Below are positions 1-64,000 of a DNA stretch of 64,000 nucleotides, one piece after another; within the stretch, counting starts at the first letter, position 1; each line of letters starts with the position of its first letter. The notes beneath the pieces are model-generated. The model did not search any database. It was not told where the DNA came from and worked only from the letters and a program-made list of their open reading frames with translations. Source of the DNA: Bdellovibrio sp. (lineage in GTDB: Bacteria > Bdellovibrionota > Bacteriovoracia > Bacteriovoracales > Bacteriovoracaceae); assembly GCA_016187935.1 (NCBI GenBank), contig JACPIU010000020.1, positions 124,001 through 188,000 on the forward strand, given 5' to 3'. Both the position numbers and the translations under genes were made by a program.

Positions 1-1629
1 GAATGGCGCAACACCATCATAGTAATCGGCAATCATTTGTTTGGTTATTTTTTCGACAGGAAAAAGAATTTTTTCAGGATGAGAAAGAGTGATACTCTCC
101 CTGTAAAAGAGGGTGGAAGCTTTTTCAATCACTATCTCTTCAGTCGATTTATCACTGCGAAGTCCGACAAAAACCGGTGTGCGCAGAATTTTATCTGCTG
201 TCCACTCGGAAAAATTGATTTCGGCCAAGAGTTTGGGGCTCACCCAATGAATATTTTTTTCTTTAGGAGAATTGATTTGAAAAGGTGATGAATCAATTTC
301 GAGATTTGCGAGTTTTTTTGTGATTTCGCCCAAGGTTTTATAATTAAAACCGCTTCCAACTCTTCCGACATATCGGAATAATTTTTCTCCTTTTACCTGA
401 TCATACACACCCAGCAGTAATGCCCCAAAACCTGATGCCCGATCGCCGTGCCCGGTAGTAAAGCCGCCTATGACAAATTCCTGTCGCCGCTCGCATTTGG
501 ATTTCTGCCATGTCCGGCTTCGGCCGGAAAAATAAGAGGACTCCCTATCTTTTGAAATGATTCCTTCTAATTGATATTGACAGGCCGTTTGAAAAAATTG
601 TGCCCCATGGCCTTTAATATCGTCTGTGTAAAAAATGGGAGGTTGCGATTTTGCCAGGAGTTTTAACAACAGCTCCTTTCTTCTTTTGAGAGATTGTGAT
701 CTTAAATCCTCTCCATTTAAGTAAAGAAGATCGAAAAGATAAATTCTCATATTGCGATAATCTTTTAATGACAAGGCATTTTGAAGGGCACCAAAACTGC
801 TTCGTCCTCCTTCATCCATCACGACCGCTTCACCGTCTAAAATGGCGGATTTAGCTTTGAAAGACGAAAAGGCCCTGGTGAGAGAAGGAAACTGATCACT
901 CCAATCGTGTCCACCACGAGTGAATAATTTCACCTTCCCCTGTCTAAAGTGGACCTGCAAACGGTAGCCATCAAACTTAATTTCGTGCATCCATTTGGAA
1001 GATTCGGGTGGGGTCTCAACCAAAGTGGCCAATTGTGGCGAAATAAACCCAGGCCAGCTATCTTTTTCGTTAGTTTTTTGTGATGTTGCGGTCTTATCAC
1101 TGACTTCGAGCACTTTAGGCCTAAGTTCAAAGTGCGCATCAACTTCTTCATCCGCTTTCTTCATTAAAAGCCAATTAGGCTTGCTGGATTTTATATTAGC
1201 AAGCCTAATTAGAACAAAATTCCCCTTGAGCTTTTTTCCTTTAAGTGTAAATTCCAATTTACCTTTCTTCAGACCAAAGCGAGGATCACCCACACCAACC
1301 CATGTTCCCTTATCCCAGATAAAAACTTCGCCCGCTCCATATTCCCCTTTGGGAATGGTGCCATGGAAACTCGCGTATTCTAAAGGATGATCCTCGACTT
1401 CAATTGCAAGTCTCTTATCCTGTGGATTCAAAGATGGGCCTTTGGGTACCGCCCAGCTTTTTAAAACACCGTCCAATTCCAATCTAAAATCATAATGCAA
1501 ATGAGATGCATGATGCTCCTGTACGACGAAGATAAGATTTCCTTTCTCTTTATTTCTCAAAATCCCTTTAGGTTCAGCGGTTTTTTGGAAATCCCTTTTT
1601 CTGTGATAAACTCTGAGTGCTTTTCTCAT
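1..1629 (-). CDS. ligD: ATP-dependent DNA ligase D (LigD), 3' end cut by window edge
   Basis: Catalyses end processing and sealing in bacterial non-homologous end joining with Ku. Reading the minus strand from the ATG at 1629, the frame stays open for 543 codons to the window edge. The N-terminal part carries the 3'-phosphoesterase domain (VVQEHHASHLHYDFRLEL, then VPKGPS and IPKGEYGAGEV). A central ATP-dependent ligase domain follows, with the nucleotidyl-lysine motif HEIKFDGYR and the motif IISKDRES. The last visible residues (HPEKILFPVEKITKQMIADYY) begin the Pol/primase domain. The order PE-Lig-Pol is that of the Pseudomonas-type enzyme. The start ATG overlaps the ku stop codon (ATGA), so the two genes are translationally coupled. 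The C-terminal polymerase domain lies outside the window. Confidence 0.95.
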   Translation of the reverse strand, partial: MRKALRVYHRKRDFQKTAEPKGILRNKEKGNLIFVVQEHHASHLHYDFRLELDGVLKSWAVPKGPSLNPQDKRLAIEVEDHPLEYASFHGTIPKGEYGAGEVFIWDKGTWVGVGDPRFGLKKGKLEFTLKGKKLKGNFVLIRLANIKSSKPNWLLMKKADEEVDAHFELRPKVLEVSDKTATSQKTNEKDSWPGFISPQLATLVETPPESSKWMHEIKFDGYRLQVHFRQGKVKLFTRGGHDWSDQFPSLTRAFSSFKAKSAILDGEAVVMDEGGRSSFGALQNALSLKDYRNMRIYLFDLLYLNGEDLRSQSLKRRKELLLKLLAKSQPPIFYTDDIKGHGAQFFQTACQYQLEGIISKDRESSYFSGRSRTWQKSKCERRQEFVIGGFTTGHGDRASGFGALLLGVYDQVKGEKLFRYVGRVGSGFNYKTLGEITKKLANLEIDSSPFQINSPKEKNIHWVSPKLLAEINFSEWTADKILRTPVFVGLRSDKSTEEIVIEKASTLFYRESITLSHPEKILFPVEKITKQMIADYYDGVAPF

Positions 1630-2453
1630 GCTCGTTTAGCTACGGCCTTATGAGTTACTTTCTTTTTTTTGCCAAGGCTTGCTTTTAAAAGCGGCATTAA
1701 ATCGAGCACGTTGGTGGCCCTTGAAATTTCGGGTAACTTATGTTCTTCAATGACTTTTCCTTTCCCGCCTTTGACTTTTTTATCAATAATTTTTTTTAAA
1801 TCGTCATAATAAGTATCTTGATACTGATCAGGATTCCATTTTTCAGTCATGTCCTCAATCAGTTGCATCGCCATGTTTAATTCCTTAGAACTAAATTTAA
1901 CTTTTTTTAATGAATTGAAATAGTCCACTTCATCGGAATCAAGGACTTCATGAGCAAAACGTAAAATTTCGAGCACCAGATAATCCCCTCTTGTCATGAT
2001 CATCGCCAGGTGTTGTTTAGTGGTCATGACAATTTTAGCAATGGCGACTTTCTTGCTTCTTTTCATGGCCTCACATAAAAGAAAATATCCTTTCTCAGCG
2101 TTTTTTTCGGGAACGAGATAATATGGTTTTTCCAAATACATAGGGTCTACTTCTGCCAGATCAACAAAATTTTCGATATCAATGGTTCTCGTGGCCTCAA
2201 CATTGGCAGATTTGAAGTCATCATCGGTCATGACTACATACTCATCTTTTTTATATTCATGGCCTTTAACAATGCGCTCATAAGGAACTTCTTTACCTGT
2301 CAGTGCATTGATTTTTTTATACTTGATTGGGGCCAGGTCTTTTCCGTCCAGCATGCAGAAATGCAAATTTTTTTCTTCTTCCGCTTTCGCCAATCGTACT
2401 GGAATGTTTAATAACCCAAAACTCAGTGCCCCTTTCCAGATACTTGCTCGCAT
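1626..2453 (-). CDS. ku: Ku protein, non-homologous end joining
   Basis: Homodimeric DNA-end-binding protein that recruits LigD to double-strand breaks. The sequence opens MRASIWKGALSFGLLNIPV, the canonical bacterial Ku start, and continues through the Ku core (CMLDGKDLAPIKYKKI, YEIVPEKNAEKGY-like segment) to a lysine-rich C-terminal tail (KKKKVTHKAVAKRA) of the kind that helps DNA binding. I chose the ATG at 2453 because GGAG lies six bases before it and because longer versions (2465, or 2618) lack family similarity, the longest also overlapping the next gene. About 275 residues, normal for the family. It forms an operon with ligD, overlapping it by four bases. Confidence 0.95.
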   Translation of the reverse strand: MRASIWKGALSFGLLNIPVRLAKAEEEKNLHFCMLDGKDLAPIKYKKINALTGKEVPYERIVKGHEYKKDEYVVMTDDDFKSANVEATRTIDIENFVDLAEVDPMYLEKPYYLVPEKNAEKGYFLLCEAMKRSKKVAIAKIVMTTKQHLAMIMTRGDYLVLEILRFAHEVLDSDEVDYFNSLKKVKFSSKELNMAMQLIEDMTEKWNPDQYQDTYYDDLKKIIDKKVKGGKGKVIEEHKLPEISRATNVLDLMPLLKASLGKKKKVTHKAVAKRA

Positions 2454-2556
2454 CGAACTCTCCATAATAAATATTACAATCTCTAGTGCAAACTGCAATT
2501 TTATCAAGTCATTTGATCGGATGATAAAAGCGTTGAAGCCTGGGCCATGCTCGACA

Positions 2557-3522
2557 TCAATAAAACAATCCGAAATTTCCGCCCGTATGAATAAAGAGAA
2601 TGTTGTCATCTTTTGCAAACATATTATTTAAAGCATAGTGTATGAGACCGGCAGCGGCCTTTCCGGTATAAATTGCATCCAATAAAACGCCTTCCAACGA
2701 TGCAAACAGCTTGACTGCTTCCTCGCTTTCCTTTGAAGGCAGTGGATAACCAGGTCCAATAAATCTGTCATCCACGATGACTTTACTTTGATCCCATGGC
2801 ACGCCAATTTTTTGAGCGGTCCTCGCGACTAAATCCTGTACATTTTTTTTCTGTAAATCCGCCTCACGTGCAATCGCCATTCCGATAATCATTGTTTCAT
2901 GGCCATCAATGCATTGTCCCAGCACCAGACCTGCCTGGGTGGCGGTGGAACCGGTGGCATGGATAATTTTATCAAAACGGATGCTATGGTTTTGTGAATA
3001 ATCGCTGATTTCATCAAATGCATTGATATATGACAATGTCCCAACCTCATCACTTCCTCCATGATGAAGTTCATAAACGCTCTGCCCGCTTTCCTCTATC
3101 CGTTTAATTAGTTTCATCTTTTCTTGCGGCATTGTTTCCTTTTTTTCTTCTGAAATGAAATGAAGTTTGGCGTCCATCAGTTTAAAGAATGTCATACTGG
3201 CACGATTTTGTTTTGCTTCTTCGCCTACAATAAAAACATGGATATCCAATCCAAATGCTCTGCCCGCCGCAGCGGCATTTCTACTAAAACTACTGGCGCC
3301 CGAAGTGATCAAGACCTGGGCCTTTTTCTTGAGGGCATCGCCTATCAAGAATTCTAGTTTTCTTGTCTTATTTCCCCCCAGAGCAAATCCGGTAAGATCA
3401 TCTCTCATAATGTAGATATTATGGCCCAACATTGCCGTCAGACGGCTTAAGCGATGGATGGGAGATGGGGCCAACGCCAGTTGGATACGGTTAAAATTTT
3501 TCAGCACAGTTTTTATGGACAT
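2557..3522 (-). CDS. PLP-dependent ACC deaminase / D-cysteine desulfhydrase family enzyme
   Basis: Fold-type II pyridoxal-phosphate enzyme that should eliminate ammonia from a small amino acid; family members act on D-cysteine or 1-aminocyclopropane-1-carboxylate. Visible features are the substrate/PLP region RDDLTGFALGGNKTRKLEF with the Schiff-base lysine near residue 52, the Ser/Gly-rich TSGASSFSRNAAAAGRAFG loop, and IHATGSTATQAGLVLG, which binds the PLP phosphate. About 321 residues, usual for the family. The ATG at 3522 has GGAAGG five bases upstream; a GTG two codons earlier overlaps that site and is less likely. The gene lies upstream of ku with about 100 bases between. Substrate cannot be decided from sequence. 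Confidence 0.85.
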   Translation of the reverse strand: MSIKTVLKNFNRIQLALAPSPIHRLSRLTAMLGHNIYIMRDDLTGFALGGNKTRKLEFLIGDALKKKAQVLITSGASSFSRNAAAAGRAFGLDIHVFIVGEEAKQNRASMTFFKLMDAKLHFISEEKKETMPQEKMKLIKRIEESGQSVYELHHGGSDEVGTLSYINAFDEISDYSQNHSIRFDKIIHATGSTATQAGLVLGQCIDGHETMIIGMAIAREADLQKKNVQDLVARTAQKIGVPWDQSKVIVDDRFIGPGYPLPSKESEEAVKLFASLEGVLLDAIYTGKAAAGLIHYALNNMFAKDDNILFIHTGGNFGLFY

Positions 3523-3636
3523 AGGCACCTTCCTTTTCAGTTGAGAAAAATTAATTCAGACGGTTACTTTTTGGAAGGGACAGAAGCAATTTTTATCTTG
3601 GGACAGAAGGGATGGCCCTGAGATAATATAGCGGGC

Positions 3637-3828
3637 ATGCAAGGTGAAGAAGAATATTTTTTCAACTGTCCCTACTGTTTCTCCCCTATCTCGATCGTAA
3701 TCGAGACCCATCTTGATCATCAGGAATACATTGAAGATTGTGAAGTCTGTTGCAAACCGATACAAATCAGCTACACGACAGAGGAAGGTGAAATTGTTGA
3801 GTTTGAGGCAAAAACTCTCGACAGTTGA
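3637..3828 (+). CDS. CPXCG-motif cysteine-rich small protein
   Basis: Sixty-three residues with two cysteine pairs, CPYC near the N-terminus and CEVCC about 25 residues later, spaced as in the CPXCG family of small putative zinc-binding proteins. The rest is acidic with a typical segment ISYTTEEGEIVEFEA. Function unknown; a zinc-ribbon fold is inferred. It is convergent with the following minus-strand gene, only nine bases apart, and stands alone on its strand. Confidence 0.75.
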   Translation: MQGEEEYFFNCPYCFSPISIVIETHLDHQEYIEDCEVCCKPIQISYTTEEGEIVEFEAKTLDS

Positions 3829-3837
3829 TTGATTTTT

Positions 3838-4053
3838 TTATCTTGAGCGACGTCCAAGAGCATATCCTAATATCACGGATAAAGCACTTGCGACTCCTAC
3901 AAAAACCCACGGGCTCTCATGCACAGTTCGATCAACTCTTTGCGCGGCTTCTCTGCTGGTCTTCACCACTTGATCTTTTGCTTGATCGAGTGAATCGATC
4001 GTAGCTCTTTGAATGTCACTTACCACATGATTCAATCTTTGAATTGGTTCCAT
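3838..4053 (-). CDS. Small tail-anchored membrane protein, DUF883/ElaB-YqjD-like
   Basis: About 71 residues. An amphipathic, charged helix (SDIQRATIDSLDQAKDQVVK and following) is followed by one C-terminal membrane span (WVFVGVASALSVILGYALG) ending in RRSR. This is the layout of ElaB/YqjD/DUF883 inner-membrane proteins, some of which bind ribosomes in stationary phase; the assignment is by architecture and therefore moderate. The ATG at 4053 is preferred over the one at 4065 because GGAGAG lies four bases before it. Confidence 0.65.
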   Translation of the reverse strand: MEPIQRLNHVVSDIQRATIDSLDQAKDQVVKTSREAAQRVDRTVHESPWVFVGVASALSVILGYALGRRSR

Positions 4054-4321
4054 TATTCTCTCCATTTTTAATTCGAGAAAAATATCTCTTTTTAAATTTT
4101 ATGTAATGGCCCCCAGACCGCAAATGAGGTATATCACGGCCCTTTGTGATGCTTGATTTTATACCCGTCGCACTTTGCTTTTCAAGCAAACGCGCTTGTC
4201 TTGGGTATTAACACTCAAAATCTGGTGGGCAGAAACGCTTGGACTTTAAGGAAGGAAAAGTTAGAATTAGATTATTTTTTAAAGCACCGGCAGGTTAGAC
4301 TTCTTTCCATTAGGAGGCATA

Positions 4322-5395
4322 GTGACTCAATCTCTCAAAACATTCTTGGTTGTAGGAAGCGCTGTAATCATCATCACAATATTGCTTATTGGCCTAGGCA
4401 ACGCTCTGTTGCCCCTTTTGATTGCTTTTGGACTGGCCTATCTTAGCTTTCCCTTGATACATGGCCTTGAGAAGCGCAGGATTAAAAGAAACTATGCCGT
4501 TGCCGGAGTTTTTAGTTTGATAGCAGCGGTCGTGACTCTTATTTTGTTGCTGATCATTCCTGGTTTGATAAAGGACACCAAATTATTTTTCCATGAGTTA
4601 CCTCAAACGTCGGCCATTGCGATCGAGAAGTTGGAGCATCTCTCCAGTAAATTTGGATATGATCTCGACATCAGTGAAGAAGGGCTAAAAGATATTTTGG
4701 CCGAGCATGCTTCTGCCATCTCTGGAGATTTTTTGAAATCATCGTCTTTATTTTTGCGCGGCATCTTCTCAAATGTCATGTCCGGACTGCTGATGATTCT
4801 CAATCTTTTCTTGGTCCCGTTATTCTATTTTCATCTTGTGAATAAATACGAGGCAATCTCTAAGGAAACGCAAAACCTCCTGCCGATTCCATGGCGACCT
4901 AAGATCAACCAATATTCCCAGTTGATCAACACCGTCCTGAGCGGCTACATTCGAGGCCAAATCCTGGTTGCTTTGATCTTGGCCTGCCTCTATGGAATCG
5001 GATTCTTTATCATTGGATTACGTTTTGGTTTTCTGATCGGAATTGGCACCGGCCTTCTGAGTATAATCCCTTTTGTTGGAAGCATTTTGGGTTTCATTGT
5101 CGCAATAACCGTTGCTTTGGCCAATTTCACCGGGCTTGCAACAATCATGGGTGTGACTATTGTGTTTGTGGTTATCCAAGGACTCGAAGGACTTGTGATT
5201 ACCCCCAAATTGGTGGGCGATAAAGTTGGCCTTAGTGATCTTACCACCATGCTTGCTCTCATCATTGGCGGAAATCTCTTGGGATTTGCCGGAATGATCA
5301 TTGCCATTCCCATCGCTGCAATATTGAAGTCAATTATTCTCGATTTGAGAAGGGAATATCAGGCATTGAAGTTTTATGCAGGTCCCAGTTCCTGA
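4322..5395 (+). CDS. AI-2E family transporter (PerM-like permease)
   Basis: A 357-residue polytopic inner-membrane protein of the AI-2E/PerM family, members of which have been linked to autoinducer-2 export, ion antiport or small-solute transport. Seen: two or three N-terminal spans, a soluble stretch about residues 75-140, then a hydrophobic C-terminal half with family hallmarks LSGYIRGQILVALILACLYG, GLLSIIPFVGSILG and the conserved GNLLGFAGMIIAIPIAA. GTG start at 4322 with a strong AGGAGG four to five bases upstream. The 250 bases before it contain no recognisable gene. It converges on the zinc-ribbon/PH gene eight bases downstream. Substrate unknown. Confidence 0.88.
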   Translation: MTQSLKTFLVVGSAVIIITILLIGLGNALLPLLIAFGLAYLSFPLIHGLEKRRIKRNYAVAGVFSLIAAVVTLILLLIIPGLIKDTKLFFHELPQTSAIAIEKLEHLSSKFGYDLDISEEGLKDILAEHASAISGDFLKSSSLFLRGIFSNVMSGLLMILNLFLVPLFYFHLVNKYEAISKETQNLLPIPWRPKINQYSQLINTVLSGYIRGQILVALILACLYGIGFFIIGLRFGFLIGIGTGLLSIIPFVGSILGFIVAITVALANFTGLATIMGVTIVFVVIQGLEGLVITPKLVGDKVGLSDLTTMLALIIGGNLLGFAGMIIAIPIAAILKSIILDLRREYQALKFYAGPSS

Positions 5396-5403
5396 TAACT
5401 TTT

Positions 5404-6330
5404 TTACGCTCGTGGCACCTGTTTGTAACACAAGGACTTCACTAATTTAAAAACGGAATAGGGATCGGCAACAGAAAAGATTTTATAAGGATGGAAACGT
5501 CCTATTCTCGGAAGATAACTGGCATCACTGGCAGTTTGGATATAGACACTTCCTGACCCAAGGATGCGATCGAGCATACCTACCCGCAATTGTAAATCGG
5601 TGACCTGTGAATAATCAACGGAGACAAAATCAATTCCAAATATCCCACTTCTACCGATAAATCTTTTATTAGTGAGACAGTAATAGGTATTTCGAAATTG
5701 CAAAAAAGACGCTATCGCATAGATCACAAAGAAGCCGGCGAAAATATAATTCAATGTTTCAACCATCACTAACTGTTCTGGAAGCTCCATCTTGAAGATA
5801 TACTTCTGAAAGATGTGAAATCCATAGAGAGTTCCGAAGGCCAACAAAAGCGCAAGAGAGAGTGAAAAGAAATAACTTCCCAGATTGGGCGCTTCGGCGA
5901 AGATGACTTCTTCATCCGCATCAAAGATGCGCTTGAAAAAAACAGGCAAGTCTTTTTTATTTCGTATAGTATTGGGTCTGAGCAGGCCTTGTCGCATTGG
6001 TTCTGTGGCACTTTGAATAATGGCATATAACTCGCCATTGTCGAGGAAGAGGCCATGACATGACTGACAAGCTTCAATTGGAGTTTCAAAATTCGGCAAG
6101 TTCCCAGTCATCATTTTCTTCTGACATTTTGGGCATATTCTCTCACTAAGTGATGTATGGGCCAGTCCATTACGATAATAACTTTGGAGCAAGGTTTTAT
6201 CTTTAATGAAAAAATCAATTTCTCGCACATCGAGCCAGATACCTTTACATGTACGGCACTCATCTAAAACCACTCTTTGGGTTCGCGCTAAACGCAGCTC
6301 CATTTCGCTTGAACAATGAGGACATTTCAC
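5404..6330 (-). CDS. Zinc-ribbon (TFIIB-type) and bacterial PH domain membrane protein
   Basis: 308 residues with four parts. Residues 3-30 form a TFIIB-like zinc ribbon (CPHC and CRTC). Residues about 65-95 form a second one (CPKC and CQSC). Two membrane spans lie about 150-170 and 185-207 (FFSLSLALLLAFGTLYGF; YIFAGFFVIYAIASFL). The end is a bacterial PH domain of the YdbT/DUF304 type (YYCLTNKRFIGRSGIFG, then VDYSQVTDLQLRVG). Zinc-ribbon and PH modules are each common in bacteria; their join in one protein suggests a membrane-associated scaffold, but no function is established. Convergent with the AI-2E transporter gene. Confidence 0.8.
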   Translation of the reverse strand: MKCPHCSSEMELRLARTQRVVLDECRTCKGIWLDVREIDFFIKDKTLLQSYYRNGLAHTSLSERICPKCQKKMMTGNLPNFETPIEACQSCHGLFLDNGELYAIIQSATEPMRQGLLRPNTIRNKKDLPVFFKRIFDADEEVIFAEAPNLGSYFFSLSLALLLAFGTLYGFHIFQKYIFKMELPEQLVMVETLNYIFAGFFVIYAIASFLQFRNTYYCLTNKRFIGRSGIFGIDFVSVDYSQVTDLQLRVGMLDRILGSGSVYIQTASDASYLPRIGRFHPYKIFSVADPYSVFKLVKSLCYKQVPRA

Positions 6331-6539
6331 GGCGTACTCCCAATTGTTATTTCTTCAATATTATAACCTATTTATTTGACTGCGCAGTTCTGCATGTCAT
6401 CAGTGATGAATAGCTTTTGGCAGTTCATCTGGATATTTCTACTCCCTTTGGGATTATGTAAACTCAGGAAGATCAAACTATCACTTTTTTTGATAACTTT
6501 TTTTGGTACTTTTTACGCAAGTACCATACAATCTACAGC

Positions 6540-7610
6540 ATGACGCGCAAAACACCAACTCTAATCATCATCACTTTTTTTGCACAGGGATGTGCCACGC
6601 TCTTTAGCGATGCTTATCAAAAAATCCAATTCCAGAGCACTCCCAAAGGTGCCATCGTCAAAACGACTGACAAACAATGTCAAACTCCTTGTGAGCTATT
6701 ATTAAATAAAATAAAAGATTACGAATTTTCCATTTCGCACAATGAAGTAACAAAACAGATTCAAGTTAACTCGAACAAATACGAAGATGAGCTCTTCTGG
6801 TGGAATCTCCTCTTCTGGCCGGCTTTTTTTGTTGACATCGAAACTGAATCACATAAGGGTTTTTCACGAACGTTCTATCATGTCGACTTCACTGCCACAC
6901 GCGATGGGCAACAGTTACAATCGAGCACCTCACCTCCTGAATTTATTCAGGATCTTGAAAAGATTCCAGGCAGTACACAAGCAGAGAGATTTAGTGCCCA
7001 CAAGGTCGAATTGATTTCTAACTTTGGATTCGGAATCAGTAACCTATATTTTGGAAATTTAGATGGAGAAGGACTCCAAACATTCGCTTACGGCATGGAA
7101 ATTGGATTTAGATTTCAGAATCTGATTCCATTCCTGGGCCATCAAATATCCAGTTACGAAAAAAAATACAACCAATATTATGAAAGCGATACACGCAATA
7201 CAGACAAGGGGGATATCGATACTCAATTAAAATTCTCCGGACGAGAAAATCTGTTTGGCATTAAATTGGCCATTAACCCTCACTATCTCCAGTTTAGAGT
7301 TCTTTACTATATCGTTTACGGCAAAACGTTCAAAGCAGAACTGTCTACGAAAAATCCCATCGCACCCGATGGGAGCAGGTATACTCATACCGATATCCCC
7401 GAAGCACATCAAAATCTCCAACTTAAGTATAAAGTTCACAATTGGGGAGGAGAGGCCCTTGTTTATTTATCTAAACATATCTTCATGGGTGTGCGTGGGA
7501 TCATATCAATAATGAGATACAATGACGGCCGAGTGCCGGCAGATGCAGAAGATACTAATTTTAACAAGAATAATTTCAACTTGAAATTTAATATCGGATT
7601 GGGATTCTGA
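6540..7610 (+). CDS. Lipoprotein with PEGA-like N-terminus and beta-barrel-like C-terminus
   Basis: 356 residues. A short signal ends in the lipobox FFAQGC. A PEGA-like beta segment follows (IQFQSTPKGAIVKTTDKQCQ, CELLLNK), then a hydrophobic patch (WWNLLFWPAFFVD) that resembles the spans found after such domains. From about residue 150 the protein alternates like an outer-membrane barrel (FGFGISNLYFG, GMEIGFRFQN, FGIKLAINPHYLQFRVLYYI) and ends in NIGLGF with the terminal phenylalanine recognised by the Bam machinery. A lipid anchor plus a barrel in one chain is unusual. The start has no clear Shine-Dalgarno sequence, but an in-frame stop 27 codons upstream and no other start codon fix it. Not a recognised family. 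Confidence 0.7.
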   Translation: MTRKTPTLIIITFFAQGCATLFSDAYQKIQFQSTPKGAIVKTTDKQCQTPCELLLNKIKDYEFSISHNEVTKQIQVNSNKYEDELFWWNLLFWPAFFVDIETESHKGFSRTFYHVDFTATRDGQQLQSSTSPPEFIQDLEKIPGSTQAERFSAHKVELISNFGFGISNLYFGNLDGEGLQTFAYGMEIGFRFQNLIPFLGHQISSYEKKYNQYYESDTRNTDKGDIDTQLKFSGRENLFGIKLAINPHYLQFRVLYYIVYGKTFKAELSTKNPIAPDGSRYTHTDIPEAHQNLQLKYKVHNWGGEALVYLSKHIFMGVRGIISIMRYNDGRVPADAEDTNFNKNNFNLKFNIGLGF

Positions 7611-7749
7611 CGATCAATAGGGTGTTTGAACAAGAAACTGCGGGAAGGAATAAAATTCACAATTTGCAGGGAACTGACCATACATCCCTACGGCCCCACC
7701 TCTTCCTCCTAACTAGATAAATAGAAGATTGGTTCTTAACCGCAAGAAT

Positions 7750-9285
7750 CTACAGCGCGGCCTGAAACAACATGGCAAAAGGTTTAATCAGATAATAAAC
7801 CACTTTTTTAGCAAAAGTGATGTTATCGAATTTGTGCTTGCGCAGAGTCTTGCGACTATCCAAATAGATTGTTCCTTTGAGCTTATGGTCATATTCCGCG
7901 CGCATGGCCTGCGCCAATTCGGGTTCGCCGAAGCAGAAAATTCCCATTTCGGCATTGTATTTGGTGGAACGTGGATCAAGATTGTAAGTTCCAACCATAA
8001 AGCTGTCATGATCAAACACGAAGGCCTTCACGTGGGTGCCAAATCGGGCCTTTTCCACACCGGCATTGACCACCGGATAACTATCGGGAATTTTTCCTAC
8101 GAAAGCGTAGGGACGGAGACCCTTCTTAATCCATGAGGGAATGATGGAGTTGAAGACCGCATTCACATAAATGGCATCAGTGGAATAAAGACTGTTGGTG
8201 AGAACAGAAACTTTTTTCTTGGCCTTTAGCACGTCCTTTAAAACAGCGCGGGATTCTTTGTCGGGAATAAAGTAGGGCGAATCGATAGTCAATTCTTCTT
8301 TGACGGCGCCCATGTATTGATTAACGATCCCACGCATCCCTTTGGTCTTTCTATATTCTCGCCCCCAACCCGGATAATCCGCGGTAAAAATTAGATTACT
8401 ACACTGTCCGGTGGGAGAGAGGGCGGCCTGCTTGCTTCCCAGTTCCTCAATTTCGCCCAAGAGTTTGCGATCTTCATCGCTTTCGACTAAAAACTTGCGG
8501 GCCTTATCCAATTTCTCTTGTTCTTTTTTTAAGCTGCCTTTTAATATCTTGTAATGGCGGTCCAAGACCTTATCTTGAGAAGCGACTTGTTTGAAATACG
8601 AATCATCTTTGCCATTTTCTTCCAATTTATTTTGAATCCATTTGGTGTCCTCGGCGATGAGATGTCGGTATTTTTCCAGATCGAGCTTCTGAGATAATTT
8701 ATCGTTCCAAAAAATTTCAAAGCTGACGCTCATATCGCGCACTAAAGGGCCATTAATGTAGATGTCCTTATCAATGAAATTGAATTTATCACTGAGATCG
8801 AAGTACTCATCCGCTATATTGCGTCCCCCCGTGATGGCCTCTTTGCCGTCTATTGCGAGCAACTTTCGGTGGCTGCGATATTGAAATTTCAAAAATTTTG
8901 CCATGGATTCGATGTTGTAATATTTCACCTCAATTCCGGCCTGCTCCAATTGCAAGGCATGATAAGCATCGATCTCAGGAATAATCAGAAAGTAATCCAG
9001 CAGGACTCGCACCTTCACTCCCTCTTTGGCCTTCTTCACCAGCGCCTGATTGAAGACCCGCGACGATGGACTGGTGTCGTAAATAAAATATTCAATATCA
9101 ATGCTTTCTTTTGCACGCTCAATCATTTTCAAACGGGCATAGAGCGAGGCCAAGCCGTGGTCGTAAATGGTAATGGCATGGGGAGCATTGGAAGTGGCCT
9201 TAAAGACCTGCAGCTCACTGGCCGCGTAGGTGGCAAATGAAGCGTAAATCAATAAAAACACCAGAATTTTCATGGCATGAGACAT
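7750..9285 (-). CDS. Secreted phospholipase D / cardiolipin synthase-like protein
   Basis: Hydrolase or phosphatidyltransferase of the PLD superfamily, 511 residues, with a signal peptide (KILVFLLIYASFATYA). Both HKD motifs are intact: HRKLLAID at residue 139 with downstream GGRN, and HVKAFVFD at residue 418 with GTYNLDPRS. Between them sits an inserted charged coiled stretch (about 250-290). The export signal places it in the periplasm or outside, where it could act on prey or own phospholipids; that role is inferred. The start at 9285 has GGAGG four bases before it. It lies on the same strand as the hemH fusion, 85 bases downstream of it, so cotranscription is possible. Confidence 0.88.
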   Translation of the reverse strand: MSHAMKILVFLLIYASFATYAASELQVFKATSNAPHAITIYDHGLASLYARLKMIERAKESIDIEYFIYDTSPSSRVFNQALVKKAKEGVKVRVLLDYFLIIPEIDAYHALQLEQAGIEVKYYNIESMAKFLKFQYRSHRKLLAIDGKEAITGGRNIADEYFDLSDKFNFIDKDIYINGPLVRDMSVSFEIFWNDKLSQKLDLEKYRHLIAEDTKWIQNKLEENGKDDSYFKQVASQDKVLDRHYKILKGSLKKEQEKLDKARKFLVESDEDRKLLGEIEELGSKQAALSPTGQCSNLIFTADYPGWGREYRKTKGMRGIVNQYMGAVKEELTIDSPYFIPDKESRAVLKDVLKAKKKVSVLTNSLYSTDAIYVNAVFNSIIPSWIKKGLRPYAFVGKIPDSYPVVNAGVEKARFGTHVKAFVFDHDSFMVGTYNLDPRSTKYNAEMGIFCFGEPELAQAMRAEYDHKLKGTIYLDSRKTLRKHKFDNITFAKKVVYYLIKPFAMLFQAAL

Positions 9286-9370
9286 AATTCCTCCAAATCA
9301 ACCCTTGCGTAAACCATGAGGCATGATTTTTGACAACCAAAAAGGTCTCTATGAACAATTTTTACATGGG

Positions 9371-11761
9371 TCAGGAAGCCATTTTAGTATCAGAATTTGG
9401 AATGGCCTTAACCAGCCAAAAAGGAATAACAAGTACCAGAGCGCCTAATAAATACGGCACCGTGGAACCATAGTGCCAATAAATGAGAGAGGCAATAAAA
9501 GGACCAACCACTCTGGCCAAGGCCCCAAGCGAGCGAAAAATCCCCAAGACACTGCCCTGAGCGCTGGGAGGGGCCAGAAGCGATACCAAGGCGGTCATAC
9601 AAGGAATAACCATGGCCGATCCGAGCGCCAAGAATGCCAGACCAAAATAGAGACCCAAACTGCTCTTGGTGAAAGCAATACACACTAATCCGGGAATGAC
9701 CGCTAATAGGCCTTGCAAGACCATGCGTTTTTCCCCCACGGAACGCGCCTTTCGTCGCACAAATCCCCCTTGGACGAGCACGATAATCAGGCCCACAAAA
9801 ACAAACATACCGGCATTTTGCATGGAGGTGAAGCTTAAACGCTCTACCGCTAAAAAGGTCAGGGTAAATTCCATACCGGAAAAACTGCTCAAAAATAAAA
9901 AGTAACCCACATTAGCACGATTGACCCCTTTGTAGGGAAGGGGTGTAAACATTTTCAAGGGATTGAGCAGGCGTCTTTCAGTCTGTTTACTACCATGACG
10001 TTTTTCAGGCGGATTGGTTTCGGGAAATTTTTTGATGACCAAAAATAAATTAAAGCATGAGAGTGTGAAAGCAATGAAGGCCGCACCTGAAAAAGGATTG
10101 ATTCCCCACTTCTTTGCACCTTCGACCAATGCGGTTAAATCAAGCATCATGGAGAGACCACCTATGGCGGGGCCTAAAATAAATCCTAAGGCAAAGGCAA
10201 TTCCAATCACGGCCATACCTCTTGAGCGATTGGCCTCATCAGTCACGTCGGCCACCACCGCACTGGCAGTGGAAATGTTCCCTGCCATCATTCCGCCAAG
10301 CAAACGGGCCAAGAGAAGCAAGGTGAAGCTGCCGGAAAAAAACCAGATCAGATAGCTTAAGGCCAGACCACTTATGGTCATAATGAGAATCGGACGCCGG
10401 CCAATCTTATCCGAAAGCTCTCCCCAAAAAGGCGAGGAAAGAAACTGTAACAGGGAATATAAAGCGCCTAGAATACCCCCGAATAAAACCAAGGATTGTG
10501 CATCCAACGTGGGTGGTATCACATCAGTGGCGTGCCCCGATAAAAAAGACATTCCTTGAAAAACCATCAGCAAAAATGGATTGCTGGGATCATGCTCTAA
10601 ATAGTACCTGGCCAATGCCGGAAAAAGCGGGAAAATGATGGAGAAGCCGATCAGGTCTAAAAAGAGAGTTATAAAAACCAGGTTCAGGATGCGCTTCTCA
10701 CCCTCTCCAATCGGTCGTGATTTATAGGTGACTTCAGGAATCCCCTCGGTTATTTCCTCACTATAACTCATTTGCGCAAGGGCCTGCTGATCCTTGACTG
10801 ACAAGGCCCTTAAATATTCCGCGAAGGCCCGTGCCCATTCATCGTCATCGTTTAAACAGGGAATTGATACAATATGCGCCCCCATAGGACGAACTGCCAA
10901 ATCTAATTCATGCCCGATTTCCACCAAAGTTTCCAAGCAATCAACCACAAAGCTCGGACAGTAGACGGCAATATTTTTGGCACCTTTGTGGGCCAGCTCT
11001 TTGGCCTTATCAATGGTGGAAGGAGTCAACCATTCTTCTGGGCCAAAACGTGACTGGAAACTGAGATGAACTTTATCTTGCCACAGAGCGGGCAACTTGG
11101 ATTTTAAGAGAAGATAGGTTTTAAAACATTGCTCATAATAGGGGTCCTTTTTTTCCAACACAAAACGCTTTGGCAATCCATGAAAGCTCAACATCAAGGC
11201 ATCTATATTCCCTTGATTTAATACTTTTTCAATTCGACGAACACTCAAATCAATATAGGCCTTTAAAGACCAAAAATGATCCGTGCCCAAAACCGGAACG
11301 CTCCCGAGAGCGTGTGTTACGGCATCATGAGCGCTCGCCGTGGTGGTATCACTATATTGGGGGAACATGGGAACAAACATGGTATTCAAATTGGGATTCT
11401 TGCCTATGACATCGGCAACCTTTTTTTCTCCCAAAATGTATGCGCTTTCAACATCGATATTTTGACCGCGCAGATGGTGCTGAATCTTATCCTTAAATTT
11501 TTCCGTGATGGCAACTAAGGGCAATTGCCCATTGGGTAGGGCAATTGACTGATACAGTTTCCGAGTCTTTCTGGGACGAAATGGCAGGATAAATAAGTAG
11601 AGTATCGGAATCCACAAGAAACGCGGTAAATCCACCACTCTTGGGTCCAACAAAAACTCTTTCAAATATCCTCGAATATCACGCAATTTAAGCGAGCGAG
11701 GCGAACCGAGCTGGAGCAAGAGAATTTTTTGACGGACACCAGGGACAGGATTCATATTCAT
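9371..11761 (-). CDS. hemH: Ferrochelatase fused to a major facilitator transporter
   Basis: One uninterrupted frame of 796 residues. Residues about 10-325 are ferrochelatase, which inserts iron into protoporphyrin or coproporphyrin in the last part of haem synthesis. Seen are LLQLGSP at the start, VPMFPQYSDTT, the catalytic histidine H194 in SFHGLPKR and the partner glutamate E277 in VVDCLETLVE. A linker of about 30 residues joins it to a 12-span MFS transporter (about 357-790) with the loop motif GELSDKIGRRPILI and the 2-3 loop and helix-5 pattern of the DHA1 drug-efflux group (GPAIGG). No stop or frameshift separates the halves. The fusion suggests coupling of haem or porphyrin production to export or import, which is inference. 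N-terminal start at the first ATG, with only a weak ribosome site. Confidence 0.9.
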   Translation of the reverse strand: MNMNPVPGVRQKILLLQLGSPRSLKLRDIRGYLKEFLLDPRVVDLPRFLWIPILYLFILPFRPRKTRKLYQSIALPNGQLPLVAITEKFKDKIQHHLRGQNIDVESAYILGEKKVADVIGKNPNLNTMFVPMFPQYSDTTTASAHDAVTHALGSVPVLGTDHFWSLKAYIDLSVRRIEKVLNQGNIDALMLSFHGLPKRFVLEKKDPYYEQCFKTYLLLKSKLPALWQDKVHLSFQSRFGPEEWLTPSTIDKAKELAHKGAKNIAVYCPSFVVDCLETLVEIGHELDLAVRPMGAHIVSIPCLNDDDEWARAFAEYLRALSVKDQQALAQMSYSEEITEGIPEVTYKSRPIGEGEKRILNLVFITLFLDLIGFSIIFPLFPALARYYLEHDPSNPFLLMVFQGMSFLSGHATDVIPPTLDAQSLVLFGGILGALYSLLQFLSSPFWGELSDKIGRRPILIMTISGLALSYLIWFFSGSFTLLLLARLLGGMMAGNISTASAVVADVTDEANRSRGMAVIGIAFALGFILGPAIGGLSMMLDLTALVEGAKKWGINPFSGAAFIAFTLSCFNLFLVIKKFPETNPPEKRHGSKQTERRLLNPLKMFTPLPYKGVNRANVGYFLFLSSFSGMEFTLTFLAVERLSFTSMQNAGMFVFVGLIIVLVQGGFVRRKARSVGEKRMVLQGLLAVIPGLVCIAFTKSSLGLYFGLAFLALGSAMVIPCMTALVSLLAPPSAQGSVLGIFRSLGALARVVGPFIASLIYWHYGSTVPYLLGALVLVIPFWLVKAIPNSDTKMAS

Positions 11762-11841
11762 AAAAATCCGACCGTCTCGATAAGTTGACGAACATAAAAA
11801 ATTTGGCCAATGTGCCGCTTAATTTAACAAAGGAATGCCAT

Positions 11842-12384
11842 ATGAGTAGGTCGGTTAGCAAGACTAATCCCACGACTAGTCCTAAGACTAATTCTCGACG
11901 ACAAGGTCGCCCAGAAAAAGACCTAAAAAATCTTCAATTAGGCCAGTCCATTACAAATTACCCCACCACCTATTCTCCTTTCGTGCTGGAATCCTTTCCC
12001 AATCGACACCCTGAATCTCCGGCATGGACCACATTGATTTGCCCGGAATTTACTTCCCTCTGTCCAAAGACAGGCCAGCCGGACTTCGCTCATCTTACCA
12101 TTAACTATATTGCTGACCGCAAAATGGTAGAATCCAAGTCTTTGAAACTGTATCTTTTCAGTTTTCGTAATCATGGCGATTTTCATGAGGATTGCATCCA
12201 AACCATTTGCAACGATCTGGTAAAACTCATGTCACCTAAATATATTGAAGTCATCGGTGAATTCACACCGCGAGGGGGCATCTCCATTTACCCCTTTGCC
12301 AGCTACTCCTGTGACGCTTCCGAGTATCAAAACCTAAAAAAGCAAAGATTTCTCCACTACGCACCCCATGCCTATACTGCTTAA
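11842..12384 (+). CDS. queF: NADPH-dependent 7-cyano-7-deazaguanine reductase QueF
   Basis: Reduces preQ0 to preQ1 in queuosine tRNA-modification synthesis. The 180-residue product has the QueF signature: catalytic cysteine C74 in [12 protein letters not shown] with proton donor D81, then [20 protein letters not shown] containing the substrate-binding glutamate and histidine. The size fits the short unimodular (Bacillus-type) enzyme, plus an N-terminal Ser/Thr/Arg-rich extension of about 40 residues. The ATG at 11842 follows AAGGA at eight bases; the upstream in-frame ATG has none. It is divergent from hemH, with about 80 bases between them for both promoters. No other queuosine genes are nearby. 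Confidence 0.93.
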
Positions 12385-12486
12385 ACCTTAAGTTTTCACT
12401 AGGTTATCCATGCGCCGATTTTTGACTGGCCGTATTGTAATAAATCGGGTTAAAGATTACTGATCATTAAAAATAAGGTGAACGTT

Positions 12487-12699
12487 ATGTTTGGACTTGG
12501 AATCGGTGAACTAGCAATTATTATGTTTATTGTTCTGCTTCTCTTCGGAGGAAGCAAATTACCCCAATTAGGCGGGGCCATGGGAAAGGCCATGAACAAT
12601 TTCAAACGTGGTCTGCGCGATGGTGCAGAACATCCTAACGAACTACCCGGCCCTACCCGCTCTGAAAACAACGGGCAAAATAACGGTTCGCACGTTTAG
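12487..12699 (+). CDS. tatA: Twin-arginine translocase subunit TatA
   Basis: Seventy residues: one N-terminal membrane span (FGLGIGELAIIMFIVLLLFG), the short FGGSKLPQLG hinge, an amphipathic helix (AMGKAMNNFKRGLRDG) and a polar tail, the standard TatA layout. TatA oligomers form the protein-conducting element for folded proteins with twin-arginine signals. The ATG at 12487 has AAGGTG six bases upstream; the GTG inside that site is less likely. No tatB or tatC in the window. Its stop lies two bases from the stop of the convergent SIS gene. Confidence 0.9.
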   Translation: MFGLGIGELAIIMFIVLLLFGGSKLPQLGGAMGKAMNNFKRGLRDGAEHPNELPGPTRSENNGQNNGSHV

Positions 12700-12701
12700 T
12701 T

Positions 12702-14291
12702 CTACTTTGTTATTGAGCTGGCCGTTTTCCGATCGGCCTTTCTGATGGCCGCAACCACTTCTTCCACAATTGACCCATCGACCGAAGTGAGATGCTTCTT
12801 TGAGAACAAGATTTTGGCAATTTCATCGTAGCCAGGCGGCCTTGACAGATCTTGCACTAAATATTGAATGTACCTGATGGCCCGATCAATTAACTTAAAA
12901 TTACTCGGCCGTACGTAAGTCATGATGTTATTGGAATATCTTCCCAAGCGCCCCATCACAATAGTGGAATGGGCATTGACCAACATTTTCAGCACAATGG
13001 TTTGCAACATTGGATGACTTGGCATGGATAGAACAATGCTTCTTTTATTAAAACGAATTTCCACCTGACCGTGGCCATCGCCAAGAAAATGAAAAATGGA
13101 TTGATGATCACGAGGGCCCCTCAAATTGGTGAAGATAGGACCATTTTCACTTAAATCAAATCCCAGCATGCGATTCAAGGATGCCTTCCCTAGCAATTCG
13201 GGCCACTCTAAAGCGCGAGGAGCACGGGAAAGCACCCGATGCCATGCCGAAAGAGCATCTTGAGTCTTGGCGATAAAAAGATAACAAGGGCCGGGCCGGA
13301 CATATTCTTCGTTGATATTCTCAAAAGGTGGTAAACCAAAAGTCGGGGATCGTTCGGTGGTATCTGTCAGTAAAATGCTACTTAAAAAAGGTGAAGCCAC
13401 GTAATTGCAAAATTGCCCATTTAAATAAGTGTGGGATTCAAATTCCGCCCACTCATACAACGACTCCACTCGAATTTTTTCATAGACCGATAGAATACTA
13501 TCCAAAAATAAGCTTGCCTCAAAAATAAAGTTATCTCGGATAAAAAGCGCCATGCACAGAGCGGTTTGCTGAATAGTCGTGGCCTGAAGGCGCGTTGAGC
13601 CGGCCAAACACATGGGGCCAATATCAAAGCAAATTTTCTTGATGCTTTGATCTTCGATAATTTCTTTTGAACGATGGGCCACCTGACAAAGAGTCGCTTG
13701 AGGATTACAAAAAAGAAAATAAGGGGAATTATGAGATATTTTTAAGGCCTCCCATACTGTGCCAATGACAAAAGGAGTTTCGCCCCCCTCAGTCACCGCA
13801 ATCAGCATATCTCCCTGGGCGAAACCCAGCTCTCTTAATTGTCTCGCACCAAATTCAGGGTGATCTTCAAAGCTCTCAAGCGAATGAATAAAGGCCAGGT
13901 CACCTCCGGCCATAAAGGCCACAATGCGATTTTCCAACGGCCGATTTGAATGACTGTCACGCCACAACTTCTCTATTGATAAGGCCAGCCTGCCGGTGGC
14001 ACCACAACCTGAAATAAAAATTTTCCGCCCTTGGGCCAAGGTGGCATGAATGGCACGGCCCATTTCTTCAACATAAGATAAATTATTTTTCAAAACATTG
14101 ATGGCATCATAATCCACTTCAAAAAAAACTTGATAGGCATCTCGAATGGAGGTCTTGGCCAGAAAAGATAAATTGTGGGACTTGGAATGCGGTTTCTCGG
14201 TTGGCAACTCGCCCAGGTGATACTGGTCTTTCACCTTAAGGAATGTTTCCAACTCGCGCTGCCATTCTTTTTGATTCTTTCTTTTGGACAT
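12702..14291 (-). CDS. Double-SIS sugar-phosphate protein of the MurQ / GCKR family
   Basis: 529 residues, larger than bacterial MurQ (about 300) and closer in size to two-SIS glucokinase-regulator-like proteins. The first SIS domain carries KIFISGCGATGRLALSIE, the EGGETPFVIGT loop and the family signature GPMCLAGSTRLQATTIQQ. The second half (about 270-529) shows weaker SIS features and ends in a helical region. MurQ cleaves the lactyl ether of N-acetylmuramic acid 6-phosphate during wall recycling, while GCKR-type proteins bind sugar phosphates without catalysis, so either role is possible. A predator digesting prey peptidoglycan would have use for the first. Weak ribosome site; the khpA terminator lies just upstream. 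Confidence 0.75.
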   Translation of the reverse strand: MSKRKNQKEWQRELETFLKVKDQYHLGELPTEKPHSKSHNLSFLAKTSIRDAYQVFFEVDYDAINVLKNNLSYVEEMGRAIHATLAQGRKIFISGCGATGRLALSIEKLWRDSHSNRPLENRIVAFMAGGDLAFIHSLESFEDHPEFGARQLRELGFAQGDMLIAVTEGGETPFVIGTVWEALKISHNSPYFLFCNPQATLCQVAHRSKEIIEDQSIKKICFDIGPMCLAGSTRLQATTIQQTALCMALFIRDNFIFEASLFLDSILSVYEKIRVESLYEWAEFESHTYLNGQFCNYVASPFLSSILLTDTTERSPTFGLPPFENINEEYVRPGPCYLFIAKTQDALSAWHRVLSRAPRALEWPELLGKASLNRMLGFDLSENGPIFTNLRGPRDHQSIFHFLGDGHGQVEIRFNKRSIVLSMPSHPMLQTIVLKMLVNAHSTIVMGRLGRYSNNIMTYVRPSNFKLIDRAIRYIQYLVQDLSRPPGYDEIAKILFSKKHLTSVDGSIVEEVVAAIRKADRKTASSITK

Positions 14292-14300
14292 GTCCCGAGT

Positions 14301-14330
14301 ATAAAAAAAAAAGGAAGCCTAGGCCTCCTT
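14301..14330 (-). terminator. Intrinsic terminator after khpA
   Basis: On the minus strand a nine-base stem (AAGGAGGCC / GGCTTCCTT, one mismatch) with a two-base loop is followed directly by ten or more T. It sits 28 bases after the khpA stop and just before the SIS gene start, so it ends the HAD-ffh-rpsP-khpA transcript. Confidence 0.85.
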
Positions 14331-14357
14331 ATTTTAATTTTTTTTTGCCTTAGGTAT

Positions 14358-14597
14358 TTATTCTAGAATTTCCAGAACACTTCGCTTTCTAAGTTTAGTG
14401 GAAGCAGCGTTCAAAATAGTCCTGAGGGCCCTGGCGGTACGACCTTGCTTACCGATCACCTTTCCAAGATCAGTTTTATCAACTCTCAACTCAATTACGG
14501 TGGTCTGCTCGCCCAAAATTTCATTAACCTGGACTTGATCAGGAAGATCCACGAGAGATTTGGAAACATACAGAATTAGATCTTGCAATTCACTCAT
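14358..14597 (-). CDS. khpA: KH-domain RNA-binding protein KhpA
   Basis: Seventy-nine residues making a single type II KH domain, with the GxxG loop in [19 protein letters not shown]. KhpA is a small RNA-binding protein, often paired with KhpB, that affects translation and cell division in several bacteria. It is encoded 39 bases after rpsP on the same strand, the usual neighbourhood (rpsP-khpA-rimM-trmD in many genomes); here rimM and trmD do not follow because a strong terminator closes the operon. Confidence 0.92.
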
Positions 14598-14636
14598 AAT
14601 TTTCTCATTTATTCTAACGACGACTGCAAAGAACCT

Positions 14637-14882
14637 TTAGAATTTAATGCTATTTTTTTTCAGAAGAGTCCTGACGGTATCAGAGATTGTTGCCCCTTTA
14701 TCAATCCATGCGCGAAGGGCTTCAGTATCGACATCAGTCAAAGATTTTTCCACCTTTTGAGGATTGTATTGCCCTAATTTGGCAAGAAAACGTCCGTCAC
14801 GGCAATAACGAGCGTCGGTAGCAACAATGGTGAAAACTGGTTTATGGGGCCGTCCACCACGGGCAAGTCTAATCGTAACCAT
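14637..14882 (-). CDS. rpsP: 30S ribosomal protein S16
   Basis: Eighty-one residues beginning MVTIRLARGGRPHKPVF, followed by IVATDARYCRDGRFLAKLGQYNP and the usual ALRAWIDKGATISDTVRTLL, the diagnostic core of S16, an assembly protein of the 30S subunit. The ATG at 14882 follows GAGGAG at about seven bases; a longer in-frame version starting at 14933 has no family support. Second from last in the HAD-ffh-rpsP-khpA operon, about 100 bases after ffh. Confidence 0.97.
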   Translation of the reverse strand: MVTIRLARGGRPHKPVFTIVATDARYCRDGRFLAKLGQYNPQKVEKSLTDVDTEALRAWIDKGATISDTVRTLLKKNSIKF

Positions 14883-14931
14883 TCGCAACTCCTCAAAATT
14901 CAGTGTAAAACGAGCGACGCATTTGTAACCC

Positions 14932-14979
14932 ATTGACTAAACGAAGTCAATTAGAGAACCATATTAGCGCGCCGCGCGC
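14932..14979 (-). other. Two hairpins between ffh and rpsP
   Basis: Transcribed on the minus strand. A GC-only palindrome (GCGCGCGGCGCGC, 14967-14979) begins seven bases after the ffh stop. It is followed by a perfect seven-base stem ATTGACT/AGTCAAT with a six-base loop (14932-14951). Neither has a U-tract, so they are unlikely to be full terminators. They could stabilise or process the mRNA between a low-abundance (ffh) and a high-abundance (rpsP) product; that is inference. Confidence 0.5.
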
Positions 14980-14985
14980 AATAGT

Positions 14986-16455
14986 TTAGAAATATCGATT
15001 GCCCCAAGGGCCTTTCCCCCTTGATGCAGGATCTTTTTTCTTACGTTCTTTTCCGCCCGTTCCTGGCATTCCCGGAAGACCACCCATTCCTGCCAATCCG
15101 GCCATTCCGCCCTTCATCATCCCCATCATCTGGCCCATCATTTTTTCCATCTGTTTGAATTTTTGCAGAAAATCTTTAACCTGTTCCAATTTAGTCCCGG
15201 AACCGCGGGCAATACGGCCGATTCGGGAATCATTAATAATCTTGTAATTACTCCGCTCACTCTTGGTCATGGATTGAATCATGACTTTAATTCTTTTAAT
15301 TTCATTTTCCGCAGGAGAGAGATCACCCACCTGTCGGAGCATCCCGCCCATACCTGGCAGCATCTTCAAGATGGAACCCATACTGCCAAGTCGTGACATC
15401 ATCTCCATCTGTTTTAAAAAATCCTCAATGGTAAATTTGCCCTTCTCCAGATTCTTCATCATGGAGGTGGCCTCATCCTCATTAATTTCGTTTTGGGCCT
15501 TTTCCACCAGTGTCACCACATCGCCCATATCTAAAATACGTTTGGCCATGCGATCGGGATGAAAGAGTTCCAAATCTTTTAATTTTTCGCCTGTGGACAC
15601 AAATCTCAGCGGAATTCCAGTCATGGTGCGAATGGAAAGTGCGGCACCACCTTTGGCATCGGAATCCATTTTAGTTAATACGGCGCCAGTGAGTCCAATG
15701 GCGTCGTGGAAAGATTTGGCCACATTCACCGCCTCTTGGCCGGTCATGGCATCGGCGACCAAGAGCGATTCAAGCGAAATCTGGGATTGGTATCGGCCGA
15801 CGGTTTCTTTCACATCCTTAAGTTCCTGCATCAATTCTTGATCAACATGCAGACGACCGGCGGTATCGATGATGATCACATCGATGTTTTCATTACTTTC
15901 TCTGATGGTTTGCAGGGCCTTATCCACTCCGGCCCGGGCCACATTGGCGGGAGTCTGGGAGAGATCGGAATCGTAACAGAAAACTTGCGCCGAATCCGCC
16001 AGGACTTTCAACTGATCTTTGGCGGCAGGACGATACGTGTCGGCGGGAATTAACCACACCTTTTTATTTTTGCGTTCTTTTAAGTAGAGGGCCAATTTGG
16101 CAGAAAAAGTGGTCTTCCCTTGACCGTTTAATCCCACGACCAGAACGACCAGAGGCTTCTTCTCTTCGCCGAAGGCCAATTCAGTATTTTGAGTTCCCAT
16201 AATTTGGACCAATTCATCATGCACGATTTTGACGAACTGTTCCCCGGGATTAACCCCGCGAATGACTTTTTCTCCCAAAGCCTTTTCTTTTACTTTGGCG
16301 ATAAAATCTTTAACCACTTTAAAATTAACATCGGCCAAGAGCAGGGCATTTTTCACTTCGCCAAGAGTTTCTTCAATATTGCTCTCGCTAATTTTTGATT
16401 TTCCGGCAATGGCCTTAAACGCGTCAGAAAATTTCTCATTTAGAAAGTCAAACAT
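14986..16455 (-). CDS. ffh: Signal recognition particle protein Ffh (SRP54)
   Basis: GTPase of the signal recognition particle, which with 4.5S RNA targets membrane proteins cotranslationally. The 489-residue protein has the N domain, then the G domain with GLNGQGKTTFSAKLA (P-loop), DTYRPAAKDQL, DTAGRLHVD and TKMDSDAKGG, and a methionine-rich M domain (MEKMMGQMMGMMKGG) with a Gly/Met/Lys tail. The P-loop has Q where many homologues have S, still a known variant. The ATG at 16455 follows GAGG at five bases; a GTG two codons earlier overlaps it. The gene start overlaps the end of the HAD gene by eight bases, implying coupling. Confidence 0.97.
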   Translation of the reverse strand: MFDFLNEKFSDAFKAIAGKSKISESNIEETLGEVKNALLLADVNFKVVKDFIAKVKEKALGEKVIRGVNPGEQFVKIVHDELVQIMGTQNTELAFGEEKKPLVVLVVGLNGQGKTTFSAKLALYLKERKNKKVWLIPADTYRPAAKDQLKVLADSAQVFCYDSDLSQTPANVARAGVDKALQTIRESNENIDVIIIDTAGRLHVDQELMQELKDVKETVGRYQSQISLESLLVADAMTGQEAVNVAKSFHDAIGLTGAVLTKMDSDAKGGAALSIRTMTGIPLRFVSTGEKLKDLELFHPDRMAKRILDMGDVVTLVEKAQNEINEDEATSMMKNLEKGKFTIEDFLKQMEMMSRLGSMGSILKMLPGMGGMLRQVGDLSPAENEIKRIKVMIQSMTKSERSNYKIINDSRIGRIARGSGTKLEQVKDFLQKFKQMEKMMGQMMGMMKGGMAGLAGMGGLPGMPGTGGKERKKKDPASRGKGPWGNRYF

Positions 16456-17134
16456 AGGCACCTCTAATTATTTCCAAACATTCGAACGGGGTATTGGCCA
16501 AAAAATCCGGAGCATACTGCAAAACAGTCTCTCGGTTGGCTCCCTGGCACCAAAGAGCAGCAATGGATCGACAACCAAAATTTTTTGCCCCCTGAATATC
16601 CATGTGTGAATCGCCAACAACGATAACATCATCCTTGGGAACATGCCCAACCATCTCGACAATCCCATCGGGACTGGGTTTGGTGGCGGTATCATCACCA
16701 CAACGTAAATCGCTAAAATGATTTTTCAGCTTGAAATTTTCCAGAATTTTTAAGGTTGAGGCGCGATCACGGGCGGTCCATAAATAGATCGTGGCACCCC
16801 ATGATCGAAGCTGGGAGATGGATTCAACCACACCGGGAAAAAGCACATAATCAAATTCCATTTCCAGCGCCAACTGACTCCAGCGCCTGGCCAAACGGCG
16901 AGTTAGCTCCAAATCACTCAGGGGAAGATTGAAGTTTTGCAATAATTCGGGCAAGTGGGGAGAATAACGCTGTTTTAATTCATCCAAGAGAATGGGACGA
17001 TCAAGCAGTTCGGAAAGGACCGTCTGAACTCCCAATAATACCGCATGGTAAGAATCGACTAACGTTCCATCAAAATCAAAGATAATGTGTTTTGTTTTCA
17101 AAATACTCATTAATTTTAGAATCTTAACTAACAT
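16448..17134 (-). CDS. HAD-superfamily phosphatase (phosphoglycolate phosphatase-like)
   Basis: 228 residues with all four HAD motifs: DFDGTLVDS (nucleophile D20, acid D22), the threonine in WTARD, the lysine in TKPSP and VVGDSHMDIQGAKNFG. The helical cap between motifs I and II places it in the subfamily of phosphoglycolate and beta-phosphoglucomutase-type phosphatases. The exact substrate is unknown. The start at 17134 is supported by AGGAG four bases upstream. It is the first gene of the operon with ffh, whose start lies within its last codons. Link to SRP function is not obvious. Confidence 0.85.
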   Translation of the reverse strand: MLVKILKLMSILKTKHIIFDFDGTLVDSYHAVLLGVQTVLSELLDRPILLDELKQRYSPHLPELLQNFNLPLSDLELTRRLARRWSQLALEMEFDYVLFPGVVESISQLRSWGATIYLWTARDRASTLKILENFKLKNHFSDLRCGDDTATKPSPDGIVEMVGHVPKDDVIVVGDSHMDIQGAKNFGCRSIAALWCQGANRETVLQYAPDFLANTPFECLEIIRGAYV

Positions 17135-17191
17135 AATTCTCCTGGTTCTGTAAAAATTACTTCTGCGCTACCCTCAAATTAGGTCCCACCC

Positions 17192-17197
17192 TATAAT
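17192..17197. promoter_or_regulatory. Shared -10 region of a divergent promoter pair
   Basis: CTATAATACC reads as TATAAT towards the App1-like gene and as TATTAT towards the HAD-ffh operon. For the plus-strand gene this -10 box ends eight bases before the ATG, implying a leaderless or nearly leaderless mRNA; towards the HAD gene it leaves a leader of about 50 bases with a good ribosome site. No convincing -35 boxes were found. Confidence 0.5.
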
Positions 17198-17205
17198 ACC
17201 TTTCT

Positions 17206-18033
17206 ATGTGTACAAAAATCCTTCATTTATGCGTACTTAGTTTTCTTATCAACATCAGTTGGGCCAAAACTGTGGTCATTTCGGACATCGACGATACCAT
17301 CAAAATGACCAACAATATGAGTTCGACCGGGACTATCGTCCATTTTTTGGATAATGACCCCTTCCCCGTTATGCCCATTTTATTTCGCGAGTTAAAAAGT
17401 CAACTTGATGACAAGGGCGAGCAGGTGGAATTTCATTACGTCTCCGGGGGATACAGGGCGATCTTTAATGGCGATAAATTTATCAAGAAGAATAATTTCC
17501 CAAGCGGCAAGGTCTATTTGCGTAATTTGAAGTCTCCCAGATCCACTTTCACTTACAAATATTTAACCATTACTAAAATCATTGAAGATTTAGACCCCGA
17601 AGATCGCCAAAATCTGACCGTTTACTTTTTTGGAGACAACGCCGCTTACGACGCCGATGTCTATTGGCAATTAACCCGAGATCTCACACTTAAATCGCAC
17701 ATTTTCATTCGCGACGTCCAAACCAAGGCCACTTTTGCGCTTGAAGGAGAATCGCTTGAGCAGGCCAAAGGATTGCATTATTTTTTCACCGAACGGGATT
17801 TGAAAAAGAGCGCGGTTGAACCACTCCTCGGTAAGGCCAGTCACGAAAAAATTGAAGTGCTCAATAAGGCCAAAAAACTACTTCCTGAATATGTCAAAAG
17901 AACACTGAAATCACGCATCTCAAAGAAAAATAATTGCATCGATCAAGACAATCTGGCCGATGTGATCAAATGTAACAAAAAGGCCAAAAAAGAAGCTGCT
18001 CGATTAATTGATGAGTATTTTGCTCACGATTGA
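17206..18033 (+). CDS. Exported phosphatidate phosphatase App1-like (DUF2183) protein
   Basis: 275 residues with a signal peptide (LHLCVLSFLINISWA) and a HAD-like core: ISDIDDTIK (D27/D29 catalytic pattern DxDxT), HYVSGG and FFGDNAAYDADVYWQL. These are the marks of the App1/DUF2183 family, named for yeast phosphatidate phosphatase. Export makes action on periplasmic or prey phospholipid-derived phosphates plausible, but this is inference. There is no ribosome site; a -10 box lies directly upstream. The C-terminal tail is lysine-rich with two cysteines. Convergent with the EamA gene, overlapping by ten bases. Confidence 0.8.
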   Translation: MCTKILHLCVLSFLINISWAKTVVISDIDDTIKMTNNMSSTGTIVHFLDNDPFPVMPILFRELKSQLDDKGEQVEFHYVSGGYRAIFNGDKFIKKNNFPSGKVYLRNLKSPRSTFTYKYLTITKIIEDLDPEDRQNLTVYFFGDNAAYDADVYWQLTRDLTLKSHIFIRDVQTKATFALEGESLEQAKGLHYFFTERDLKKSAVEPLLGKASHEKIEVLNKAKKLLPEYVKRTLKSRISKKNNCIDQDNLADVIKCNKKAKKEAARLIDEYFAHD

Positions 18034-18911
18034 GGGCGCATCATACTTAGCGGAACAACCACGATGGCGGCAGTAATGAGAACGCAGCCGCTCACCTCTA
18101 TGACATTCAAACGTTCTCCCAAAATCAGCACTCCAAAGAAAGCGGCAAAAGGCGATTCAAGCAGAAAGGCCAGCGAGGCAAGATGGGCGGCCACTTTCTT
18201 TTGACAATAAACTTGCACGGCCAGGGCCAGGAAGCTCGGAAAGATTCCCAAAAATAACACTGAATAGAGGGGTGAAGAAAAGAAATGATTGCCTAAACTG
18301 CTCAAGTCCTCTAGTTTTGGCATCACCCCGATAAACAGCAGAAACACGAAAGAGACAAGGGCAATAAATAAGCACTGCAGTCCATTGAGTTCCATGGAAT
18401 CAGGATAAGAAGAAGCTACATGGGAGAGATACAAAATTTGTAAGGAGAAAATCAAGGCACTCAAAAGAGTTAATATATCTCCTCCATTCACTCCATCAAA
18501 ATGCCCACCACTCATACATGCGACACCCAGAAGAGCGACAATTAAGGCCAACCAAAAAATATTGGAAATTTTCTTTTTAAAGAAGATCAGCTCGATCAAA
18601 GGGACGAAGACAATATAGAGTGAAGTAATAAATCCACTCTTGCTCGCGGTGGTGTAAAGCAGCCCCCAGGCCTGCACATACATTCCGGCAAAAAGCAACA
18701 TGGCCAAAAGAAAGGCACGCCCCAATTGAGCACGGGACATGGACCATGTTCGACAACGAATAAAAATGGGGGTGGATACCAGGGCCGCGACGCTAAAACG
18801 TAAGCAGGTAATTTCCAGCGGAGTAAAGTGGGCAAACAGGCGCTTGGTTTCGACAAAGCCTAATCCCCACACCACCGCAATAAAAATCAAAAGACCGGAA
18901 TAAGTAACCAT
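18024..18911 (-). CDS. EamA/DMT family transporter
   Basis: 295 residues with ten predicted membrane spans in two EamA repeats, beginning LLIFIAVVWGLGFVETKRLF, with the family features LEITCLRFSVAALVSTP, LLYTTASKSGFITSLYIVF and, in the second repeat, AFLLESPFAAFFGVLILGERL. Members export amino acids, nucleotide derivatives or drugs; the substrate cannot be read from the sequence. No clear ribosome site before the ATG at 18911. Its end overlaps the App1-like gene and its start is divergent from the DUF3943 gene. Confidence 0.9.
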   Translation of the reverse strand: MVTYSGLLIFIAVVWGLGFVETKRLFAHFTPLEITCLRFSVAALVSTPIFIRCRTWSMSRAQLGRAFLLAMLLFAGMYVQAWGLLYTTASKSGFITSLYIVFVPLIELIFFKKKISNIFWLALIVALLGVACMSGGHFDGVNGGDILTLLSALIFSLQILYLSHVASSYPDSMELNGLQCLFIALVSFVFLLFIGVMPKLEDLSSLGNHFFSSPLYSVLFLGIFPSFLALAVQVYCQKKVAAHLASLAFLLESPFAAFFGVLILGERLNVIEVSGCVLITAAIVVVPLSMMRPQS

Positions 18912-18973
18912 GGAATTTGAATCATTTTTTTAGTTTTCAAAGGAAATTAGACGCGCTATCTTGCATCACCATT

Positions 18974-19687
18974 ATGCCATTGTTCAACCTTTTTTATGCC
19001 CTTGCGCTGATATGCATGTTCTTATCGAAGGCCATCATGGGTGCGGAGGATTTACCTCCCGCGTGGTCGCCTTCAACCGAGGTAAAGGCCCATCCGCAAG
19101 ATCATTCCAAGAGTGGTCGCACACTCGAAATATTCTATCGTTACAAAGATCGAGACCATCGTCCCAAGGAAATCGCCAAAGATTTGGGAATTATTTATGG
19201 TCTTACCTGGATGCTTTATCCCCTGACTCAGCCGGAAACAGTAAGAGAGAAGGGCTCTTGGGTTCGTTATCGCCACAATTTCGGGCAGATTGTTTTTGAT
19301 CAAGACGAACCTTTCTGGAATTGGTTTGTGCATCCCATCTCGGGATCACAACTTTTCCTCTATTACCGAGCTCGGGGCTATTCTCGCTCAAGTGCCCTTG
19401 GCCTGGCCTTTATCTCCAGCACACTTTTTGAATTTACGGTAGAAATTTATACCGAACCTGCCAGCGCGCAAGATTTGTATCAAACCCCGATTCTTGGTGC
19501 AGTCTTAGGTGTAGGAATTGAATATACCAGTTTGGCGCTTTTAAACTCTGGCAACCCTTTGGGAATATTCTTCGGCCATCTGATTAATCCCTGCACTTTG
19601 TTTCCTTTCTTCGAAGAAAAAACATTTCTCACTCCTACGGTATTTCAAAACAAGGCCCCGGGTCTTATCTTTGTAGGGGAGTTTTAG
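18974..19687 (+). CDS. DUF3943 domain protein, envelope
   Basis: About 237 residues. After a hydrophobic leader (LFNLFYALALICMFLSKAIMG) comes the DUF3943 core (WNWFVHPISGSQLFLYY, ALGLAFISSTLFEFTVEI, PASAQDLYQTPILGAVLG). The end is FVGEF with terminal phenylalanine, as in outer-membrane proteins. Function unknown. Start uncertain: an in-frame TTG at 18917 would add 19 residues, including the only basic residues before the hydrophobic segment, but leaves just five bases to the divergent EamA start and has no ribosome site. The next gene starts one base after its stop, so the two form an operon. Confidence 0.75.
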   Translation: MPLFNLFYALALICMFLSKAIMGAEDLPPAWSPSTEVKAHPQDHSKSGRTLEIFYRYKDRDHRPKEIAKDLGIIYGLTWMLYPLTQPETVREKGSWVRYRHNFGQIVFDQDEPFWNWFVHPISGSQLFLYYRARGYSRSSALGLAFISSTLFEFTVEIYTEPASAQDLYQTPILGAVLGVGIEYTSLALLNSGNPLGIFFGHLINPCTLFPFFEEKTFLTPTVFQNKAPGLIFVGEF

Positions 19688-19688
19688 T

Positions 19689-20468
19689 GTGAAAATTCTT
19701 TTTCTCCTCACACTCATTTTTATTATTATCGGCCATAAGGCCATGGCCGATGATGGCAATTCCCAAAGCTGGACAGAAGAGTGGGTCAACCGCTGGGTGG
19801 ACCAACTCAAATATCTTCGCCAAGGCCCAAGCGTGAGAGAACGCCTCTCGCTCAAGGCGGGCCTGTCCGCCACGTCACGAGTAATCCATGCTGCCAATAG
19901 TACGGAAGATCATCAAAACTCACCAGGTTTTCACACCTACTTGTGCTTTCAATTCACTGAGAACTGGGAATTGGCCTTAGGCGGATATGTTTTTTTTGGG
20001 AGAACCAGGCATCTGAACTTTGACATCGCAGGCAACCAAGTTCGTACTAACGGACATTATCGTGACACCACTTTTACACCCACAATTCGATTTCTAACTC
20101 CTCTCGAATACAAGCAAAACTGGAATTGGTATGTTATAGGCGGGCCTTCGTGGTCGCAGCAAACAGTCAAACTGGAAGATTTCTTTGATTCCACAGGCAC
20201 TTTTCGCCATCAGCATAAACTTACCCTGCTGGCCAACGGTGGAACTATCGGTTTTGGAGTACAAGAAAAAACACCAGGAAATCACCTCGCACAGAAGATG
20301 ACCCAACCCGTTTATATAGAATTTCTTTATTCGTATATGATGGTAAATAGAGTGACTTTGGTTGACGCTTCGGATTTTTCAGAGGTGGAAACAGTCAATT
20401 ATGAGGACACAAAACGCCCGTCTCGTAGCAGTATCTATGTGCTCAATTTTGGTATGACTATTTTTTGA
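19689..20468 (+). CDS. Putative outer-membrane beta-barrel protein
   Basis: 259 residues beginning with a signal peptide (KILFLLTLIFIIIGHKAMA, cleavage before DDG). The rest alternates hydrophobic and polar residues with aromatic girdles (FHTYLCFQFTENWELALGGY, WNWYVIGGPSW, YIEFLYSYMM) and ends in FGMTIF, a Bam-type terminal phenylalanine. GTG start with GGGAG about eight bases upstream. It is coupled to the DUF3943 gene, so the pair may work together in the outer membrane. No family recognised; about 8-10 strands is my estimate. Confidence 0.7.
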   Translation: MKILFLLTLIFIIIGHKAMADDGNSQSWTEEWVNRWVDQLKYLRQGPSVRERLSLKAGLSATSRVIHAANSTEDHQNSPGFHTYLCFQFTENWELALGGYVFFGRTRHLNFDIAGNQVRTNGHYRDTTFTPTIRFLTPLEYKQNWNWYVIGGPSWSQQTVKLEDFFDSTGTFRHQHKLTLLANGGTIGFGVQEKTPGNHLAQKMTQPVYIEFLYSYMMVNRVTLVDASDFSEVETVNYEDTKRPSRSSIYVLNFGMTIF

Positions 20469-20644
20469 ATTGGTCAGGAATCAAGACCCTCAAACTGACC
20501 TTCGTGGATAGTGGCAACTATTTAAGGCACACATCCCACCCCTTCTATACCCTACAAGAACCAAAATATTTCAGGCAGTTACGCCTAATTCCAAGGCTAA
20601 GTCCCTGCCCTGAACTCCAGCAGGTTTTAAGCAGGAGTAAAATC

Positions 20645-20672
20645 TAAATATGAGGCCTTAGAACACCGATAA
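20645..20672 (+). promoter_or_regulatory. FliA (sigma-28)-like promoter before the paralogue pair
   Basis: TAAA, 16 bases, then ACCGATAA (20665-20672), against the sigma-28 consensus TAAA-N15-GCCGATAA: one mismatch in the -10 and one base longer spacing. Transcription would start about 20679, leaving an 18-base leader with GAGG before the ATG at 20697. That makes 20697, not the ATG at 20685, the likely start of the gene. Confidence 0.5.
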
Positions 20673-20696
20673 GGTTGTATAGACATGAGGATTTTT

Positions 20697-22739
20697 ATGG
20701 GCCGGAGCATACTTACAGTGGCGTTGTGCTGGTGCTTAATCATTACGCAAATGATTGTACCAGAACAGGTATATGCCAGTGGTTCGGGAAACGGATCAGG
20801 AAGCGGAGGAGATAAAAGCAAATGTGCCCGCGACCTATTTAACAGGGAAAACGGACGAAGCGGTCAAAGTAGCGGCACTGGTCAGAGTGAAGATGAATTC
20901 GAAAGCGAAATTGCGGGCGGAACCATTGTTGATCTTGAGGGAGACACTGGTTGCGAGAATGATGGCGGAACTGGTGTAAGTGCCGCCTATCATACCATGG
21001 AATTTGCCACCCTCATTGTGGCCATCGCCGCGACTATAGCCGGTATCCAATTCGTCATCTCCTGTGTCAGCCAGCCTTCCGCGTGGGTCTTTTTTCTCAC
21101 TTCTCTATTCTGGATTATTGCTGAAATTGTTCAGACGGCCCAAACCAAAACCGCTGCGGATCGCCGACTCTCCATTGTGACCAACGTCTCAGAAGATGCG
21201 GTGGAAAAACAGACAGCGGCCATCAACGAGGCCATGGAGCAAACCCAACAGGCCGCGGATCACGCCAGTACCCGTTATACGATTACAGTCGTTGCCGCTG
21301 TTCTCTACGTCATCGCTGCCGTCGTGGCCTTAATTGAAGGGATCCTGCACGTTATCCCTACTGTTAATTATAATGACCAATGCAGTGGTGCAGGTATGAA
21401 CACGCCATCACACTTAAAATTCAAAAAACAATCCATTGCAAGAAATACCAATAAACCAATCAATCGTGAAGATCGCTCACTTGAAAGCGTGAACTCATAT
21501 TCGTATCCCTCTTGGACGACGAATATGATTAAACAACTCCTCCCCTTTATTGGAATTTCTGATGCTCAAGCAACCAATGATGACGGCAGTGGAAGTGGTA
21601 GTGGAAGTGGAGGGGATTCGAACAATACCGATAAGCAGCTTGAAGGTATGGGAATGGTGGGACTGCTTCTCACCATTCTGATGACCGTCATCATCGTACT
21701 GCAAACGGCATTATCCTCCGTCAAATCAAGCGGTTTTGGTCGGGCAGTGGTTATGGGTGTGGTGGCAGGTTTTGTGATTGCAGCAGCTGTTATTATCAAA
21801 GAGAAAAAAGAACAACTTGAAGACAGAGTTAAAAAATTTAAGGAACTTCTGGCAAAACTCAAAGCTGCGGCATCTCCTACATCCACGATAGATGTTAAAG
21901 GTTCAACAGCTAAATCTAATGGCAATAACTCCGATAGTACAATTGTCGATTCGACAGAGCTACCCACTGACAATCCTCTGGCCGGGAATTGTGCCACCGG
22001 CAATCAGCAGAAGCTCCCTATAAAGGCCGATTTAGGCTGCAAAAATAAACCGATGGTTGTAGAAGGCAACACCAGTCTCCCAACCAACAATGTGATTGAA
22101 GCACCTGAAGGGCTGTTGCAAGGGATGAATAATTCGAAGACATATGCAAAGGACTTGGCAGAAGGCAGAGGTATTACTTCCAGTATGCGACAGTATGATA
22201 GCAGTGCCTATGCTAAATTCAATAAGATGAAAAAAGAATTCGGCAAAAAATATCTCGAACTCATAAAGAAGTATAAAGGTGAAACAGTAGACCCTATTGA
22301 AAAGGCGGAAAAAGATTTCCGTAAAGATCTCTTGGCAAAAGTAAATAATGAACTGAGCAAGTACTCTCCCGCACAATTAAATTCCATGACAGGCCAGCTC
22401 CTGGGCTTCGATTCACCTGATTTGAAAAATAAGGTTGAGCTTAATAAAGATGAAACCATCTTTAACAAAGGCCCCAAGGCAACTGTCCCGGGAGATTCAA
22501 AAAATACCGCTGCAAAAATAAAATTGGATGATTATGGCAATGTGGCCGCCAGCTCAACCGACATCGAAGAGGTTGACAGTGCGGAAGCGTTGCAAGGTCT
22601 CAAATTCAAAGAAAATGATATTGCTAAAGATACCGGAGCTAGCCTCTTTTTGATCATTACCAATCGCTATCGCAAAACTGCTTACCCCCTAATTTTTGAT
22701 AAGGAACAAAGTGTCCCTGCAAAAGGAAAACGACCATGA
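20697..22739 (+). CDS. Exported five-TM protein, SIF/RYR paralogue 1
   Basis: About 680 residues, no family recognised. Layout: signal peptide ending in VYASGS; a Gly/Ser-rich acidic segment; two spans (about 102-122 and 128-146); a helical QT-rich stretch with AMEQTQQAAD; a third span (about 195-215); a loop with a GSGSGSGSGG island (about 297-306); two more spans (about 320-340 and 348-367); a coiled coil (KKEQLEDRVKKFKELLAKLK); and a soluble, lysine-rich half ending in DTGASLFLIITNRYRKTAYP. The same order recurs in the next gene and in the minus-strand gene at 32078-34786. The ATG at 20697 is chosen for GAGG at six bases and for the promoter. Its stop overlaps the next start (ATGA). Likely an inner-membrane envelope component. 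Confidence 0.75.
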   Translation: MGRSILTVALCWCLIITQMIVPEQVYASGSGNGSGSGGDKSKCARDLFNRENGRSGQSSGTGQSEDEFESEIAGGTIVDLEGDTGCENDGGTGVSAAYHTMEFATLIVAIAATIAGIQFVISCVSQPSAWVFFLTSLFWIIAEIVQTAQTKTAADRRLSIVTNVSEDAVEKQTAAINEAMEQTQQAADHASTRYTITVVAAVLYVIAAVVALIEGILHVIPTVNYNDQCSGAGMNTPSHLKFKKQSIARNTNKPINREDRSLESVNSYSYPSWTTNMIKQLLPFIGISDAQATNDDGSGSGSGSGGDSNNTDKQLEGMGMVGLLLTILMTVIIVLQTALSSVKSSGFGRAVVMGVVAGFVIAAAVIIKEKKEQLEDRVKKFKELLAKLKAAASPTSTIDVKGSTAKSNGNNSDSTIVDSTELPTDNPLAGNCATGNQQKLPIKADLGCKNKPMVVEGNTSLPTNNVIEAPEGLLQGMNNSKTYAKDLAEGRGITSSMRQYDSSAYAKFNKMKKEFGKKYLELIKKYKGETVDPIEKAEKDFRKDLLAKVNNELSKYSPAQLNSMTGQLLGFDSPDLKNKVELNKDETIFNKGPKATVPGDSKNTAAKIKLDDYGNVAASSTDIEEVDSAEALQGLKFKENDIAKDTGASLFLIITNRYRKTAYPLIFDKEQSVPAKGKRP

Positions 22740-24925
22740 AAAAATTTAATCTTTTTCTCACCCATTTGTTATGTCATTGCATGCTCTTCTACTCCATTGC
22801 CTACTCATGGAATGCGTACGGTCTGGACGATCAAAATGGACTTCCTGCCATAAGTGAGGAACACGAGGAATTTGTAGATACAACTACAGGAAGTGGCAAT
22901 AGCACAGGAAGTGGCACTGAGGGGTTATTACCAGATGACCAAACTTTTGAAGATTGCTCTCAGTACGGTGACGATGAAACCGCAATTAATGCCTGCAACG
23001 ATCGCAATACCGCTAAGGCCGGGCAATTGGGCGGTTCAGGAACCGGTTCAGAAGATGGGTTAAGCAGCGCCGATGATATCAATGCCGAAGCCACCCATAA
23101 TGACATCGTCATGGCCCTATTTGCCCTCCTCGCTGCATTTATGGGGGCCGCGTATATTATCAAGTGCGTAAATCAGATATCTGCCTATATCTTCTCCATC
23201 GGTGCTGTCATATTGATCATTGCTGAAATTGTCGGTTGGGTAAACTGGGAACAAGGTTCTAAAGTCAGACTCCAGGCAGTCACAAATACCGATGCCAAAA
23301 CTGTGGGAGATCAGACAAAAACCTTAACCGCGGCCATGACACAAACCCAGAAAGCAGCTGAATGGGCGAGTAGCAGGGCCAGTTGGATGGATGCCGTCAA
23401 GGGTATCTGGACGGCCGCCACGGTTATCGCCATCATTGAAGGTATTTGCGGAGTTATTCCTGTTTGTGCCGCAGTTAAAAGTGACATCTGTGTCGGTGCT
23501 TTTATTAACAGACCAAGTAACACGCAAGGACTCTACGCCAATTTCTATCGCCCCGAAAATTATGACTTGAATGCCTATTTAGGAATCCCTTCTTCCATAC
23601 CCGTTCAGGTCGAGAACGAGCTGCAAGCAACAAAGTTTTCGGATTTCATCTTACAAACTAAACCAATCCCGCAGACAGCATTAGATATTCCCTCACAATT
23701 CGAGTTTGAACAAAAACAACAAGAACAAAAAACGGCCGAAGCCGAATCGTCCTTCATGATGCAGGCCCTAAGAAATATCCTCCCCGATGCCAAGGCGGAC
23801 GATGGCACCCAGCAAACAATTATGGATGTCCTCATGGGTGTTGCCATTGCAGCGGGTTTTATCACAGTCTACTATGCTTGGAGTTCTATCGCTAAACAAG
23901 GCTTCATACGGGCGGCCTTTATTTTAGTTATGACCGTCTTTATGTGGTGGGGAGCGGCCATTGCACGAGACAAGGCCGACAAGCTCCAAGCTCGTGTGGA
24001 TGCTTATCAGAAACTCATCACCGCACTTCAAGCAGCTCCTCCTGGTGTTCCCGGTGCTCCTGCGGGAACAACGCCCATTTCAGGCGGTGCAGGCAACTCG
24101 GCCCCACCGATCTCTGAGTCTGTGGCCATTGATCCAGGTTCTGGACTTGGAGGTTGCACATCGGGTTCCGGAACCGGAATGCAAAGTAACGATTGTAGTT
24201 GTACCACTACCAACTCATGTACCACCGTTCAGATACCAAGTAATCTGAGTATTCCCGCTATTGGTTTTGATGGAGTGGATAGTCTCACATCTTTTGGCAA
24301 AGATACCGCCAATGGCGCCAACAACTTGGCCAGGAATCAAGGCCCGGGTAAAAGTGTAGTCAATGCCGGAACTACCGCTTTTGCAGCAAAAATGAAAAAG
24401 GCCATTAACAAGCTCAAAGGCAAATACTTGGAGCTCGCCAAGAAAAAAGGCGAGAAGAATCCTCGCACCCTGGAAAATTTGCAAAAGGAAATCCTGACAA
24501 AAGTGAAAAAAGATTTGAAAATGATGGATCAGAAGCTCACGCCTGCTGTTCTTGCACAACTTGGAAATGTTGGAGGTGGAAGTGCCACCAATGACAAAAT
24601 TGATGCAAAAATGAAGGAAATCGGCGTTACCCAGTTAGCAAAATCTAAGGGAGTGAACTTATCCATGGATAATGGAAATAGTTCCAACGGAAAACTGTTT
24701 GATGACGAAGCTGCGGTCGAAGCTGATGTGACCAAGGCCGAAGCAGTAAACACGGCCGATGCCTTAAATGGTTTTGAGAGTACAGAGCAAGATATTTTAA
24801 AAGACTCGGGAGTTTCAATCTTTGAACAACTTTCCTCACGCTATAGGAAATCAGCTTTCCCCATCTTTTTTATGAAGAAAAAAGATATTCACGGCGGCGA
24901 GAACTCAACGCCTCCCACTCCGTAG
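22736..24925 (+). CDS. Exported five-TM protein, SIF/RYR paralogue 2
   Basis: 729 residues with the architecture of its upstream neighbour: signal peptide (FNLFLTHLLCHCMLFYSIAYS), an acidic Gly/Ser segment (TGSGNSTGSG), two spans (about 123-143, 149-169), the shared QT-rich helix (AAMTQTQKAAEWASSR), a third span, a loop, two further spans, a coiled coil (DKADKLQARVDAYQKLITAL), a Pro/Gly and cysteine-containing linker (SDCSCTT-like region with CTSGSGTGMQSNDCSC), then a lysine-rich helical part and the terminal motif DSGVSIFEQLSSRYRKSAFP. A conserved cysteine follows the first span in both (IIKCVNQ here, VISCVSQ in paralogue 1). Translationally coupled to paralogue 1 by a four-base overlap, suggesting a hetero-oligomer. 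Function unknown. Confidence 0.75.
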   Translation: MKKFNLFLTHLLCHCMLFYSIAYSWNAYGLDDQNGLPAISEEHEEFVDTTTGSGNSTGSGTEGLLPDDQTFEDCSQYGDDETAINACNDRNTAKAGQLGGSGTGSEDGLSSADDINAEATHNDIVMALFALLAAFMGAAYIIKCVNQISAYIFSIGAVILIIAEIVGWVNWEQGSKVRLQAVTNTDAKTVGDQTKTLTAAMTQTQKAAEWASSRASWMDAVKGIWTAATVIAIIEGICGVIPVCAAVKSDICVGAFINRPSNTQGLYANFYRPENYDLNAYLGIPSSIPVQVENELQATKFSDFILQTKPIPQTALDIPSQFEFEQKQQEQKTAEAESSFMMQALRNILPDAKADDGTQQTIMDVLMGVAIAAGFITVYYAWSSIAKQGFIRAAFILVMTVFMWWGAAIARDKADKLQARVDAYQKLITALQAAPPGVPGAPAGTTPISGGAGNSAPPISESVAIDPGSGLGGCTSGSGTGMQSNDCSCTTTNSCTTVQIPSNLSIPAIGFDGVDSLTSFGKDTANGANNLARNQGPGKSVVNAGTTAFAAKMKKAINKLKGKYLELAKKKGEKNPRTLENLQKEILTKVKKDLKMMDQKLTPAVLAQLGNVGGGSATNDKIDAKMKEIGVTQLAKSKGVNLSMDNGNSSNGKLFDDEAAVEADVTKAEAVNTADALNGFESTEQDILKDSGVSIFEQLSSRYRKSAFPIFFMKKKDIHGGENSTPPTP

Positions 24926-24934
24926 AGCGGGAGG
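24911..24934. other. Stable hairpin across a convergent gene end
   Basis: CCTCCCACTC, loop CGTA, GAGCGGGAGG: nine base pairs with one A-C mismatch, including the TAG stop of paralogue 2. No immediate T-run in either direction, so it is a weak terminator at best. It lies between two convergent genes and may limit read-through or protect 3' ends. Confidence 0.5.
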
Positions 24935-24951
24935 TGTGACATTCATTAAGA

Positions 24952-25680
24952 CTATTTTTTCTTTTTCTTGGCAATCATAAGACCCACTAAGAGCGCCAGA
25001 CCTACACCACCATAGAGCATCATGTCTGAGGTACTGAGTCCTCCGCCACCGGCCTTTTTCTTCTGGTTGGCGATGTCTGGATTGACCCCTTGATCGGGAA
25101 TGAAAGTACTATCATCCAACAAGTTCTCATCCTTTTTCTTCAAGGCCAAGTCACCCGATGCCGCTTTCTGACGGAAAACTCGTAGAGTGGCCACGATATT
25201 GTCAAAGATGGCCTGATAGGCGGAGTAGTGATCTTTGGCGACGGAGAAAGTCACGGCAACACCTAAATCCTCTTTCACGGTTGCCAGATAACGGGTGTAA
25301 AAACCCGGAACTTCGGAAGCCAGATGGAGAGCATCAACCCATTGATGATCGTTGATCGTTTTTACCGAGGCATACTTCGCTTCAGAAACTTGGGTTCGCC
25401 CACCAGGCAGCGTGAAAGTTTTTTGTCCTTTCAAATAAGCTTGATATTGATCCAAGCTGTCCTGCGGGCCGCGAATTTTAGCGGCAAGAATAATAATGGC
25501 CTCTTTCTTTCGCTCTTCATTTTCACTTTGGCATACCCATTCAGTACCCTCCAGAGCACATTGCCACCCTGGGGGCAATTCAAACTCTGTGTATTGACTG
25601 GTAAATCGTTTAGCGAAGGCCACATCAAGTAGCCCAGCAAGAACAAAGACAGAAACTAAAATCACCTTTTCTATTGCCAT
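24952..25680 (-). CDS. Secreted protein with C-terminal sorting-like tail
   Basis: 242 residues, no family recognised. A signal peptide (VILVSVFVLAGLLDVAFA) precedes a compact domain with two cysteines (WQCALEGTEWVCQSE) and a PsbP/DUF1795-like rhythm (FELPPGWQC, FYTRYLATVKEDLGVAVTFS). A linker leads to a tail made of a lysine-glycine stretch (KKKAGGGGLSTSD), a membrane span (MLYGGVGLALLVGLMIA) and KKKKK. This tripartite end resembles GlyGly-CTERM or MYXO-CTERM sorting signals. AAGGG eight bases before the ATG supports the start. Convergent with paralogue 2; its mature form may be cell-surface anchored. Confidence 0.65.
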   Translation of the reverse strand: MAIEKVILVSVFVLAGLLDVAFAKRFTSQYTEFELPPGWQCALEGTEWVCQSENEERKKEAIIILAAKIRGPQDSLDQYQAYLKGQKTFTLPGGRTQVSEAKYASVKTINDHQWVDALHLASEVPGFYTRYLATVKEDLGVAVTFSVAKDHYSAYQAIFDNIVATLRVFRQKAASGDLALKKKDENLLDDSTFIPDQGVNPDIANQKKKAGGGGLSTSDMMLYGGVGLALLVGLMIAKKKKK

Positions 25681-25802
25681 CGCACAACCCTTGTTGAAAA
25701 CGTCATTAAATTTATAAGTAAGTAATTAATATTTTAATAGAACTTCCAATTAAGGCCATAAAATCTTTTTGCCTTTTTTTGAAACCATATCAGTCAAGAA
25801 TT

Positions 25803-27047
25803 TTAATATCCTCGCGCCGTGAGTCCCACCGCCAAAGGTACATCAGTACGATACTGTTCTGTAATCTTAACAATCGCCCAATCGCTGCCTAATTCAAAAA
25901 CTTCACCTGAGGCCACCAAGATATTGCCGCCAAAAAAATCAGTCTTAAAGATATCAATCTTCATTCCTTTTTCCACATCTGTGGAAATTCCCTGATCAAT
26001 CTTTAAAAATTTGCCTCGTGGAGACACTTTAGTGACCGATCCCTCGACATGGTATTCCTTGAACTTGGCCAATTTTTTATCTTTGGCAGTAATACCGGTC
26101 TGCCCCCATACCAACGCTAAGGCATAGATGACTCCTTCATCGGTGGAAGCTCCTGCCATAACGGAAGAGGCCTTCAGGTCAATTCGAACCCGGTTAAAGG
26201 ATAAATTGATACCAAGGTAGGGGGCGACTTCCGAACGATTAACCGAATTATAGCGGGCCGTGGCACCTGTCGCACGAAGCGGTCGTCTGCTTAAATTGTC
26301 ATTATAGGGATCCTGCTCCATGGAATAGATTCCGTCGGCCCCCAAAATAAAAGCAATCTTGGTGTATGGCCAAGCCATATGCACATTGTATTGAATCTCT
26401 GGACTAATGTGGCTTGGCCGTCTGACATAATAAACTTCTGTGCTCAGGTAATGATGAGTCGAAAAACGGTAGGCCATCAGCCCACCAACAGCAATATCGG
26501 CCCCGCCTTCACCGAGCACCAATTCATTGGCCGGGGGAGCCTCGTTATAGGCATACTCCTGCACACTATAGAGCGCTTGCCGATACCAACCTCCCATGGC
26601 AAAGGCCCAGCTCCCCTCTCGACCGAACGAATAGCGTGCCTGCACCATTAAGGACTCAAATCCAGAGCTGCTGGACGACCCTAAAGTTGTTTCTGATTGA
26701 TTATTGCGAAAACGTCCCTCAAGGCCCATCTGCAATTTTTCGCCAACTCCGTAGTTCAAACCAAAAATACCATTGATCTCTTGATAACTTTCTCCTTCGT
26801 TTAGGGGAGTACTATTGCCATCTTTGTCAAAGGTGGAAGTTTTGCTGAAATAGTCACCCTTTAAGTAAATTTCCTTGGCCCTTTTATCCAAGGCATAAGC
26901 ATGGGGGCGATAAGTTTCTACCCTTTTTTCAAATTTTGGGGCCAAGGCAAAATCGTCATCATCCAAAGTAATCTCACTGGCATGGCCCAGGAGTGATACC
27001 AGCGGTGACAAGAGCGTAATACCAATGATCAATATTTTATGCAGCAT
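25803..27047 (-). CDS. Outer-membrane barrel-like protein with C-terminal SH3/OB-like domain
   Basis: 414 residues: signal peptide (KILIIGITLLSPLVSLLGHAS), an acidic segment (EITLDDDDFALAP), then about 260 residues of alternating beta pattern (FGLNYGVGEKLQMGLEGRF, LMVQARYSFGREGSWAFAMG, APYLGINLSFNRVRIDLKAS). A separate C-terminal beta domain (EGSVTKVSPRGKFLKIDQG, EKGMKIDIFKTD) resembles the FlgT-C/SH3-like modules of envelope proteins. A protein at 43989-44939 has the same two parts in reverse order. It is the last gene of an apparent eno-kinase-barrel operon, 39 bases after the kinase. Function unknown. Confidence 0.65.
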   Translation of the reverse strand: MLHKILIIGITLLSPLVSLLGHASEITLDDDDFALAPKFEKRVETYRPHAYALDKRAKEIYLKGDYFSKTSTFDKDGNSTPLNEGESYQEINGIFGLNYGVGEKLQMGLEGRFRNNQSETTLGSSSSSGFESLMVQARYSFGREGSWAFAMGGWYRQALYSVQEYAYNEAPPANELVLGEGGADIAVGGLMAYRFSTHHYLSTEVYYVRRPSHISPEIQYNVHMAWPYTKIAFILGADGIYSMEQDPYNDNLSRRPLRATGATARYNSVNRSEVAPYLGINLSFNRVRIDLKASSVMAGASTDEGVIYALALVWGQTGITAKDKKLAKFKEYHVEGSVTKVSPRGKFLKIDQGISTDVEKGMKIDIFKTDFFGGNILVASGEVFELGSDWAIVKITEQYRTDVPLAVGLTARGY

Positions 27048-27085
27048 TGGTATGAATTATGAGGGGATGCGATGAAAAAGTAAAC

Positions 27086-28444
27086 TTACGCAGCAGTTTT
27101 TTTGGGAGCTTCAAAACTATTGACTCTATCAATTTCTTTTTCTGAAACCAGGGAATCATGGAAATAGGGTAAGTGAATACGCGTATGCCACCATCCATCT
27201 TCCAAATAAAACTTAAATTGTCCACCCAAAGTTTGGCAGAGTTCGTCAATTGAGTCCAGGCCGTGACCATCGTCTTGACCTAAACCACCTGGTTCGGCGG
27301 CATTCTTCAAAATCAAATTGGCCAATTCCTTCCCATCCCTTAAATCATGGGAGGTATGAAATTTAGTATTCTTGATCAGCACAAAAAGTTGACGGGCCTC
27401 ACCTTCAAAAGTGAGGCACACTTTGCTCGAATGGCCCTCAAAAATATTCTTAAGAATATTGGTCATAATGCGAACGAAGGCATGGCCATGGACAGTGCAT
27501 TCTCTTTGTTTGGATTCAGGTCGACTTTGGGCGAGATCACCTTTCCACTCGACCGTTACTTCCATTCCTTGCGAGCGGCAGTAAATATCCAAGTAATGAT
27601 CCATTAAAGGGCGCAAATCACAAAGAGTCACAGTCAGGCCTGACTTCACATTGATTTTATTTTTGTGAGGCCAAGCAAAAAAATCTTCCACCATTCTTTG
27701 TGTCATCTGCAATTCTTGCAGTAAATTCCTGACATGGATGTCGGTCAGATCGTTGGGTTTATGAGAATAACTTTCTAAAAAAAGCCCCATGCCATGCAGG
27801 TGGTTGATGAGATCATGATAAAATAATCTTTCGCTGGGATCGCGCATCTGTTGGGCATTGTCACGTTTGAGACGGCGAAAAATAGAATGAATCAAGGTGC
27901 GTTGTTCAATCCTACCCGCCCAAGAGGCAGACCAACTGAGCAGAAAGCTTGCGAGAATAAAAATAAAAGACAACATATAGGTAGGCAGGAAAGCAATCGA
28001 ATTCAAACGAAAGACCCCACCGATTAAGAGTATCAAGATGCCTAAAAAAGAAAGGGCCTTTTTACTGCTTTCCTGCACTCCCATTCCGGCCGTTTCGGTA
28101 AAAAATAAATTTGCCGCCACAACAGGGAAAGAAAGGAAAGTGAGGTACGAGGGATTAAGTGTGGCCGCAAATAAACAGATAAGCCCCGAGCCTTGAAATA
28201 AAAAGAGAGAGCTGGCCCAGCCCAGATCATAGTTCAAGGTTTCACAATCAAGTTGCATTTTCCATAAGTACAACTGCCCCACCACCAAAAAACACCAAGG
28301 AAGATGGTGGGGTTGCAAATAAACTTGCCCATATCTTTGCGAGAATGCCAGTTCAAATAGCCCTATAAGAATGATCGCCAGAGAGCTGACGGCCATGTAG
28401 ATATTAAGAAATTTGTAGTTCCGCGAGAATAGGCCAAAAGCCAT
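27086..28444 (-). CDS. Membrane sensor histidine kinase
   Basis: 452 residues: about five or six membrane spans in residues 10-175, with no obvious periplasmic sensor loop, then a dimerisation/phosphoacceptor helix with FYHDLINHLHG (H210). The catalytic ATPase domain has an N-box-like TNILKNIF and a glycine box GQDDGHGLDSI. The HD pair after H210 resembles HisKA_7/HPK-type kinases. No response regulator is adjacent, so its partner is elsewhere. GGAGG precedes the ATG at 28444. It lies 19 bases downstream of eno on the same strand and is probably cotranscribed with it. Confidence 0.82.
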   Translation of the reverse strand: MAFGLFSRNYKFLNIYMAVSSLAIILIGLFELAFSQRYGQVYLQPHHLPWCFLVVGQLYLWKMQLDCETLNYDLGWASSLFLFQGSGLICLFAATLNPSYLTFLSFPVVAANLFFTETAGMGVQESSKKALSFLGILILLIGGVFRLNSIAFLPTYMLSFIFILASFLLSWSASWAGRIEQRTLIHSIFRRLKRDNAQQMRDPSERLFYHDLINHLHGMGLFLESYSHKPNDLTDIHVRNLLQELQMTQRMVEDFFAWPHKNKINVKSGLTVTLCDLRPLMDHYLDIYCRSQGMEVTVEWKGDLAQSRPESKQRECTVHGHAFVRIMTNILKNIFEGHSSKVCLTFEGEARQLFVLIKNTKFHTSHDLRDGKELANLILKNAAEPGGLGQDDGHGLDSIDELCQTLGGQFKFYLEDGWWHTRIHLPYFHDSLVSEKEIDRVNSFEAPKKTAA

Positions 28445-28463
28445 TCTCGACCTCCTTGATTTC

Positions 28464-29774
28464 TCACCTACCGTTGCCCAAGCTAATCGGTTTAAAGACC
28501 GCCGCCTGGCCCAACTCCTCTTCTATGCGAAGAAGCTGGTTGTATTTTTCCATCCGATCGGAGCGACTGGCCGAGCCTGTTTTAATGTGCCCGGCCCCAG
28601 TGGCCACGGCCAAATCGGCAATAAAATGATCCGAGGTCTCCCCCGAACGATGGCTGATAATATTTACCATCCCATGCCGATAGGCTAAAGCAACGGTTTC
28701 GAAAGTTTCAGTCAAGGTGCCAATCTGATTGACTTTCACCAAAATGGCGTTGGCCTGCTTTTGCTCGATCCCTTGGGCCAGAATCTTCTTGTTGGTGACA
28801 AATAAATCATCGCCCACAAGTTTTACCTGATTCCCAAGACGAGCATTAAGAGCAGTCCAGCCCTTCTGATCACCTTCGGCCAATCCGTCTTCGATAGAGT
28901 AGATCGGATATTTTTTGATCAGGCCTGAGTAATATTCCATCATGGCGGAGCTAGTAAACTCGCGACCCTGCATGGAATATGCCTGAGTCTTTTCGTCAAA
29001 AAATTCACTGGCGGCCACATCAAGCGCCAAACACACATCCACTCCAGGGCGATACCCTGCGGTTTCAATGGCCTTTAAAATTGACTCAATTGCTTCTTCA
29101 TGAGATTGCAGATTGGGAGCAAAACCGCCCTCATCTCCGACATTGGTGGAATGCCCGGCCTGGTCCAATACTTTTTTGAGCGAATGGAAAACCTCAACGC
29201 CAGCGCGCAAATTCTCGGCGAAACTTTTCGCCATCGAAGGAACAATCATAAACTCCTGGATATCCAGATTGTTTGAGGCGTGCGCTCCCCCATTTATAAT
29301 ATTCATCAACGGTGTGGGCATGAGATATTTGCCCTCAGAATTAGGGCAATGCAAAGTTTCTCGCAGATATTTATACAGAGATAACTTGTTAGCTTCAGCT
29401 CCTAAACGGGCCACCGCCAAACTTACCCCCAAGAGCGCATTGGCACCCAGCTTACTCTTATACTCAGTGCCATCCATTTCCAGCATGGTCTTATCGATAC
29501 CGGGCTGATCTTCCACCGAAAATTTTTTTTGCTTGGTGAGTTCCGGTCCCAAGATCTTGTTGACGTTAGAAACGGCCTTGAGAACGCCTTTTCCCATGAA
29601 GCATTTCTTATCGCCATCGCGTAATTCCAGCGCCTCACGACTGCCAGTCGAGGCCCCCGATGGTACAGCGGCACGAGCAAAGTGTCCTTGGTCACTCCAA
29701 ACATCCACTTCAATGGTTGGATTGCCACGACTATCTAAGATCTGACGAGCATGAACTCGGGCCAACTTTGACAT
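28464..29774 (-). CDS. eno: Enolase
   Basis: Converts 2-phosphoglycerate to phosphoenolpyruvate in glycolysis. The 436-residue protein is full length, with [17 protein letters not shown] at the start, the flexible loop [26 protein letters not shown], metal ligands in [24 protein letters not shown] and [10 protein letters not shown], and [18 protein letters not shown]. The ATG at 29774 follows GGGGAGG. It begins an apparent operon with a histidine kinase and a barrel protein, an unusual context for eno. Confidence 0.97.
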
Positions 29775-29828
29775 ACAAACCTCCCCAATAAGACATATTT
29801 TTTTGAGGTGAAGTATATGTGCTCAGGC

Positions 29829-30635
29829 CTATTTTGGCCATTGATGAAAGAGGTCAAAGGACAGCTCTTTCCATGTTCCTTGCTTGGTGGAAAAAAAACG
29901 AAAAGTTCGGGTGGGATCACCATCCGTGCGAACTTGTTTGACACAACTTTGGTAGATTTCCTGACAACGGTTAGCGACAGGGCGGCAGGGAGAAATGGCC
30001 TTCAATTTCAAGATTTTTTCGAGCGTATTTTGCACCAAAGGATAATGGGTGCAGCCTAAAATTAAATGGCTGGCACCCTTGTCTTTTAAAGGGGCCAGTT
30101 CTTGTTCTAACTTGGCCTCAAAGTCAGCAAAATTGGCCGAAGGATGATAAAATTCCTCTTCAATTAAAGTTGCCAAATTGGGAAAGGTAAAATACATGGA
30201 GCGGTTTTGAGGGTCCAGACGATGGCGCAGTTCTAGAAAACGCGCCGATTGGCCCATCAAGACGGTCGTGGCCACGGCGGTTTTATGGCGATCGTCACTC
30301 AACTGTGGCCACTTGTTCAAAACATTCAAATAGGGCTCCACGCCCACAAAAGGAATAGTAAAATTTTGTCTTAAAAAATCGATGGCCACGGCGGTTGCGG
30401 TATTGCAGGCCACAACCACCATCACCACTTTCTCATGCAGCAGTTGTTCCACAATGGTACGGGCCCGTTCTTGCACAAAAGACGGTTGTTTTTCACCATA
30501 GGGAGCATGGGCATCGTCGGCCACGTAGATCAGGGGAACGGATGGCATCAAATTATGAACTTCGCGAAGAATGGAAAATCCCCCGATTCCCGAGTCGTAA
30601 AGTCCTATTGGTTGATGTTGTCGTACGCTACACAA
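29829..30635 (-). CDS. murI: Glutamate racemase
   Basis: Supplies D-glutamate for peptidoglycan. Cofactor-independent racemase signature: IGLYDSGIGGFSILRE, the two catalytic cysteines C77 in VACNTATA and C195 in LILGCTHYPLV, and DDAHAPYGEK near the N-terminus. 268 residues, normal. The only workable start is a TTG at 30635 without a close ribosome site (AAAGGA is 11 bases away), so the start is less certain than the gene. Divergent from the thioesterase gene, 45 bases apart. Confidence 0.94.
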   Translation of the reverse strand: MCSVRQHQPIGLYDSGIGGFSILREVHNLMPSVPLIYVADDAHAPYGEKQPSFVQERARTIVEQLLHEKVVMVVVACNTATAVAIDFLRQNFTIPFVGVEPYLNVLNKWPQLSDDRHKTAVATTVLMGQSARFLELRHRLDPQNRSMYFTFPNLATLIEEEFYHPSANFADFEAKLEQELAPLKDKGASHLILGCTHYPLVQNTLEKILKLKAISPCRPVANRCQEIYQSCVKQVRTDGDPTRTFRFFSTKQGTWKELSFDLFHQWPK

Positions 30636-30680
30636 AGTTTTATGATTCCTTTATTACACGCTATCAGAAGGGCCTATTCT

Positions 30681-31151
30681 ATGCCAAATCCAAAAAAAAT
30701 TTCCCTGCATTTTCCCCATCGAGATGAAGGACCTTTTTTTGCCACAGATCTTCCCGTCACAATGGCGGAAATTAACTACGGAGGACATTTAGGTCACGAC
30801 TCGGTCCTGACTCTGATGCATGAGGCACGAGTATCTTGCTTAAAGTCCCATGGATTATCTGAACTGAATGTCAGTGATACAGGCCCCGCCGTCGGTCTGA
30901 TCCTAAGTGAATTACAAGTACAATATTTGACGGAATCATTTCACGGAGATGTCCTCAGAGCGGAAGTCTTGCCTTTTATTCCCGAAGGGCCGCGCTGGTT
31001 TATGGCGCAACGCCTGGTCAGGCTTAGCGATCAACGTGAAATTGCCCGCGCAATTATTGGGATGACTTTCTTCAGCTACGAAAATAAGAAAGTACAACGG
31101 GCCCCCGATTCTCTCATGCACCGATGCCAGAACTGGCAATTACCTGTCTAG
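30681..31151 (+). CDS. Hotdog-fold acyl-CoA thioesterase (YbgC/FadM type)
   Basis: 156 residues of the 4-hydroxybenzoyl-CoA thioesterase/FadM type: ATDLPVTMAEINYGGHLGHD is the substrate-binding and catalytic helix, in which the usual aspartate is replaced by an acidic or polar neighbour (AEINYGGHLGHD), then LTLMHEARV and GLILSELQVQYLTES. It probably hydrolyses an acyl-CoA in the cytosol; substrate unknown. The ATG at 30681 follows AGAAGG; an in-frame upstream extension overlaps murI and is not supported. Its end overlaps the convergent 312-residue gene by 12 bases. Confidence 0.82.
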   Translation: MPNPKKISLHFPHRDEGPFFATDLPVTMAEINYGGHLGHDSVLTLMHEARVSCLKSHGLSELNVSDTGPAVGLILSELQVQYLTESFHGDVLRAEVLPFIPEGPRWFMAQRLVRLSDQREIARAIIGMTFFSYENKKVQRAPDSLMHRCQNWQLPV

Positions 31152-32078
31152 CCTGTCTGATAAGACTTCTTTTCCGAACTCTTCCAACTCATGCCCAAGC
31201 GCCTGGACTTCGCGGTAAAACTCCAGGAACTTTTGGGAGGTCAGAGGAATGCCTGAACGAGGCAGACGCGCCTCTTCTTCGTGTAATTCACTGGTCATTT
31301 TTTCCACCAATCCCACCAGATCACCCCGATGGGCACCGCCGATTAATCCTTGGGCCTGGGCTTTCATCCAAAAGCCGGATAAAAAAGTGAGATCGGTGGG
31401 AGTGTAATATCCCCGTTGAGCACTCACCAAGGCCTGCCATAATTGGGCCAGCAGGCCCCGAATCTCAGCGTCTTGATATTTCTTCAAGGTCTTATTTTTG
31501 CGCGCCAATTCTAGGATGGTATCGAGCAAGGTGGCCATATCGCGTCCGCGACAAGATTCCAGCTCCCAAAAGGTGCGTAATAATTTTTGCACCCGCTCGG
31601 CCGGCATGAGATGTTCACCGGCCAATTCCGCCCCCATGGCAAGAATCACTTGGTGATCTTCCTTGGCCAAGCTCGGACTTAGACCAACCGTGAGGAGCGC
31701 TCTTAAGTCTTGTATTTGGGTGTAGGAGGGGCCGAAAGGCTCAGGCCATTTATTATGGGGCAGGAGTTTACGAAAGGCCCCTTCACAGCGTTTATTGGCC
31801 TGTCCTGCCAAGATCATGGCCTGATCAAATTGATGGGTGGAAATGGCGCTTGGGACTTTGGCCGCTGGTTTTTCCTCTATGGCCCGTTTGGACACTTGTA
31901 AATCGACGGACCTTTGTGGAGAGATGGTAATTTCTTTTTGCACTTCCCGATACTGCGAAAAAGACACGCTGTTGTCTTCACCATCGTAAAAGATCCAGAT
32001 CACTCCGCTCACGACAACAATCATGAGTATGACCTGGACTCTTCTATCGTAAAAAATCTTATACCAGCGCTTACCCAC
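31140..32078 (-). CDS. Single-span membrane protein coupled to SIF/RYR paralogue 3
   Basis: 312 residues, no family recognised. A basic N-terminus (GKRWYKIFYDRRVQ) precedes one membrane span (VILMIVVVSGVIWIFY), then a helical periplasmic domain rich in Leu, Glu and Gln with two cysteines (NKRCEGAFRK, ELESCRGRDMA). The GTG start shares its G with the TAG stop of the upstream paralogue 3, so the pair is translationally coupled and probably interacts. Type II membrane topology, N-in. The convergent thioesterase gene overlaps the 3' end. Confidence 0.7.
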   Translation of the reverse strand: MGKRWYKIFYDRRVQVILMIVVVSGVIWIFYDGEDNSVSFSQYREVQKEITISPQRSVDLQVSKRAIEEKPAAKVPSAISTHQFDQAMILAGQANKRCEGAFRKLLPHNKWPEPFGPSYTQIQDLRALLTVGLSPSLAKEDHQVILAMGAELAGEHLMPAERVQKLLRTFWELESCRGRDMATLLDTILELARKNKTLKKYQDAEIRGLLAQLWQALVSAQRGYYTPTDLTFLSGFWMKAQAQGLIGGAHRGDLVGLVEKMTSELHEEEARLPRSGIPLTSQKFLEFYREVQALGHELEEFGKEVLSDRLDR

Positions 32079-34786
32079 TATTCCGCGATGTTAAATATTC
32101 TTCGATATCGTTGCGAAATAAGTTGGAAGATACTGATCTCTTCCCCCTTATTAATATCGTCTACCGTAACTTCTAAATCATCGATACCGTCGTTGTTATC
32201 CTTTTTAAGGTTTTGGGCGATAGATGGGTCTGTCTTGGCCGTTTCAAAACCGCCGTCGATGACTACTTCTGGTTTATGTCTCGAAGTAGCAGTTATTGCA
32301 GTCTGCCTTTGCTGTATTCTCTCTGGGGCCACTCCCATTGAAAATGATTTATTTCTCTTAAAATTCTCGCGTGCACTGGACGACATCTTGCTCAAAGCTG
32401 CTTCGGCAATTTTTTTCATTTGATTAAAAAATCCTTGCCGATTCTCCTTAAGCTTCATCGGTTTGTTTTTACCAATCTCTTTCACCTTGCCTAGGAATGA
32501 AGGATCTATTTTTTCTTTAGCTTCATCGGAAAGTGCATTGTAGGCATTGATCATATCGTTTTTAGTCTTTAACATCTGCTGATAATTCTCGACCTGTTTT
32601 TGATCATATAACTTTTCCAACTTGTCCATCGTGGCCTGTGTATTTGCGATGTCTTTACCCATGGTCTTGGCCAAGTTCATAGCTTCATTTGAAATTCCTC
32701 TCGCCCCACTCACCTCTTTCGCCAACAATATGGCACGATTGCCCTGTTGGGCAAGAAGTGGCGGCAGATTGGGAACTTTCGCTAATTGTTCCATTTGGGA
32801 CTTGGACTGAGAGGGACATTTTCCTCCCTCTTCTTTACCAAAGCATGGAAACTTTTTATTTTTCGGGAGAGTAAACGACATACCTGTGGATGTTGCCGCC
32901 AAGGCATCCTCAACAGATGATTTAAATCGTGAGACAATCCAGTTTGTGAAGGAAGCAAGGACACTCTTATTCTCTTGAGTATCATTGTCGGCATAATTTC
33001 TGTATTTAATTCCGCCATCGATTGAACTTTCATCTATAACAGGTGGAGGGGTTGGAGTTGGAGTTGGAGTTGGGGTTGCAGTATCATTGGAAGCCCCTGG
33101 CGCTGGTGTTGCGGTTGCTCCAACATTTGGGGTTGCAGTTGGGGTTGGGGTCGGTCTTTCTTCAACACTTGTACCCTCGCCTTTCATATTTTTCCATTTA
33201 GAAAGAAGCTCATTGATCGTTGCAATACGACTATCCATTTCAGAGATAACTCCCATTGTCACACCCCAAGCAGCAATCGCCAAAACAGACATGACACTGA
33301 AAAGAACTATTCTCTGAGGAGGACGGGTTAAAAATTTGCTGGAAAGATTGGTATAGCCGCTGAATAGAACAAAGAGCACAACGAGAACCGCAGCTGTGAG
33401 ACCTATACCCTTGATCCAATCACCGGCAGAAGCTTCCGCCGCTGGGAAAATAAAATCTATAATTTTCATCATCCAGTTTTTACCTTCCAAGGCAACTTTC
33501 TGCTCTTCACTCATGGGAGTAAAGAAACGTTGCACATCGACTAACTTACACATGGCCCCACAAGCTCCTCCTGGAGGCGTGCAATGGGGAAAGAGATTAC
33601 CTTGCAAATTGATGCTCACCGACTTCATCTCGGCGCGTACAGCTGTGTATGCAATAGTGGCCGGCTCAGTTGAAACGCCCATACAAGTCGTGGTCCACCC
33701 ATCACAAATCACTTCAATCCGGGCCATATCAAGATCACTCAGTGCAGCTGGCGGAACACAAGTATTGGAAAAAACCTGATTGTACTCTGTCTGATACGCA
33801 GTAATATGTGACATGGTATAAAGAGAACCTGCTTTACACCAATTACAATCTATCTCTACTACGGCCCCCCCTGCACTGGCGGCAGCACCCTTCGCCATAA
33901 GTTCCAATTCGACATTCAGGGCCTTCAGTGTTGCAAGGCTGCTCGTCATTGCAGCGTTATCTGAAATCGTGAATCCAATTTCAATACCCGTGGCGGTTAA
34001 AAACGACACCGCCGACGCTCCCTGGAGCCAAGCTTTCGTGATAGCAATGTCACGTATATTATTCAAGGCTTCTTTTTGTTTTTCCAAGGCCCCAAACTGG
34101 GCCGAATTGATCACCTTCTTCTCATCAACCGTGAGTTGTGCTTCCTGGGCCGCAAATTCGCTTTCACTTAATTCTGCCGTACCACTGGTGTCTTCCGCTT
34201 TTTTGCGCGATAACCCCTGCGCTGCCTCACATTTTAAATAGGCTTCCTCATTCGCGCCTAATTGATTCATGGCATCGGCGTACCTAATCCAAGCTTGCAC
34301 TTCCCCGGCCAAATAAAATGCTCCTCCAGCTGCGGCCGCAATGGTACCGGCGGCACATTTCCCCGTGCAACCAAGCACCAGAAAAAGTGAGACAAAGGCC
34401 ATGGCAAGAAACATTATTCCAGTCAAGACATCGGCAGTTATAAAGAGGGCCGAATCCTCTGGCTTGTTAGCTTTAATAGCAGCAAATTGATCTGTGAGTT
34501 TATCCGAATCCTCTTTATTCTCTTCGGAAAGTTTGGCGTCCTGCTCTGCCTTTCCCTCTTCACCTCGCTGCCTCAAGGCGGCACAATCTATTTCCTTCCC
34601 TTCTTGTAACCGCCTAATCTCAGCGCAAGACGTACCATTTGCCTTGGCAAACTCCTCATCACATGTATCCGCCGCATAGGCCACACCAGAAATGACGTTT
34701 GGAAAAATATTAAAGGTCAAAAAAGGCATCGCAAGCTGAATATAAAAAAGCGAAGCTACGCAGGCGTATAGCAATAATTTTTTCAT
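32078..34786 (-). CDS. Exported five-TM protein, SIF/RYR paralogue 3
   Basis: About 902 residues. It repeats the plan of the tandem genes at 20697-24925: signal peptide (LLLYACVASLFYIQLAMP, cleavage near AYAADT), a charged segment, two spans (GIMFLAMAFVSLFLVLGC; AAAAGGAFYLAGEVQAWI) with a cysteine just after the first, a third span, a long loop with about ten cysteines, two further spans (IGLTAAVLVVLFVLFSG; VLFSVMSVLAIAAWGVTMGV), a coiled segment (MDSRIATINELLSKWKN), a (Pro-Thr)n linker, a lysine-rich helical domain and the terminal motif EEISIFQLISQRYRRI. The larger loop distinguishes it. The ATG at 34786 begins a proper signal peptide; the in-frame extension to 34858 does not. A possible TTGACT/TATTTT promoter lies just upstream. 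Coupled to the 312-residue gene. Confidence 0.72.
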   Translation of the reverse strand: MKKLLLYACVASLFYIQLAMPFLTFNIFPNVISGVAYAADTCDEEFAKANGTSCAEIRRLQEGKEIDCAALRQRGEEGKAEQDAKLSEENKEDSDKLTDQFAAIKANKPEDSALFITADVLTGIMFLAMAFVSLFLVLGCTGKCAAGTIAAAAGGAFYLAGEVQAWIRYADAMNQLGANEEAYLKCEAAQGLSRKKAEDTSGTAELSESEFAAQEAQLTVDEKKVINSAQFGALEKQKEALNNIRDIAITKAWLQGASAVSFLTATGIEIGFTISDNAAMTSSLATLKALNVELELMAKGAAASAGGAVVEIDCNWCKAGSLYTMSHITAYQTEYNQVFSNTCVPPAALSDLDMARIEVICDGWTTTCMGVSTEPATIAYTAVRAEMKSVSINLQGNLFPHCTPPGGACGAMCKLVDVQRFFTPMSEEQKVALEGKNWMMKIIDFIFPAAEASAGDWIKGIGLTAAVLVVLFVLFSGYTNLSSKFLTRPPQRIVLFSVMSVLAIAAWGVTMGVISEMDSRIATINELLSKWKNMKGEGTSVEERPTPTPTATPNVGATATPAPGASNDTATPTPTPTPTPPPVIDESSIDGGIKYRNYADNDTQENKSVLASFTNWIVSRFKSSVEDALAATSTGMSFTLPKNKKFPCFGKEEGGKCPSQSKSQMEQLAKVPNLPPLLAQQGNRAILLAKEVSGARGISNEAMNLAKTMGKDIANTQATMDKLEKLYDQKQVENYQQMLKTKNDMINAYNALSDEAKEKIDPSFLGKVKEIGKNKPMKLKENRQGFFNQMKKIAEAALSKMSSSARENFKRNKSFSMGVAPERIQQRQTAITATSRHKPEVVIDGGFETAKTDPSIAQNLKKDNNDGIDDLEVTVDDINKGEEISIFQLISQRYRRIFNIAE
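33051..33077 (-). repeat. Hexanucleotide repeat coding for Pro-Thr
   Basis: Four and a half units of GTTGGA (plus-strand reading) inside paralogue 3, with more degenerate GTTGGG units downstream. They encode the alternating Pro-Thr linker between the membrane part and the C-terminal domain. Unit length is two codons, so slippage would change linker length without breaking the frame. Confidence 0.75.
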
Positions 34787-35003
34787 TAAAAATACCCCAA
34801 TGTATTGTGAGACAGTCAAGCTCACCAATAATTGTAACATTGGGTGGAAAAAGCACAAAAAAATTCTTACTCAGAAATTAAAAAGCATGGAACCTCACCA
34901 GAAAGATCTTTAATAACAGCTGGTTACATATTTAACGTTTTATAGTTCAATGAGGATAGACCTGCCTAAAAAAGCGGACATCCTGATTGAATGTCTGGTT
35001 TAA

Positions 35004-38000
35004 TTACTGGTTTTCGTCATAGCTGCCGCCATCGTCAGAATCAATCTCAACTAAACAACGGAAGCCAATATCAGTGCGCTTGTTGGCGGTTTGATTCGAT
35101 AAATCCTCATAGTATTGCCAGACGTCTTCTGTAGGCCAAGACCATGTTCCAAAAGCAGGATCACTCAAACCTATATAGTAGGCATCACATTTTGCAGTAT
35201 CTTCTCCATCACAAATACCAGTTTCACGAAAGCCTTCAGCATCGTTGGCCTGAACCCACGCAGCGCCGCCTGACGCCGTACTTGACCCCACCCAAATGGA
35301 CTGCCCGTTGGTACCATATGTTTTCACTTGTTCATCTCCCTCCGCAGCATCATACTTGAACGCATTCAGGGTATTATCCAAATCCCTAAACACGAAATCA
35401 CCAATAATCAAATAGCCATAGGCACTATGACAGGGAATCATTTCGAAATGCCATACCCCAGCGCCTGAATTATCATCAAAGCCCCCTCCGGCCACCATGG
35501 CACCACAACCTCGTGAAGTGGATTTTCCATTAGTGTTGGCAGGATTGGAAATATCATCTACGGAAGCAAAAAGATAATCAGAGTTAATGATCACATCGTC
35601 ATCATGCAGATCAGTAGTGGTAATACCATTTGTGCTCCCGATTGCAAACATGCTCTTGCCCACTCGACTATTGGGATTAACTTCCGGAAAGAGAGTATAG
35701 GCAGGCAGCCCCATGGGAAGAAAAAATCTGCCGGCATTATAGGAAGTATCTTCAAGCACCCAATTGGAGAGGGGTGCATCGCAAATATTGTCGTTCCCGT
35801 AATTGTCGACACAAGCACCGACGTTAAAATTACCTATCTCATAACTGGCGGGGTCCACATAATCCTCATATCCAGACCCCGAACCATCGATCTCGTCGTT
35901 GATATCATAAAGGCCGTCGGCAATAAGCTGATCGACATCGTAACGCGCATCCCCGTTGGATGCGGCGGCAGCATTAATTCCAATTCCATAACAACGTGAC
36001 ATTCCTCGGGAAGTGGCATTTGTATCATAAGTTGCAGAAGCGCACCGAAATCGATCACTCAAAAACTCCGCCACATTCCCTATGGCATCTTGAATACCGA
36101 AGCGAGAAACGCAACTGGCGGTTTGGGTCGAACCTGTATATACCGATGATGCTTCAATGGCAGGAAGAGAAAATAAATCCAATTCTTGAGGATAGTCCGC
36201 TGTTGAGTAACTATTCTCGAGACCACTGGCCCTCGAACTATTGCACTTTGATGAAGCATTGAGAGAAAGCCCCGTTTCAGTGGTGCTTATGTCTGAGGCA
36301 TTAATGTCATCATCCCAAAGAGAGAAAGCAACTTGATGTAAGCGATTAGGTAAGCGTTTGGTTAATCCAGATGTAAGACCAACGATGCCAGGAATTGTTC
36401 CCGTGCTGGCACAAAAATCCTTGGCGGCCTGCTGACTTAAATTAACCAAAGGCGGGTTGTGTAAATAATTATATTTTTCTACAAAATTACCTGCTTGACC
36501 ATCAACTCCCGGCGTACCAGAACCAGTTCCTTCTTTAATGGCAACCCAACCATCTGATTCGTAATCTTCATAACATGTTCCTGTTTCACGATCATAATAA
36601 ACCGCACGTGTGCTAGCTGCAGTTGTTTTCGTGATACCCAAAGTCGTGGGGCTTCCAACTGCAATACAATCCTTGGTGGCGATATTGATTCCAGTTCCTT
36701 GACAGTTATTAGTAAAATGGCAACCGGCTTCGGCGACATCAACCAAAAAATCACTACCAATGTCGTAGTACTCCACTCCACCTACGACACCGAGATCTGT
36801 ACTCCCTGGACCATAATACCGACAGCGGTAAAAATTATCTGAAGTTTTCATTTCGTATAATAAGGCCTCAGCGGAATCCAAATCATCACGGTCTTCAGAG
36901 TGCATCATCCCACAGACAATCTGATTAACGATCCAGCGATGGACAAAAGCCATATTTGGTGGAGGAGATATCAAACGCACTTGGCGATGGCTTTGTGTGG
37001 TGGCGGCAATCACACTGTCAACGATCGGCCGGACTTCGTAAAAATAGACAGTGCTCGGAACAGGGGGCGTTCTTGAAGTGGTAAAATCTTCGGTAAAGCT
37101 GGTGGCATCTGAAGCGATGGCACGAATGTTGACAGGTTTTGCATAGTCAAAAGTGGTATGGTTTGTATCACCAATGCGACGATAGACATTGTAACCCGTA
37201 ATACTGCCTGTTCCCGAAACTGTAAAGGCGTTCCACTTTAAGGTCACTGTTCCTGTGGCATTATATGTTTCAAAATCTGGATCAGTCCCGGCATCGCCAC
37301 TATCAGCGATGCTGCGGTAACAAGTCTTAGCACTAACATCGTAGTAATACTGATCAATGTCGGTGAATGTGATTTGAGCGGTACTGGGGCTTCCATATCC
37401 TATACAAGCAGCTCCCAAATTGATTCCTATGGTATCAGAACATGTCTGGATATTATCCGACTGGGAAATATTACAATAGGTATTAAATGCCGTCCAAATT
37501 AAACCACCTGTCTGCGAAGTGAGCGCTGTTGCGGCCATGGCCGTAATCGCTGCGGGATCGTTGTAAGTGTCGAGGGCCACGTCCACAAGTGCCGTTACAC
37601 TAGGAACGTCCAGAGCTGTCTGTACATCCGCCGGAGTTTCCGTCCCATCAGACACGACTTGAATGGCCCTACCAATGACGTTGACACTTAAAGCGGCCGA
37701 GGCAACCGTCTTATACTCCACCGTCACGCCAGATTCTTTTGAAGTAAAAGCTAAGTTTTGGAATTTTCCAGCATAACTAGTTTTGACATAGAGACCAACT
37801 GGTTCACTGATGGCCGATTGATATATACCTGCTTGTCCAGAAACCACCGAAGCACTCACTAAACACGAAGCATCAGCAGCTGGAACTGGACCGGCATCGC
37901 ATATCGCATCGTTGTTCCCATTTATGGCACTGACAATATCATCAGAATCAACAGTCGGAATCGAATCTTTGATGCGAATAACAATATGCCTATTCTCGAC

Positions 38001-40748
38001 CTGAATTTGAGGAGTAGTAGCGGTATCATCACTGCGGATATCAATACTAATTGGTCGAGCATCGCGGGCGGTAAAAATTACGTCGCCAATCGTAACTTGG
38101 GCCTCGGCAAGATAACAGACCGGTGAAGTTGGGGTGGTCTCATTCAAATAAATAGCATGCAGACTATCGGCGGGAAGTGTACCTGGTGCCGAAGAACCTT
38201 TACATTTCTGGCCACCATTACATTTCGATTCGCTGTAGCTACAGACATAAGGGTTGTTCAGAGGAACTTGCTTTCGATCAATTTTGGGGCCTAAGGCCTT
38301 GATATTGGCCCAACCATTGTGAATGGCCCCGGCGGAACGGATGGTGACTAAAAATGTTGTAAAGGTATCATTTCCATTGCTATCCGTAACCGTCACAGTA
38401 ATCGTACTGGAACCTGAAACCGATGGTGCCGGTGTAATGCTAAGTTCAAAATCAACGTTATCCTCTGTCACAACCCCGTCCCCAAAAGGACGTGATGTTG
38501 CTGCGTAGGGACTGGAAACACCCGCTGCCAGATTGATAATGTCGGTCCCAGTACCATCCCAATATATCAAGATACCTTCCAGGGGAACCACGGCGACATT
38601 CGAGCTATCCACTTTCACTGTCAATGTCTGCACATTTTCGGCCGAATCGCCACCCCCCTCATCGACTCTTATATGATCAATGATCACGACATCATTTTGG
38701 TTGGCGGTGTAATCGCGAATAAAACCATTACTATCAATGGACCAGTCATTGGAAGTGGTTCCAGTACTTTTCCAACACAAGGCCGATGCTTGGTCATACC
38801 AATAAACTGGTTGGGAAGAGGTATGAGACACGGGGATAATATTATTGGAACTGGGAGAGCCCGTGCCAACACAATGATTAAGCCCGCATTCCTGAGCACT
38901 CTCAAAGGTGGAATATTGGCAGATCATGGGGTTGTCATTGATGGGATTTACCGTGAATGTCACCTGTGTCGGCGCAGCCGCATCCACTGTTCCATCATTA
39001 GTGTAGTAAGAAAAGATCACGGTATCTGAAAAATTGGTGGCCGGTGTAAAAGTACAGGTTAAATCACTTGATCCTTCAGAACCACTCAAGTCCAAGCAAT
39101 TCGACAACGTGCCACTGCCTGTACTTGGCCCGGTACCCACCAGACGATAGCGTAAGAAATCTTGATAGTCGACATCGGCCCCCGGTTTTAAAGTTATTGT
39201 TCCTGCCGTGTCTTCGTCGATAATACCGCCTAAAACAAAATTCGCGGCTTGAGTAGGAGCATCGTTCACAGGGGTGATGGAAATATTCACTGTGGCCGGT
39301 CCTGCGGTTAATCCATCAGGGTCAGAGACCATATATTGAAATTGCTCTATTTTGGCTCTCCCTCCATCTAAAGTGAGAGGCATGGCCACACCTGTGACAT
39401 CAACAGGCACCGAGCCTAGGAGCAGGACTTCAAACTTTCCACTCCCTGACCCCGTATCCAGAGCGGTTTTAATGGTTTGAGCAGTGGTAACACCATTTTC
39501 AATCCGTACCGTCACCTTATTTCCTGACACACTGGTTACCGTCGCGCCCCCACCGCTGCCTCCAGAACTTAATGTCAGGGCATATTCATTCACTGTATTT
39601 TTATAAGTGCCCGGGAAAAGGGCGCGCAACCGAAGAACGCTCGCGGCCCCCCCTGCAGAAGACTCGGGGACTGTTATTGTATCGTAGAGGTAGTCATTAT
39701 TGTAGTAAGCATTACCACCCGCTGGTGTATAGGTACATTCCAAGTCAGATTCGCCACCGTTACCTAAACAATCCGGAAGGGTGGCCCCCGAAGTTGGAGC
39801 GCTCGAAAGAGCATAAGTTAACGTTGCCGTGGTATCATCCACATCACTCCCTGAACCGGAACCAGAACCGCTGATATATAAGGCCCCCACTCCTGTTCCT
39901 AGACCTATTTTCAAAGTTGTTGCGACACTACCTTCAAGGATTTCGTAATTAATGGTAGCACTCAGAGTAGGCGCGTCATTCTCGGCTTCAACATTAAAAA
40001 ACACAGTCGATGGTGATGACCATTTGCCATTGGCATATATTTGATAAGTGAAATACTCGCCGTTACCGTAAAAGTTACTCTTACCCTTCAATGAAAAAGT
40101 GCAGACTCCCAACTCTGTACAGACACACCCAGTCTGGATAGTGACATTGGATGAAATATTTTGAATATTACAAGCAGTCCCTTTGTCACTCTCAACGTCA
40201 GTGTAGGCCAAAGTCCAAGTTTGTGTAACGTCCTCATCGATATTGGCACCGTTCAGCGGAGAAATCGCCAAGAGGTTATTCACCGGCGAATCATCAACGA
40301 CCGTGACCGTAACTCCCACAATTTGTTCTATCCCCGTACCGTCTCTATCCGCAATCTTATAGCGAAATTCGGCCAGCCCAGAGAAGTTTGTATCAGGTTT
40401 AATGGTAGCACGACAAAGTCCGGCCACACATGAGCAACTAACAGGAAAAAGGCCATCTCCATCCAACGTGCTGCTGGCACTGGAAATATAGCAAGCTGTC
40501 GCAGTATCACTGTTTATATCTGAATAGGTCAGAGTAACTTGAGTTGCCCCTGAATCTTCTGCCACCGTCAAATTGCTCAATGTTCCCGTTGGTGTTTTCC
40601 TTGTCACGCCGACGTTAACGCAACTCCTGGTTTTAGAATCAAAAGTTTGATATTCCAAGCATGTCGCATCCTCCTTACCCTTTTCCGGAAGGCAAGCAGA
40701 CAAGAAAAGCACCCCTGTCCACAAAAACATTAAAAGACTTCGCTGCAT
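35004..40748 (-). CDS. Giant surface lipoprotein: cadherin-like, four-Cys modules, FN3, SUMF1-like end
   Basis: About 1914 residues. Lipobox LFLSAC (lipid cysteine at 19). Cadherin/VCBS-like beta repeats with Ca-binding-style junctions follow (VTVVDDSPVN, AENDAPTLS, TPVNDAPTQ) to about 605. A four-cysteine module occurs four times (starting near 610, 836, 1092, 1343; each C..C..C..GSP..YYD..CY-like). A fibronectin type III domain spans about 1166-1246 (VTLKWNAF, GYNVYRRIG). The C-terminal 470 residues have formylglycine-generating-enzyme-like features (FGIQDAIGNVAEFLSDRF, GGGFDDNSGAGVWH, TDIGFRCLVEID) but no catalytic cysteine pair, so it is probably a binding version of the fold. The ATG at 40748 agrees with the upstream promoter; the TTG at 40769 would lie before the transcription start. 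A surface adhesin is inferred. Confidence 0.78.
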   Translation of the reverse strand: MQRSLLMFLWTGVLFLSACLPEKGKEDATCLEYQTFDSKTRSCVNVGVTRKTPTGTLSNLTVAEDSGATQVTLTYSDINSDTATACYISSASSTLDGDGLFPVSCSCVAGLCRATIKPDTNFSGLAEFRYKIADRDGTGIEQIVGVTVTVVDDSPVNNLLAISPLNGANIDEDVTQTWTLAYTDVESDKGTACNIQNISSNVTIQTGCVCTELGVCTFSLKGKSNFYGNGEYFTYQIYANGKWSSPSTVFFNVEAENDAPTLSATINYEILEGSVATTLKIGLGTGVGALYISGSGSGSGSDVDDTTATLTYALSSAPTSGATLPDCLGNGGESDLECTYTPAGGNAYYNNDYLYDTITVPESSAGGAASVLRLRALFPGTYKNTVNEYALTLSSGGSGGGATVTSVSGNKVTVRIENGVTTAQTIKTALDTGSGSGKFEVLLLGSVPVDVTGVAMPLTLDGGRAKIEQFQYMVSDPDGLTAGPATVNISITPVNDAPTQAANFVLGGIIDEDTAGTITLKPGADVDYQDFLRYRLVGTGPSTGSGTLSNCLDLSGSEGSSDLTCTFTPATNFSDTVIFSYYTNDGTVDAAAPTQVTFTVNPINDNPMICQYSTFESAQECGLNHCVGTGSPSSNNIIPVSHTSSQPVYWYDQASALCWKSTGTTSNDWSIDSNGFIRDYTANQNDVVIIDHIRVDEGGGDSAENVQTLTVKVDSSNVAVVPLEGILIYWDGTGTDIINLAAGVSSPYAATSRPFGDGVVTEDNVDFELSITPAPSVSGSSTITVTVTDSNGNDTFTTFLVTIRSAGAIHNGWANIKALGPKIDRKQVPLNNPYVCSYSESKCNGGQKCKGSSAPGTLPADSLHAIYLNETTPTSPVCYLAEAQVTIGDVIFTARDARPISIDIRSDDTATTPQIQVENRHIVIRIKDSIPTVDSDDIVSAINGNNDAICDAGPVPAADASCLVSASVVSGQAGIYQSAISEPVGLYVKTSYAGKFQNLAFTSKESGVTVEYKTVASAALSVNVIGRAIQVVSDGTETPADVQTALDVPSVTALVDVALDTYNDPAAITAMAATALTSQTGGLIWTAFNTYCNISQSDNIQTCSDTIGINLGAACIGYGSPSTAQITFTDIDQYYYDVSAKTCYRSIADSGDAGTDPDFETYNATGTVTLKWNAFTVSGTGSITGYNVYRRIGDTNHTTFDYAKPVNIRAIASDATSFTEDFTTSRTPPVPSTVYFYEVRPIVDSVIAATTQSHRQVRLISPPPNMAFVHRWIVNQIVCGMMHSEDRDDLDSAEALLYEMKTSDNFYRCRYYGPGSTDLGVVGGVEYYDIGSDFLVDVAEAGCHFTNNCQGTGINIATKDCIAVGSPTTLGITKTTAASTRAVYYDRETGTCYEDYESDGWVAIKEGTGSGTPGVDGQAGNFVEKYNYLHNPPLVNLSQQAAKDFCASTGTIPGIVGLTSGLTKRLPNRLHQVAFSLWDDDINASDISTTETGLSLNASSKCNSSRASGLENSYSTADYPQELDLFSLPAIEASSVYTGSTQTASCVSRFGIQDAIGNVAEFLSDRFRCASATYDTNATSRGMSRCYGIGINAAAASNGDARYDVDQLIADGLYDINDEIDGSGSGYEDYVDPASYEIGNFNVGACVDNYGNDNICDAPLSNWVLEDTSYNAGRFFLPMGLPAYTLFPEVNPNSRVGKSMFAIGSTNGITTTDLHDDDVIINSDYLFASVDDISNPANTNGKSTSRGCGAMVAGGGFDDNSGAGVWHFEMIPCHSAYGYLIIGDFVFRDLDNTLNAFKYDAAEGDEQVKTYGTNGQSIWVGSSTASGGAAWVQANDAEGFRETGICDGEDTAKCDAYYIGLSDPAFGTWSWPTEDVWQYYEDLSNQTANKRTDIGFRCLVEIDSDDGGSYDENQ

Positions 40749-40770
40749 AAAGTTCCCAAACCTCGCCAAC

Positions 40771-40797
40771 TTATCGGGCAGAAACCCTATCCTTTTG
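40771..40797 (-). promoter_or_regulatory. FliA-like promoter before the giant lipoprotein
   Basis: Minus strand: CAAA (40794-40797), 15 bases, CCCGATAA (40771-40778), one mismatch per box to TAAA-N15-GCCGATAA with exact spacing. The start of transcription would fall near 40764, 16 bases before the ATG at 40748, with GGGA between. Confidence 0.55.
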
Positions 40798-40966
40798 AAC
40801 GAGTTAGAGTCTCGTTATCAATATTTTCCGCCTTTTTGATAATAATTGAGATATTTGTTCAAGTAATCGTTGTAATTTCAGATACTTCCGAAAGTTTTAA
40901 AATTGTTTTAACAACTTGAGCGTTGTAATGGTCGCCCAGGAATTATGCCACCTTTCTCCCATTTTG

Positions 40967-43777
40967 TTAGGGAGTGCAGAAGGGGGCCTTGGGGTCTTTA
41001 GTGCAAAGATATGATTTCAATTGTTTATTCTCGATTTCTAATTTCTCTATTTTTTTGTGCAATTCTTGAATGGCCCTGACACTCGTCCAGACAACTGGGT
41101 CGAGATGAAAATTCAAATAGCCTCTCGCTCCTGTGGTGATTGACTCAGGAATGACCGTTTGAACCTCTTGGGCCAAAATCCCGATATGCTCATCTTGGCC
41201 TTTAAGTCCAAGGGTTGCATTTTCCTTGTAGTGAAAGCGCACCGGCCTAAGTTCCAGGATTTCCTCTAGACCACGGTCATAATCAACAATGCGTTCCTTA
41301 AGCCGCGCATCGGATGTTAGGGACCAAGAGGAACTGCCGTCACTCTTATAGGCACTTCCATCCACCCATAAACCTGAAGTGGCATTAGGCAAATCGACTA
41401 ATTGATCTGGATCATGATTAATATAGACGACATTGGTAGTAAAATTTCCACCTATTAACGGTGTGTCTGAAATTGCGTTGTCGATAAACAACAAACTTCC
41501 ATTAGTTGGTGCCGCTGTTGGCCCTGCATCGGCACCAATGATGACATTGCTGCCTGTCGTAGTTAGTTGGCTTCCAGCACCGTATCCCATGATGGTATTA
41601 TTGCTGGAAGTCGTTAATTCTGTCCCAGCATTGTATCCCAGCAACACATTGTTACTCCCCGTGGTGAGTGAATCTCCCGTGAGAGCTCCCATCGCCACAT
41701 TAAACGCCCCCGCACCTAAAGCATTCAAGGTATTGTATCCAACCGCTGTATTGGAGTTGCTGGTCACTGCCCGCATTATGGAATAACCAACACCTGTATT
41801 TTGGGTAATTGCAGTACCCGTTCCGTTATCCATGATGTAGGCACCAACCGCCGTATTGTAAGTACCGATGGTGACATCATTGAGCGCATCTAACCCAAGT
41901 GCCGTATTGCCCGCCGCTGTAGTGCCCGCCAACAAAGCTCTATAACCAAAGGCCGTGTTGTTCCCTCCTGTGGTTAAGGCGGCCAAAGCTGTATATCCAA
42001 CGGCCGAGTTGTTATCCCCCGATGTTATCGCTGCCATGGCACCACTGCCAATACCGATATTGCCTAAGGCCCCAGCAGTGATCGTTGCTGTACCAACTCC
42101 CATACCTAAAAGGAGATTCGATTGTGTGCCTGAAGGATGTATTCTAGTATTCAAGTACGTCAAGAAATCATTATAAGTAAAAACTCCTCCAGCATTACCA
42201 ACGATAATTTGACCAGATGTAGGCTGTACCCCATTATTCAAGGTAATCAAGGGTTCCAGCAGCGAAGTGACGCTTTCTTTGAGCAAGGCCACCGTCCGTT
42301 CGGAAACAGGCTGCGTTTGATTTGCCACTCCTGAAAGTGGCAGCAAACCTATGGCAGCATAATCCAGAATACTCATGTAGCGCTTGCCCGCTACATCTGG
42401 TACCGCGTTGGTATCAAGTGTCTGCCACGTTTTGTCACCTCGATAATACTGAGTATTAACACCCGCAGTAATGGTGGGCTCTCTTGCACCCAACTGCGTT
42501 TGAATCGCTGATGTCACACCATCTAAATAGCCATACTCTGCGTCACTAACATTGGTGTTGGCACCGATTTTAGTTGCATCAATCCCCTGGGGAATAATGA
42601 CTTCGGCCAAAAAACCACCGGATAATTGGGGAATTTTACTCCCTGTCGTTCCTACATCCAAATCAAGGGTGCCGGTAGTCGTAATTGATGTTCCTTGCGA
42701 GGCGAATCCAACTCCTCTCGTTACAGTAGTCACCGTGCCTGTGCCAGCAACCAAGGCCCACGAAGTTCCACCGGCACCATCTGTCCGCAAAAACTCACCT
42801 ACGTTTCCACGACTTGAGGGAAACATAATGCTTGTATTCGAGCCACCATTATTGATTTTCAACGTACTCCCAACCACTAAATCATTAACGACTTCAACAT
42901 CTCCGTCGCTACTTTTCACCTTCAAAGCATCATTGTAAGTCGTCAGGTTGGAACTATAAGTGAGGTGGAAGTCACCCGTGTTGTAAAACTGAAAATCGCT
43001 AGACGCGCCAGAATCTAAAAGGGAAAATATTCCCTCTCCTACCGTTTGCGAATTTAAAATAATTGAATTGCCAAAACTAAAATCTCCACTTGCATCCAAC
43101 GTCTGAATCTGACCGGAACCAGACCCCACATTGACGGCAATGGTACCCGTGGTTGTAATGCTACTGCCTTGGTTGACCAGCCCGGTTCCTCGTGCTATCG
43201 AGGAAACACTTCCTCCACCACCTCCACCAGCCACAGGTGGGGCCGCCAACCAGGCACCATCAGCTTGCGAATAAGTCAAAACATCTCCATCATCGGCACC
43301 GGTGGTATCAATCTTTGAATAGGTCACGGCCTTGGTGGCAATCTTGTCCGAAGTCACACTGGAGTTTTGTAGTTTGGCGCTTGAAACGGTGTTGTCCAGC
43401 ATCTGAAAATTGATGGGGTACACGGTCTGCCCTGAAGCGGAACTGATAATCAGATCATAAGTTTGTTGGGCGTAAAAAGTAAGAGATGGTGATGTGACTA
43501 ACCCCACTACGGAACTGGCGCTTTGAGAAGTGATCGTCAGGGTATGATTGTTGCCCCAACCGCTCGCGGTCATTTCTGTCACCTTATCCAAATTGCTTCC
43601 CGTGATGGTTACACGATCAAAATCCACGCTAATGGTAGACACAACGGGAGTCGCTATCGATTTATTATTTTTTGTGACATCGGCCAAGGGGTTTAGATTG
43701 TTCATGCTTCCAATACATCCTGAAAAAAGGAAGCTAACCACATAAAGAAGAAAATAAATTTTCGACAATTTTTTCAC
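40967..43777 (-). CDS. Trimeric fibre lipoprotein with S74 intramolecular chaperone
   Basis: 936 residues. Lipobox FLFSGC (Cys21) anchors the N-terminus. An N-terminal IPT-like beta domain (about 40-130) is followed by a stalk with tail-fibre style segments (SVTSDKIATKAVTYSKIDT, YYRGDKTWQTLDTNAVPDVA) and a duplicated block with SSITTTGT and TSITTTGT. A head of about nine 20-25-residue repeats of the NTAxGYxAL type spans 569-752. The C-terminal peptidase S74 domain has SDARLKERI: serine 822 and lysine 827 match the self-cleaving dyad of endosialidase-type chaperones; HIGILAQEVQTVIPE confirms it. A final coiled coil (HKKIEKLEIENKQLK) is normally released. GTG start with GGGGA six bases before. 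Likely surface fibre for attachment; Bdellovibrio is known to use chimeric trimeric fibres. Confidence 0.88.
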   Translation of the reverse strand: MKKLSKIYFLLYVVSFLFSGCIGSMNNLNPLADVTKNNKSIATPVVSTISVDFDRVTITGSNLDKVTEMTASGWGNNHTLTITSQSASSVVGLVTSPSLTFYAQQTYDLIISSASGQTVYPINFQMLDNTVSSAKLQNSSVTSDKIATKAVTYSKIDTTGADDGDVLTYSQADGAWLAAPPVAGGGGGGSVSSIARGTGLVNQGSSITTTGTIAVNVGSGSGQIQTLDASGDFSFGNSIILNSQTVGEGIFSLLDSGASSDFQFYNTGDFHLTYSSNLTTYNDALKVKSSDGDVEVVNDLVVGSTLKINNGGSNTSIMFPSSRGNVGEFLRTDGAGGTSWALVAGTGTVTTVTRGVGFASQGTSITTTGTLDLDVGTTGSKIPQLSGGFLAEVIIPQGIDATKIGANTNVSDAEYGYLDGVTSAIQTQLGAREPTITAGVNTQYYRGDKTWQTLDTNAVPDVAGKRYMSILDYAAIGLLPLSGVANQTQPVSERTVALLKESVTSLLEPLITLNNGVQPTSGQIIVGNAGGVFTYNDFLTYLNTRIHPSGTQSNLLLGMGVGTATITAGALGNIGIGSGAMAAITSGDNNSAVGYTALAALTTGGNNTAFGYRALLAGTTAAGNTALGLDALNDVTIGTYNTAVGAYIMDNGTGTAITQNTGVGYSIMRAVTSNSNTAVGYNTLNALGAGAFNVAMGALTGDSLTTGSNNVLLGYNAGTELTTSSNNTIMGYGAGSQLTTTGSNVIIGADAGPTAAPTNGSLLFIDNAISDTPLIGGNFTTNVVYINHDPDQLVDLPNATSGLWVDGSAYKSDGSSSWSLTSDARLKERIVDYDRGLEEILELRPVRFHYKENATLGLKGQDEHIGILAQEVQTVIPESITTGARGYLNFHLDPVVWTSVRAIQELHKKIEKLEIENKQLKSYLCTKDPKAPFCTP
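41522..42073 (-). repeat. Tandem head repeats in the S74 fibre gene
   Basis: Encodes residues 569-752: about nine imperfect units with the pattern N-x-A-x-G-Y-x-A-L followed by a TTGxNN-like turn (for example NNTAFGYRALL, GNTALGLDAL, SNTAVGYNTL). These are left-handed beta-roll head repeats like those in trimeric autotransporters and phage fibres. DNA units have diverged, so copy number is probably stable. Confidence 0.8.
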
Positions 43778-43793
43778 TCAAATCCCCATAACC

Positions 43794-43820
43794 TTTTCGA
43801 CAGACCACGTTCAAAGCTTA
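43794..43820 (-). promoter_or_regulatory. FliA-like promoter before the S74 fibre gene
   Basis: Minus strand: TAAG (43817-43820), 15 bases, GTCGAAAA (43794-43801). One mismatch in the -35 and two in the -10 compared with TAAA-N15-GCCGATAA, but very similar to the site before the gene at 49040. Transcription would start about ten bases before the GTG, leaving room for the GGGGA ribosome site. Confidence 0.4.
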
Positions 43821-43988
43821 GTAGGACTTACTTGACTCTATTATACGGACAAACTTTTCCCTCGGGTAATAATGCCAAAACTCATGCTGCCAGAAATACC
43901 AAGGACGCTTTTCTGCCCAAGTCATAGGGCAATATTCTCCATCTTCCGTGAGAGTTCATTGGGTGACAAAAAGAGTTACAATAAAATC

Positions 43989-44939
43989 ATGAAGTTACTA
44001 CTTTTGATCTCGATCTTGCTGTGGTTCGCATTTTGGCAACATCCAGCAACGGCCCAAATCAATTCCAATTTGGACAGCTCCATGCGATTGAACACCATTT
44101 CCGGAGATGAAGAATTGGTTATTATTCAAACCGTCTCGGCTTCCCGGGCCACCTTCGTCATCAGGAAGGGTGCGCGTGAAGGAGCAGTCCTTCATCAGAA
44201 AGCGCTTTTCTCAACCGACAAGGTGAGCATTTTATGCAAGGCCATTGAGGTAACAAGTGACTATTCACTTTGGCAGGTAGCGGACCCCAAAATGCAAGTC
44301 CCTTTCCAAAAACGTCAGTTCGTCGTGCTCAATACTTCGTTGGAAACCATCTGGCAAAAAATCCCACACCTGAAAGAAGAACTCACCAAGCGAGTGGCGC
44401 AAGCAAAAGCAAAACCTGTCCCTTATTGGATTATCCGTGCCGGCAGTTCCCGAGGCGTCTATGCCAGTGTATCCGAGACCGGTTCCCAGGCCTCAAGCGA
44501 GCGCGTCGGACTGCAATTTGATGGCTCCTACAATTCAAAACTCATCGAATCGGTGGATTACTCCCTGGGACTTCGTATGGACAATGAAACCAGCAAACAA
44601 GAAACCCCCAATCTGGTGATAACCACTGTGCGATACTTTCTGACCGGCGAGTTGATCTACAACTTTCCTGATTTCAGCAACACCAGCAATCACTTCTATA
44701 GTGCTGCCGGCGGCGGTATCGGCACATCACAAACTGATGTCGCCGGTGCGAAATCAGCAGGCACGGCCTTCTTAGGCCCTGTCTTTCGGTTTGGACTGAG
44801 AACTAAATTGTCTGAAAAATACTCACTCCTGGTGGAAGGTGCAGCTGAGGCCATCAGCATGAATGAAACCTTTGCCGATGGTACTCGTCAAACAACCAAT
44901 ATTGTGAATGGCAAGTTCTCAATTGGGTTGCGTTTTTAA
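43989..44939 (+). CDS. Barrel-like outer-membrane protein with N-terminal SH3/OB-like domain
   Basis: 316 residues, signal peptide (LLLLISILLWFAFWQHPATA, mature QINS). An N-terminal beta domain of about 100 residues (DEELVIIQTVSASRATFVIR, REGAVLHQKALFST, DYSLWQVAD) resembles the C-terminal domain of the protein at 25803-27047. A short helix leads to a barrel-like region (AGSSRGVYASVSETG, VDYSLGLRMDNE, SNHFYSAAGGGIG) ending in GKFSIGLRF with terminal phenylalanine. The ATG at 43989 starts the signal peptide; the in-frame extension upstream is not supported. Divergent from the S74 fibre gene. Family not recognised. Confidence 0.7.
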   Translation: MKLLLLISILLWFAFWQHPATAQINSNLDSSMRLNTISGDEELVIIQTVSASRATFVIRKGAREGAVLHQKALFSTDKVSILCKAIEVTSDYSLWQVADPKMQVPFQKRQFVVLNTSLETIWQKIPHLKEELTKRVAQAKAKPVPYWIIRAGSSRGVYASVSETGSQASSERVGLQFDGSYNSKLIESVDYSLGLRMDNETSKQETPNLVITTVRYFLTGELIYNFPDFSNTSNHFYSAAGGGIGTSQTDVAGAKSAGTAFLGPVFRFGLRTKLSEKYSLLVEGAAEAISMNETFADGTRQTTNIVNGKFSIGLRF

Positions 44940-44942
44940 CTG
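44929..44942. repeat. 14-bp direct repeat, left copy
   Basis: TGCGTTTTTAACTG, covering the last codons and stop of the barrel gene (LRF-stop). An identical copy lies at 46113-46126, in the same orientation, beyond the higBA genes. The 1.17 kb between them behaves like an inserted segment with a target or attachment duplication at a gene 3' end. Confidence 0.6.
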
Positions 44943-45277
44943 TGAGACTTTGTGACACAAAGATTTGGCACTTTAATCTGAGTTCTTCTAAAACAGAAGC
45001 TCGCAACGGATCGAATTTAAAAAACATTTTTACGCAATTTCATGGAGAATATGATTTTCGGTCTGCGGCCATAAGTGACTCACAAAATATTCAGCATTGG
45101 CGTTTACCAAAACTGAACATGGAACCGCTCTTAAAGCAGTGATTAAAGGTCTTGGTCCATCTTTCGCTGGCCTCCTCGGAATTGCAAAATAGATAGGCAA
45201 CGGCCCAATATCAGTGCCTTTGCTAATAAAATAAACTTTCCTATTTACTGCATTATCGTAATATGATAACATCCCTT
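44943..45277. other. Non-coding stretch before higB
   Basis: No convincing gene. A perfect palindrome CTTTGTG-A-CACAAAG lies at 44948-44962. Short open stretches exist (one ends TALKAVIKGLGPSFAGLLGIAK at about 45192) but lack a start and any recognised family; they may be gene debris. A TAATAT element at about 45260 could be the higB -10. Confidence 0.5.
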
Positions 45278-45571
45278 ATGATCGTGAGTTTTGCTAATAA
45301 GTTAGCGGAAGATTTATTTGAAGCGAGAAGGTCTAAGGAAACGAGGACCTTCCCAGCAGAACTCCATCGAGTGGCGTTAAGAAAGCTGGCCTATCTGCAT
45401 GATGCAGGGGATTTAAATGATCTAAAAGTTCCTCCAGGCAATCGCCTTGAGGCGCTAAAGAGAGATCGCAAAGGTTTTTTTTCGATAAGAATCAACGATC
45501 AGTGGAGATTGATTTTTATGTGGACTGAAGGCAATGCCCATTTGGTTTCGATTGAGGATTACCACGACTAA
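45278..45571 (+). CDS. higB: HigB-type mRNA interferase toxin
   Basis: Ninety-seven residues of the RelE/HigB family. It has the family opening MIVSFANKLAEDLF, then RRSKETRTFPAELHRVALRKL, the size-diagnostic LNDLKVPPGNRLEALKRDRKG and the catalytic strand FSIRINDQWRLIFMW with the conserved arginine, ending VSIEDYHD. HigB cleaves ribosome-bound mRNA and is neutralised by HigA. The start at 45278 matches family length; an ATG five codons earlier (45263) is possible, and neither has a ribosome site, hinting at a leaderless mRNA. Toxin-first order with higA 12 bases downstream is typical of this system. Confidence 0.93.
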   Translation: MIVSFANKLAEDLFEARRSKETRTFPAELHRVALRKLAYLHDAGDLNDLKVPPGNRLEALKRDRKGFFSIRINDQWRLIFMWTEGNAHLVSIEDYHD

Positions 45572-45583
45572 GGATGAAATTTT

Positions 45584-45880
45584 ATGACAAAAAGACATGA
45601 TCAAACTGAAATGAAAAGGCCTAAAATTCCGATCCATGCTGGAGAAATTTTGCTTGAGGAATTTCTATGTCCGCTCGATATGACTCAAGCAGCGTTTGCC
45701 GAAAAAATTGGATGGACGAAGGCCAAACTCAATGAACTTATTAAAGGTAAAAGAGGCATTACTGCTGAAACGGCTTTGGATTTGGCAGAGGCCCTCGGGA
45801 CGACTCCCAAGCTTTGGATGAATCTCCAGGCCACCTGGGATTTAGATTTGGTTATCAGGGCACGAGAAGAATCGGCTTAA
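45584..45880 (+). CDS. higA: HigA-type antitoxin, XRE-family repressor
   Basis: Ninety-eight residues: IPIHAGEILLEEFLCPLDMTQAAFAEKIG leads into a helix-turn-helix (AFAEKIGWTKAKLNELIKGK, RGITAETALDLAEALGT) and the HigA ending TPKLWMNLQATWDLDLV. HigA binds and inactivates HigB and represses the operon. AGGAT about nine bases upstream of the ATG. The pair lies between two identical 14-bp direct repeats, suggesting acquisition as a small unit. Confidence 0.94.
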   Translation: MTKRHDQTEMKRPKIPIHAGEILLEEFLCPLDMTQAAFAEKIGWTKAKLNELIKGKRGITAETALDLAEALGTTPKLWMNLQATWDLDLVIRAREESA

Positions 45881-46264
45881 TTTTTTTATGTCATTAAGTT
45901 ACAGGGTCGTAAGTGGCCAAAAACTAAATCAAATAGGCCCGCTGTTTAAAGTACGCAAATAGGTAGCCTACTCGCTGAATACATGGAAGAATTTTTCTCA
46001 TCTTGCGCAAAAACTGGAGTTACGCGGCATGAAGCCATATCTCCGTAGGCGCCTATTCAGCATGTGCCAGACTCAATCTTCCATCGGGTGAAGAAATGCG
46101 ATGCTGGGGAGGTGCGTTTTTAACTGACAATTTTATGAGGCATGCTGAGACAGGGCCGAGGCTTCTAAAGTTTCGTTTTTTTAAATAGTTAAAGATCGTC
46201 ACAAAACTATTTCATTTTTATCAAGTATTCCCCGATAAGACGCATTACACTGGGACTGGATTAC
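45881..46264. other. Intergenic stretch after higA
   Basis: 384 bases without a supported gene. It holds the right copy of the direct repeat at 46113-46126 and, near its end, the element CCCGATAA (46231-46238), which matches a sigma-28 -10 box but has no TAAA-like -35 (TCAT at the expected place). Short open stretches in three frames look like degenerate coding sequence but match nothing I recognise. Confidence 0.5.
46113..46126. repeat. 14-bp direct repeat, right copy
   Basis: TGCGTTTTTAACTG, identical to 44929-44942. Flanks differ beyond the 14 bases. It closes the segment containing higBA. Confidence 0.6.
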
Positions 46265-48805
46265 ATGAAACTATTAATCATTCATATATTGGCCCTTTTG
46301 ATCCCACTCTTGAACACAGCGGTGGCGGATCACTCCTTTACCGCACGTTCATGTGAAGAATATCAGCAGGATTTGCAACAACTTGAACGATATATTTTGG
46401 ATTTGAAGTTGGGCACCCCCACTGGAGAAACTCACAGCATTGATTTGAAGGAAGCTCTCAAAAGACGAAATGAACTTGCGGCGAAGTTATCCATCATTAA
46501 GGGACTCATCATGTTGCGGCAGCGTTATGCCAATTTCCTCATCTATTTGAACAACCGTCCCGACCCTAATATGAGCACTCATCCTGATGAAAAATTATGG
46601 GATAACATGACCGGTTACACTCGCGATAGTATTCACTCCGATGCCCTCACGGGAGGCATCGTGATGGGTCTGCAAGATGGAGAAACATTGTATGATGTAA
46701 CCGATCCTCACGATTACATGTCTAATACAGGCCTTATGGACCTGGGAAATATGGTGGCGATGGAATCGACTTTCCGAACCCTGCTGGGCGATGCCACATC
46801 CCTAGAACAGCTAAAAGTTGCACCACCAAGTGATGCCAATACCCCACATCCTCTCGTCAGTACACTTGTGGGCAAATGTGGAACGGCACAAACCCAAGCT
46901 CATCTCACCAGCTTCTGTGAATTATTAACCGGGCCGGCCCCGGGGGCGGCCCAAACAAAACAACTTATTGATCGCTTTGCCCGTGCTTTCTATTATGCTC
47001 ACATGGCCCGCGCCATTGAAAAAGATCCCGCACTTGATCCTTCTTCATTGGCGGGGAAAACACCGGCGCAAAAGGCCGCCGATAAATTGCTCTCTGATCA
47101 GGCACGCACGGCCCTCGATGAGTATCATGAAATTTTGAATTCCAATCCCATTAGCTCCTTATCTGTGACACGCGATGGACGCAAACTTCGAGGAATTGAT
47201 GTCATCAGCAAACAATTCGAAGGCACCAAGACCTTTATGGCGAAGTATGATCAAATTTACCAGGCCCAGCTTGAGTGTTTAAACCGGGTTGGTCTGTCCG
47301 GAAGCGGCTCCTCGACAGTGGCAGGTTGGGGCACCGGGCCCGGGTCCGATCTCACGGGAAGAATCGCCAAAATGCGCGACCGGAAGACCTGTGCCATAAG
47401 CACCTCACAAAAGCAGGAACTCACCCAATCCTTTAATAATCTCAAAGATAATATCCGCACCGATCTGGGAGTCACCAGTGGGGCCGACAATGACGATCCG
47501 ATTATTCTGCAACAATTGAAGCGCATGTCGGTTTCGCGTTTTATCTCGTCAGGTAATTTGAATTTACGCATACATCAGGACCAATTGCGTGACTGGTTAC
47601 AGAATTGGAAAAAGGTCAAGGCCAAACCCAATCAGGCCGTCTACGGTTTTTATGATGATACAAATCCGGTAAATTATACTGATGAAAAACTGAGTAACAC
47701 GGCCGATGATGTTCGAGATGCGCTGATCTCCATTAATAATCGGGCCGAAATTGAAGCCGCCTTACGCGAAGGGCGCCAGGTTGATGGCAATAAACTCATC
47801 ACCGCGAAAAATATCAATAACGACAAAACGCTTTTTAAACTTCTGCTCGGCCAGATGATAAAATACAAAGAAAATTTTCTGCCCACTGAACTCACATCCT
47901 GTCCCACGGCGGATATCAATGTCACCAAGCTCGGTTCTATGAGCGAGGATGCGCTATCACGCGCCATTCACCAATGTATTTCCTCACTTCCTCCTGCCAG
48001 TGAAAACGATTCAATCACTCAAAAAGAAAGTGAGCTTGAGAGCAAATTGGCCAACGTGGAGCAGCTGATTCAAAATTTCGAAACTCCCACTTTGGCGAAT
48101 TTTCGCGCCATTCAGAATGTTCGCAAAGCTCTCGCCAATTTGGCCAAAATGAGTTGTGCCGAACGAATTTCCAGCGTAACCTGCTCGGTCACACCAATGG
48201 GCGGTGAAGTCCAATCCATCACCTATCTGGTGGGTAACTCCGGTCGCATTTTATCACGCATTTCACCACAAGATATCGTTTCCGATAGCTCTATTCCCTC
48301 ATTGCGAAGTTCTATTGCGGCCAATTGTCGCATTGTGAATGATTCTTTCCGGCCTGAAGGATCAACTGGTGCCGGCCCCTTTAGCTTGGCAACCAATCTT
48401 CCCAATTTATGCTCGGCCCACAACCCGACTTCTCCCGTATCACCTGTCGGACCAGTTGCTGACAATACCAATGAACCCTCCCCTCCAGAAATAAAAAATG
48501 ACAATCCCATCACCTTCACCCCCAGTGGTAACATTTACTCTTCCAGTGATTCCGAGATTAAATGGGCAGCTCCATTGGTAAGAACTGGTGGCACTTCATT
48601 ACCGACTTTCATGCCATCCGCATCGGCCTATCCATTCTCAAGCGGTCTATTCAACTCTTCTCTCTACCCATCTACGGGGTTCTATACAGCTGGAATGGGC
48701 CAGTTTATGCCCTTCACGGGATTCTATTCGACCGGAGGTTATGGACTCTCCGGTTTTTCAACCTCAGGGGGTTATGGCAGCTATGCCACATATTTGGGGC
48801 ACTAG
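46265..48805 (+). CDS. Large secreted protein with Tyr/Gly-rich tail
   Basis: 846 residues, family not recognised. Signal peptide (LLIIHILALLIPLLNTAVA). Residues about 30-660 are mainly helical and polar, with a coiled coil near the start (YQQDLQQLERYILDLK) and about ten scattered cysteines likely forming disulfides. A Gly/Ser island GSGSSTVAGWGTGPGSD sits near 350. A proline-rich linker (SPVSPVGPVADNTNEPSPP) leads to a low-complexity end with repeats FYTAGMG, FYSTGGYG, FSTSGGYGSY. Aromatic-glycine tails of this sort occur in adhesive or self-assembling surface proteins. A possible sigma-28 -10 element lies 27 bases upstream. Same strand as the 1.85-kilo-residue lipoprotein that follows after 230 bases. 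Confidence 0.7.
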   Translation: MKLLIIHILALLIPLLNTAVADHSFTARSCEEYQQDLQQLERYILDLKLGTPTGETHSIDLKEALKRRNELAAKLSIIKGLIMLRQRYANFLIYLNNRPDPNMSTHPDEKLWDNMTGYTRDSIHSDALTGGIVMGLQDGETLYDVTDPHDYMSNTGLMDLGNMVAMESTFRTLLGDATSLEQLKVAPPSDANTPHPLVSTLVGKCGTAQTQAHLTSFCELLTGPAPGAAQTKQLIDRFARAFYYAHMARAIEKDPALDPSSLAGKTPAQKAADKLLSDQARTALDEYHEILNSNPISSLSVTRDGRKLRGIDVISKQFEGTKTFMAKYDQIYQAQLECLNRVGLSGSGSSTVAGWGTGPGSDLTGRIAKMRDRKTCAISTSQKQELTQSFNNLKDNIRTDLGVTSGADNDDPIILQQLKRMSVSRFISSGNLNLRIHQDQLRDWLQNWKKVKAKPNQAVYGFYDDTNPVNYTDEKLSNTADDVRDALISINNRAEIEAALREGRQVDGNKLITAKNINNDKTLFKLLLGQMIKYKENFLPTELTSCPTADINVTKLGSMSEDALSRAIHQCISSLPPASENDSITQKESELESKLANVEQLIQNFETPTLANFRAIQNVRKALANLAKMSCAERISSVTCSVTPMGGEVQSITYLVGNSGRILSRISPQDIVSDSSIPSLRSSIAANCRIVNDSFRPEGSTGAGPFSLATNLPNLCSAHNPTSPVSPVGPVADNTNEPSPPEIKNDNPITFTPSGNIYSSSDSEIKWAAPLVRTGGTSLPTFMPSASAYPFSSGLFNSSLYPSTGFYTAGMGQFMPFTGFYSTGGYGLSGFSTSGGYGSYATYLGH

Positions 48806-48982
48806 CACAAATTGTTGCAGGCAAAAAAAACCCTCCTGATATCATCAAGATTTTCCTATCGTTTTCTTTCTCCAATAGTCTTAAGAGGTTAAGTTATTTT
48901 TAGAACAAATTTCTGCTGCATTTCTCCGCAGCTCGTAAACATACTTATAAAACGGGCTAAAATATTACTTATTCCAAGGCCT

Positions 48983-49009
48983 TAAGCTCGAGAGGGCTTA
49001 AGCCGAAAA
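48983..49009 (+). promoter_or_regulatory. FliA-like promoter before the Cys-rich giant lipoprotein
   Basis: TAAG (48983-48986), 15 bases, GCCGAAAA (49002-49009): one mismatch in each box against TAAA-N15-GCCGATAA, exact spacing. The spacer also contains one arm of a seven-base inverted repeat (CTTAAGC...GCTTAAG). Transcription would start near 49018, 22 bases before the TTG at 49040 and ten before its GGAGG. Confidence 0.5.
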
Positions 49010-49039
49010 GCTAGGGCCTTGGGTGGCATGGAGGAATTC

Positions 49040-52000
49040 TTGGTTTTTAAACCAAAGGCCTATTTAACAACTTGTATATGGATTCTGATCGCGATCCAAT
49101 TCACGGCCGCTTGTGTTCCGCAATCCGGTGGTAGTAATGCACGCAAATCATCAAAGGCAGACGCCACGACAAGTACCACCACTAAGCCCACCGCTCCTGC
49201 GCCGGGTTTCTCCTCCAGTAGTGAACTCTATTGGTTTTCAGGCAGTAAAATTACCGGAACTATAACGATCAATCAAAACATTGAAACAGTGATTTACCTG
49301 CGAGGGTCTCCCTTGCACAACTTTCTGGCCAACAGCACGTACTTTGCACAAACCTATTGCATGGTCTTTGGGTATTCTCACTCGACAGCGCGCAAACAGC
49401 TTCGTGTTCGCGCCATTCCTATTACCTACAATGATTTCACGACAGGAACAACTGAACGCCTCTTACGGCTTGACCTTCCCAATCCATCCGACAATAGCGC
49501 CGCTTGCGCTGGTCCAATTAGTACTGTCAGCAACTCCAGTTATATCGCCTACTCTCCTGAAACATTTTGCAGTAGTTGCTTTGAACTGATCACTTCCACC
49601 TCAATGGGATTATATCTCTCATCGGGCGGCAGCATTTCTGACACTTCTTTAGTTCCCAGCACACTCCTAAATACCGCAGGTCTGGCCTTGCGAATCGATA
49701 CAACATCAGGCAGTACTTCAAGCGAAAGTCTGTGCACCAATGCCAGTTGCACGACAAAGGGATTTGATTGTTGCCTGAACGGTCAGTGCGTGAAGGACGG
49801 AATGCAAAAACCCAATGCCAGCTCCGATCCCTACTATTCACAGGCGCAAGCCGAGATCGCCACCAATCCACTGAATTTCATCAATTGGCCAAACCTCTAC
49901 TACGTCTGTACCAACATTCCTCGCATCCAGGCCACGCCCACCGCATATCCGAATGCTATTTTCACCGCCCAAGCCGCCTTTGACATTCTGGTGCGCGAAT
50001 ACTGGTGCCTCGAAGAAGGTAAAAAGACTTCACCCAACTATGCCAATGGAACTTGCTCCAACACTACTTCAACCAGTAAATCCACTTGTGAGACCGGCAG
50101 TGGTTCTGGGGTCTGGACGTATTACTGTTTTGGCAGTGGTACGGGTTCCGGCGGTCTCCAGTCTGACCACGATAGAATCCGCTCTAATGTATGGGAACGC
50201 TGTGGATGTGATGCAGACCCCTTCCCTGCCTCACCGGATGACCCCATCTGTCCGGACTTTGGTCTGCAGGCCACTTTTGATCTGCAAAATAAAGTCACCT
50301 CGGTGACCTGTCTTATTCCACAACCGGTGGCAATTCCAACCCAATTTCAAGAATTACGACTTAACGTTCCCGCGCGAACCGCACCTCATCGTTTTTTCAA
50401 AAGCAGTGACGGTGCGGCCGTCGACGATGTATCCACCTTGAAAAATATCAGTCCTGCCCCTACCAACGAAGGCGCGCAATTTTCCTATCTCGATGAGGCC
50501 GGAAAATCCGGAGCAGAAAATAATGGCAGCTTCAACATGAATGCTATCTTAGGCCAACTCACAGTAGATCTATCCAGGGCCCGTCCCGCCATTATGGTCA
50601 ACGTGGAATATGATCAAACCTATATTATTTCTGCTCTCAAAGGCAACCACACCCCATGCCCGATGTGTGCTAAAGATTCTTGGTTTACTTCTTTCACCGC
50701 TTTTCCTTCCAGTGTACAGGGGCGTGGACTTGAAGCCGTCGGCCACACCACTTCCCGGGATACCTATCAAACCAATATCACCCTGGGGAACTATGAAGAC
50801 ACCATTTTCGGTCGAGCATGCTTTGTCCCTCCTACCATGATTGCTTTTTCTCACATGAAACGTGCCAGTGGAACAGTGGCGGCACAACGAAGTGCGCGCT
50901 TGAGCACTCAGGTCGCCATGTTTGCAAATGGCTATCAAAGAGACTGGTATGGATTTAATAGAGGCGCTGTTATTGGTAGCTTCAATGGTGTCAGTTGGTT
51001 TGCCATTGGAGGTGGCCGACGTATCCAGGCCAAAGGCAATAAACTCTATCTGGCGATCAATGCTCCCTTTGCCGACCTAACTCAACCAACCGATATCAGC
51101 GTTAACATCACTACCGACAATGGACAAAATCAGGCCGCTGATTTTGATTTTGATCCTAATCTTTCCAATATTGATGCCACCAATAATAGTGGAGCTTCTT
51201 GCCAAAAATATCATCAGTGTGAAACTGACGGGGATTGTGTTTCTCAATTAGGCTGGGAATATATGTGCATCAGTACCTCGGCCTTAAAAACCTACACTCC
51301 AAAATTCGATCTCGATGGAAATGAACAGTTGGATGAGAAGTCCGGCGGAATCACCAGCATTTTGTATAACGGCACTCTCCCCACCGGTAGTAAAAAACGC
51401 TGTGTGTACCGAGGGATGGGAGCACCCTGCAAGACAGACTTCTTTACAAACAATATTTACACGCCCACCACCGGCTCCACCATCGGAAATGCCAAGATTT
51501 TTGTCTGTGCTCCAAACTTTTTCTGCGCCAACTTAAACGAAACCAGCGTCTTTAATGATCAAGTCATTCGTGAACCCAATGACATTAATAATATCCTCTA
51601 CGGCAAAGATACGGATATTTTAGGACGACCGAAATCATATACCAGTGGTGGCAAGACATTGACTGATATAATTAAAGAAAATCTCCGACACAATTTTTCC
51701 CTCTATGCGACATCAACTCCTGCCAATGCTGATTGGGGATTGTGCATGCCAGGTAAAAGTCTGGCCTACAATTCCTGGCAACAGCAGCAAACCGGGAAGG
51801 ACAATTCGCGTCGGACTGATTTTATCAGTCAGATTGGTAGCTGTAATGCAACTGCCTCTGGTGGCAATACCCGCGCCCGTACTTGTCCGAGTTTTGATAT
51901 GAGAGAATTTTTAGATGGAGATAAAGCAAACGCCAACTACAAAAATTACATTATAACTACTTCGAGCGGATGGGGTAATTCCTCAAGCGGTACCGCTTAT

Positions 52001-54589
52001 TTTACCGCAGTCACCCCTAATGATGATGACTATATCTTTAGAAAGAATCAAAATATGTGTGGAAAAGAGGCCGCCAAGGTCGATGGCACCAACACCTGGA
52101 AGGATATTGAATACACATCTTCGCCGGCCAGCGTACTCTTGCCAGGTCTTGCTCAAAATGCCTGCCTCCGTCGCGCCGGTTCACTCTGTCACACCGACTT
52201 GGATTGTGCTCCCAATGTCCTTCACTATGCACAGGCCAAGAATTTCGATCGAAACTATTTTGGCTCCGGTGATCCCGAACACCTCTTTTGGAAAGAATCT
52301 CTCGTCTGTGGCCAAAAGAACCCGATCCCATTCCTCAATGCTGCTGACTTTTCTACCTACAGTCTCAAAGACAATCGCTGCTGTCGCTCCATCGGCAATG
52401 ACCTCACTCTCTTTACAAGCTATACTGGCACAGGGACAACCTCAGGCTCTGGCGCACTCGGTGACAAATTCAGCACCTATTTCCCAAGTACTGCAGCCGC
52501 TCAAGCTTTCAACACGGGCAAACTGCCCTCAGAGGGGGCCAATGTTACCGGACGCTATTCTCGCTATGCCAGTGTTCCCCTTGGACGAATGAAAGCGGAT
52601 GGAATCACATTCGAAACTCCCAACATCACCACGACACTGACAGGCTTGCGGGCATTATCATATCAATGGAAAACCATTAACGAGACTGCCCGACTCACCT
52701 GCTGTGGTGGCGGGGCCATCCGTAAATTTGCCGATGGTACCCACGATTGGACGATTCGAGATCGTCTCAAAATCCAGCCAGAAAATTTCAAATGCTTAAA
52801 TTATCGCACCGAAATGGCCTATGATGAAGATGCGGCAGAAGCTATGACCAACCTGGTAGAATGGCGCGAAGATAATTTCCGCTATTGCGAATTTCCGCGC
52901 GCACCGAACCAGGATGCGGGCGGGGGATGCATGCAACGTGCCTTGGGGGATGCTGCCAATGATTTTAACATTGCTGCACCAAAAACACTTGAAGGAGCAG
53001 GAACTTGGACTTTCGACAGGAACGATGCTGCAACCGGCGGTGTAGATACTATCAGCACCAGTCGGCATGTTCTCAGCGTTTTCCCCCAGTCAAATCCCCT
53101 CGGTTCAGGGGCCGATAAAAATACCCCCCCTTACCGTCTGGATTTACCGGAGAGAGTAACTGCTGTTTCACCTTTCATCCCGACTTATGCAGAACCATTC
53201 CCCACCTACAGCAAGTTTATCAACTATACCATTAGCGCAGCTCCCCAAAAAATTCCTTGGACCCTATATATGCAAGGCGATTCCACTGTCGATGTCTTTG
53301 AAGGCGTACTCTTCTTTTATCTCCCAAGTTATATTGGTGGTTCTAGGAATATCATAGACATGAGGGTGATGTATAAAGGATCAGGGGGGCAGGGGTTCCC
53401 CACACCAGCATGTCTCGCCTCAGCCATTCAAACTCCTCCCTTTCCGGGCGGCGGCGATATTGTCGCTGCATTGAGTGGGAATGTTCACTTCGATGCTGGC
53501 TGTCGCGATACAATCAGGATGTATAAATACAATAATAGGGACGTCATCGCAGTTCACACCCGACACGGTCAAGCCGTTGCACCCTATAGTACCGTTGCCC
53601 CCATGTCACATCTAGCTGGTGTACAAATCACCTACAATGTCGCAGGCATGGGAACCTTTGAAGACAACGCTGGCAATACTGTTTCTGATTATTATGGCAA
53701 CAGTTCCATCGATCCAGGAGATGACGGCTATATGGGTAGTGGTTTGGAGGGCGGTAACAGCAACTACTATCTCTCAAAACTGGGGCGGCTGGAACTTCTT
53801 GGCATTCCTCAGATCTTTTATGAACCCATTATATGCAATGCTCATTCACGTAAAATCGTCCCGGATATGTTTAAAGATGAGATTAATACCACCAAGTCCT
53901 TCTTTGCCGCCGCTGTGGCCCAAAGCTATTCTGATGGCACTATGAAAATCTATGATCCGGACGCCACTACCACGGACTCTGAGGGAACCCAAAATAGAAT
54001 CGTCTTTCAAGATAAAGTCAAATTCCCCGCCATCTTTTCTGGCGAACAATTCCTTTGCTGTAAAAAACTTGGTGAAACAGTCACCGATCAGGGGCAGTGT
54101 TGCTCGGGCTACGCTCTCGCGCCTGTTGTCGCTCCCGGTGCTCCGGCCGCACCTGCGGGCCAAATGGTTTGCCGACTTCCTCGTGGAACAAATCTCCACG
54201 TCTATTTCAATCGCTACGTCAGTACTGAAGGGGTTGGCAGTGGTGAACCTGGAGGAGGCCTCACCGACGAAGATTTTATTCCGGAAACTGGAGAGGTGGC
54301 CTGGAATGAGGAAAGTTATGACAAAATAACAGCTCTAGGGCAAGCCTACTGCTCAGACATGACCGTTCGTCCAGGTGCTGCCTTTGGAAATTTCCAAGGC
54401 GAGCCCAACCTCATGATGTCCATCAACCCACCAGATGCAACCGCCAATCCTGTATCACAAAATAATCGCTTCTCCATTATCGACAGCACCCGAGACCGCG
54501 ATGCCGCCACAGGACAATCCGAAACGGGCTACGGTAAATTCTTGAGCGGATACCGTTGGAACCATCACCTCTACTGCGGACCGATTTAA
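49040..54589 (+). CDS. Giant cysteine-rich surface lipoprotein
   Basis: About 1849 residues, no family recognised. Signal with lipobox ([17 protein letters not shown]), then a Ser/Thr/Pro-rich stalk. More than 60 cysteines, many in CC pairs ([41 protein letters not shown]) and CxTDxDC-like knots (CETDGDC, CHTDLDC). One EF-hand-like loop ([11 protein letters not shown]) and several Gly/Ser islands ([21 protein letters not shown]). The mature chain is lipid-anchored and disulfide-stabilised, so extracytoplasmic. I chose TTG at 49040 because GGAGG lies five bases before it and the resulting signal has a basic start; an in-frame ATG at 49028 would add MEEF, acidic and unusual for a signal. Its stop overlaps that of the convergent nrdJ in a shared TTAA. 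Confidence 0.75.
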
Positions 54590-57500
54590 GAGCATCCAGT
54601 TGTCCCGCCACAAGAATCACACTTCAAGCACGAGCCATTGCGTAAAAGCGTCCAAGCTCCACAGTCATTACAAGGGTCCCCTTCATAACCTTTGAGTTTG
54701 GCACTTTGCCGCTTTTTCTGCTCGGAGAGCATTTTAGAATTGGATTCACGGGTAAAAACCTTTTGGGTGTTCATCACCGTTGATCCATCAGCGTGAAGCT
54801 CAACTTGCTGGGCCTCCATTTGCCCCTCCATGATTTCCAAGAGAGGATTCTCCTCCTTGTTTTCATCATGAATGGAACCGGGATTCAAATCTTCAGGCGC
54901 CACATGCACAAGATCAGTTCGGCCCAAATACTTGAGGGCCAAATCACGGAAGATGTAGTCAATGACGGAGGTGGACATCTTAATATTGTCATGGCCTTGA
55001 ACAACTCCGTTGGGTTCAAAACGGGTGAAGGTGAAAGCGTCCACGAATTCTTCCAGGGGAACGCCGTATTGCAATCCCAAAGAAATGGCGATGGAGAAAC
55101 AGTTCATCAAAGAACGGAAAGCGGCTCCCTCTTTATGCATATCAATGAAAATTTCACCCAGCGTATTGTCGGCATAATCACCGGTTCGCAAGTATACTTT
55201 ATGTCCTCCAATGGAGGCCTTCTGAGTATAGCCGGTCCGTCGATTGGGGAGGGTTTTGCGCTTCGAGACTTCACGATAGATGATCTTCTCAACCAAAACT
55301 TCGGAAATCTTTTCAATTTTCTGCACAGTCGGAGTGGCATCAAAATCCATAAGGGCCAAATCCTCGAAGGCCGAAGCATTCAAAGGTTGCGACAGCTTGC
55401 TGCCATCACGATAAAGGGCATTGGCCTTGGTCATGAGCGTCCATGACAACATGTAAGCATTTCCAACATCCTTGAGAGTGGCGTTATTCGGCATATTAAT
55501 GGTTTTTGAAATGGCCCCTGAAATATAAGGTTGAACAGCTGCCATCATGCGAATGTGGCCCTCGACCCCAATCATGCGGGTTCCATAACGGCCGCACTTG
55601 CTGGCGCAATCGAACACGGGAAGGTGGGCGGCCTTAAGTCCGGGGGCACCTTCCAATGACATCGTTCCGCAGATGTAGTCGTTGGCGGCGGCAATTTCAC
55701 TGTCCTTATGGCCCAGTAGATTTAAGATGGATAAATCGGGTGCATTGATTTGTTCTTCACTCAGCCCTAATTTCTCTCTCAAGAATTCATCACCGAAGTG
55801 ATAGCGCGAAAAAGCAAAATTGATATCGAAAGCGGAATGGAGCGAATTTTCAATGGCGTTAATTGTTTTCTGATCCACACCCTTTTTCTTGAGTGCTTCA
55901 GCGTTAATATGGGGACAGCCCTTTAAGGTGGCCCGTCCAACGGCATAATGTTCCATTTCTAATACGGCTTCATCACTATAGCCTAAGGCCTTAAGGGCGC
56001 GAGGCACCGATTGATTGATAATTTTAAAGTATCCGCCACCGGCCAACTTCTTAAATTTGACCAAGGCAAAATCGGGCTCAATCCCTGTTGTGTCACAGTC
56101 CATCACCAAACCGATCGTGCCTGTAGGAGCAATGCAAGTTACCTGGGCGTTCCTAAAACCAAATTTTTCCCCTAAGGCCAAGGCCTGATCCCAGGCCTCC
56201 TGGGCCGCGGTTTGCAGATAACCTTCGGTGATTTCAAGGTTCAAAGGAACGGGATTCACCGTGAGTCCCTCATAACCATCCATTTCACCACGGGCGGCAC
56301 GTCGATGATTGCGAATAACTCTCAACATTGCCGCACTGTTTTTCTCGTATCCGTCGAAAGGCCCGTGCTCCTGTGCCATCAAGGCCGATGTCTTGTAGGC
56401 CGTACCGCCCATAATGGCCGAAAGAGCGGCGGCGATATTACGTCCTTTCTCAGAATCATAAGGAATACCCATGATCATCAGCAAGGCCCCAATATTGGCG
56501 TTGCCTAAACCTAAAGTCCGATAGCGATAGGAAAGTTCCGCAATTTCTTTTGAAGGAAATTGCGCCATTAACACTGAAATTTCCAAAACAATAGTCCAAA
56601 GACTGCAGGCGTGAATATATTTTTCCACATCGAACAGTCCGGTCACTGGATCGAGAAATTTAACCAAATTCAATGAAGCCAAATTACAAGCGGTATTGTC
56701 CAAAAACATGTATTCCGAACAGGGATTGCTGGCATTGATTCGACCGTCCTCAGGGCAGGTATGCCACTCATTGATTGTGGTATCGAACTGGACACCGGGA
56801 TCAGCGCAATTCCATGCTGCCGAAGTAATTTGCTCCCAAAGATCTCTCGCCTTCACCTTCTTGATAATGCGTCCATCGGTGCGCGACTTTAGTTCCCAAT
56901 AACTATCCTTTTCCAAGGCCTTAAAAAAATCGTTAGGAATACGAAGGGAATTGTTAGAATTTTGCCCAGACACGGTATCATAGGCTTCGCTATTCCAATC
57001 CGTGTTGTATTCTTCAAAATCAAGCTTGCAATGACCCTGACGGGCCAATTCAATCATGCGAACGACATAGTTCATGGGAACAGCGTCGCGATTCGCTTTG
57101 GAAACGGCTTCACGCAAGGCCAGATTTTTCTTGGGAGAAAAACGATCATCACCATTGCCTGTCTGAACGGCATCTAAAATCGCCTGGAGATGCTTGCGGC
57201 AAATTTTAGAACCGGCAACCATAGAAGCGACCTTGCGTTCTTCTTTCACCTTCCAATTAATAAAATCTTCCACATCAGGATGATCAAGATCGAGGCAAAC
57301 CATTTTGGCCGCACGTCGAGTCGTCCCGCCCGATTTGATGGCACCCGCGGCACGATCGCCAATTTTTAAAAAGGACATAAGACCGGAGGAAGCCCCTCCC
57401 CCAGATAATTTCTCATCTTTACCGCGGATACTGGAAAAATTGGTACCAGTGCCAGAACCATATTTAAAAAGTCTGGCCTCACGGGACCATAGATCCATGA

Positions 57501-58089
57501 TCCCGCCCTCATTCACCAAATCATCATTAATCGATTGGATAAAACAGGCATGAGGCTGCGGCCGTTCATAGGCCGACGGAGACTTGCTCAACTTATGCGT
57601 TTTGGGATCAACAAAATAATGTCCCTGAGGTTTTCCCGAAATCCCATAGCTGGAAAAAAGTCCGGTATTAAACCATTGTGGAGAATTGGGCGCGGCCATC
57701 TGATAGGCCAGCATATACTCTAGTTCGGCCTGAAAGGCATCGGCATCGGTTTTACTCGAGAAATATTTATACTCTTCACCCCAAGATCTCCAACAATGAG
57801 CAAGTCTCTCAAAAACTTGCCGGGCGTCCGTTTCAGCACCGAGCAGAGGTTTACCATTTGGACCTGTGATCACATGTCCCTTGGTATCCTTCTGAGGAAC
57901 ACCGGATTTCCTAAAATATTTCTGGGCCAAAATATCAGAGGCAACATCTGACCAAACCTTTGGAACAGTAACTTCCATCGCATTAGCGCCTTTCCCGTCA
58001 ACGTGCTTAATCTGACTAACACGTTTTTCGAATTCCATTCCCTGGTACGGCGAAACACCTTTCTTGGTGAATATACGTTTGATTCTCAT
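54586..58089 (-). CDS. nrdJ: Class II (B12-dependent) ribonucleoside-diphosphate reductase
   Basis: Makes deoxyribonucleotides with adenosylcobalamin as radical source, oxygen-independent. 1167 residues. Family features: [10 protein letters not shown] (about 135), first active-site cysteine in HACFIQS (182), [20 protein letters not shown], the catalytic NPCSE (C457) with [10 protein letters not shown], and [20 protein letters not shown]. The C-terminus has a cysteine-rich redox/zinc tail ([17 protein letters not shown]). The ATG at 58089 follows GGAGGG; the in-frame extension upstream has no family match. No class I or III genes in the window. Two NrdR-box-like sites lie 80-140 bases upstream, consistent with repression by NrdR and ATP/dATP sensing. 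Confidence 0.96.
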
Positions 58090-58169
58090 CGACCCTCCTT
58101 CTCTAAAGCGATGAATGTTGTGTGATTCTTTCATTAAAAACGGAGATGGGTATTCTTGTCAAAAGGAAA

Positions 58170-58185
58170 ACACAACATATTGTAT
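58170..58185 (-). promoter_or_regulatory. NrdR-box-like site, proximal
   Basis: Minus-strand reading ATACAATATGTTGTGT, 14 of 16 positions agreeing with the known NrdR palindrome ACAC(A/T)ATATAT(A/T)GTGT. Located about 80 bases upstream of the nrdJ start. NrdR is the conserved repressor of ribonucleotide reductase genes. Confidence 0.7.
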
Positions 58186-58211
58186 ATTCCGAGCACTAGT
58201 TCATTTTTTTG

Positions 58212-58227
58212 ACACAATATCTAGATT
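58212..58227 (-). promoter_or_regulatory. NrdR-box-like site, distal
   Basis: Minus-strand reading AATCTAGATATTGTGT, 13 of 16 to the NrdR consensus. It starts 42 bases from the proximal box, four helical turns, and NrdR boxes normally occur as pairs on the same DNA face. Confidence 0.65.
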
Positions 58228-58412
58228 TGCATAGCAATACACAACATGCCTTCCAGGGCAACTAAAAAAAAGCTGGCAAGAAGGTTTTGATGGGTAGATC
58301 AAAACTTGAAATGTTGTCGGGCCTCCACCCACTGGGCAGCTTCGCTGACTTAATTGGACCTCATGGCCAATCAATGATATTTTGATTGTTAATCAAAACT
58401 GGATGTATCGTT

Positions 58413-59330
58413 ATGGCCCAGAGTACTTTGAAAATGTTTTTTTTGTCCAGCAAGTTAATTCTGACATTTTATATCTTGATCTGGTTCTGGCCCTGGGGCA
58501 CCTCTGGATTGGTCCAAGGCACTGTTGCTGAACCTCCTTCAATACCTAACAATGAAAAACCTTTCCAACCCCACATGCTTTTCCACCCAATAGAAGGATG
58601 CCCCCCCAATAGTATGTGTAATGAAGAGATGGGTAAGCAGAGACAAAAATGGTTAAGCGTGGTGAAACAAGTACGTGACAAAAAGCTTAATATCACGGCC
58701 TTGGAGGATTTTAGAAAAAACCAAGGTCTTCCATTTAATGTCTGGCTAAAAGGGGAGATGCAGCCCAAAGATGAGATCACAACCGCTCCTGCCGACTTGG
58801 GCAAATTGAAAGTCAATGAAAAAGGCCCTGTGGCCTATTGGGATTCTCCTTGTGAATATCACCGCAAGCAAGAACGGCCCATCCATACCGCCCAAATTTT
58901 CTTAAAAGGATTGGCGGCCAAGAGTCTGGCCACCACTATTCGCAATTTTCACGGAATGATTCAGCTTCAGAAGGCCTATCTTTTTGACCAAAATGTCGGC
59001 CCAAACGGGACTCCGCTCCTCAGTGAATTTGTTATTCCACGAGACGAAACGCCTCTCCTTATCCTGCCTAAAAAATTAGTCTTTGTTATGGAAGAAGAAG
59101 GTCTCTTCTATCATTTAAATATTGATCATTCAGGTGACATCCAGATTACTGAACCGACCAGCAATAATTCCAATCAACTGTCAGAAAGCGTGGCTTGCCC
59201 TGATTATGCTCTCCGTCCTCTGACTCAATTGTTAAATCAGGATAAGACAATTTACCAAGTGGCCCAATGTCGCCAATATACCCATTTTGGCCATAAATAT
59301 ATTCTCCTTATTCCCAGTGGTTGTTACTAG
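58413..59330 (+). CDS. Secreted protein of unknown function
   Basis: About 305 residues, no family recognised. A hydrophobic export segment (FFLSSKLILTFYILIWFWPWG) is followed by a proline-rich stretch and five cysteines in two clusters (GCPPNSMCNEE; then SPCEYHRKQ, VACPDYAL, AQCRQYTHFG, PSGCY), suggesting disulfides outside the cytoplasm. A helical centre contains QIFLKGLAAKSLATTIRNFHG. ATG at 58413 with GGAT eight bases upstream; a TTG nine codons earlier is possible. Its neighbour downstream is a secreted carboxypeptidase. Confidence 0.65.
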   Translation: MAQSTLKMFFLSSKLILTFYILIWFWPWGTSGLVQGTVAEPPSIPNNEKPFQPHMLFHPIEGCPPNSMCNEEMGKQRQKWLSVVKQVRDKKLNITALEDFRKNQGLPFNVWLKGEMQPKDEITTAPADLGKLKVNEKGPVAYWDSPCEYHRKQERPIHTAQIFLKGLAAKSLATTIRNFHGMIQLQKAYLFDQNVGPNGTPLLSEFVIPRDETPLLILPKKLVFVMEEEGLFYHLNIDHSGDIQITEPTSNNSNQLSESVACPDYALRPLTQLLNQDKTIYQVAQCRQYTHFGHKYILLIPSGCY

Positions 59331-59369
59331 TCGCGATTTCAGATGAAATCTCAAGTTAGATTTCTTTGC

Positions 59370-59399
59370 TTGACATGCATCATAAGGCCCGAAACAATA
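59370..59399 (+). promoter_or_regulatory. Sigma-70-type promoter for the M14 peptidase gene
   Basis: TTGACA (59370-59375), 17-18 bases, AACAAT/ACAATA (59393-59399). The consensus -35 and good spacing make it the best housekeeping-type promoter seen in this part. Leader of about 20 bases to the AAGGA ribosome site and ATG. Confidence 0.55.
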
Positions 59400-59423
59400 T
59401 TTTGACTTTTATTAAGGATGATT

Positions 59424-60758
59424 ATGTTCAAAATATTATTTGTCTCTTGCGCACTCCTCTTATGTTTGGCCGTGCCGGAATCTCACGCCATTTATACCCA
59501 TGAAGGGTACTTTATTCATGATCCACAAGGACTGTATTTACAGGAATTCAGACGCAACCCCGATCTGGTTATTGATCACCGCACTTCTCTCGGATATGAA
59601 TTATATGGTCCCGAGGGCCTGGGAGAATACCTCAGACAACGCCAGATTCCCTTTTCCGCTCTCGAGGATATTCCAGGCCAATATATAAAGGATGCGGAAC
59701 TTGCAGATTATCCAACGTCGGCCCAAATTACCCAACAATTAAAAGAAATCGTCCAGGCCAATTCTTCCATCATGAAGCTGATTGGCCTTGGTAAGTCTCA
59801 TGAAGGCAAAGACCTTTGGATTGTAAAGGTTTCCGATAATCCAGCGATCGACGAAAAAGAACCAGAGTTCAAATTTGTGGCCAATATGCATGGCAATGAA
59901 ATTGTAGGCCGTGAACTTATGGTGAGACTCCTCCAAGATCTTGGAAAAGGTTATCAGCAACAAGATCCTTTTATTCGTCATCTGGTTAATGACACGGAAA
60001 TCTATATTATGCCATCCATGAACCCCGATGGGGCCGACAAGCATCAAAGAGGCAACTCTCTCTATGTGGATTTAAATCGCAATTTTCCCGACTTTACCAC
60101 TGAAGATAATACTAATACTCAAGTTGGCAGGCAGCCGGAAACCCAGGCCCTCATGCGCTTAGAGTCCGAACATTTCTTCGCACTCTCGGCCAATTTTCAC
60201 GGCGGCGCTGTGGTATTCAACTATGCCTGGGACACGACCCCTGAACAACATCCCTTGGATGCCTTCATTCAAGAAATGGGATTAGAGTATGCTGGTCAGG
60301 TGCCCGAAATGCGGGATTCGCGTGAATTTCCCCGAGGTATCACCAATGGTTATGCCTGGTATGAAGTGGACGGGGGGATGCAGGATTGGAGCTATTATTG
60401 GCATGGCGATCTTCAATCCACGATCGAACTCTCCGATGACAAATGGCCACCCTATGAGCAAGTCGATCATTATTACCAAGCACATAAAACGTCTCTGCTC
60501 AATTTTATTCAAAGGGTACACCAAGGTGTGGGGATAACTTTTTTGCAGCCAACAGTAAAAGGTGAATATTCTTTTCAGAACCTGGAAGATGGTAAAGTTA
60601 TCGGGCCGTTCCCATTTGATCGCGGAGAATTCTATAAGGTTTTACCCGACGGAAAATATCGCCTAAATATCACAACATCCGGTCGTGCCATGGAAGCCAT
60701 TGAAGTTGCAATCAATTATCAGCGGTTCTCCAAAGGCACTTACCTCACTGTGCGGTAG
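59424..60758 (+). CDS. Secreted M14 zinc carboxypeptidase
   Basis: Metallocarboxypeptidase that removes C-terminal residues from peptides. 444 residues with signal peptide (FKILFVSCALLLCLAVPESHA). Zinc ligands H156 and E159 in NMHGNEIVGRE and H259 in SANFHGG, substrate residues in DLNRNFPDF, catalytic E335 in STIELSDDKWP. The domain is followed by a C-terminal beta-sandwich of about 80 residues (FLQPTVKGEYSFQNLEDGK) like the transthyretin-type domain of the carboxypeptidase N/E subgroup. Export suggests digestion of external or prey peptides. ATG at 59424 (AAGGA six bases before) rather than 59418. Confidence 0.93.
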   Translation: MFKILFVSCALLLCLAVPESHAIYTHEGYFIHDPQGLYLQEFRRNPDLVIDHRTSLGYELYGPEGLGEYLRQRQIPFSALEDIPGQYIKDAELADYPTSAQITQQLKEIVQANSSIMKLIGLGKSHEGKDLWIVKVSDNPAIDEKEPEFKFVANMHGNEIVGRELMVRLLQDLGKGYQQQDPFIRHLVNDTEIYIMPSMNPDGADKHQRGNSLYVDLNRNFPDFTTEDNTNTQVGRQPETQALMRLESEHFFALSANFHGGAVVFNYAWDTTPEQHPLDAFIQEMGLEYAGQVPEMRDSREFPRGITNGYAWYEVDGGMQDWSYYWHGDLQSTIELSDDKWPPYEQVDHYYQAHKTSLLNFIQRVHQGVGITFLQPTVKGEYSFQNLEDGKVIGPFPFDRGEFYKVLPDGKYRLNITTSGRAMEAIEVAINYQRFSKGTYLTVR

Positions 60759-60866
60759 GAATTTCCCACCCCCGCAAAAAAAAATTCCGAATTCATGGCC
60801 CCAAAATGGTGAACCGATAGGGTTGTAACAGGATACCACCATCCATCCTGTACAGAGGGGCTTAAT

Positions 60867-61757
60867 ATGTTCAAGAGCATTTCAAAACTGGTCATGATCT
60901 CCTTCGCAATCATCTCTTTCTTAGGAGGATGCGGCACGTACCGACCGGAAAGCATTGAATCTAAAATGTCACATTACAATTCACCAGAGCAGAAAGTTAA
61001 TCAAGTCCCTGTTCTGAACATCAACTTTGATGTAACCGCACACCGCTCTCCGTCCTCACTCACTGTAAAGGAAGAGAAGGATAAAAATGTGCAGTATGAA
61101 ATAACCGAACTCTCTAACTTCAGTAATAAAAAGCTCTATTTCTTGGCCCTTTTTGATCAGTACAACCATCTAAGTCGATATACTCCTTCAACCACCACCA
61201 AAATTAAAAGCTGCCCCAATTTTCACTCAGGAATTATCGAGCAACTGGGTGACTATCCGGACCCCAACAATTTTAAATCACCACTGCTTACCCAAGAATA
61301 TCAAGCAAACAATCTCACTCATGTAGGATTGCAACTTCCCATGCAGAAAGACGATTTTCACCCTACGGTGCATGAGTTTTTCGCCTCAACTCCGGGACAA
61401 AATCTTTATGACCTCCAAATAAAGGCCCTCGATGTTCACTTAAGCAAGATGTACGATGAATTGGAAGAACTTTGCCAATATGGAACAAGTGATAACTACT
61501 ATATTTTTGAAAATCTCACCACCTACATCCAGACGCAGAAGCTCAACCAGAACAATGAAAATTTCAAAATACTGATGCGCACAACCTTATTCACTAACCA
61601 GATATTGAGCAATACCTTTGAAGGTCTTAGTGACAAAGGACGCCAACCTGCCAACGGACATTTTTCAAGACACTATTTTGATGGTGTGGTGAAAAGACTC
61701 AATGTTGGTTGGGCGGTGAGCTTTATAGACCCAGCACTCCAGTTCCAGGCCAATTGA
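60867..61757 (+). CDS. Lipoprotein of unknown function
   Basis: 296 residues, lipobox FLGGC (cysteine 22) after a hydrophobic signal. No family recognised. Mature part is polar, with Gln/Asn-rich segments and a helical C-terminal half (LQIKALDVHLSKMYDELEEL). GAGGGG seven to eight bases before the ATG. The last 35 bases overlap the end of the convergent bamB gene, so the ending FIDPALQFQAN is coded opposite the end of BamB. Confidence 0.7.
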   Translation: MFKSISKLVMISFAIISFLGGCGTYRPESIESKMSHYNSPEQKVNQVPVLNINFDVTAHRSPSSLTVKEEKDKNVQYEITELSNFSNKKLYFLALFDQYNHLSRYTPSTTTKIKSCPNFHSGIIEQLGDYPDPNNFKSPLLTQEYQANNLTHVGLQLPMQKDDFHPTVHEFFASTPGQNLYDLQIKALDVHLSKMYDELEELCQYGTSDNYYIFENLTTYIQTQKLNQNNENFKILMRTTLFTNQILSNTFEGLSDKGRQPANGHFSRHYFDGVVKRLNVGWAVSFIDPALQFQAN

Positions 61758-62943
61758 AAGCATAGAGACGATTTCTTGAGGATAAAACCAAAAGGTAATC
61801 CCCCTTAACTTCCAGTTCTCCAAAAATAGCAGAATAGCTATGGCCGAACTGATGAGTTCTGAGGATCTGTTTTAAGTCCCGATCGACTAAATATATTTGT
61901 CCTTTCACATCGCTCACGACGAGATATCCCTTCCATATTTTTAAGGAACTCAAGGATGATTCACTAATCTTGATTTTCTGGATTTCCTTCCAAGATGAAT
62001 CAAACTTCACAATCTGGCCATCAGTGGTTGGGACCAGTATCACTCCATTCTCAGCAACAGGAACATGGGCCAGACCATATTCGAAAGTTCTTATTATTTG
62101 CCCGGCATTAGGATTAATGACATAAAGCAAACCGGATTTTGGACCGATCACCAATGTATCATTGACGACCAAAGCCTCGGCATCGATATCTACAAACTTA
62201 GAAGCGGTAGTCAGTTTTCGTTCCCAAATCACCGTTCCATCATTTAAACCGAGGGCAACAATATTTCCATCGGCCATGCCAACAAAAACTCGTTTCCCAT
62301 GGACAATCGGTTTGGAAACCCCTTGAAGAGTATTCAGATAAGGCACGGAACGTTGATAGGCCCATAAAATTTTACCTGTTCGGGCATCCACACAGACAAT
62401 TTTGTGATTCCGAAGATGAAAAAGCGCCCTCCCATTATGAATGGTCGCTTGAGATTCTATTGTGGCACCCAAATCCACTTCGTACTGTAACTCCCCTGTG
62501 GCCCAGGCCCGTGCAAAAACTCTTCCCTCGGTGGTTCCATAAATTAAGAGATCGTCCATCACTTGTGGTGCACCATGAAAGGCCCCAATATCTTGAGTTC
62601 TCCAGACCACTCGTCCATTCTTCAACTCAAGAGCTTCCATGCCGCCCGTATTCTTTCCCACAAAAACCATATCTTGATGGATTAGAGGCGAATTCAGAGC
62701 AATCGGTAAATTACCCGATTCATAGTTCGGATCTTGATTTTTAATCCATGCAATTTTAGCAAATGGATTGCTAATCAGCATTTTCTCACGGGGAGCAAAA
62801 GCCCCCTTGAGGCCGGCACAAGAGCAAAACAATATAAGGCACAACCCGAGAACAGTATACGACCATCTAGGATACTCGGCCGTCATCATCATGATCATGG
62901 CCGACTCTCTTATTTGTTTTTTCTCGAAAAAACGGCGGTTCAT
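61723..62943 (-). CDS. bamB: Outer-membrane assembly lipoprotein BamB-like (PQQ repeats)
   Basis: Beta-propeller lipoprotein of the Bam complex, which folds outer-membrane proteins. About 406 residues with lipobox LFCSC (Cys42) and at least six PQQ-type blades (LELKNGRVVWRT, VDARTGKILWAYQR, LGLNDGTVIWERKL, VINPNAGQIIRTFEYG). The ATG at 62943 has AGGAGG; longer in-frame versions are not supported. Preceded on the same strand, 26 bases away, by the YfgM-like gene, the same order as in gamma-proteobacteria. Confidence 0.88.
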   Translation of the reverse strand: MNRRFFEKKQIRESAMIMMMTAEYPRWSYTVLGLCLILFCSCAGLKGAFAPREKMLISNPFAKIAWIKNQDPNYESGNLPIALNSPLIHQDMVFVGKNTGGMEALELKNGRVVWRTQDIGAFHGAPQVMDDLLIYGTTEGRVFARAWATGELQYEVDLGATIESQATIHNGRALFHLRNHKIVCVDARTGKILWAYQRSVPYLNTLQGVSKPIVHGKRVFVGMADGNIVALGLNDGTVIWERKLTTASKFVDIDAEALVVNDTLVIGPKSGLLYVINPNAGQIIRTFEYGLAHVPVAENGVILVPTTDGQIVKFDSSWKEIQKIKISESSLSSLKIWKGYLVVSDVKGQIYLVDRDLKQILRTHQFGHSYSAIFGELEVKGDYLLVLSSRNRLYAFNWPGTGVLGL

Positions 62944-62969
62944 TTTTGCCTCCTGGCACTCCCAAGCAA

Positions 62970-63677
62970 TCATTTAATGCCCAGGAGATACAATCGTGCA
63001 ACTTGCGCCAGCTCCGGATCATTGCCACTATCAATGACGTACTGGAAACTCGCTTTGGCCTTATCCACATTTTTCACTTTGAGGTATAACCGTCCCAGAT
63101 CAAGATAAACCCTTGCTTCATAAATCTTATAGGGTAAAGTTTGCAATTCTTCCAAAACACTCACCGCCGCTTGCATTTCACCTTGATCTTCATAGAGAAC
63201 AGCAAGTCGTGCGAGCAGAAAATAACGTTGAAAAAAAGCATCCCGAGGAATATTCAGCCTTAAGGCACTCAAAAGACTGATAGCTTCCGCTTTCATCGAT
63301 TTCTTGGCCAATAAGTCCGCGGAGGAAATCAACACGGGCACGGCACCGGTAAAATAAGTGATCTTTTTCTGCAGCTCACTTATACTTTTAAGAAAATCCT
63401 CCGGATTCATCTTACCGTCTTTGAAATTTTTCAGGCCATTTTGCTCAAACTGATAGACGGCAGTTGCATATTCGTTGTTCTTCTCCCCCTGATAGTGCAA
63501 ATAGCTTCCCACGCCCACCAAAATGGCAACCAGGGTCACAATTCCGATTATCAGCTGCATTTTGTACTTCGCAATCAAGCTTCCAAAGTCCGTTTGCGAT
63601 AAAACATCGTTAATCGGGGTAGATTTAACCTGCGAAGTTGGGTTTGCAGCTGAATTGGTCATTGACCTTGTTGTCAT
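62970..63677 (-). CDS. YfgM-like TPR membrane protein
   Basis: 235 residues: cytoplasmic N-terminus (about 40), one membrane span (IIGIVTLVAILVGVGSYLHY), then a periplasmic domain of TPR-like helices (LARLAVLYEDQGEMQAAVSV, VYLDLGRLYLKVKNVDKAKA). YfgM associates with SecYEG and periplasmic chaperones and is typically encoded before bamB, as here. ATG at 63677 with AGGA seven bases upstream. Role in outer-membrane protein biogenesis is inferred from context. Confidence 0.82.
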   Translation of the reverse strand: MTTRSMTNSAANPTSQVKSTPINDVLSQTDFGSLIAKYKMQLIIGIVTLVAILVGVGSYLHYQGEKNNEYATAVYQFEQNGLKNFKDGKMNPEDFLKSISELQKKITYFTGAVPVLISSADLLAKKSMKAEAISLLSALRLNIPRDAFFQRYFLLARLAVLYEDQGEMQAAVSVLEELQTLPYKIYEARVYLDLGRLYLKVKNVDKAKASFQYVIDSGNDPELAQVARLYLLGIK

Positions 63678-63799
63678 AAATCATCCTTTTTCGTTAAGAT
63701 GTACTAAGATAAACGAGAAAAACTTAAATGAGTTTAAAAAATTCATCTAACACTTGTCAAAAAGACTAATTGTATCTCTTTAACAAAGGTTGGCCTCCA

Positions 63800-64000
63800 A
63801 TGATCATAAAGAAAACGACAAATACTAGCTTACAATGGCGAAGTTTTGCAATCATTAGCTCTTTGCTCTTGGGATCCTTTTTCGGATCCTTTTTCTTAGG
63901 CACTAGTTCGGTCAGTGAGGCCAGGGATACTGTAGGGAGAATGGGAATCGGCACAAGTAATCAAGTGGCCACAGACTTACCGGCGCTATCCTTCAAGATA
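63800..64000 (+). CDS. Outer-membrane protein, N-terminal part (runs off right edge)
   Basis: Sixty-seven codons visible. The signal peptide has a basic start and repeated GSFFGSFFLG hydrophobic core (FAIISSLLLGSFFGSFFLGT, cut near SEARDT). The mature start GRMGIGTSNQVATDLPALSFK has the alternating pattern of the first barrel strand. Similar first strands are common in bdellovibrio-type porin-like proteins (from memory, unverified). The frame is open to the window edge. AAAGG lies ten bases before the ATG. Confidence 0.6.
   Translation, partial: MIIKKTTNTSLQWRSFAIISSLLLGSFFGSFFLGTSSVSEARDTVGRMGIGTSNQVATDLPALSFKI

Follow-up and report, generated by a model that had tools for sequence, protein, structure and literature searches.

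The GlyGly-CTERM and PEP-CTERM elements, associated with rhombosortase and exosortase, respectively, are short C-terminal elements on unrelated Sec-exported proteins. In the type IX secretion of Bacteroidota the C-terminal signal is a folded domain of about 70-80 residues, and in the cytoplasm the tips of SSB or FtsZ are short C-terminal peptides through which these proteins dock onto a hub. MYXO-CTERM, the element associated with myxosortase, is likewise short and C-terminal and recurs across many unrelated Sec-exported proteins within a single lineage (PMC11980579). The tail reported here resembles all three CTERM elements: a short stretch of homology recurs, within one lineage and in many copies per genome, on exported proteins that are otherwise unrelated. 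No description of such a tag was found among the entries listed by literature searches, in the course of which PMC11656739 and PMC5760749 were consulted.

The window, i.e. the complete 64-kb stretch of DNA analyzed, encodes three proteins with related C-terminal tails, where the sequence-only reading had placed them:

20685..22739, + strand: carrier 1 (P0001), 684 aa, with signal peptide, about five hydrophobic helices and C-terminal tag
21561..21575, + strand: signal-peptidase-I-like site within carrier 1, DAQA|T, preceding the last hydrophobic pair; cleavage putative
22614..22688, + strand: tag of carrier 1, NDIAKDTGASLFLIITNRYRKTAYP, with 22 residues after RY
22736..24925, + strand: carrier 2 (P0002), 729 aa
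23786..23800, + strand: AxA site within carrier 2, DAKA|D
24788..24862, + strand: tag of carrier 2, QDILKDSGVSIFEQLSSRYRKSAFP, with 26 residues after RY
32078..34858, - strand: carrier 3 (P0003), open frame of 926 aa, likely start MKKLLLYAC at 34786
33428..33442, - strand: AxA site within carrier 3, AAEA|S
32081..32161, - strand: tag of carrier 3, DDINKGEEISIFQLISQRYRRIFNIAE, with 8 residues after RY

The ATG of carrier 2 overlaps the 3' end of carrier 1, and carrier 3 is linked to both by profile comparison. An Rfam scan of the window gave no match. The pattern SIF...RYR originally proposed for the tails fits exactly these three among the RYR sites found in six-frame translation of the window, but the third residue of RYR turned out to be variable.

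Six-frame profile searches of the whole genome revealed 18 carriers, all of them with the motif 8-31 residues from the protein end; in four of the 18 the R of RY is replaced by A. A profile built from 11 tails recovered its own 11 with E values from 8e-21 to 1.5e-11 and returned seven weaker matches, four of which (E 0.0015, 0.007, 0.013 and 0.074) also lie at protein ends, while the other three (E 1.4, 2.1 and 5.6) fall into open frames of 31-55 aa. As the matches of this profile cluster at protein ends with low E values, the similarity of the tails exceeds chance. The shared tail is real and more widespread than initially supposed.

In 102 tails from this genome and its relatives, counted after removal of three short chance matches, about 20 residues share a single register, [DN]-[DE]-I-x7-[SND]-[IL]-[FW]-x-[IV]-[IL]-[ST]-x-R-Y-x-[KR]-[ST]-[AG], with a median of 14 residues following RY. 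The conserved core is RY rather than RYR, the third residue being R in only 14 of the 102 tails; Y is present in all 102 and R in 101, figures that have to be read in the light of a row filter that itself demanded [RA]Y and set aside rows with KKY and NTY. In one later set near-identical tails were thinned. The tail is not covered by any Pfam or NCBIfam match above the curated cut-offs, the only matches above these being YkuD_2 and DUF3011, both in the bodies of carriers, and its profile found no significant counterpart among solved structures (best E 0.31). Hydrophobic and basic residues are intermixed in the tail and a helix is plausible, as would befit direct membrane binding by an amphipathic helix; nevertheless, we consider this very unlikely, because the 102 tails have no higher helical hydrophobic moment than their shuffled versions (mean z 0.11) and the near-invariant R-Y speaks for specific recognition. 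Tail-specific proteases read the last residues of their substrates, whereas the motif sits 5-35 residues inside the protein end, such that a degradation or quality-control tag for an envelope protease appears the least probable explanation of all, even though the tail is C-terminal and modular as such a tag would be.

Far from being absent elsewhere or unconserved in relatives, the tail was detected in 123 of 129 Bacteriovoracaceae genomes (profile match E <= 1e-3), a family to which Halobacteriovorax marinus SJ belongs. Outside the family, 34 of 239 other Bdellovibrionota genomes contain it at the same threshold in a diverged form and more sparsely. Upon inspection, these non-family matches lay at the protein end in 19 of 19 cases and, in a second set, in 27 of 30, with the remaining three loci left unresolved by the script (L266 was read 254 bases off the expected place). 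A search of named genomes with a closer alignment found three loci, in the Bdellovibrionales bacteria GWA2_49_15 and nzgw164. The claim that the tail is the best-conserved part of its proteins was tested on nine pairs of orthologues shared with G002, a relative from the same genus, and was borne out in seven of them, where conservation amounts to 91-96% in the tail as compared to 44-77% in the body; the advantage is weaker in one pair (78% versus 47%) and reversed in another (61% versus 72%).

Most carriers form one multi-pass membrane superfamily. In profile comparisons its cluster 0 (39 members) is linked to clusters 1, 3, 5 and 8 at 98 to 99.8% and to several further clusters at 93-96% probability. 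The profile of this family produced no significant match to solved structures (best E 0.075). These links are what would be expected if the tail were just the conserved end of one expanded membrane family, packing on its own protein and lacking a partner. We regard this explanation as unlikely, since the same comparisons revealed no link to cluster 0 for the bodies of clusters 6, 9, 11, 12 and others, and the tail also occurs on an exported protein of only 131 aa and on 300-aa proteins in another family. L,D-transpeptidase-like (YkuD_2) enzymes, which were collected by profile, provide a further argument: all seven long enzymes that could be read to their end are tagged, none of the 28 shorter ones complete at the end possesses the tail, and the tagged enzymes have gained a long C-terminal extension that ends in the tag. 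The presence of the tail on unrelated bodies points to a modular element and not merely to the best-kept end of one family. We therefore favor, with a probability of roughly 0.6, that exported proteins of the Bdellovibrionota carry this tail as a modular C-terminal recognition tag, which has been expanded in the Bacteriovoracaceae. A common partner is not apparent among the gene neighbors of the carriers; the most recurrent neighbors, a VanY-like carboxypeptidase and a thioesterase that were named by reading their sequences and not by family search, both reside beside cluster 1 in 10 of 15 genomes each.

The carriers are mainly exported, a point that the sequence-only reading had proposed to check. 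A signal-peptide-like start is present in 78 of 90 carriers compared to 93 of 184 neighbors (p = 3e-9 in a crude test), with signal peptides and helices called by hydropathy scripts rather than a trained predictor; the open frames of L296 (808 aa) and L303 (901 aa) have no recognizable signal peptide. Such N-termini set the carriers apart from substrates of type I secretion, which lack an N-terminal signal peptide, and from the cytoplasmic SSB and FtsZ tips. The C-terminal half of the membrane carriers is probably periplasmic, because C474 and C489 are invariant in all 23 aligned membrane carriers, the AxA site is exact in 21 of these 23, and 41 K+R stand against 15 D+E in the loop that connects the final two hydrophobic helices. 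In carrier 2, A352 and A354 are near-invariant across the 23 aligned carriers, and the C-terminal half of carrier 1 likewise contains Cys. A periplasmic tail requires that the third hydrophobic helix does not span the membrane. Taken alone, the number of hydrophobic helices, often five after the signal peptide, would put the tail into the cytoplasm.

A signal that directs proteins to the outer membrane or across it, as in type IX secretion or CTERM/sortase systems, would also be compatible with a C-terminal element on Sec-exported carriers with unrelated bodies and many copies per genome, and it would follow the same logic as MYXO-CTERM (PMC11980579). Type IX substrates, too, are otherwise unrelated proteins that combine a Sec signal peptide with a C-terminal signal, but the tail comprises only about 20 residues, and both the phylum and the machinery differ. 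SprA, the translocon protein of type IX secretion, was detected in none of 68 family genomes, but equally in none of 14 control genomes. In contrast to CTERM tags, a hydropathy scan lists no transmembrane-like stretch among the 60 C-terminal residues of the carriers, the column counts of the 102 tails reveal no conserved Cys, Gly-Gly or PEP, and an Arg-rich end after a helix is missing. Furthermore, many carriers are, unlike those of CTERM systems, multi-pass membrane proteins that would remain in the inner membrane. This membrane anchoring speaks against a surface-sorting signal, an improbable reading overall, and, together with the probable periplasmic location of the C-terminal half, favors docking on a shared periplasmic or inner-membrane partner. 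The recognition tag suggested at the outset is supported in part, by the conserved C-terminal position, mainly exported carriers and unrelated bodies; of its two proposed roles, sorting to the surface has become less likely than docking.

A docking tag could operate as follows. Sec would export the carrier, whose tail would form a short helix on the periplasmic side, with Ser, Asn or Asp before I-[FW] serving as N-cap and the acidic D-I directly preceding this cap. A putative shared partner in the periplasm or inner membrane may then read the [IL][FW]..I[ST].RY face and bring membrane carriers together with soluble enzymes, e.g. L,D-transpeptidases, in a single envelope assembly. The structure predicted for P0002 from nine sequences is poor (mean pLDDT 41.9) and contains a helix at 695-707 with a pLDDT of about 36. 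The SSB and FtsZ tips offer a parallel: as in the tail, a linker and acidic residues lead up to a short, conserved hydrophobic motif close to the C-terminus, with a shared reader being only proposed for the tail. More speculatively, and rather doubtful at present, the tail may represent a phylum-wide periplasmic docking code of the Bdellovibrionota by which one receptor unites a lineage-specific family of polytopic membrane proteins and enzymes such as L,D-transpeptidases in an envelope machine that expanded along with predation in the Bacteriovoracaceae. Within such a code, the polytopic proteins are perhaps split at the internal signal-peptidase site.

Bacteriovoracaceae possess many exported proteins without known function, of which as many as 18 per genome can be grouped by their common tag. 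A single tail model enables annotators to find the carriers, and the tag provides a simple rule by which L,D-transpeptidases recruited to the putative machine can be told apart from ordinary ones. The tail can also be used as bait, its binder being the likely center of an uncharacterized envelope machine.

The motif that the sequence-only reading had written as SIF...RYR closes three open frames in the window:

20685-22739, plus strand: P0001, open frame with the motif at its end
22736-24925, plus strand: P0002, open frame with the motif at its end
32078-34858, minus strand: P0003, open frame with the motif at its end

Among the RYR sites in a six-frame translation of the window, the original pattern indeed matches exclusively these three proteins. 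P0001 and P0002 are homologous along two long stretches (best E-value 5e-26), and P0003 is related to them only via profile comparison (99.8% probability). The genome, G000, comprises 4.40 Mb in 48 contigs; among named relatives, Bdellovibrionales bacterium GWA2_49_15 is the closest that also has this gene pair. Two further proteins encoded in the window were noted:

24952-25680, minus strand: exported protein whose C-terminus consists of GGGG, then a hydrophobic helix, then KKKKK
40967-43777, minus strand: 936-aa protein with a lipoprotein-like start

The end of the former resembles a GlyGly-CTERM anchor, and homologues of this protein are present in carrier loci fetched from four genomes; the latter has an ending that resembles a tail-fibre intramolecular chaperone.

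A profile built on 11 tails (A1) recovered its own members from G000 at E ≤ 1.5e-11 together with four weaker matches, all of them at protein ends. Profile A2, larger at 89 rows, recovered all of these again and added new candidates, three of which were fetched and proved to be proteins of 131, 1184 and 901 aa with the motif at the end in each; a candidate with an E-value of 0.24 in a 44-aa open frame was not counted. G000 therewith encodes 18 carriers, in which 8 to 31 residues follow an RY (14/18) or AY (4/18) pair. The A-for-R sub-type, DT[IL][FW]xx[IV][ST]xAY, is found in loci L303 (1948-4650), L301 (1197-1589), L302 (1357-4908) and L039 (4751-6205). The L301 protein, just 131 aa including its signal peptide, is nearly a bare tag.

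Judged from the sequences, the tail is not merely the end of one protein family. When 104 carriers were compared pairwise after removal of their tails, they fell into 31 clusters, the largest with 39 and 16 members. Profile comparison joins cluster 0 with clusters 5, 1, 8, 3, 7, 27, 22 and 10, and cluster 1 with cluster 2, into one superfamily; it gave no superfamily link for others, including clusters 6, 9, 11, 12, 14, 17, 18, 20, 25 and 29. The clearest unlinked case is cluster 9, in which L072 and L080 encode YkuD_2 L,D-transpeptidase-like enzymes (E-values 1e-46 and 4e-26). YkuD_2 is present in 24 of 70 genomes searched from the family (taken as Bacteriovoracaceae, a family name also used in PMC11656739). 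Among profile-recovered open frames in the loci fetched for this comparison, which cover part of the YkuD_2 matches of the 70-genome search, the tag ends all seven complete long versions (786-828 aa; G004, G009, G075, G124, G135 and two from G257) and none of the 28 other frames complete at their end (202-506 aa); four further rows, truncated at the edge of their locus, duplicate long versions that are among the seven. Further carriers of the tag are the 1105-aa DUF3011 protein of L074 and, in a different family, proteins about 300 aa long. Since these bodies are unrelated, the tail is modular and travels with C-terminal extensions.

With A1 (E ≤ 0.01), 25 of 39 genomes, G000 and relatives, gave a match: 24/25 from the family and 1/14 others. 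Over 240 genomes of the phylum A2 matched 78 at E ≤ 1e-3, by our count of the listing 68/72 within the family and 10/168 outside. The 93-row profile A6 matched 157 of 368 genomes, which we count as 123/129 in the family and 34/239 outside (in f6, f8, f11, f12, f20 and f27), part of this wider spread arising by construction because tails from f8 and f12 are included in A6. The non-family matches are weak by E-value, yet nearly all lie at the protein end (19/19 in ten genomes; 27/30 in 24 genomes). Six family genomes (G086, G160, G234, G005, G254 and G292) have no A6 match at E ≤ 1e-3. Three of them (G086, G160 and G234) belong to genus g40, and the remaining one of its four genomes, G114, gives a single weak match. 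Elsewhere in the phylum, tagged exported genes lie adjacent to each other in L299 (G128; 3068-8322) and L295 (G038; 8454-12287), encoding proteins of about 800 aa and 458 aa, with a third of 506 aa in G128; such neighbours are perhaps an ancestral operon.

The anatomy of the tail was derived from 102 sequences of G000 and other genomes. Position 0 is I/L, position 1 F/W, position 4 I/L/V, position 7 R (101/102) and position 8 Y (102/102), all five being partly fixed by the row filter. Beyond these, D prevails at -9 (57/102), I at -8 (83/102), S/T at 5 (96/102), K/R at 10 (75/102), S/T at 11 (86/102) and A/G at 12 (80/102). Of the RYR originally proposed, R and Y are kept and the third residue is free. 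At position -1, 98/102 tails have S (59), N (14), D (13), P (8) or T (4). S, N, D and T are typical helix N-caps and may act as such ahead of the hydrophobic pair of the tail; a structure model of P0002 has, at very low confidence, a helix beginning at residue 695, directly after S694. Direct anchoring of the tail in the membrane is disfavoured, as its hydrophobic moment is unremarkable. The tail had also been held to be the best-conserved part of the carriers, and this applies to the first eight of nine orthologue pairs from G000 and G002 (23 tail residues, 96, 96, 91, 91, 96, 96, 96 and 78% identity; bodies 76, 44, 50, 71, 67, 62, 77 and 47%) but not to the last (tail 61%, body 72%).

Export signals are prevalent among the carriers. 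By one crude rule, applied identically to carriers and neighbouring genes, 78/90 carriers have a signal-peptide-like start vs 93/184 neighbours (Fisher p = 2.6e-9); about ten of the 12 carriers missed show a signal peptide by eye and two do not. In an alignment of 23 membrane carriers (A3, P0002 numbering), every sequence keeps C474, C489, R392 and, within the tag, R702-Y703. An internal AxA (A352 and A354), immediately ahead of the last hydrophobic pair, is exact in 21 of the 23. The near-invariant sites in the window are:

21561-21575, plus strand: internal AxA
23786-23800, plus strand: internal AxA
33428-33442, minus strand: internal AxA

This element looks like a signal-peptidase-I cleavage site, and each membrane carrier may be split there into two chains. 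A natural 414-aa homologue, L121 (G016; 1438-2679), consists of a signal peptide fused directly to the C-terminal half of a membrane carrier, which fits this half being an exported unit. Together with the conserved cysteines and AxA and the charge of the loop that joins the final two helices (K+R 41 vs D+E 15), L121 favours a periplasmic C-terminal half; the strong third hydrophobic helix of P0001 speaks against it unless that helix does not span the membrane.

The tail is not covered by any Pfam or NCBIfam model, and its profile gave nothing below an E-value of 0.3 against solved structures, the three weak matches listed all being internal. No such tag was found in the literature searched, whose coverage leaves out most subscription journals. 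C-terminal sorting or docking tags are already known as a kind, but the Bdellovibrionota tail lacks the elements by which CTERM tags are defined. Sorting of the carriers to the cell surface is a less likely possibility. In our preferred reading, the tail would be a docking tag recognised on the periplasmic side, where it would be read by one partner that the membrane and the soluble carriers share, with a role in an envelope assembly. The transpeptidases, together with a VanY-like gene that, as we read the sequences, adjoins cluster 1 in 10/15 genomes, give a slight hint of a tie between tag and cell wall.

Follow-up and report, generated by a model that had tools for sequence, protein, structure and literature searches.

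The giant lipoprotein encoded on the minus strand of the 64,000-nucleotide stretch of DNA analyzed here (the window) contains four copies of a cysteine-bearing module that a preliminary description had pointed out but could not name. We asked whether this module is a genuine domain, what it is related to, and what it might contribute to the protein that carries it. All sixteen cysteines were confirmed at the residues given for them by translating 40748-35004 (-). The claim that the four copies represent one domain was borne out by an HMM built with the genus excluded, which scored copies 1-4 at 50.6, 23.3, 41.5, and 36.5 bits, respectively, against a best score of 7.7 bits among 1000 shuffles of the giant lipoprotein. 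The divergent copy 2 belongs to the family as well: a module HMM started from copies 1, 3, and 4 and then iterated over homologous proteins found 100 domains in 28 of them, copy 2 included at i-E 7e-7. The conserved unit is longer than the 45-55 residues first proposed, spanning about 60-66 aa and ending in W-x-x-[FL]; we counted the Trp as part of the module because copies 2 and 3 stand head to tail in many relatives (..W..F.TYC..). AlphaFold models span all four copies (block pLDDT about 65-96 in model 1, which holds copies 1-3, and 82-87 for copy 4 in model 2). In each modeled copy a short strand follows C3, and the second strand of a hairpin begins at or beside C4. Fold searches with these two multi-domain models returned Ig, FN3, and FGE-type matches and hardly probed the module itself. 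No member of the family has a credible match to a named Pfam or NCBIfam family. The sole PDB sequence match of the module is Conk-C1 (E 0.1), and a search of the open-access literature found no paper on the module. We conclude that the module is a recurrent four-cysteine domain, so far unnamed.

Table 1 Features of the giant lipoprotein gene and its neighbors in the window.
Feature	Coordinates	Strand	Basis
Giant lipoprotein gene, 1914 aa, lipobox LSAC19	35004..40748	-	Translation of ORF
Two-Cys motif C30..FD..RSC43, aa 30-43, right behind the lipid anchor	40620..40661	-	Kept in most homologues
Cadherin-like / tandem-95 repeats, N-terminal, aa 58-600	38949..40577	-	Pfam/NCBIfam profiles
Module copy 1, aa 607-670, Cys 610/621/626/658	38739..38930	-	Module HMM
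Module copy 2, aa 833-884, Cys 836/843/849/878, most divergent	38097..38252	-	Module HMM
Module copy 3, aa 1088-1150, Cys 1092/1103/1115/1143	37299..37487	-	Module HMM
FN3-like domain	36960..37256	-	Model me2bad71a4c00 residues 88-186, Z about 8
FGE-type C-type-lectin (SUMF1-like) C-terminal domain (predicted), encloses copy 4	35004..36960	-	Model matches begin near aa 1263
Module copy 4, aa 1340-1405, Cys 1343/1349/1361/1392	36534..36731	-	Module HMM
S74-chaperone fibre lipoprotein, MAT-like, SDxxxK motif (SDARLK)	40967..43777	-	S74 match
Putative outer-membrane barrel, 355 aa, unnamed, divergent neighbor	43872..44939	+	Homologue flanks 25/62 related loci

In an alignment of 73 copies, the four cysteines are invariant and P27 is nearly so, and the consensus reads C-x-Y-S-x(3-12)-C-x(3-12)-C-x-G-x3-P-x(8-20)-Y-Y-D-x5-C-Y-x-S-x(4-10)-W. 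Most module copies across the relatives keep four cysteines. Among the two-cysteine copies, the retained pair is C1 and C4 in 10 clear and 5 ambiguous cases, C2 and C3 in two, and C3 and C4 in one; these cases were assigned by eye and are related by descent, amounting to perhaps six or seven independent events. Because cysteines are lost in pairs among these copies, we infer nested disulfides, C1-C4 and C2-C3, as the pairing that the sequences suggest. One exception (L045) contradicts nesting, and three loci in which C1 alone is lost (L096, L098, and L103) do not fit it.

The label "cadherin-like" for the N-terminal part of the protein holds, with Cadherin_5 (37 bits), Cadherin_4 (33.7), and tand_rpt_95 (100.8) all above the profile cut-off. 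Whole-protein Pfam and NCBIfam scans returned nothing beyond these repeats, and a PDB sequence search with the whole protein gave no match. The residue at +2 after the lipobox cysteine is Leu, which under the Lol rule we take to be of the outer-membrane type. The two-cysteine motif behind the lipid anchor resembles the YYD...C hairpin of the module and may be a minimal form of it.

The label "SUMF1-like" for the C-terminal part also stood up, both in the homologues and in structural matches. PF03781 (FGE-sulfatase) matches 27 of the 34 homologues at E<=0.1 (best 2.8e-8), and the window's own protein gives 0.021, below the cut-off. In the structure comparison, the C-terminal domain matched TaqVP (Z 15.7, 296 aligned, rmsd 4.4), Mtd (Z about 11-12; 11.1-11.8), and PorK and FGE (Z about 10-11), and on the evidence of the model its fold is that of FGE-sulfatase/SUMF1. 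PorK/GldK is likewise a lipoprotein with an FGE-like fold, but only the giant lipoprotein has Ig repeats and four-cysteine modules. PorK/GldK is part of type 9 secretion, and there is no evidence for such secretion at the giant lipoprotein. The Pfam matches in the homologues would also agree with an active formylglycine-generating-type enzyme whose substrate is docked by the modules. We consider this highly improbable, since the nearest fold is that of a receptor-binding protein (TaqVP) and the catalytic cysteine pair after GGS[FY] / GG[SG][YF] is absent in all 34 homologues, which led us to reject the enzymatic activity. TaqVP and Mtd, the latter from a Bordetella phage, are binding proteins of the FGE-type C-type-lectin kind whose loops bear inserts; in TaqVP, one of these lies between alpha1 and alpha2 (PMC6328139). 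Inserts of this sort are common in such proteins (PMC6328139) and are found here as well; in the giant lipoprotein, however, the inserts are the cysteine modules, and retroelement diversification is missing. We rejected a variable protein of a DGR, as neither a template repeat nor a suitable reverse transcriptase was found: a near-repeat search of the window's own genome with the C-terminal DNA found no long near-repeat, and the only RVT_1 in that genome is of the group-II-intron type. Its ORF lies at 7203-8411 of L151 (contig C15), within RHS-repeat gene fragments.

The preliminary description had the copies separating the domains of the protein. Copies 2 and 3 precede FN3, copy 3 directly so, whereas copies 1 and 4 sit within domains. 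For copy 1, structural matches cover model residues 5-210 yet align only about 90-140 residues; from these ranges and lengths, C1 appears to lie in the first strand of an Ig-like domain, the remainder of which would follow the module. Copy 4 is flanked, within the FGE fold, by DLLVDRFEAGC on one side and LPPLVNxxQxxAxxFC on the other. In some relatives, two more loops of this lectin domain hold additional copies, as singles or tandem pairs, one loop before RLPxRKEQ (L062, L090, and L107) and one after GNVAEW (L048/L075 and L107). The module copies are integral to the protein and are not mere spacers. By copy-specific HMMs, window copies 1-4 each fall in their own position class (74, 54, 59, and 50 bits, respectively, vs. 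30 or less), so the four-copy layout is older than these genera. The copy-4 site is probably ancestral, because proteins with just one module, also those outside the family, have it at this site where it is readable.

A profile search of genome contigs (i-E<0.01) turned up 199 copies, spread over 65 ORFs for giant lipoproteins at 58 loci. The records are without exception of Bdellovibrionota type, mostly Bacteriovoracaceae, Halobacteriovorax, and Bacteriovorax with a few Bdellovibrionaceae. In a phylum sample of 291 genomes, 62 carry the module, and 55 of these belong to the window's family; in one neighboring order it occurs in 3 of 55 genomes. As far as these genome contigs and this sample reach, the module is limited to Bdellovibrionota, an unnamed domain with about 200 copies in a lineage that includes many bacterial predators of other bacteria. 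The window's own genome carries it in the giant lipoprotein gene only; proteins of relatives contain up to eight copies, and tandem pairs occur.

Besides the insertion inside domains and the family-wide occurrence, the preliminary description had missed that the C-terminal half of the module resembles a phage tail-fibre hairpin. Single module copies match PHROG tail-fibre and unknown families (phrog_24887, phrog_31410, phrog_16233 'tail fiber protein', and phrog_9464) with a best E of 8e-5, and Vibrio phage 464E53-1 at E 5e-4 and 2e-3, while most single phage matches are individually weak (E 1-9). Phage peptides, for example GAGSPVGVVTPAWQGALYLDFTNNIGYMATTTASSGW and LTGIAAPSIAPNFVGKTYIDTQNKNVYKATGTSSAADW, align across the whole C-terminal half, and the phage hairpins share with the module the pattern GxGxPxGxxTPxxxGxxYxDTTNxxxYxxxGTxxxxW over about 40 residues. 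Five such peptides each outscore 500 shuffles, one or two of them narrowly. An hhalign comparison of the phage hairpin with the module gave 96% over the full 40 residues, a partly circular result in that the peptides were picked for their likeness to two module copies. The same partial circularity applies to a phage-only profile made of these five peptides; across 59 genomes of the family this profile found 19 places at E<=0.01 (best E 2.6e-12), nearly all of them in giant lipoproteins. In the window's own genome it gave no real match (best E 2.65), the window copies not being among the matches, and it found no cysteine-free hairpin donor there. Pfam and PDB searches with the phage hairpin returned no family and no solved relative; a viral contig scan with copy 4 alone and a plasmid search gave no match. 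The phage hairpins whose copies we read lack C1-C3 and have a mostly hydrophobic residue at the position of C4, and we saw none as an insert of an Ig or lectin domain, unlike the module with its four cysteines. Judged from these alignments, the phage tail-fibre hairpin sequence is present in the C-terminal 40 residues of the module.

This likeness might instead reflect convergence on a common beta-hairpin, the module being an independent cysteine domain made in the lineage. The shortness of the motif, the weakness of most single phage matches, and the fact that the Kunitz protein Conk-C1 matches at this very hairpin would all be expected from convergence, which we nevertheless regard as rather unlikely given that the phage-only profile is selective genome-wide and that the alignment covers the full 40 residues. 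The stretch matched in Conk-C1 is the Kunitz-like RIYYNSARKQC, and one of the 34 homologues gives Kunitz at E 0.045, which would suit a diverged Kunitz-type inhibitor acting against prey or host proteases. The likeness lies in the short YY[ND]x5C hairpin, however, whereas Kunitz/BPTI has six cysteines in a different spacing and the module has four, without a Pfam match. At E<=1, none of the 73 copies matches Kunitz_BPTI (PF00014); membership is largely refuted, and an inhibitor of this type is extremely improbable.

The reading toward which we lean, and which we hold to be moderately probable, is that the module is a disulfide-stapled relative of the phage tail-fibre hairpin and an insertable structural part of an adhesin-type outer-membrane lipoprotein. 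It would be a small extracytoplasmic domain with an N-terminal segment bearing C1-C3 and, behind it, a phage tail-fibre-type hairpin of the putative pattern P-x-G-x-[IV]-T-P-x(3-10)-G-x-Y-Y-D-x5-C4-Y-x-S-x-G-T-x-x-x-x-W, where C4 would replace the mostly hydrophobic residue of the phage hairpins. Stapled by the two nested disulfides, so short a unit could fold without a large core. As to the direction of evolution, we infer that in an ancestor the module was probably an insert in an outer-membrane lipoprotein, within its FGE-type C-type-lectin domain; later duplication within proteins would have placed it at the edge of an Ig-like domain and in tandem sites before FN3, and in some species further duplication would have taken it into two more lectin-domain loops. 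The module would most likely act as a strut that is rigid, resists proteases, and enlarges loops, and it would shape and present the binding face of a long adhesin contacting prey cells or surfaces, a role suggested by the architecture and the neighboring genes.

Alternatively, the module itself might bind ligands such as glycans, with the YYD, CY, and W aromatics forming a binding face and multiple copies raising avidity. The strong conservation of these aromatics in the alignment, the tandem pairs and high copy numbers, and the adhesin-type host proteins are consistent with this. We consider it unlikely, because the same aromatics lie at the hairpin strands, look structural, and are common to the phage hairpins, and because no credible carbohydrate-binding family is matched, one of the 73 members giving SusG_CBM58 at E 0.05. 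The module ties Bacteriovoracaceae surface proteins to phage tail-fibre parts and to a phage-receptor-type fold, and the 65-residue module together with the lectin domain offers concrete targets for the question of how Bacteriovoracaceae recognize prey. A more specific scenario, which is conceivable though we give it only tentative credence, is that a captured phage tail-fibre hairpin was given disulfides and became a plug-in that bacteria of the predator lineage place, singly or in tandem pairs, in the loops of a phage-receptor-like lectin domain. If this is true, it would offer a means of diversifying a prey-binding protein without a diversity-generating retroelement.

The S74 fibre gene lies between the putative barrel gene and the giant lipoprotein gene, an order also found in L096 and L103, and the barrel may be a functional partner of the giant lipoprotein. 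In B. bacteriovorus, S74 and C-type-lectin MAT fibres serve at the prey interface (PMC10769870). These MAT fibres are also surface adhesins of a predator lineage, with C-type-lectin or S74 tips (PMC10769870), and at our locus an S74 gene directly adjoins the giant lipoprotein gene. The giant lipoprotein itself is not an S74-group MAT fibre: a profile scan found in it no S74 chaperone domain, which that group has at its C-terminus, and it carries cadherin/Ig/FN3 repeats. Downstream of the giant lipoprotein gene, 32078-34858 and 31140-32078 (-) encode proteins of 926 and 312 aa without a known family, which among the related loci are kept only in the closest relatives, L067 and L068. In L075 and L107, the upstream S74 gene is replaced by that of a 698-aa lipoprotein with a sequence at its end that resembles a proprotein-convertase P-domain.
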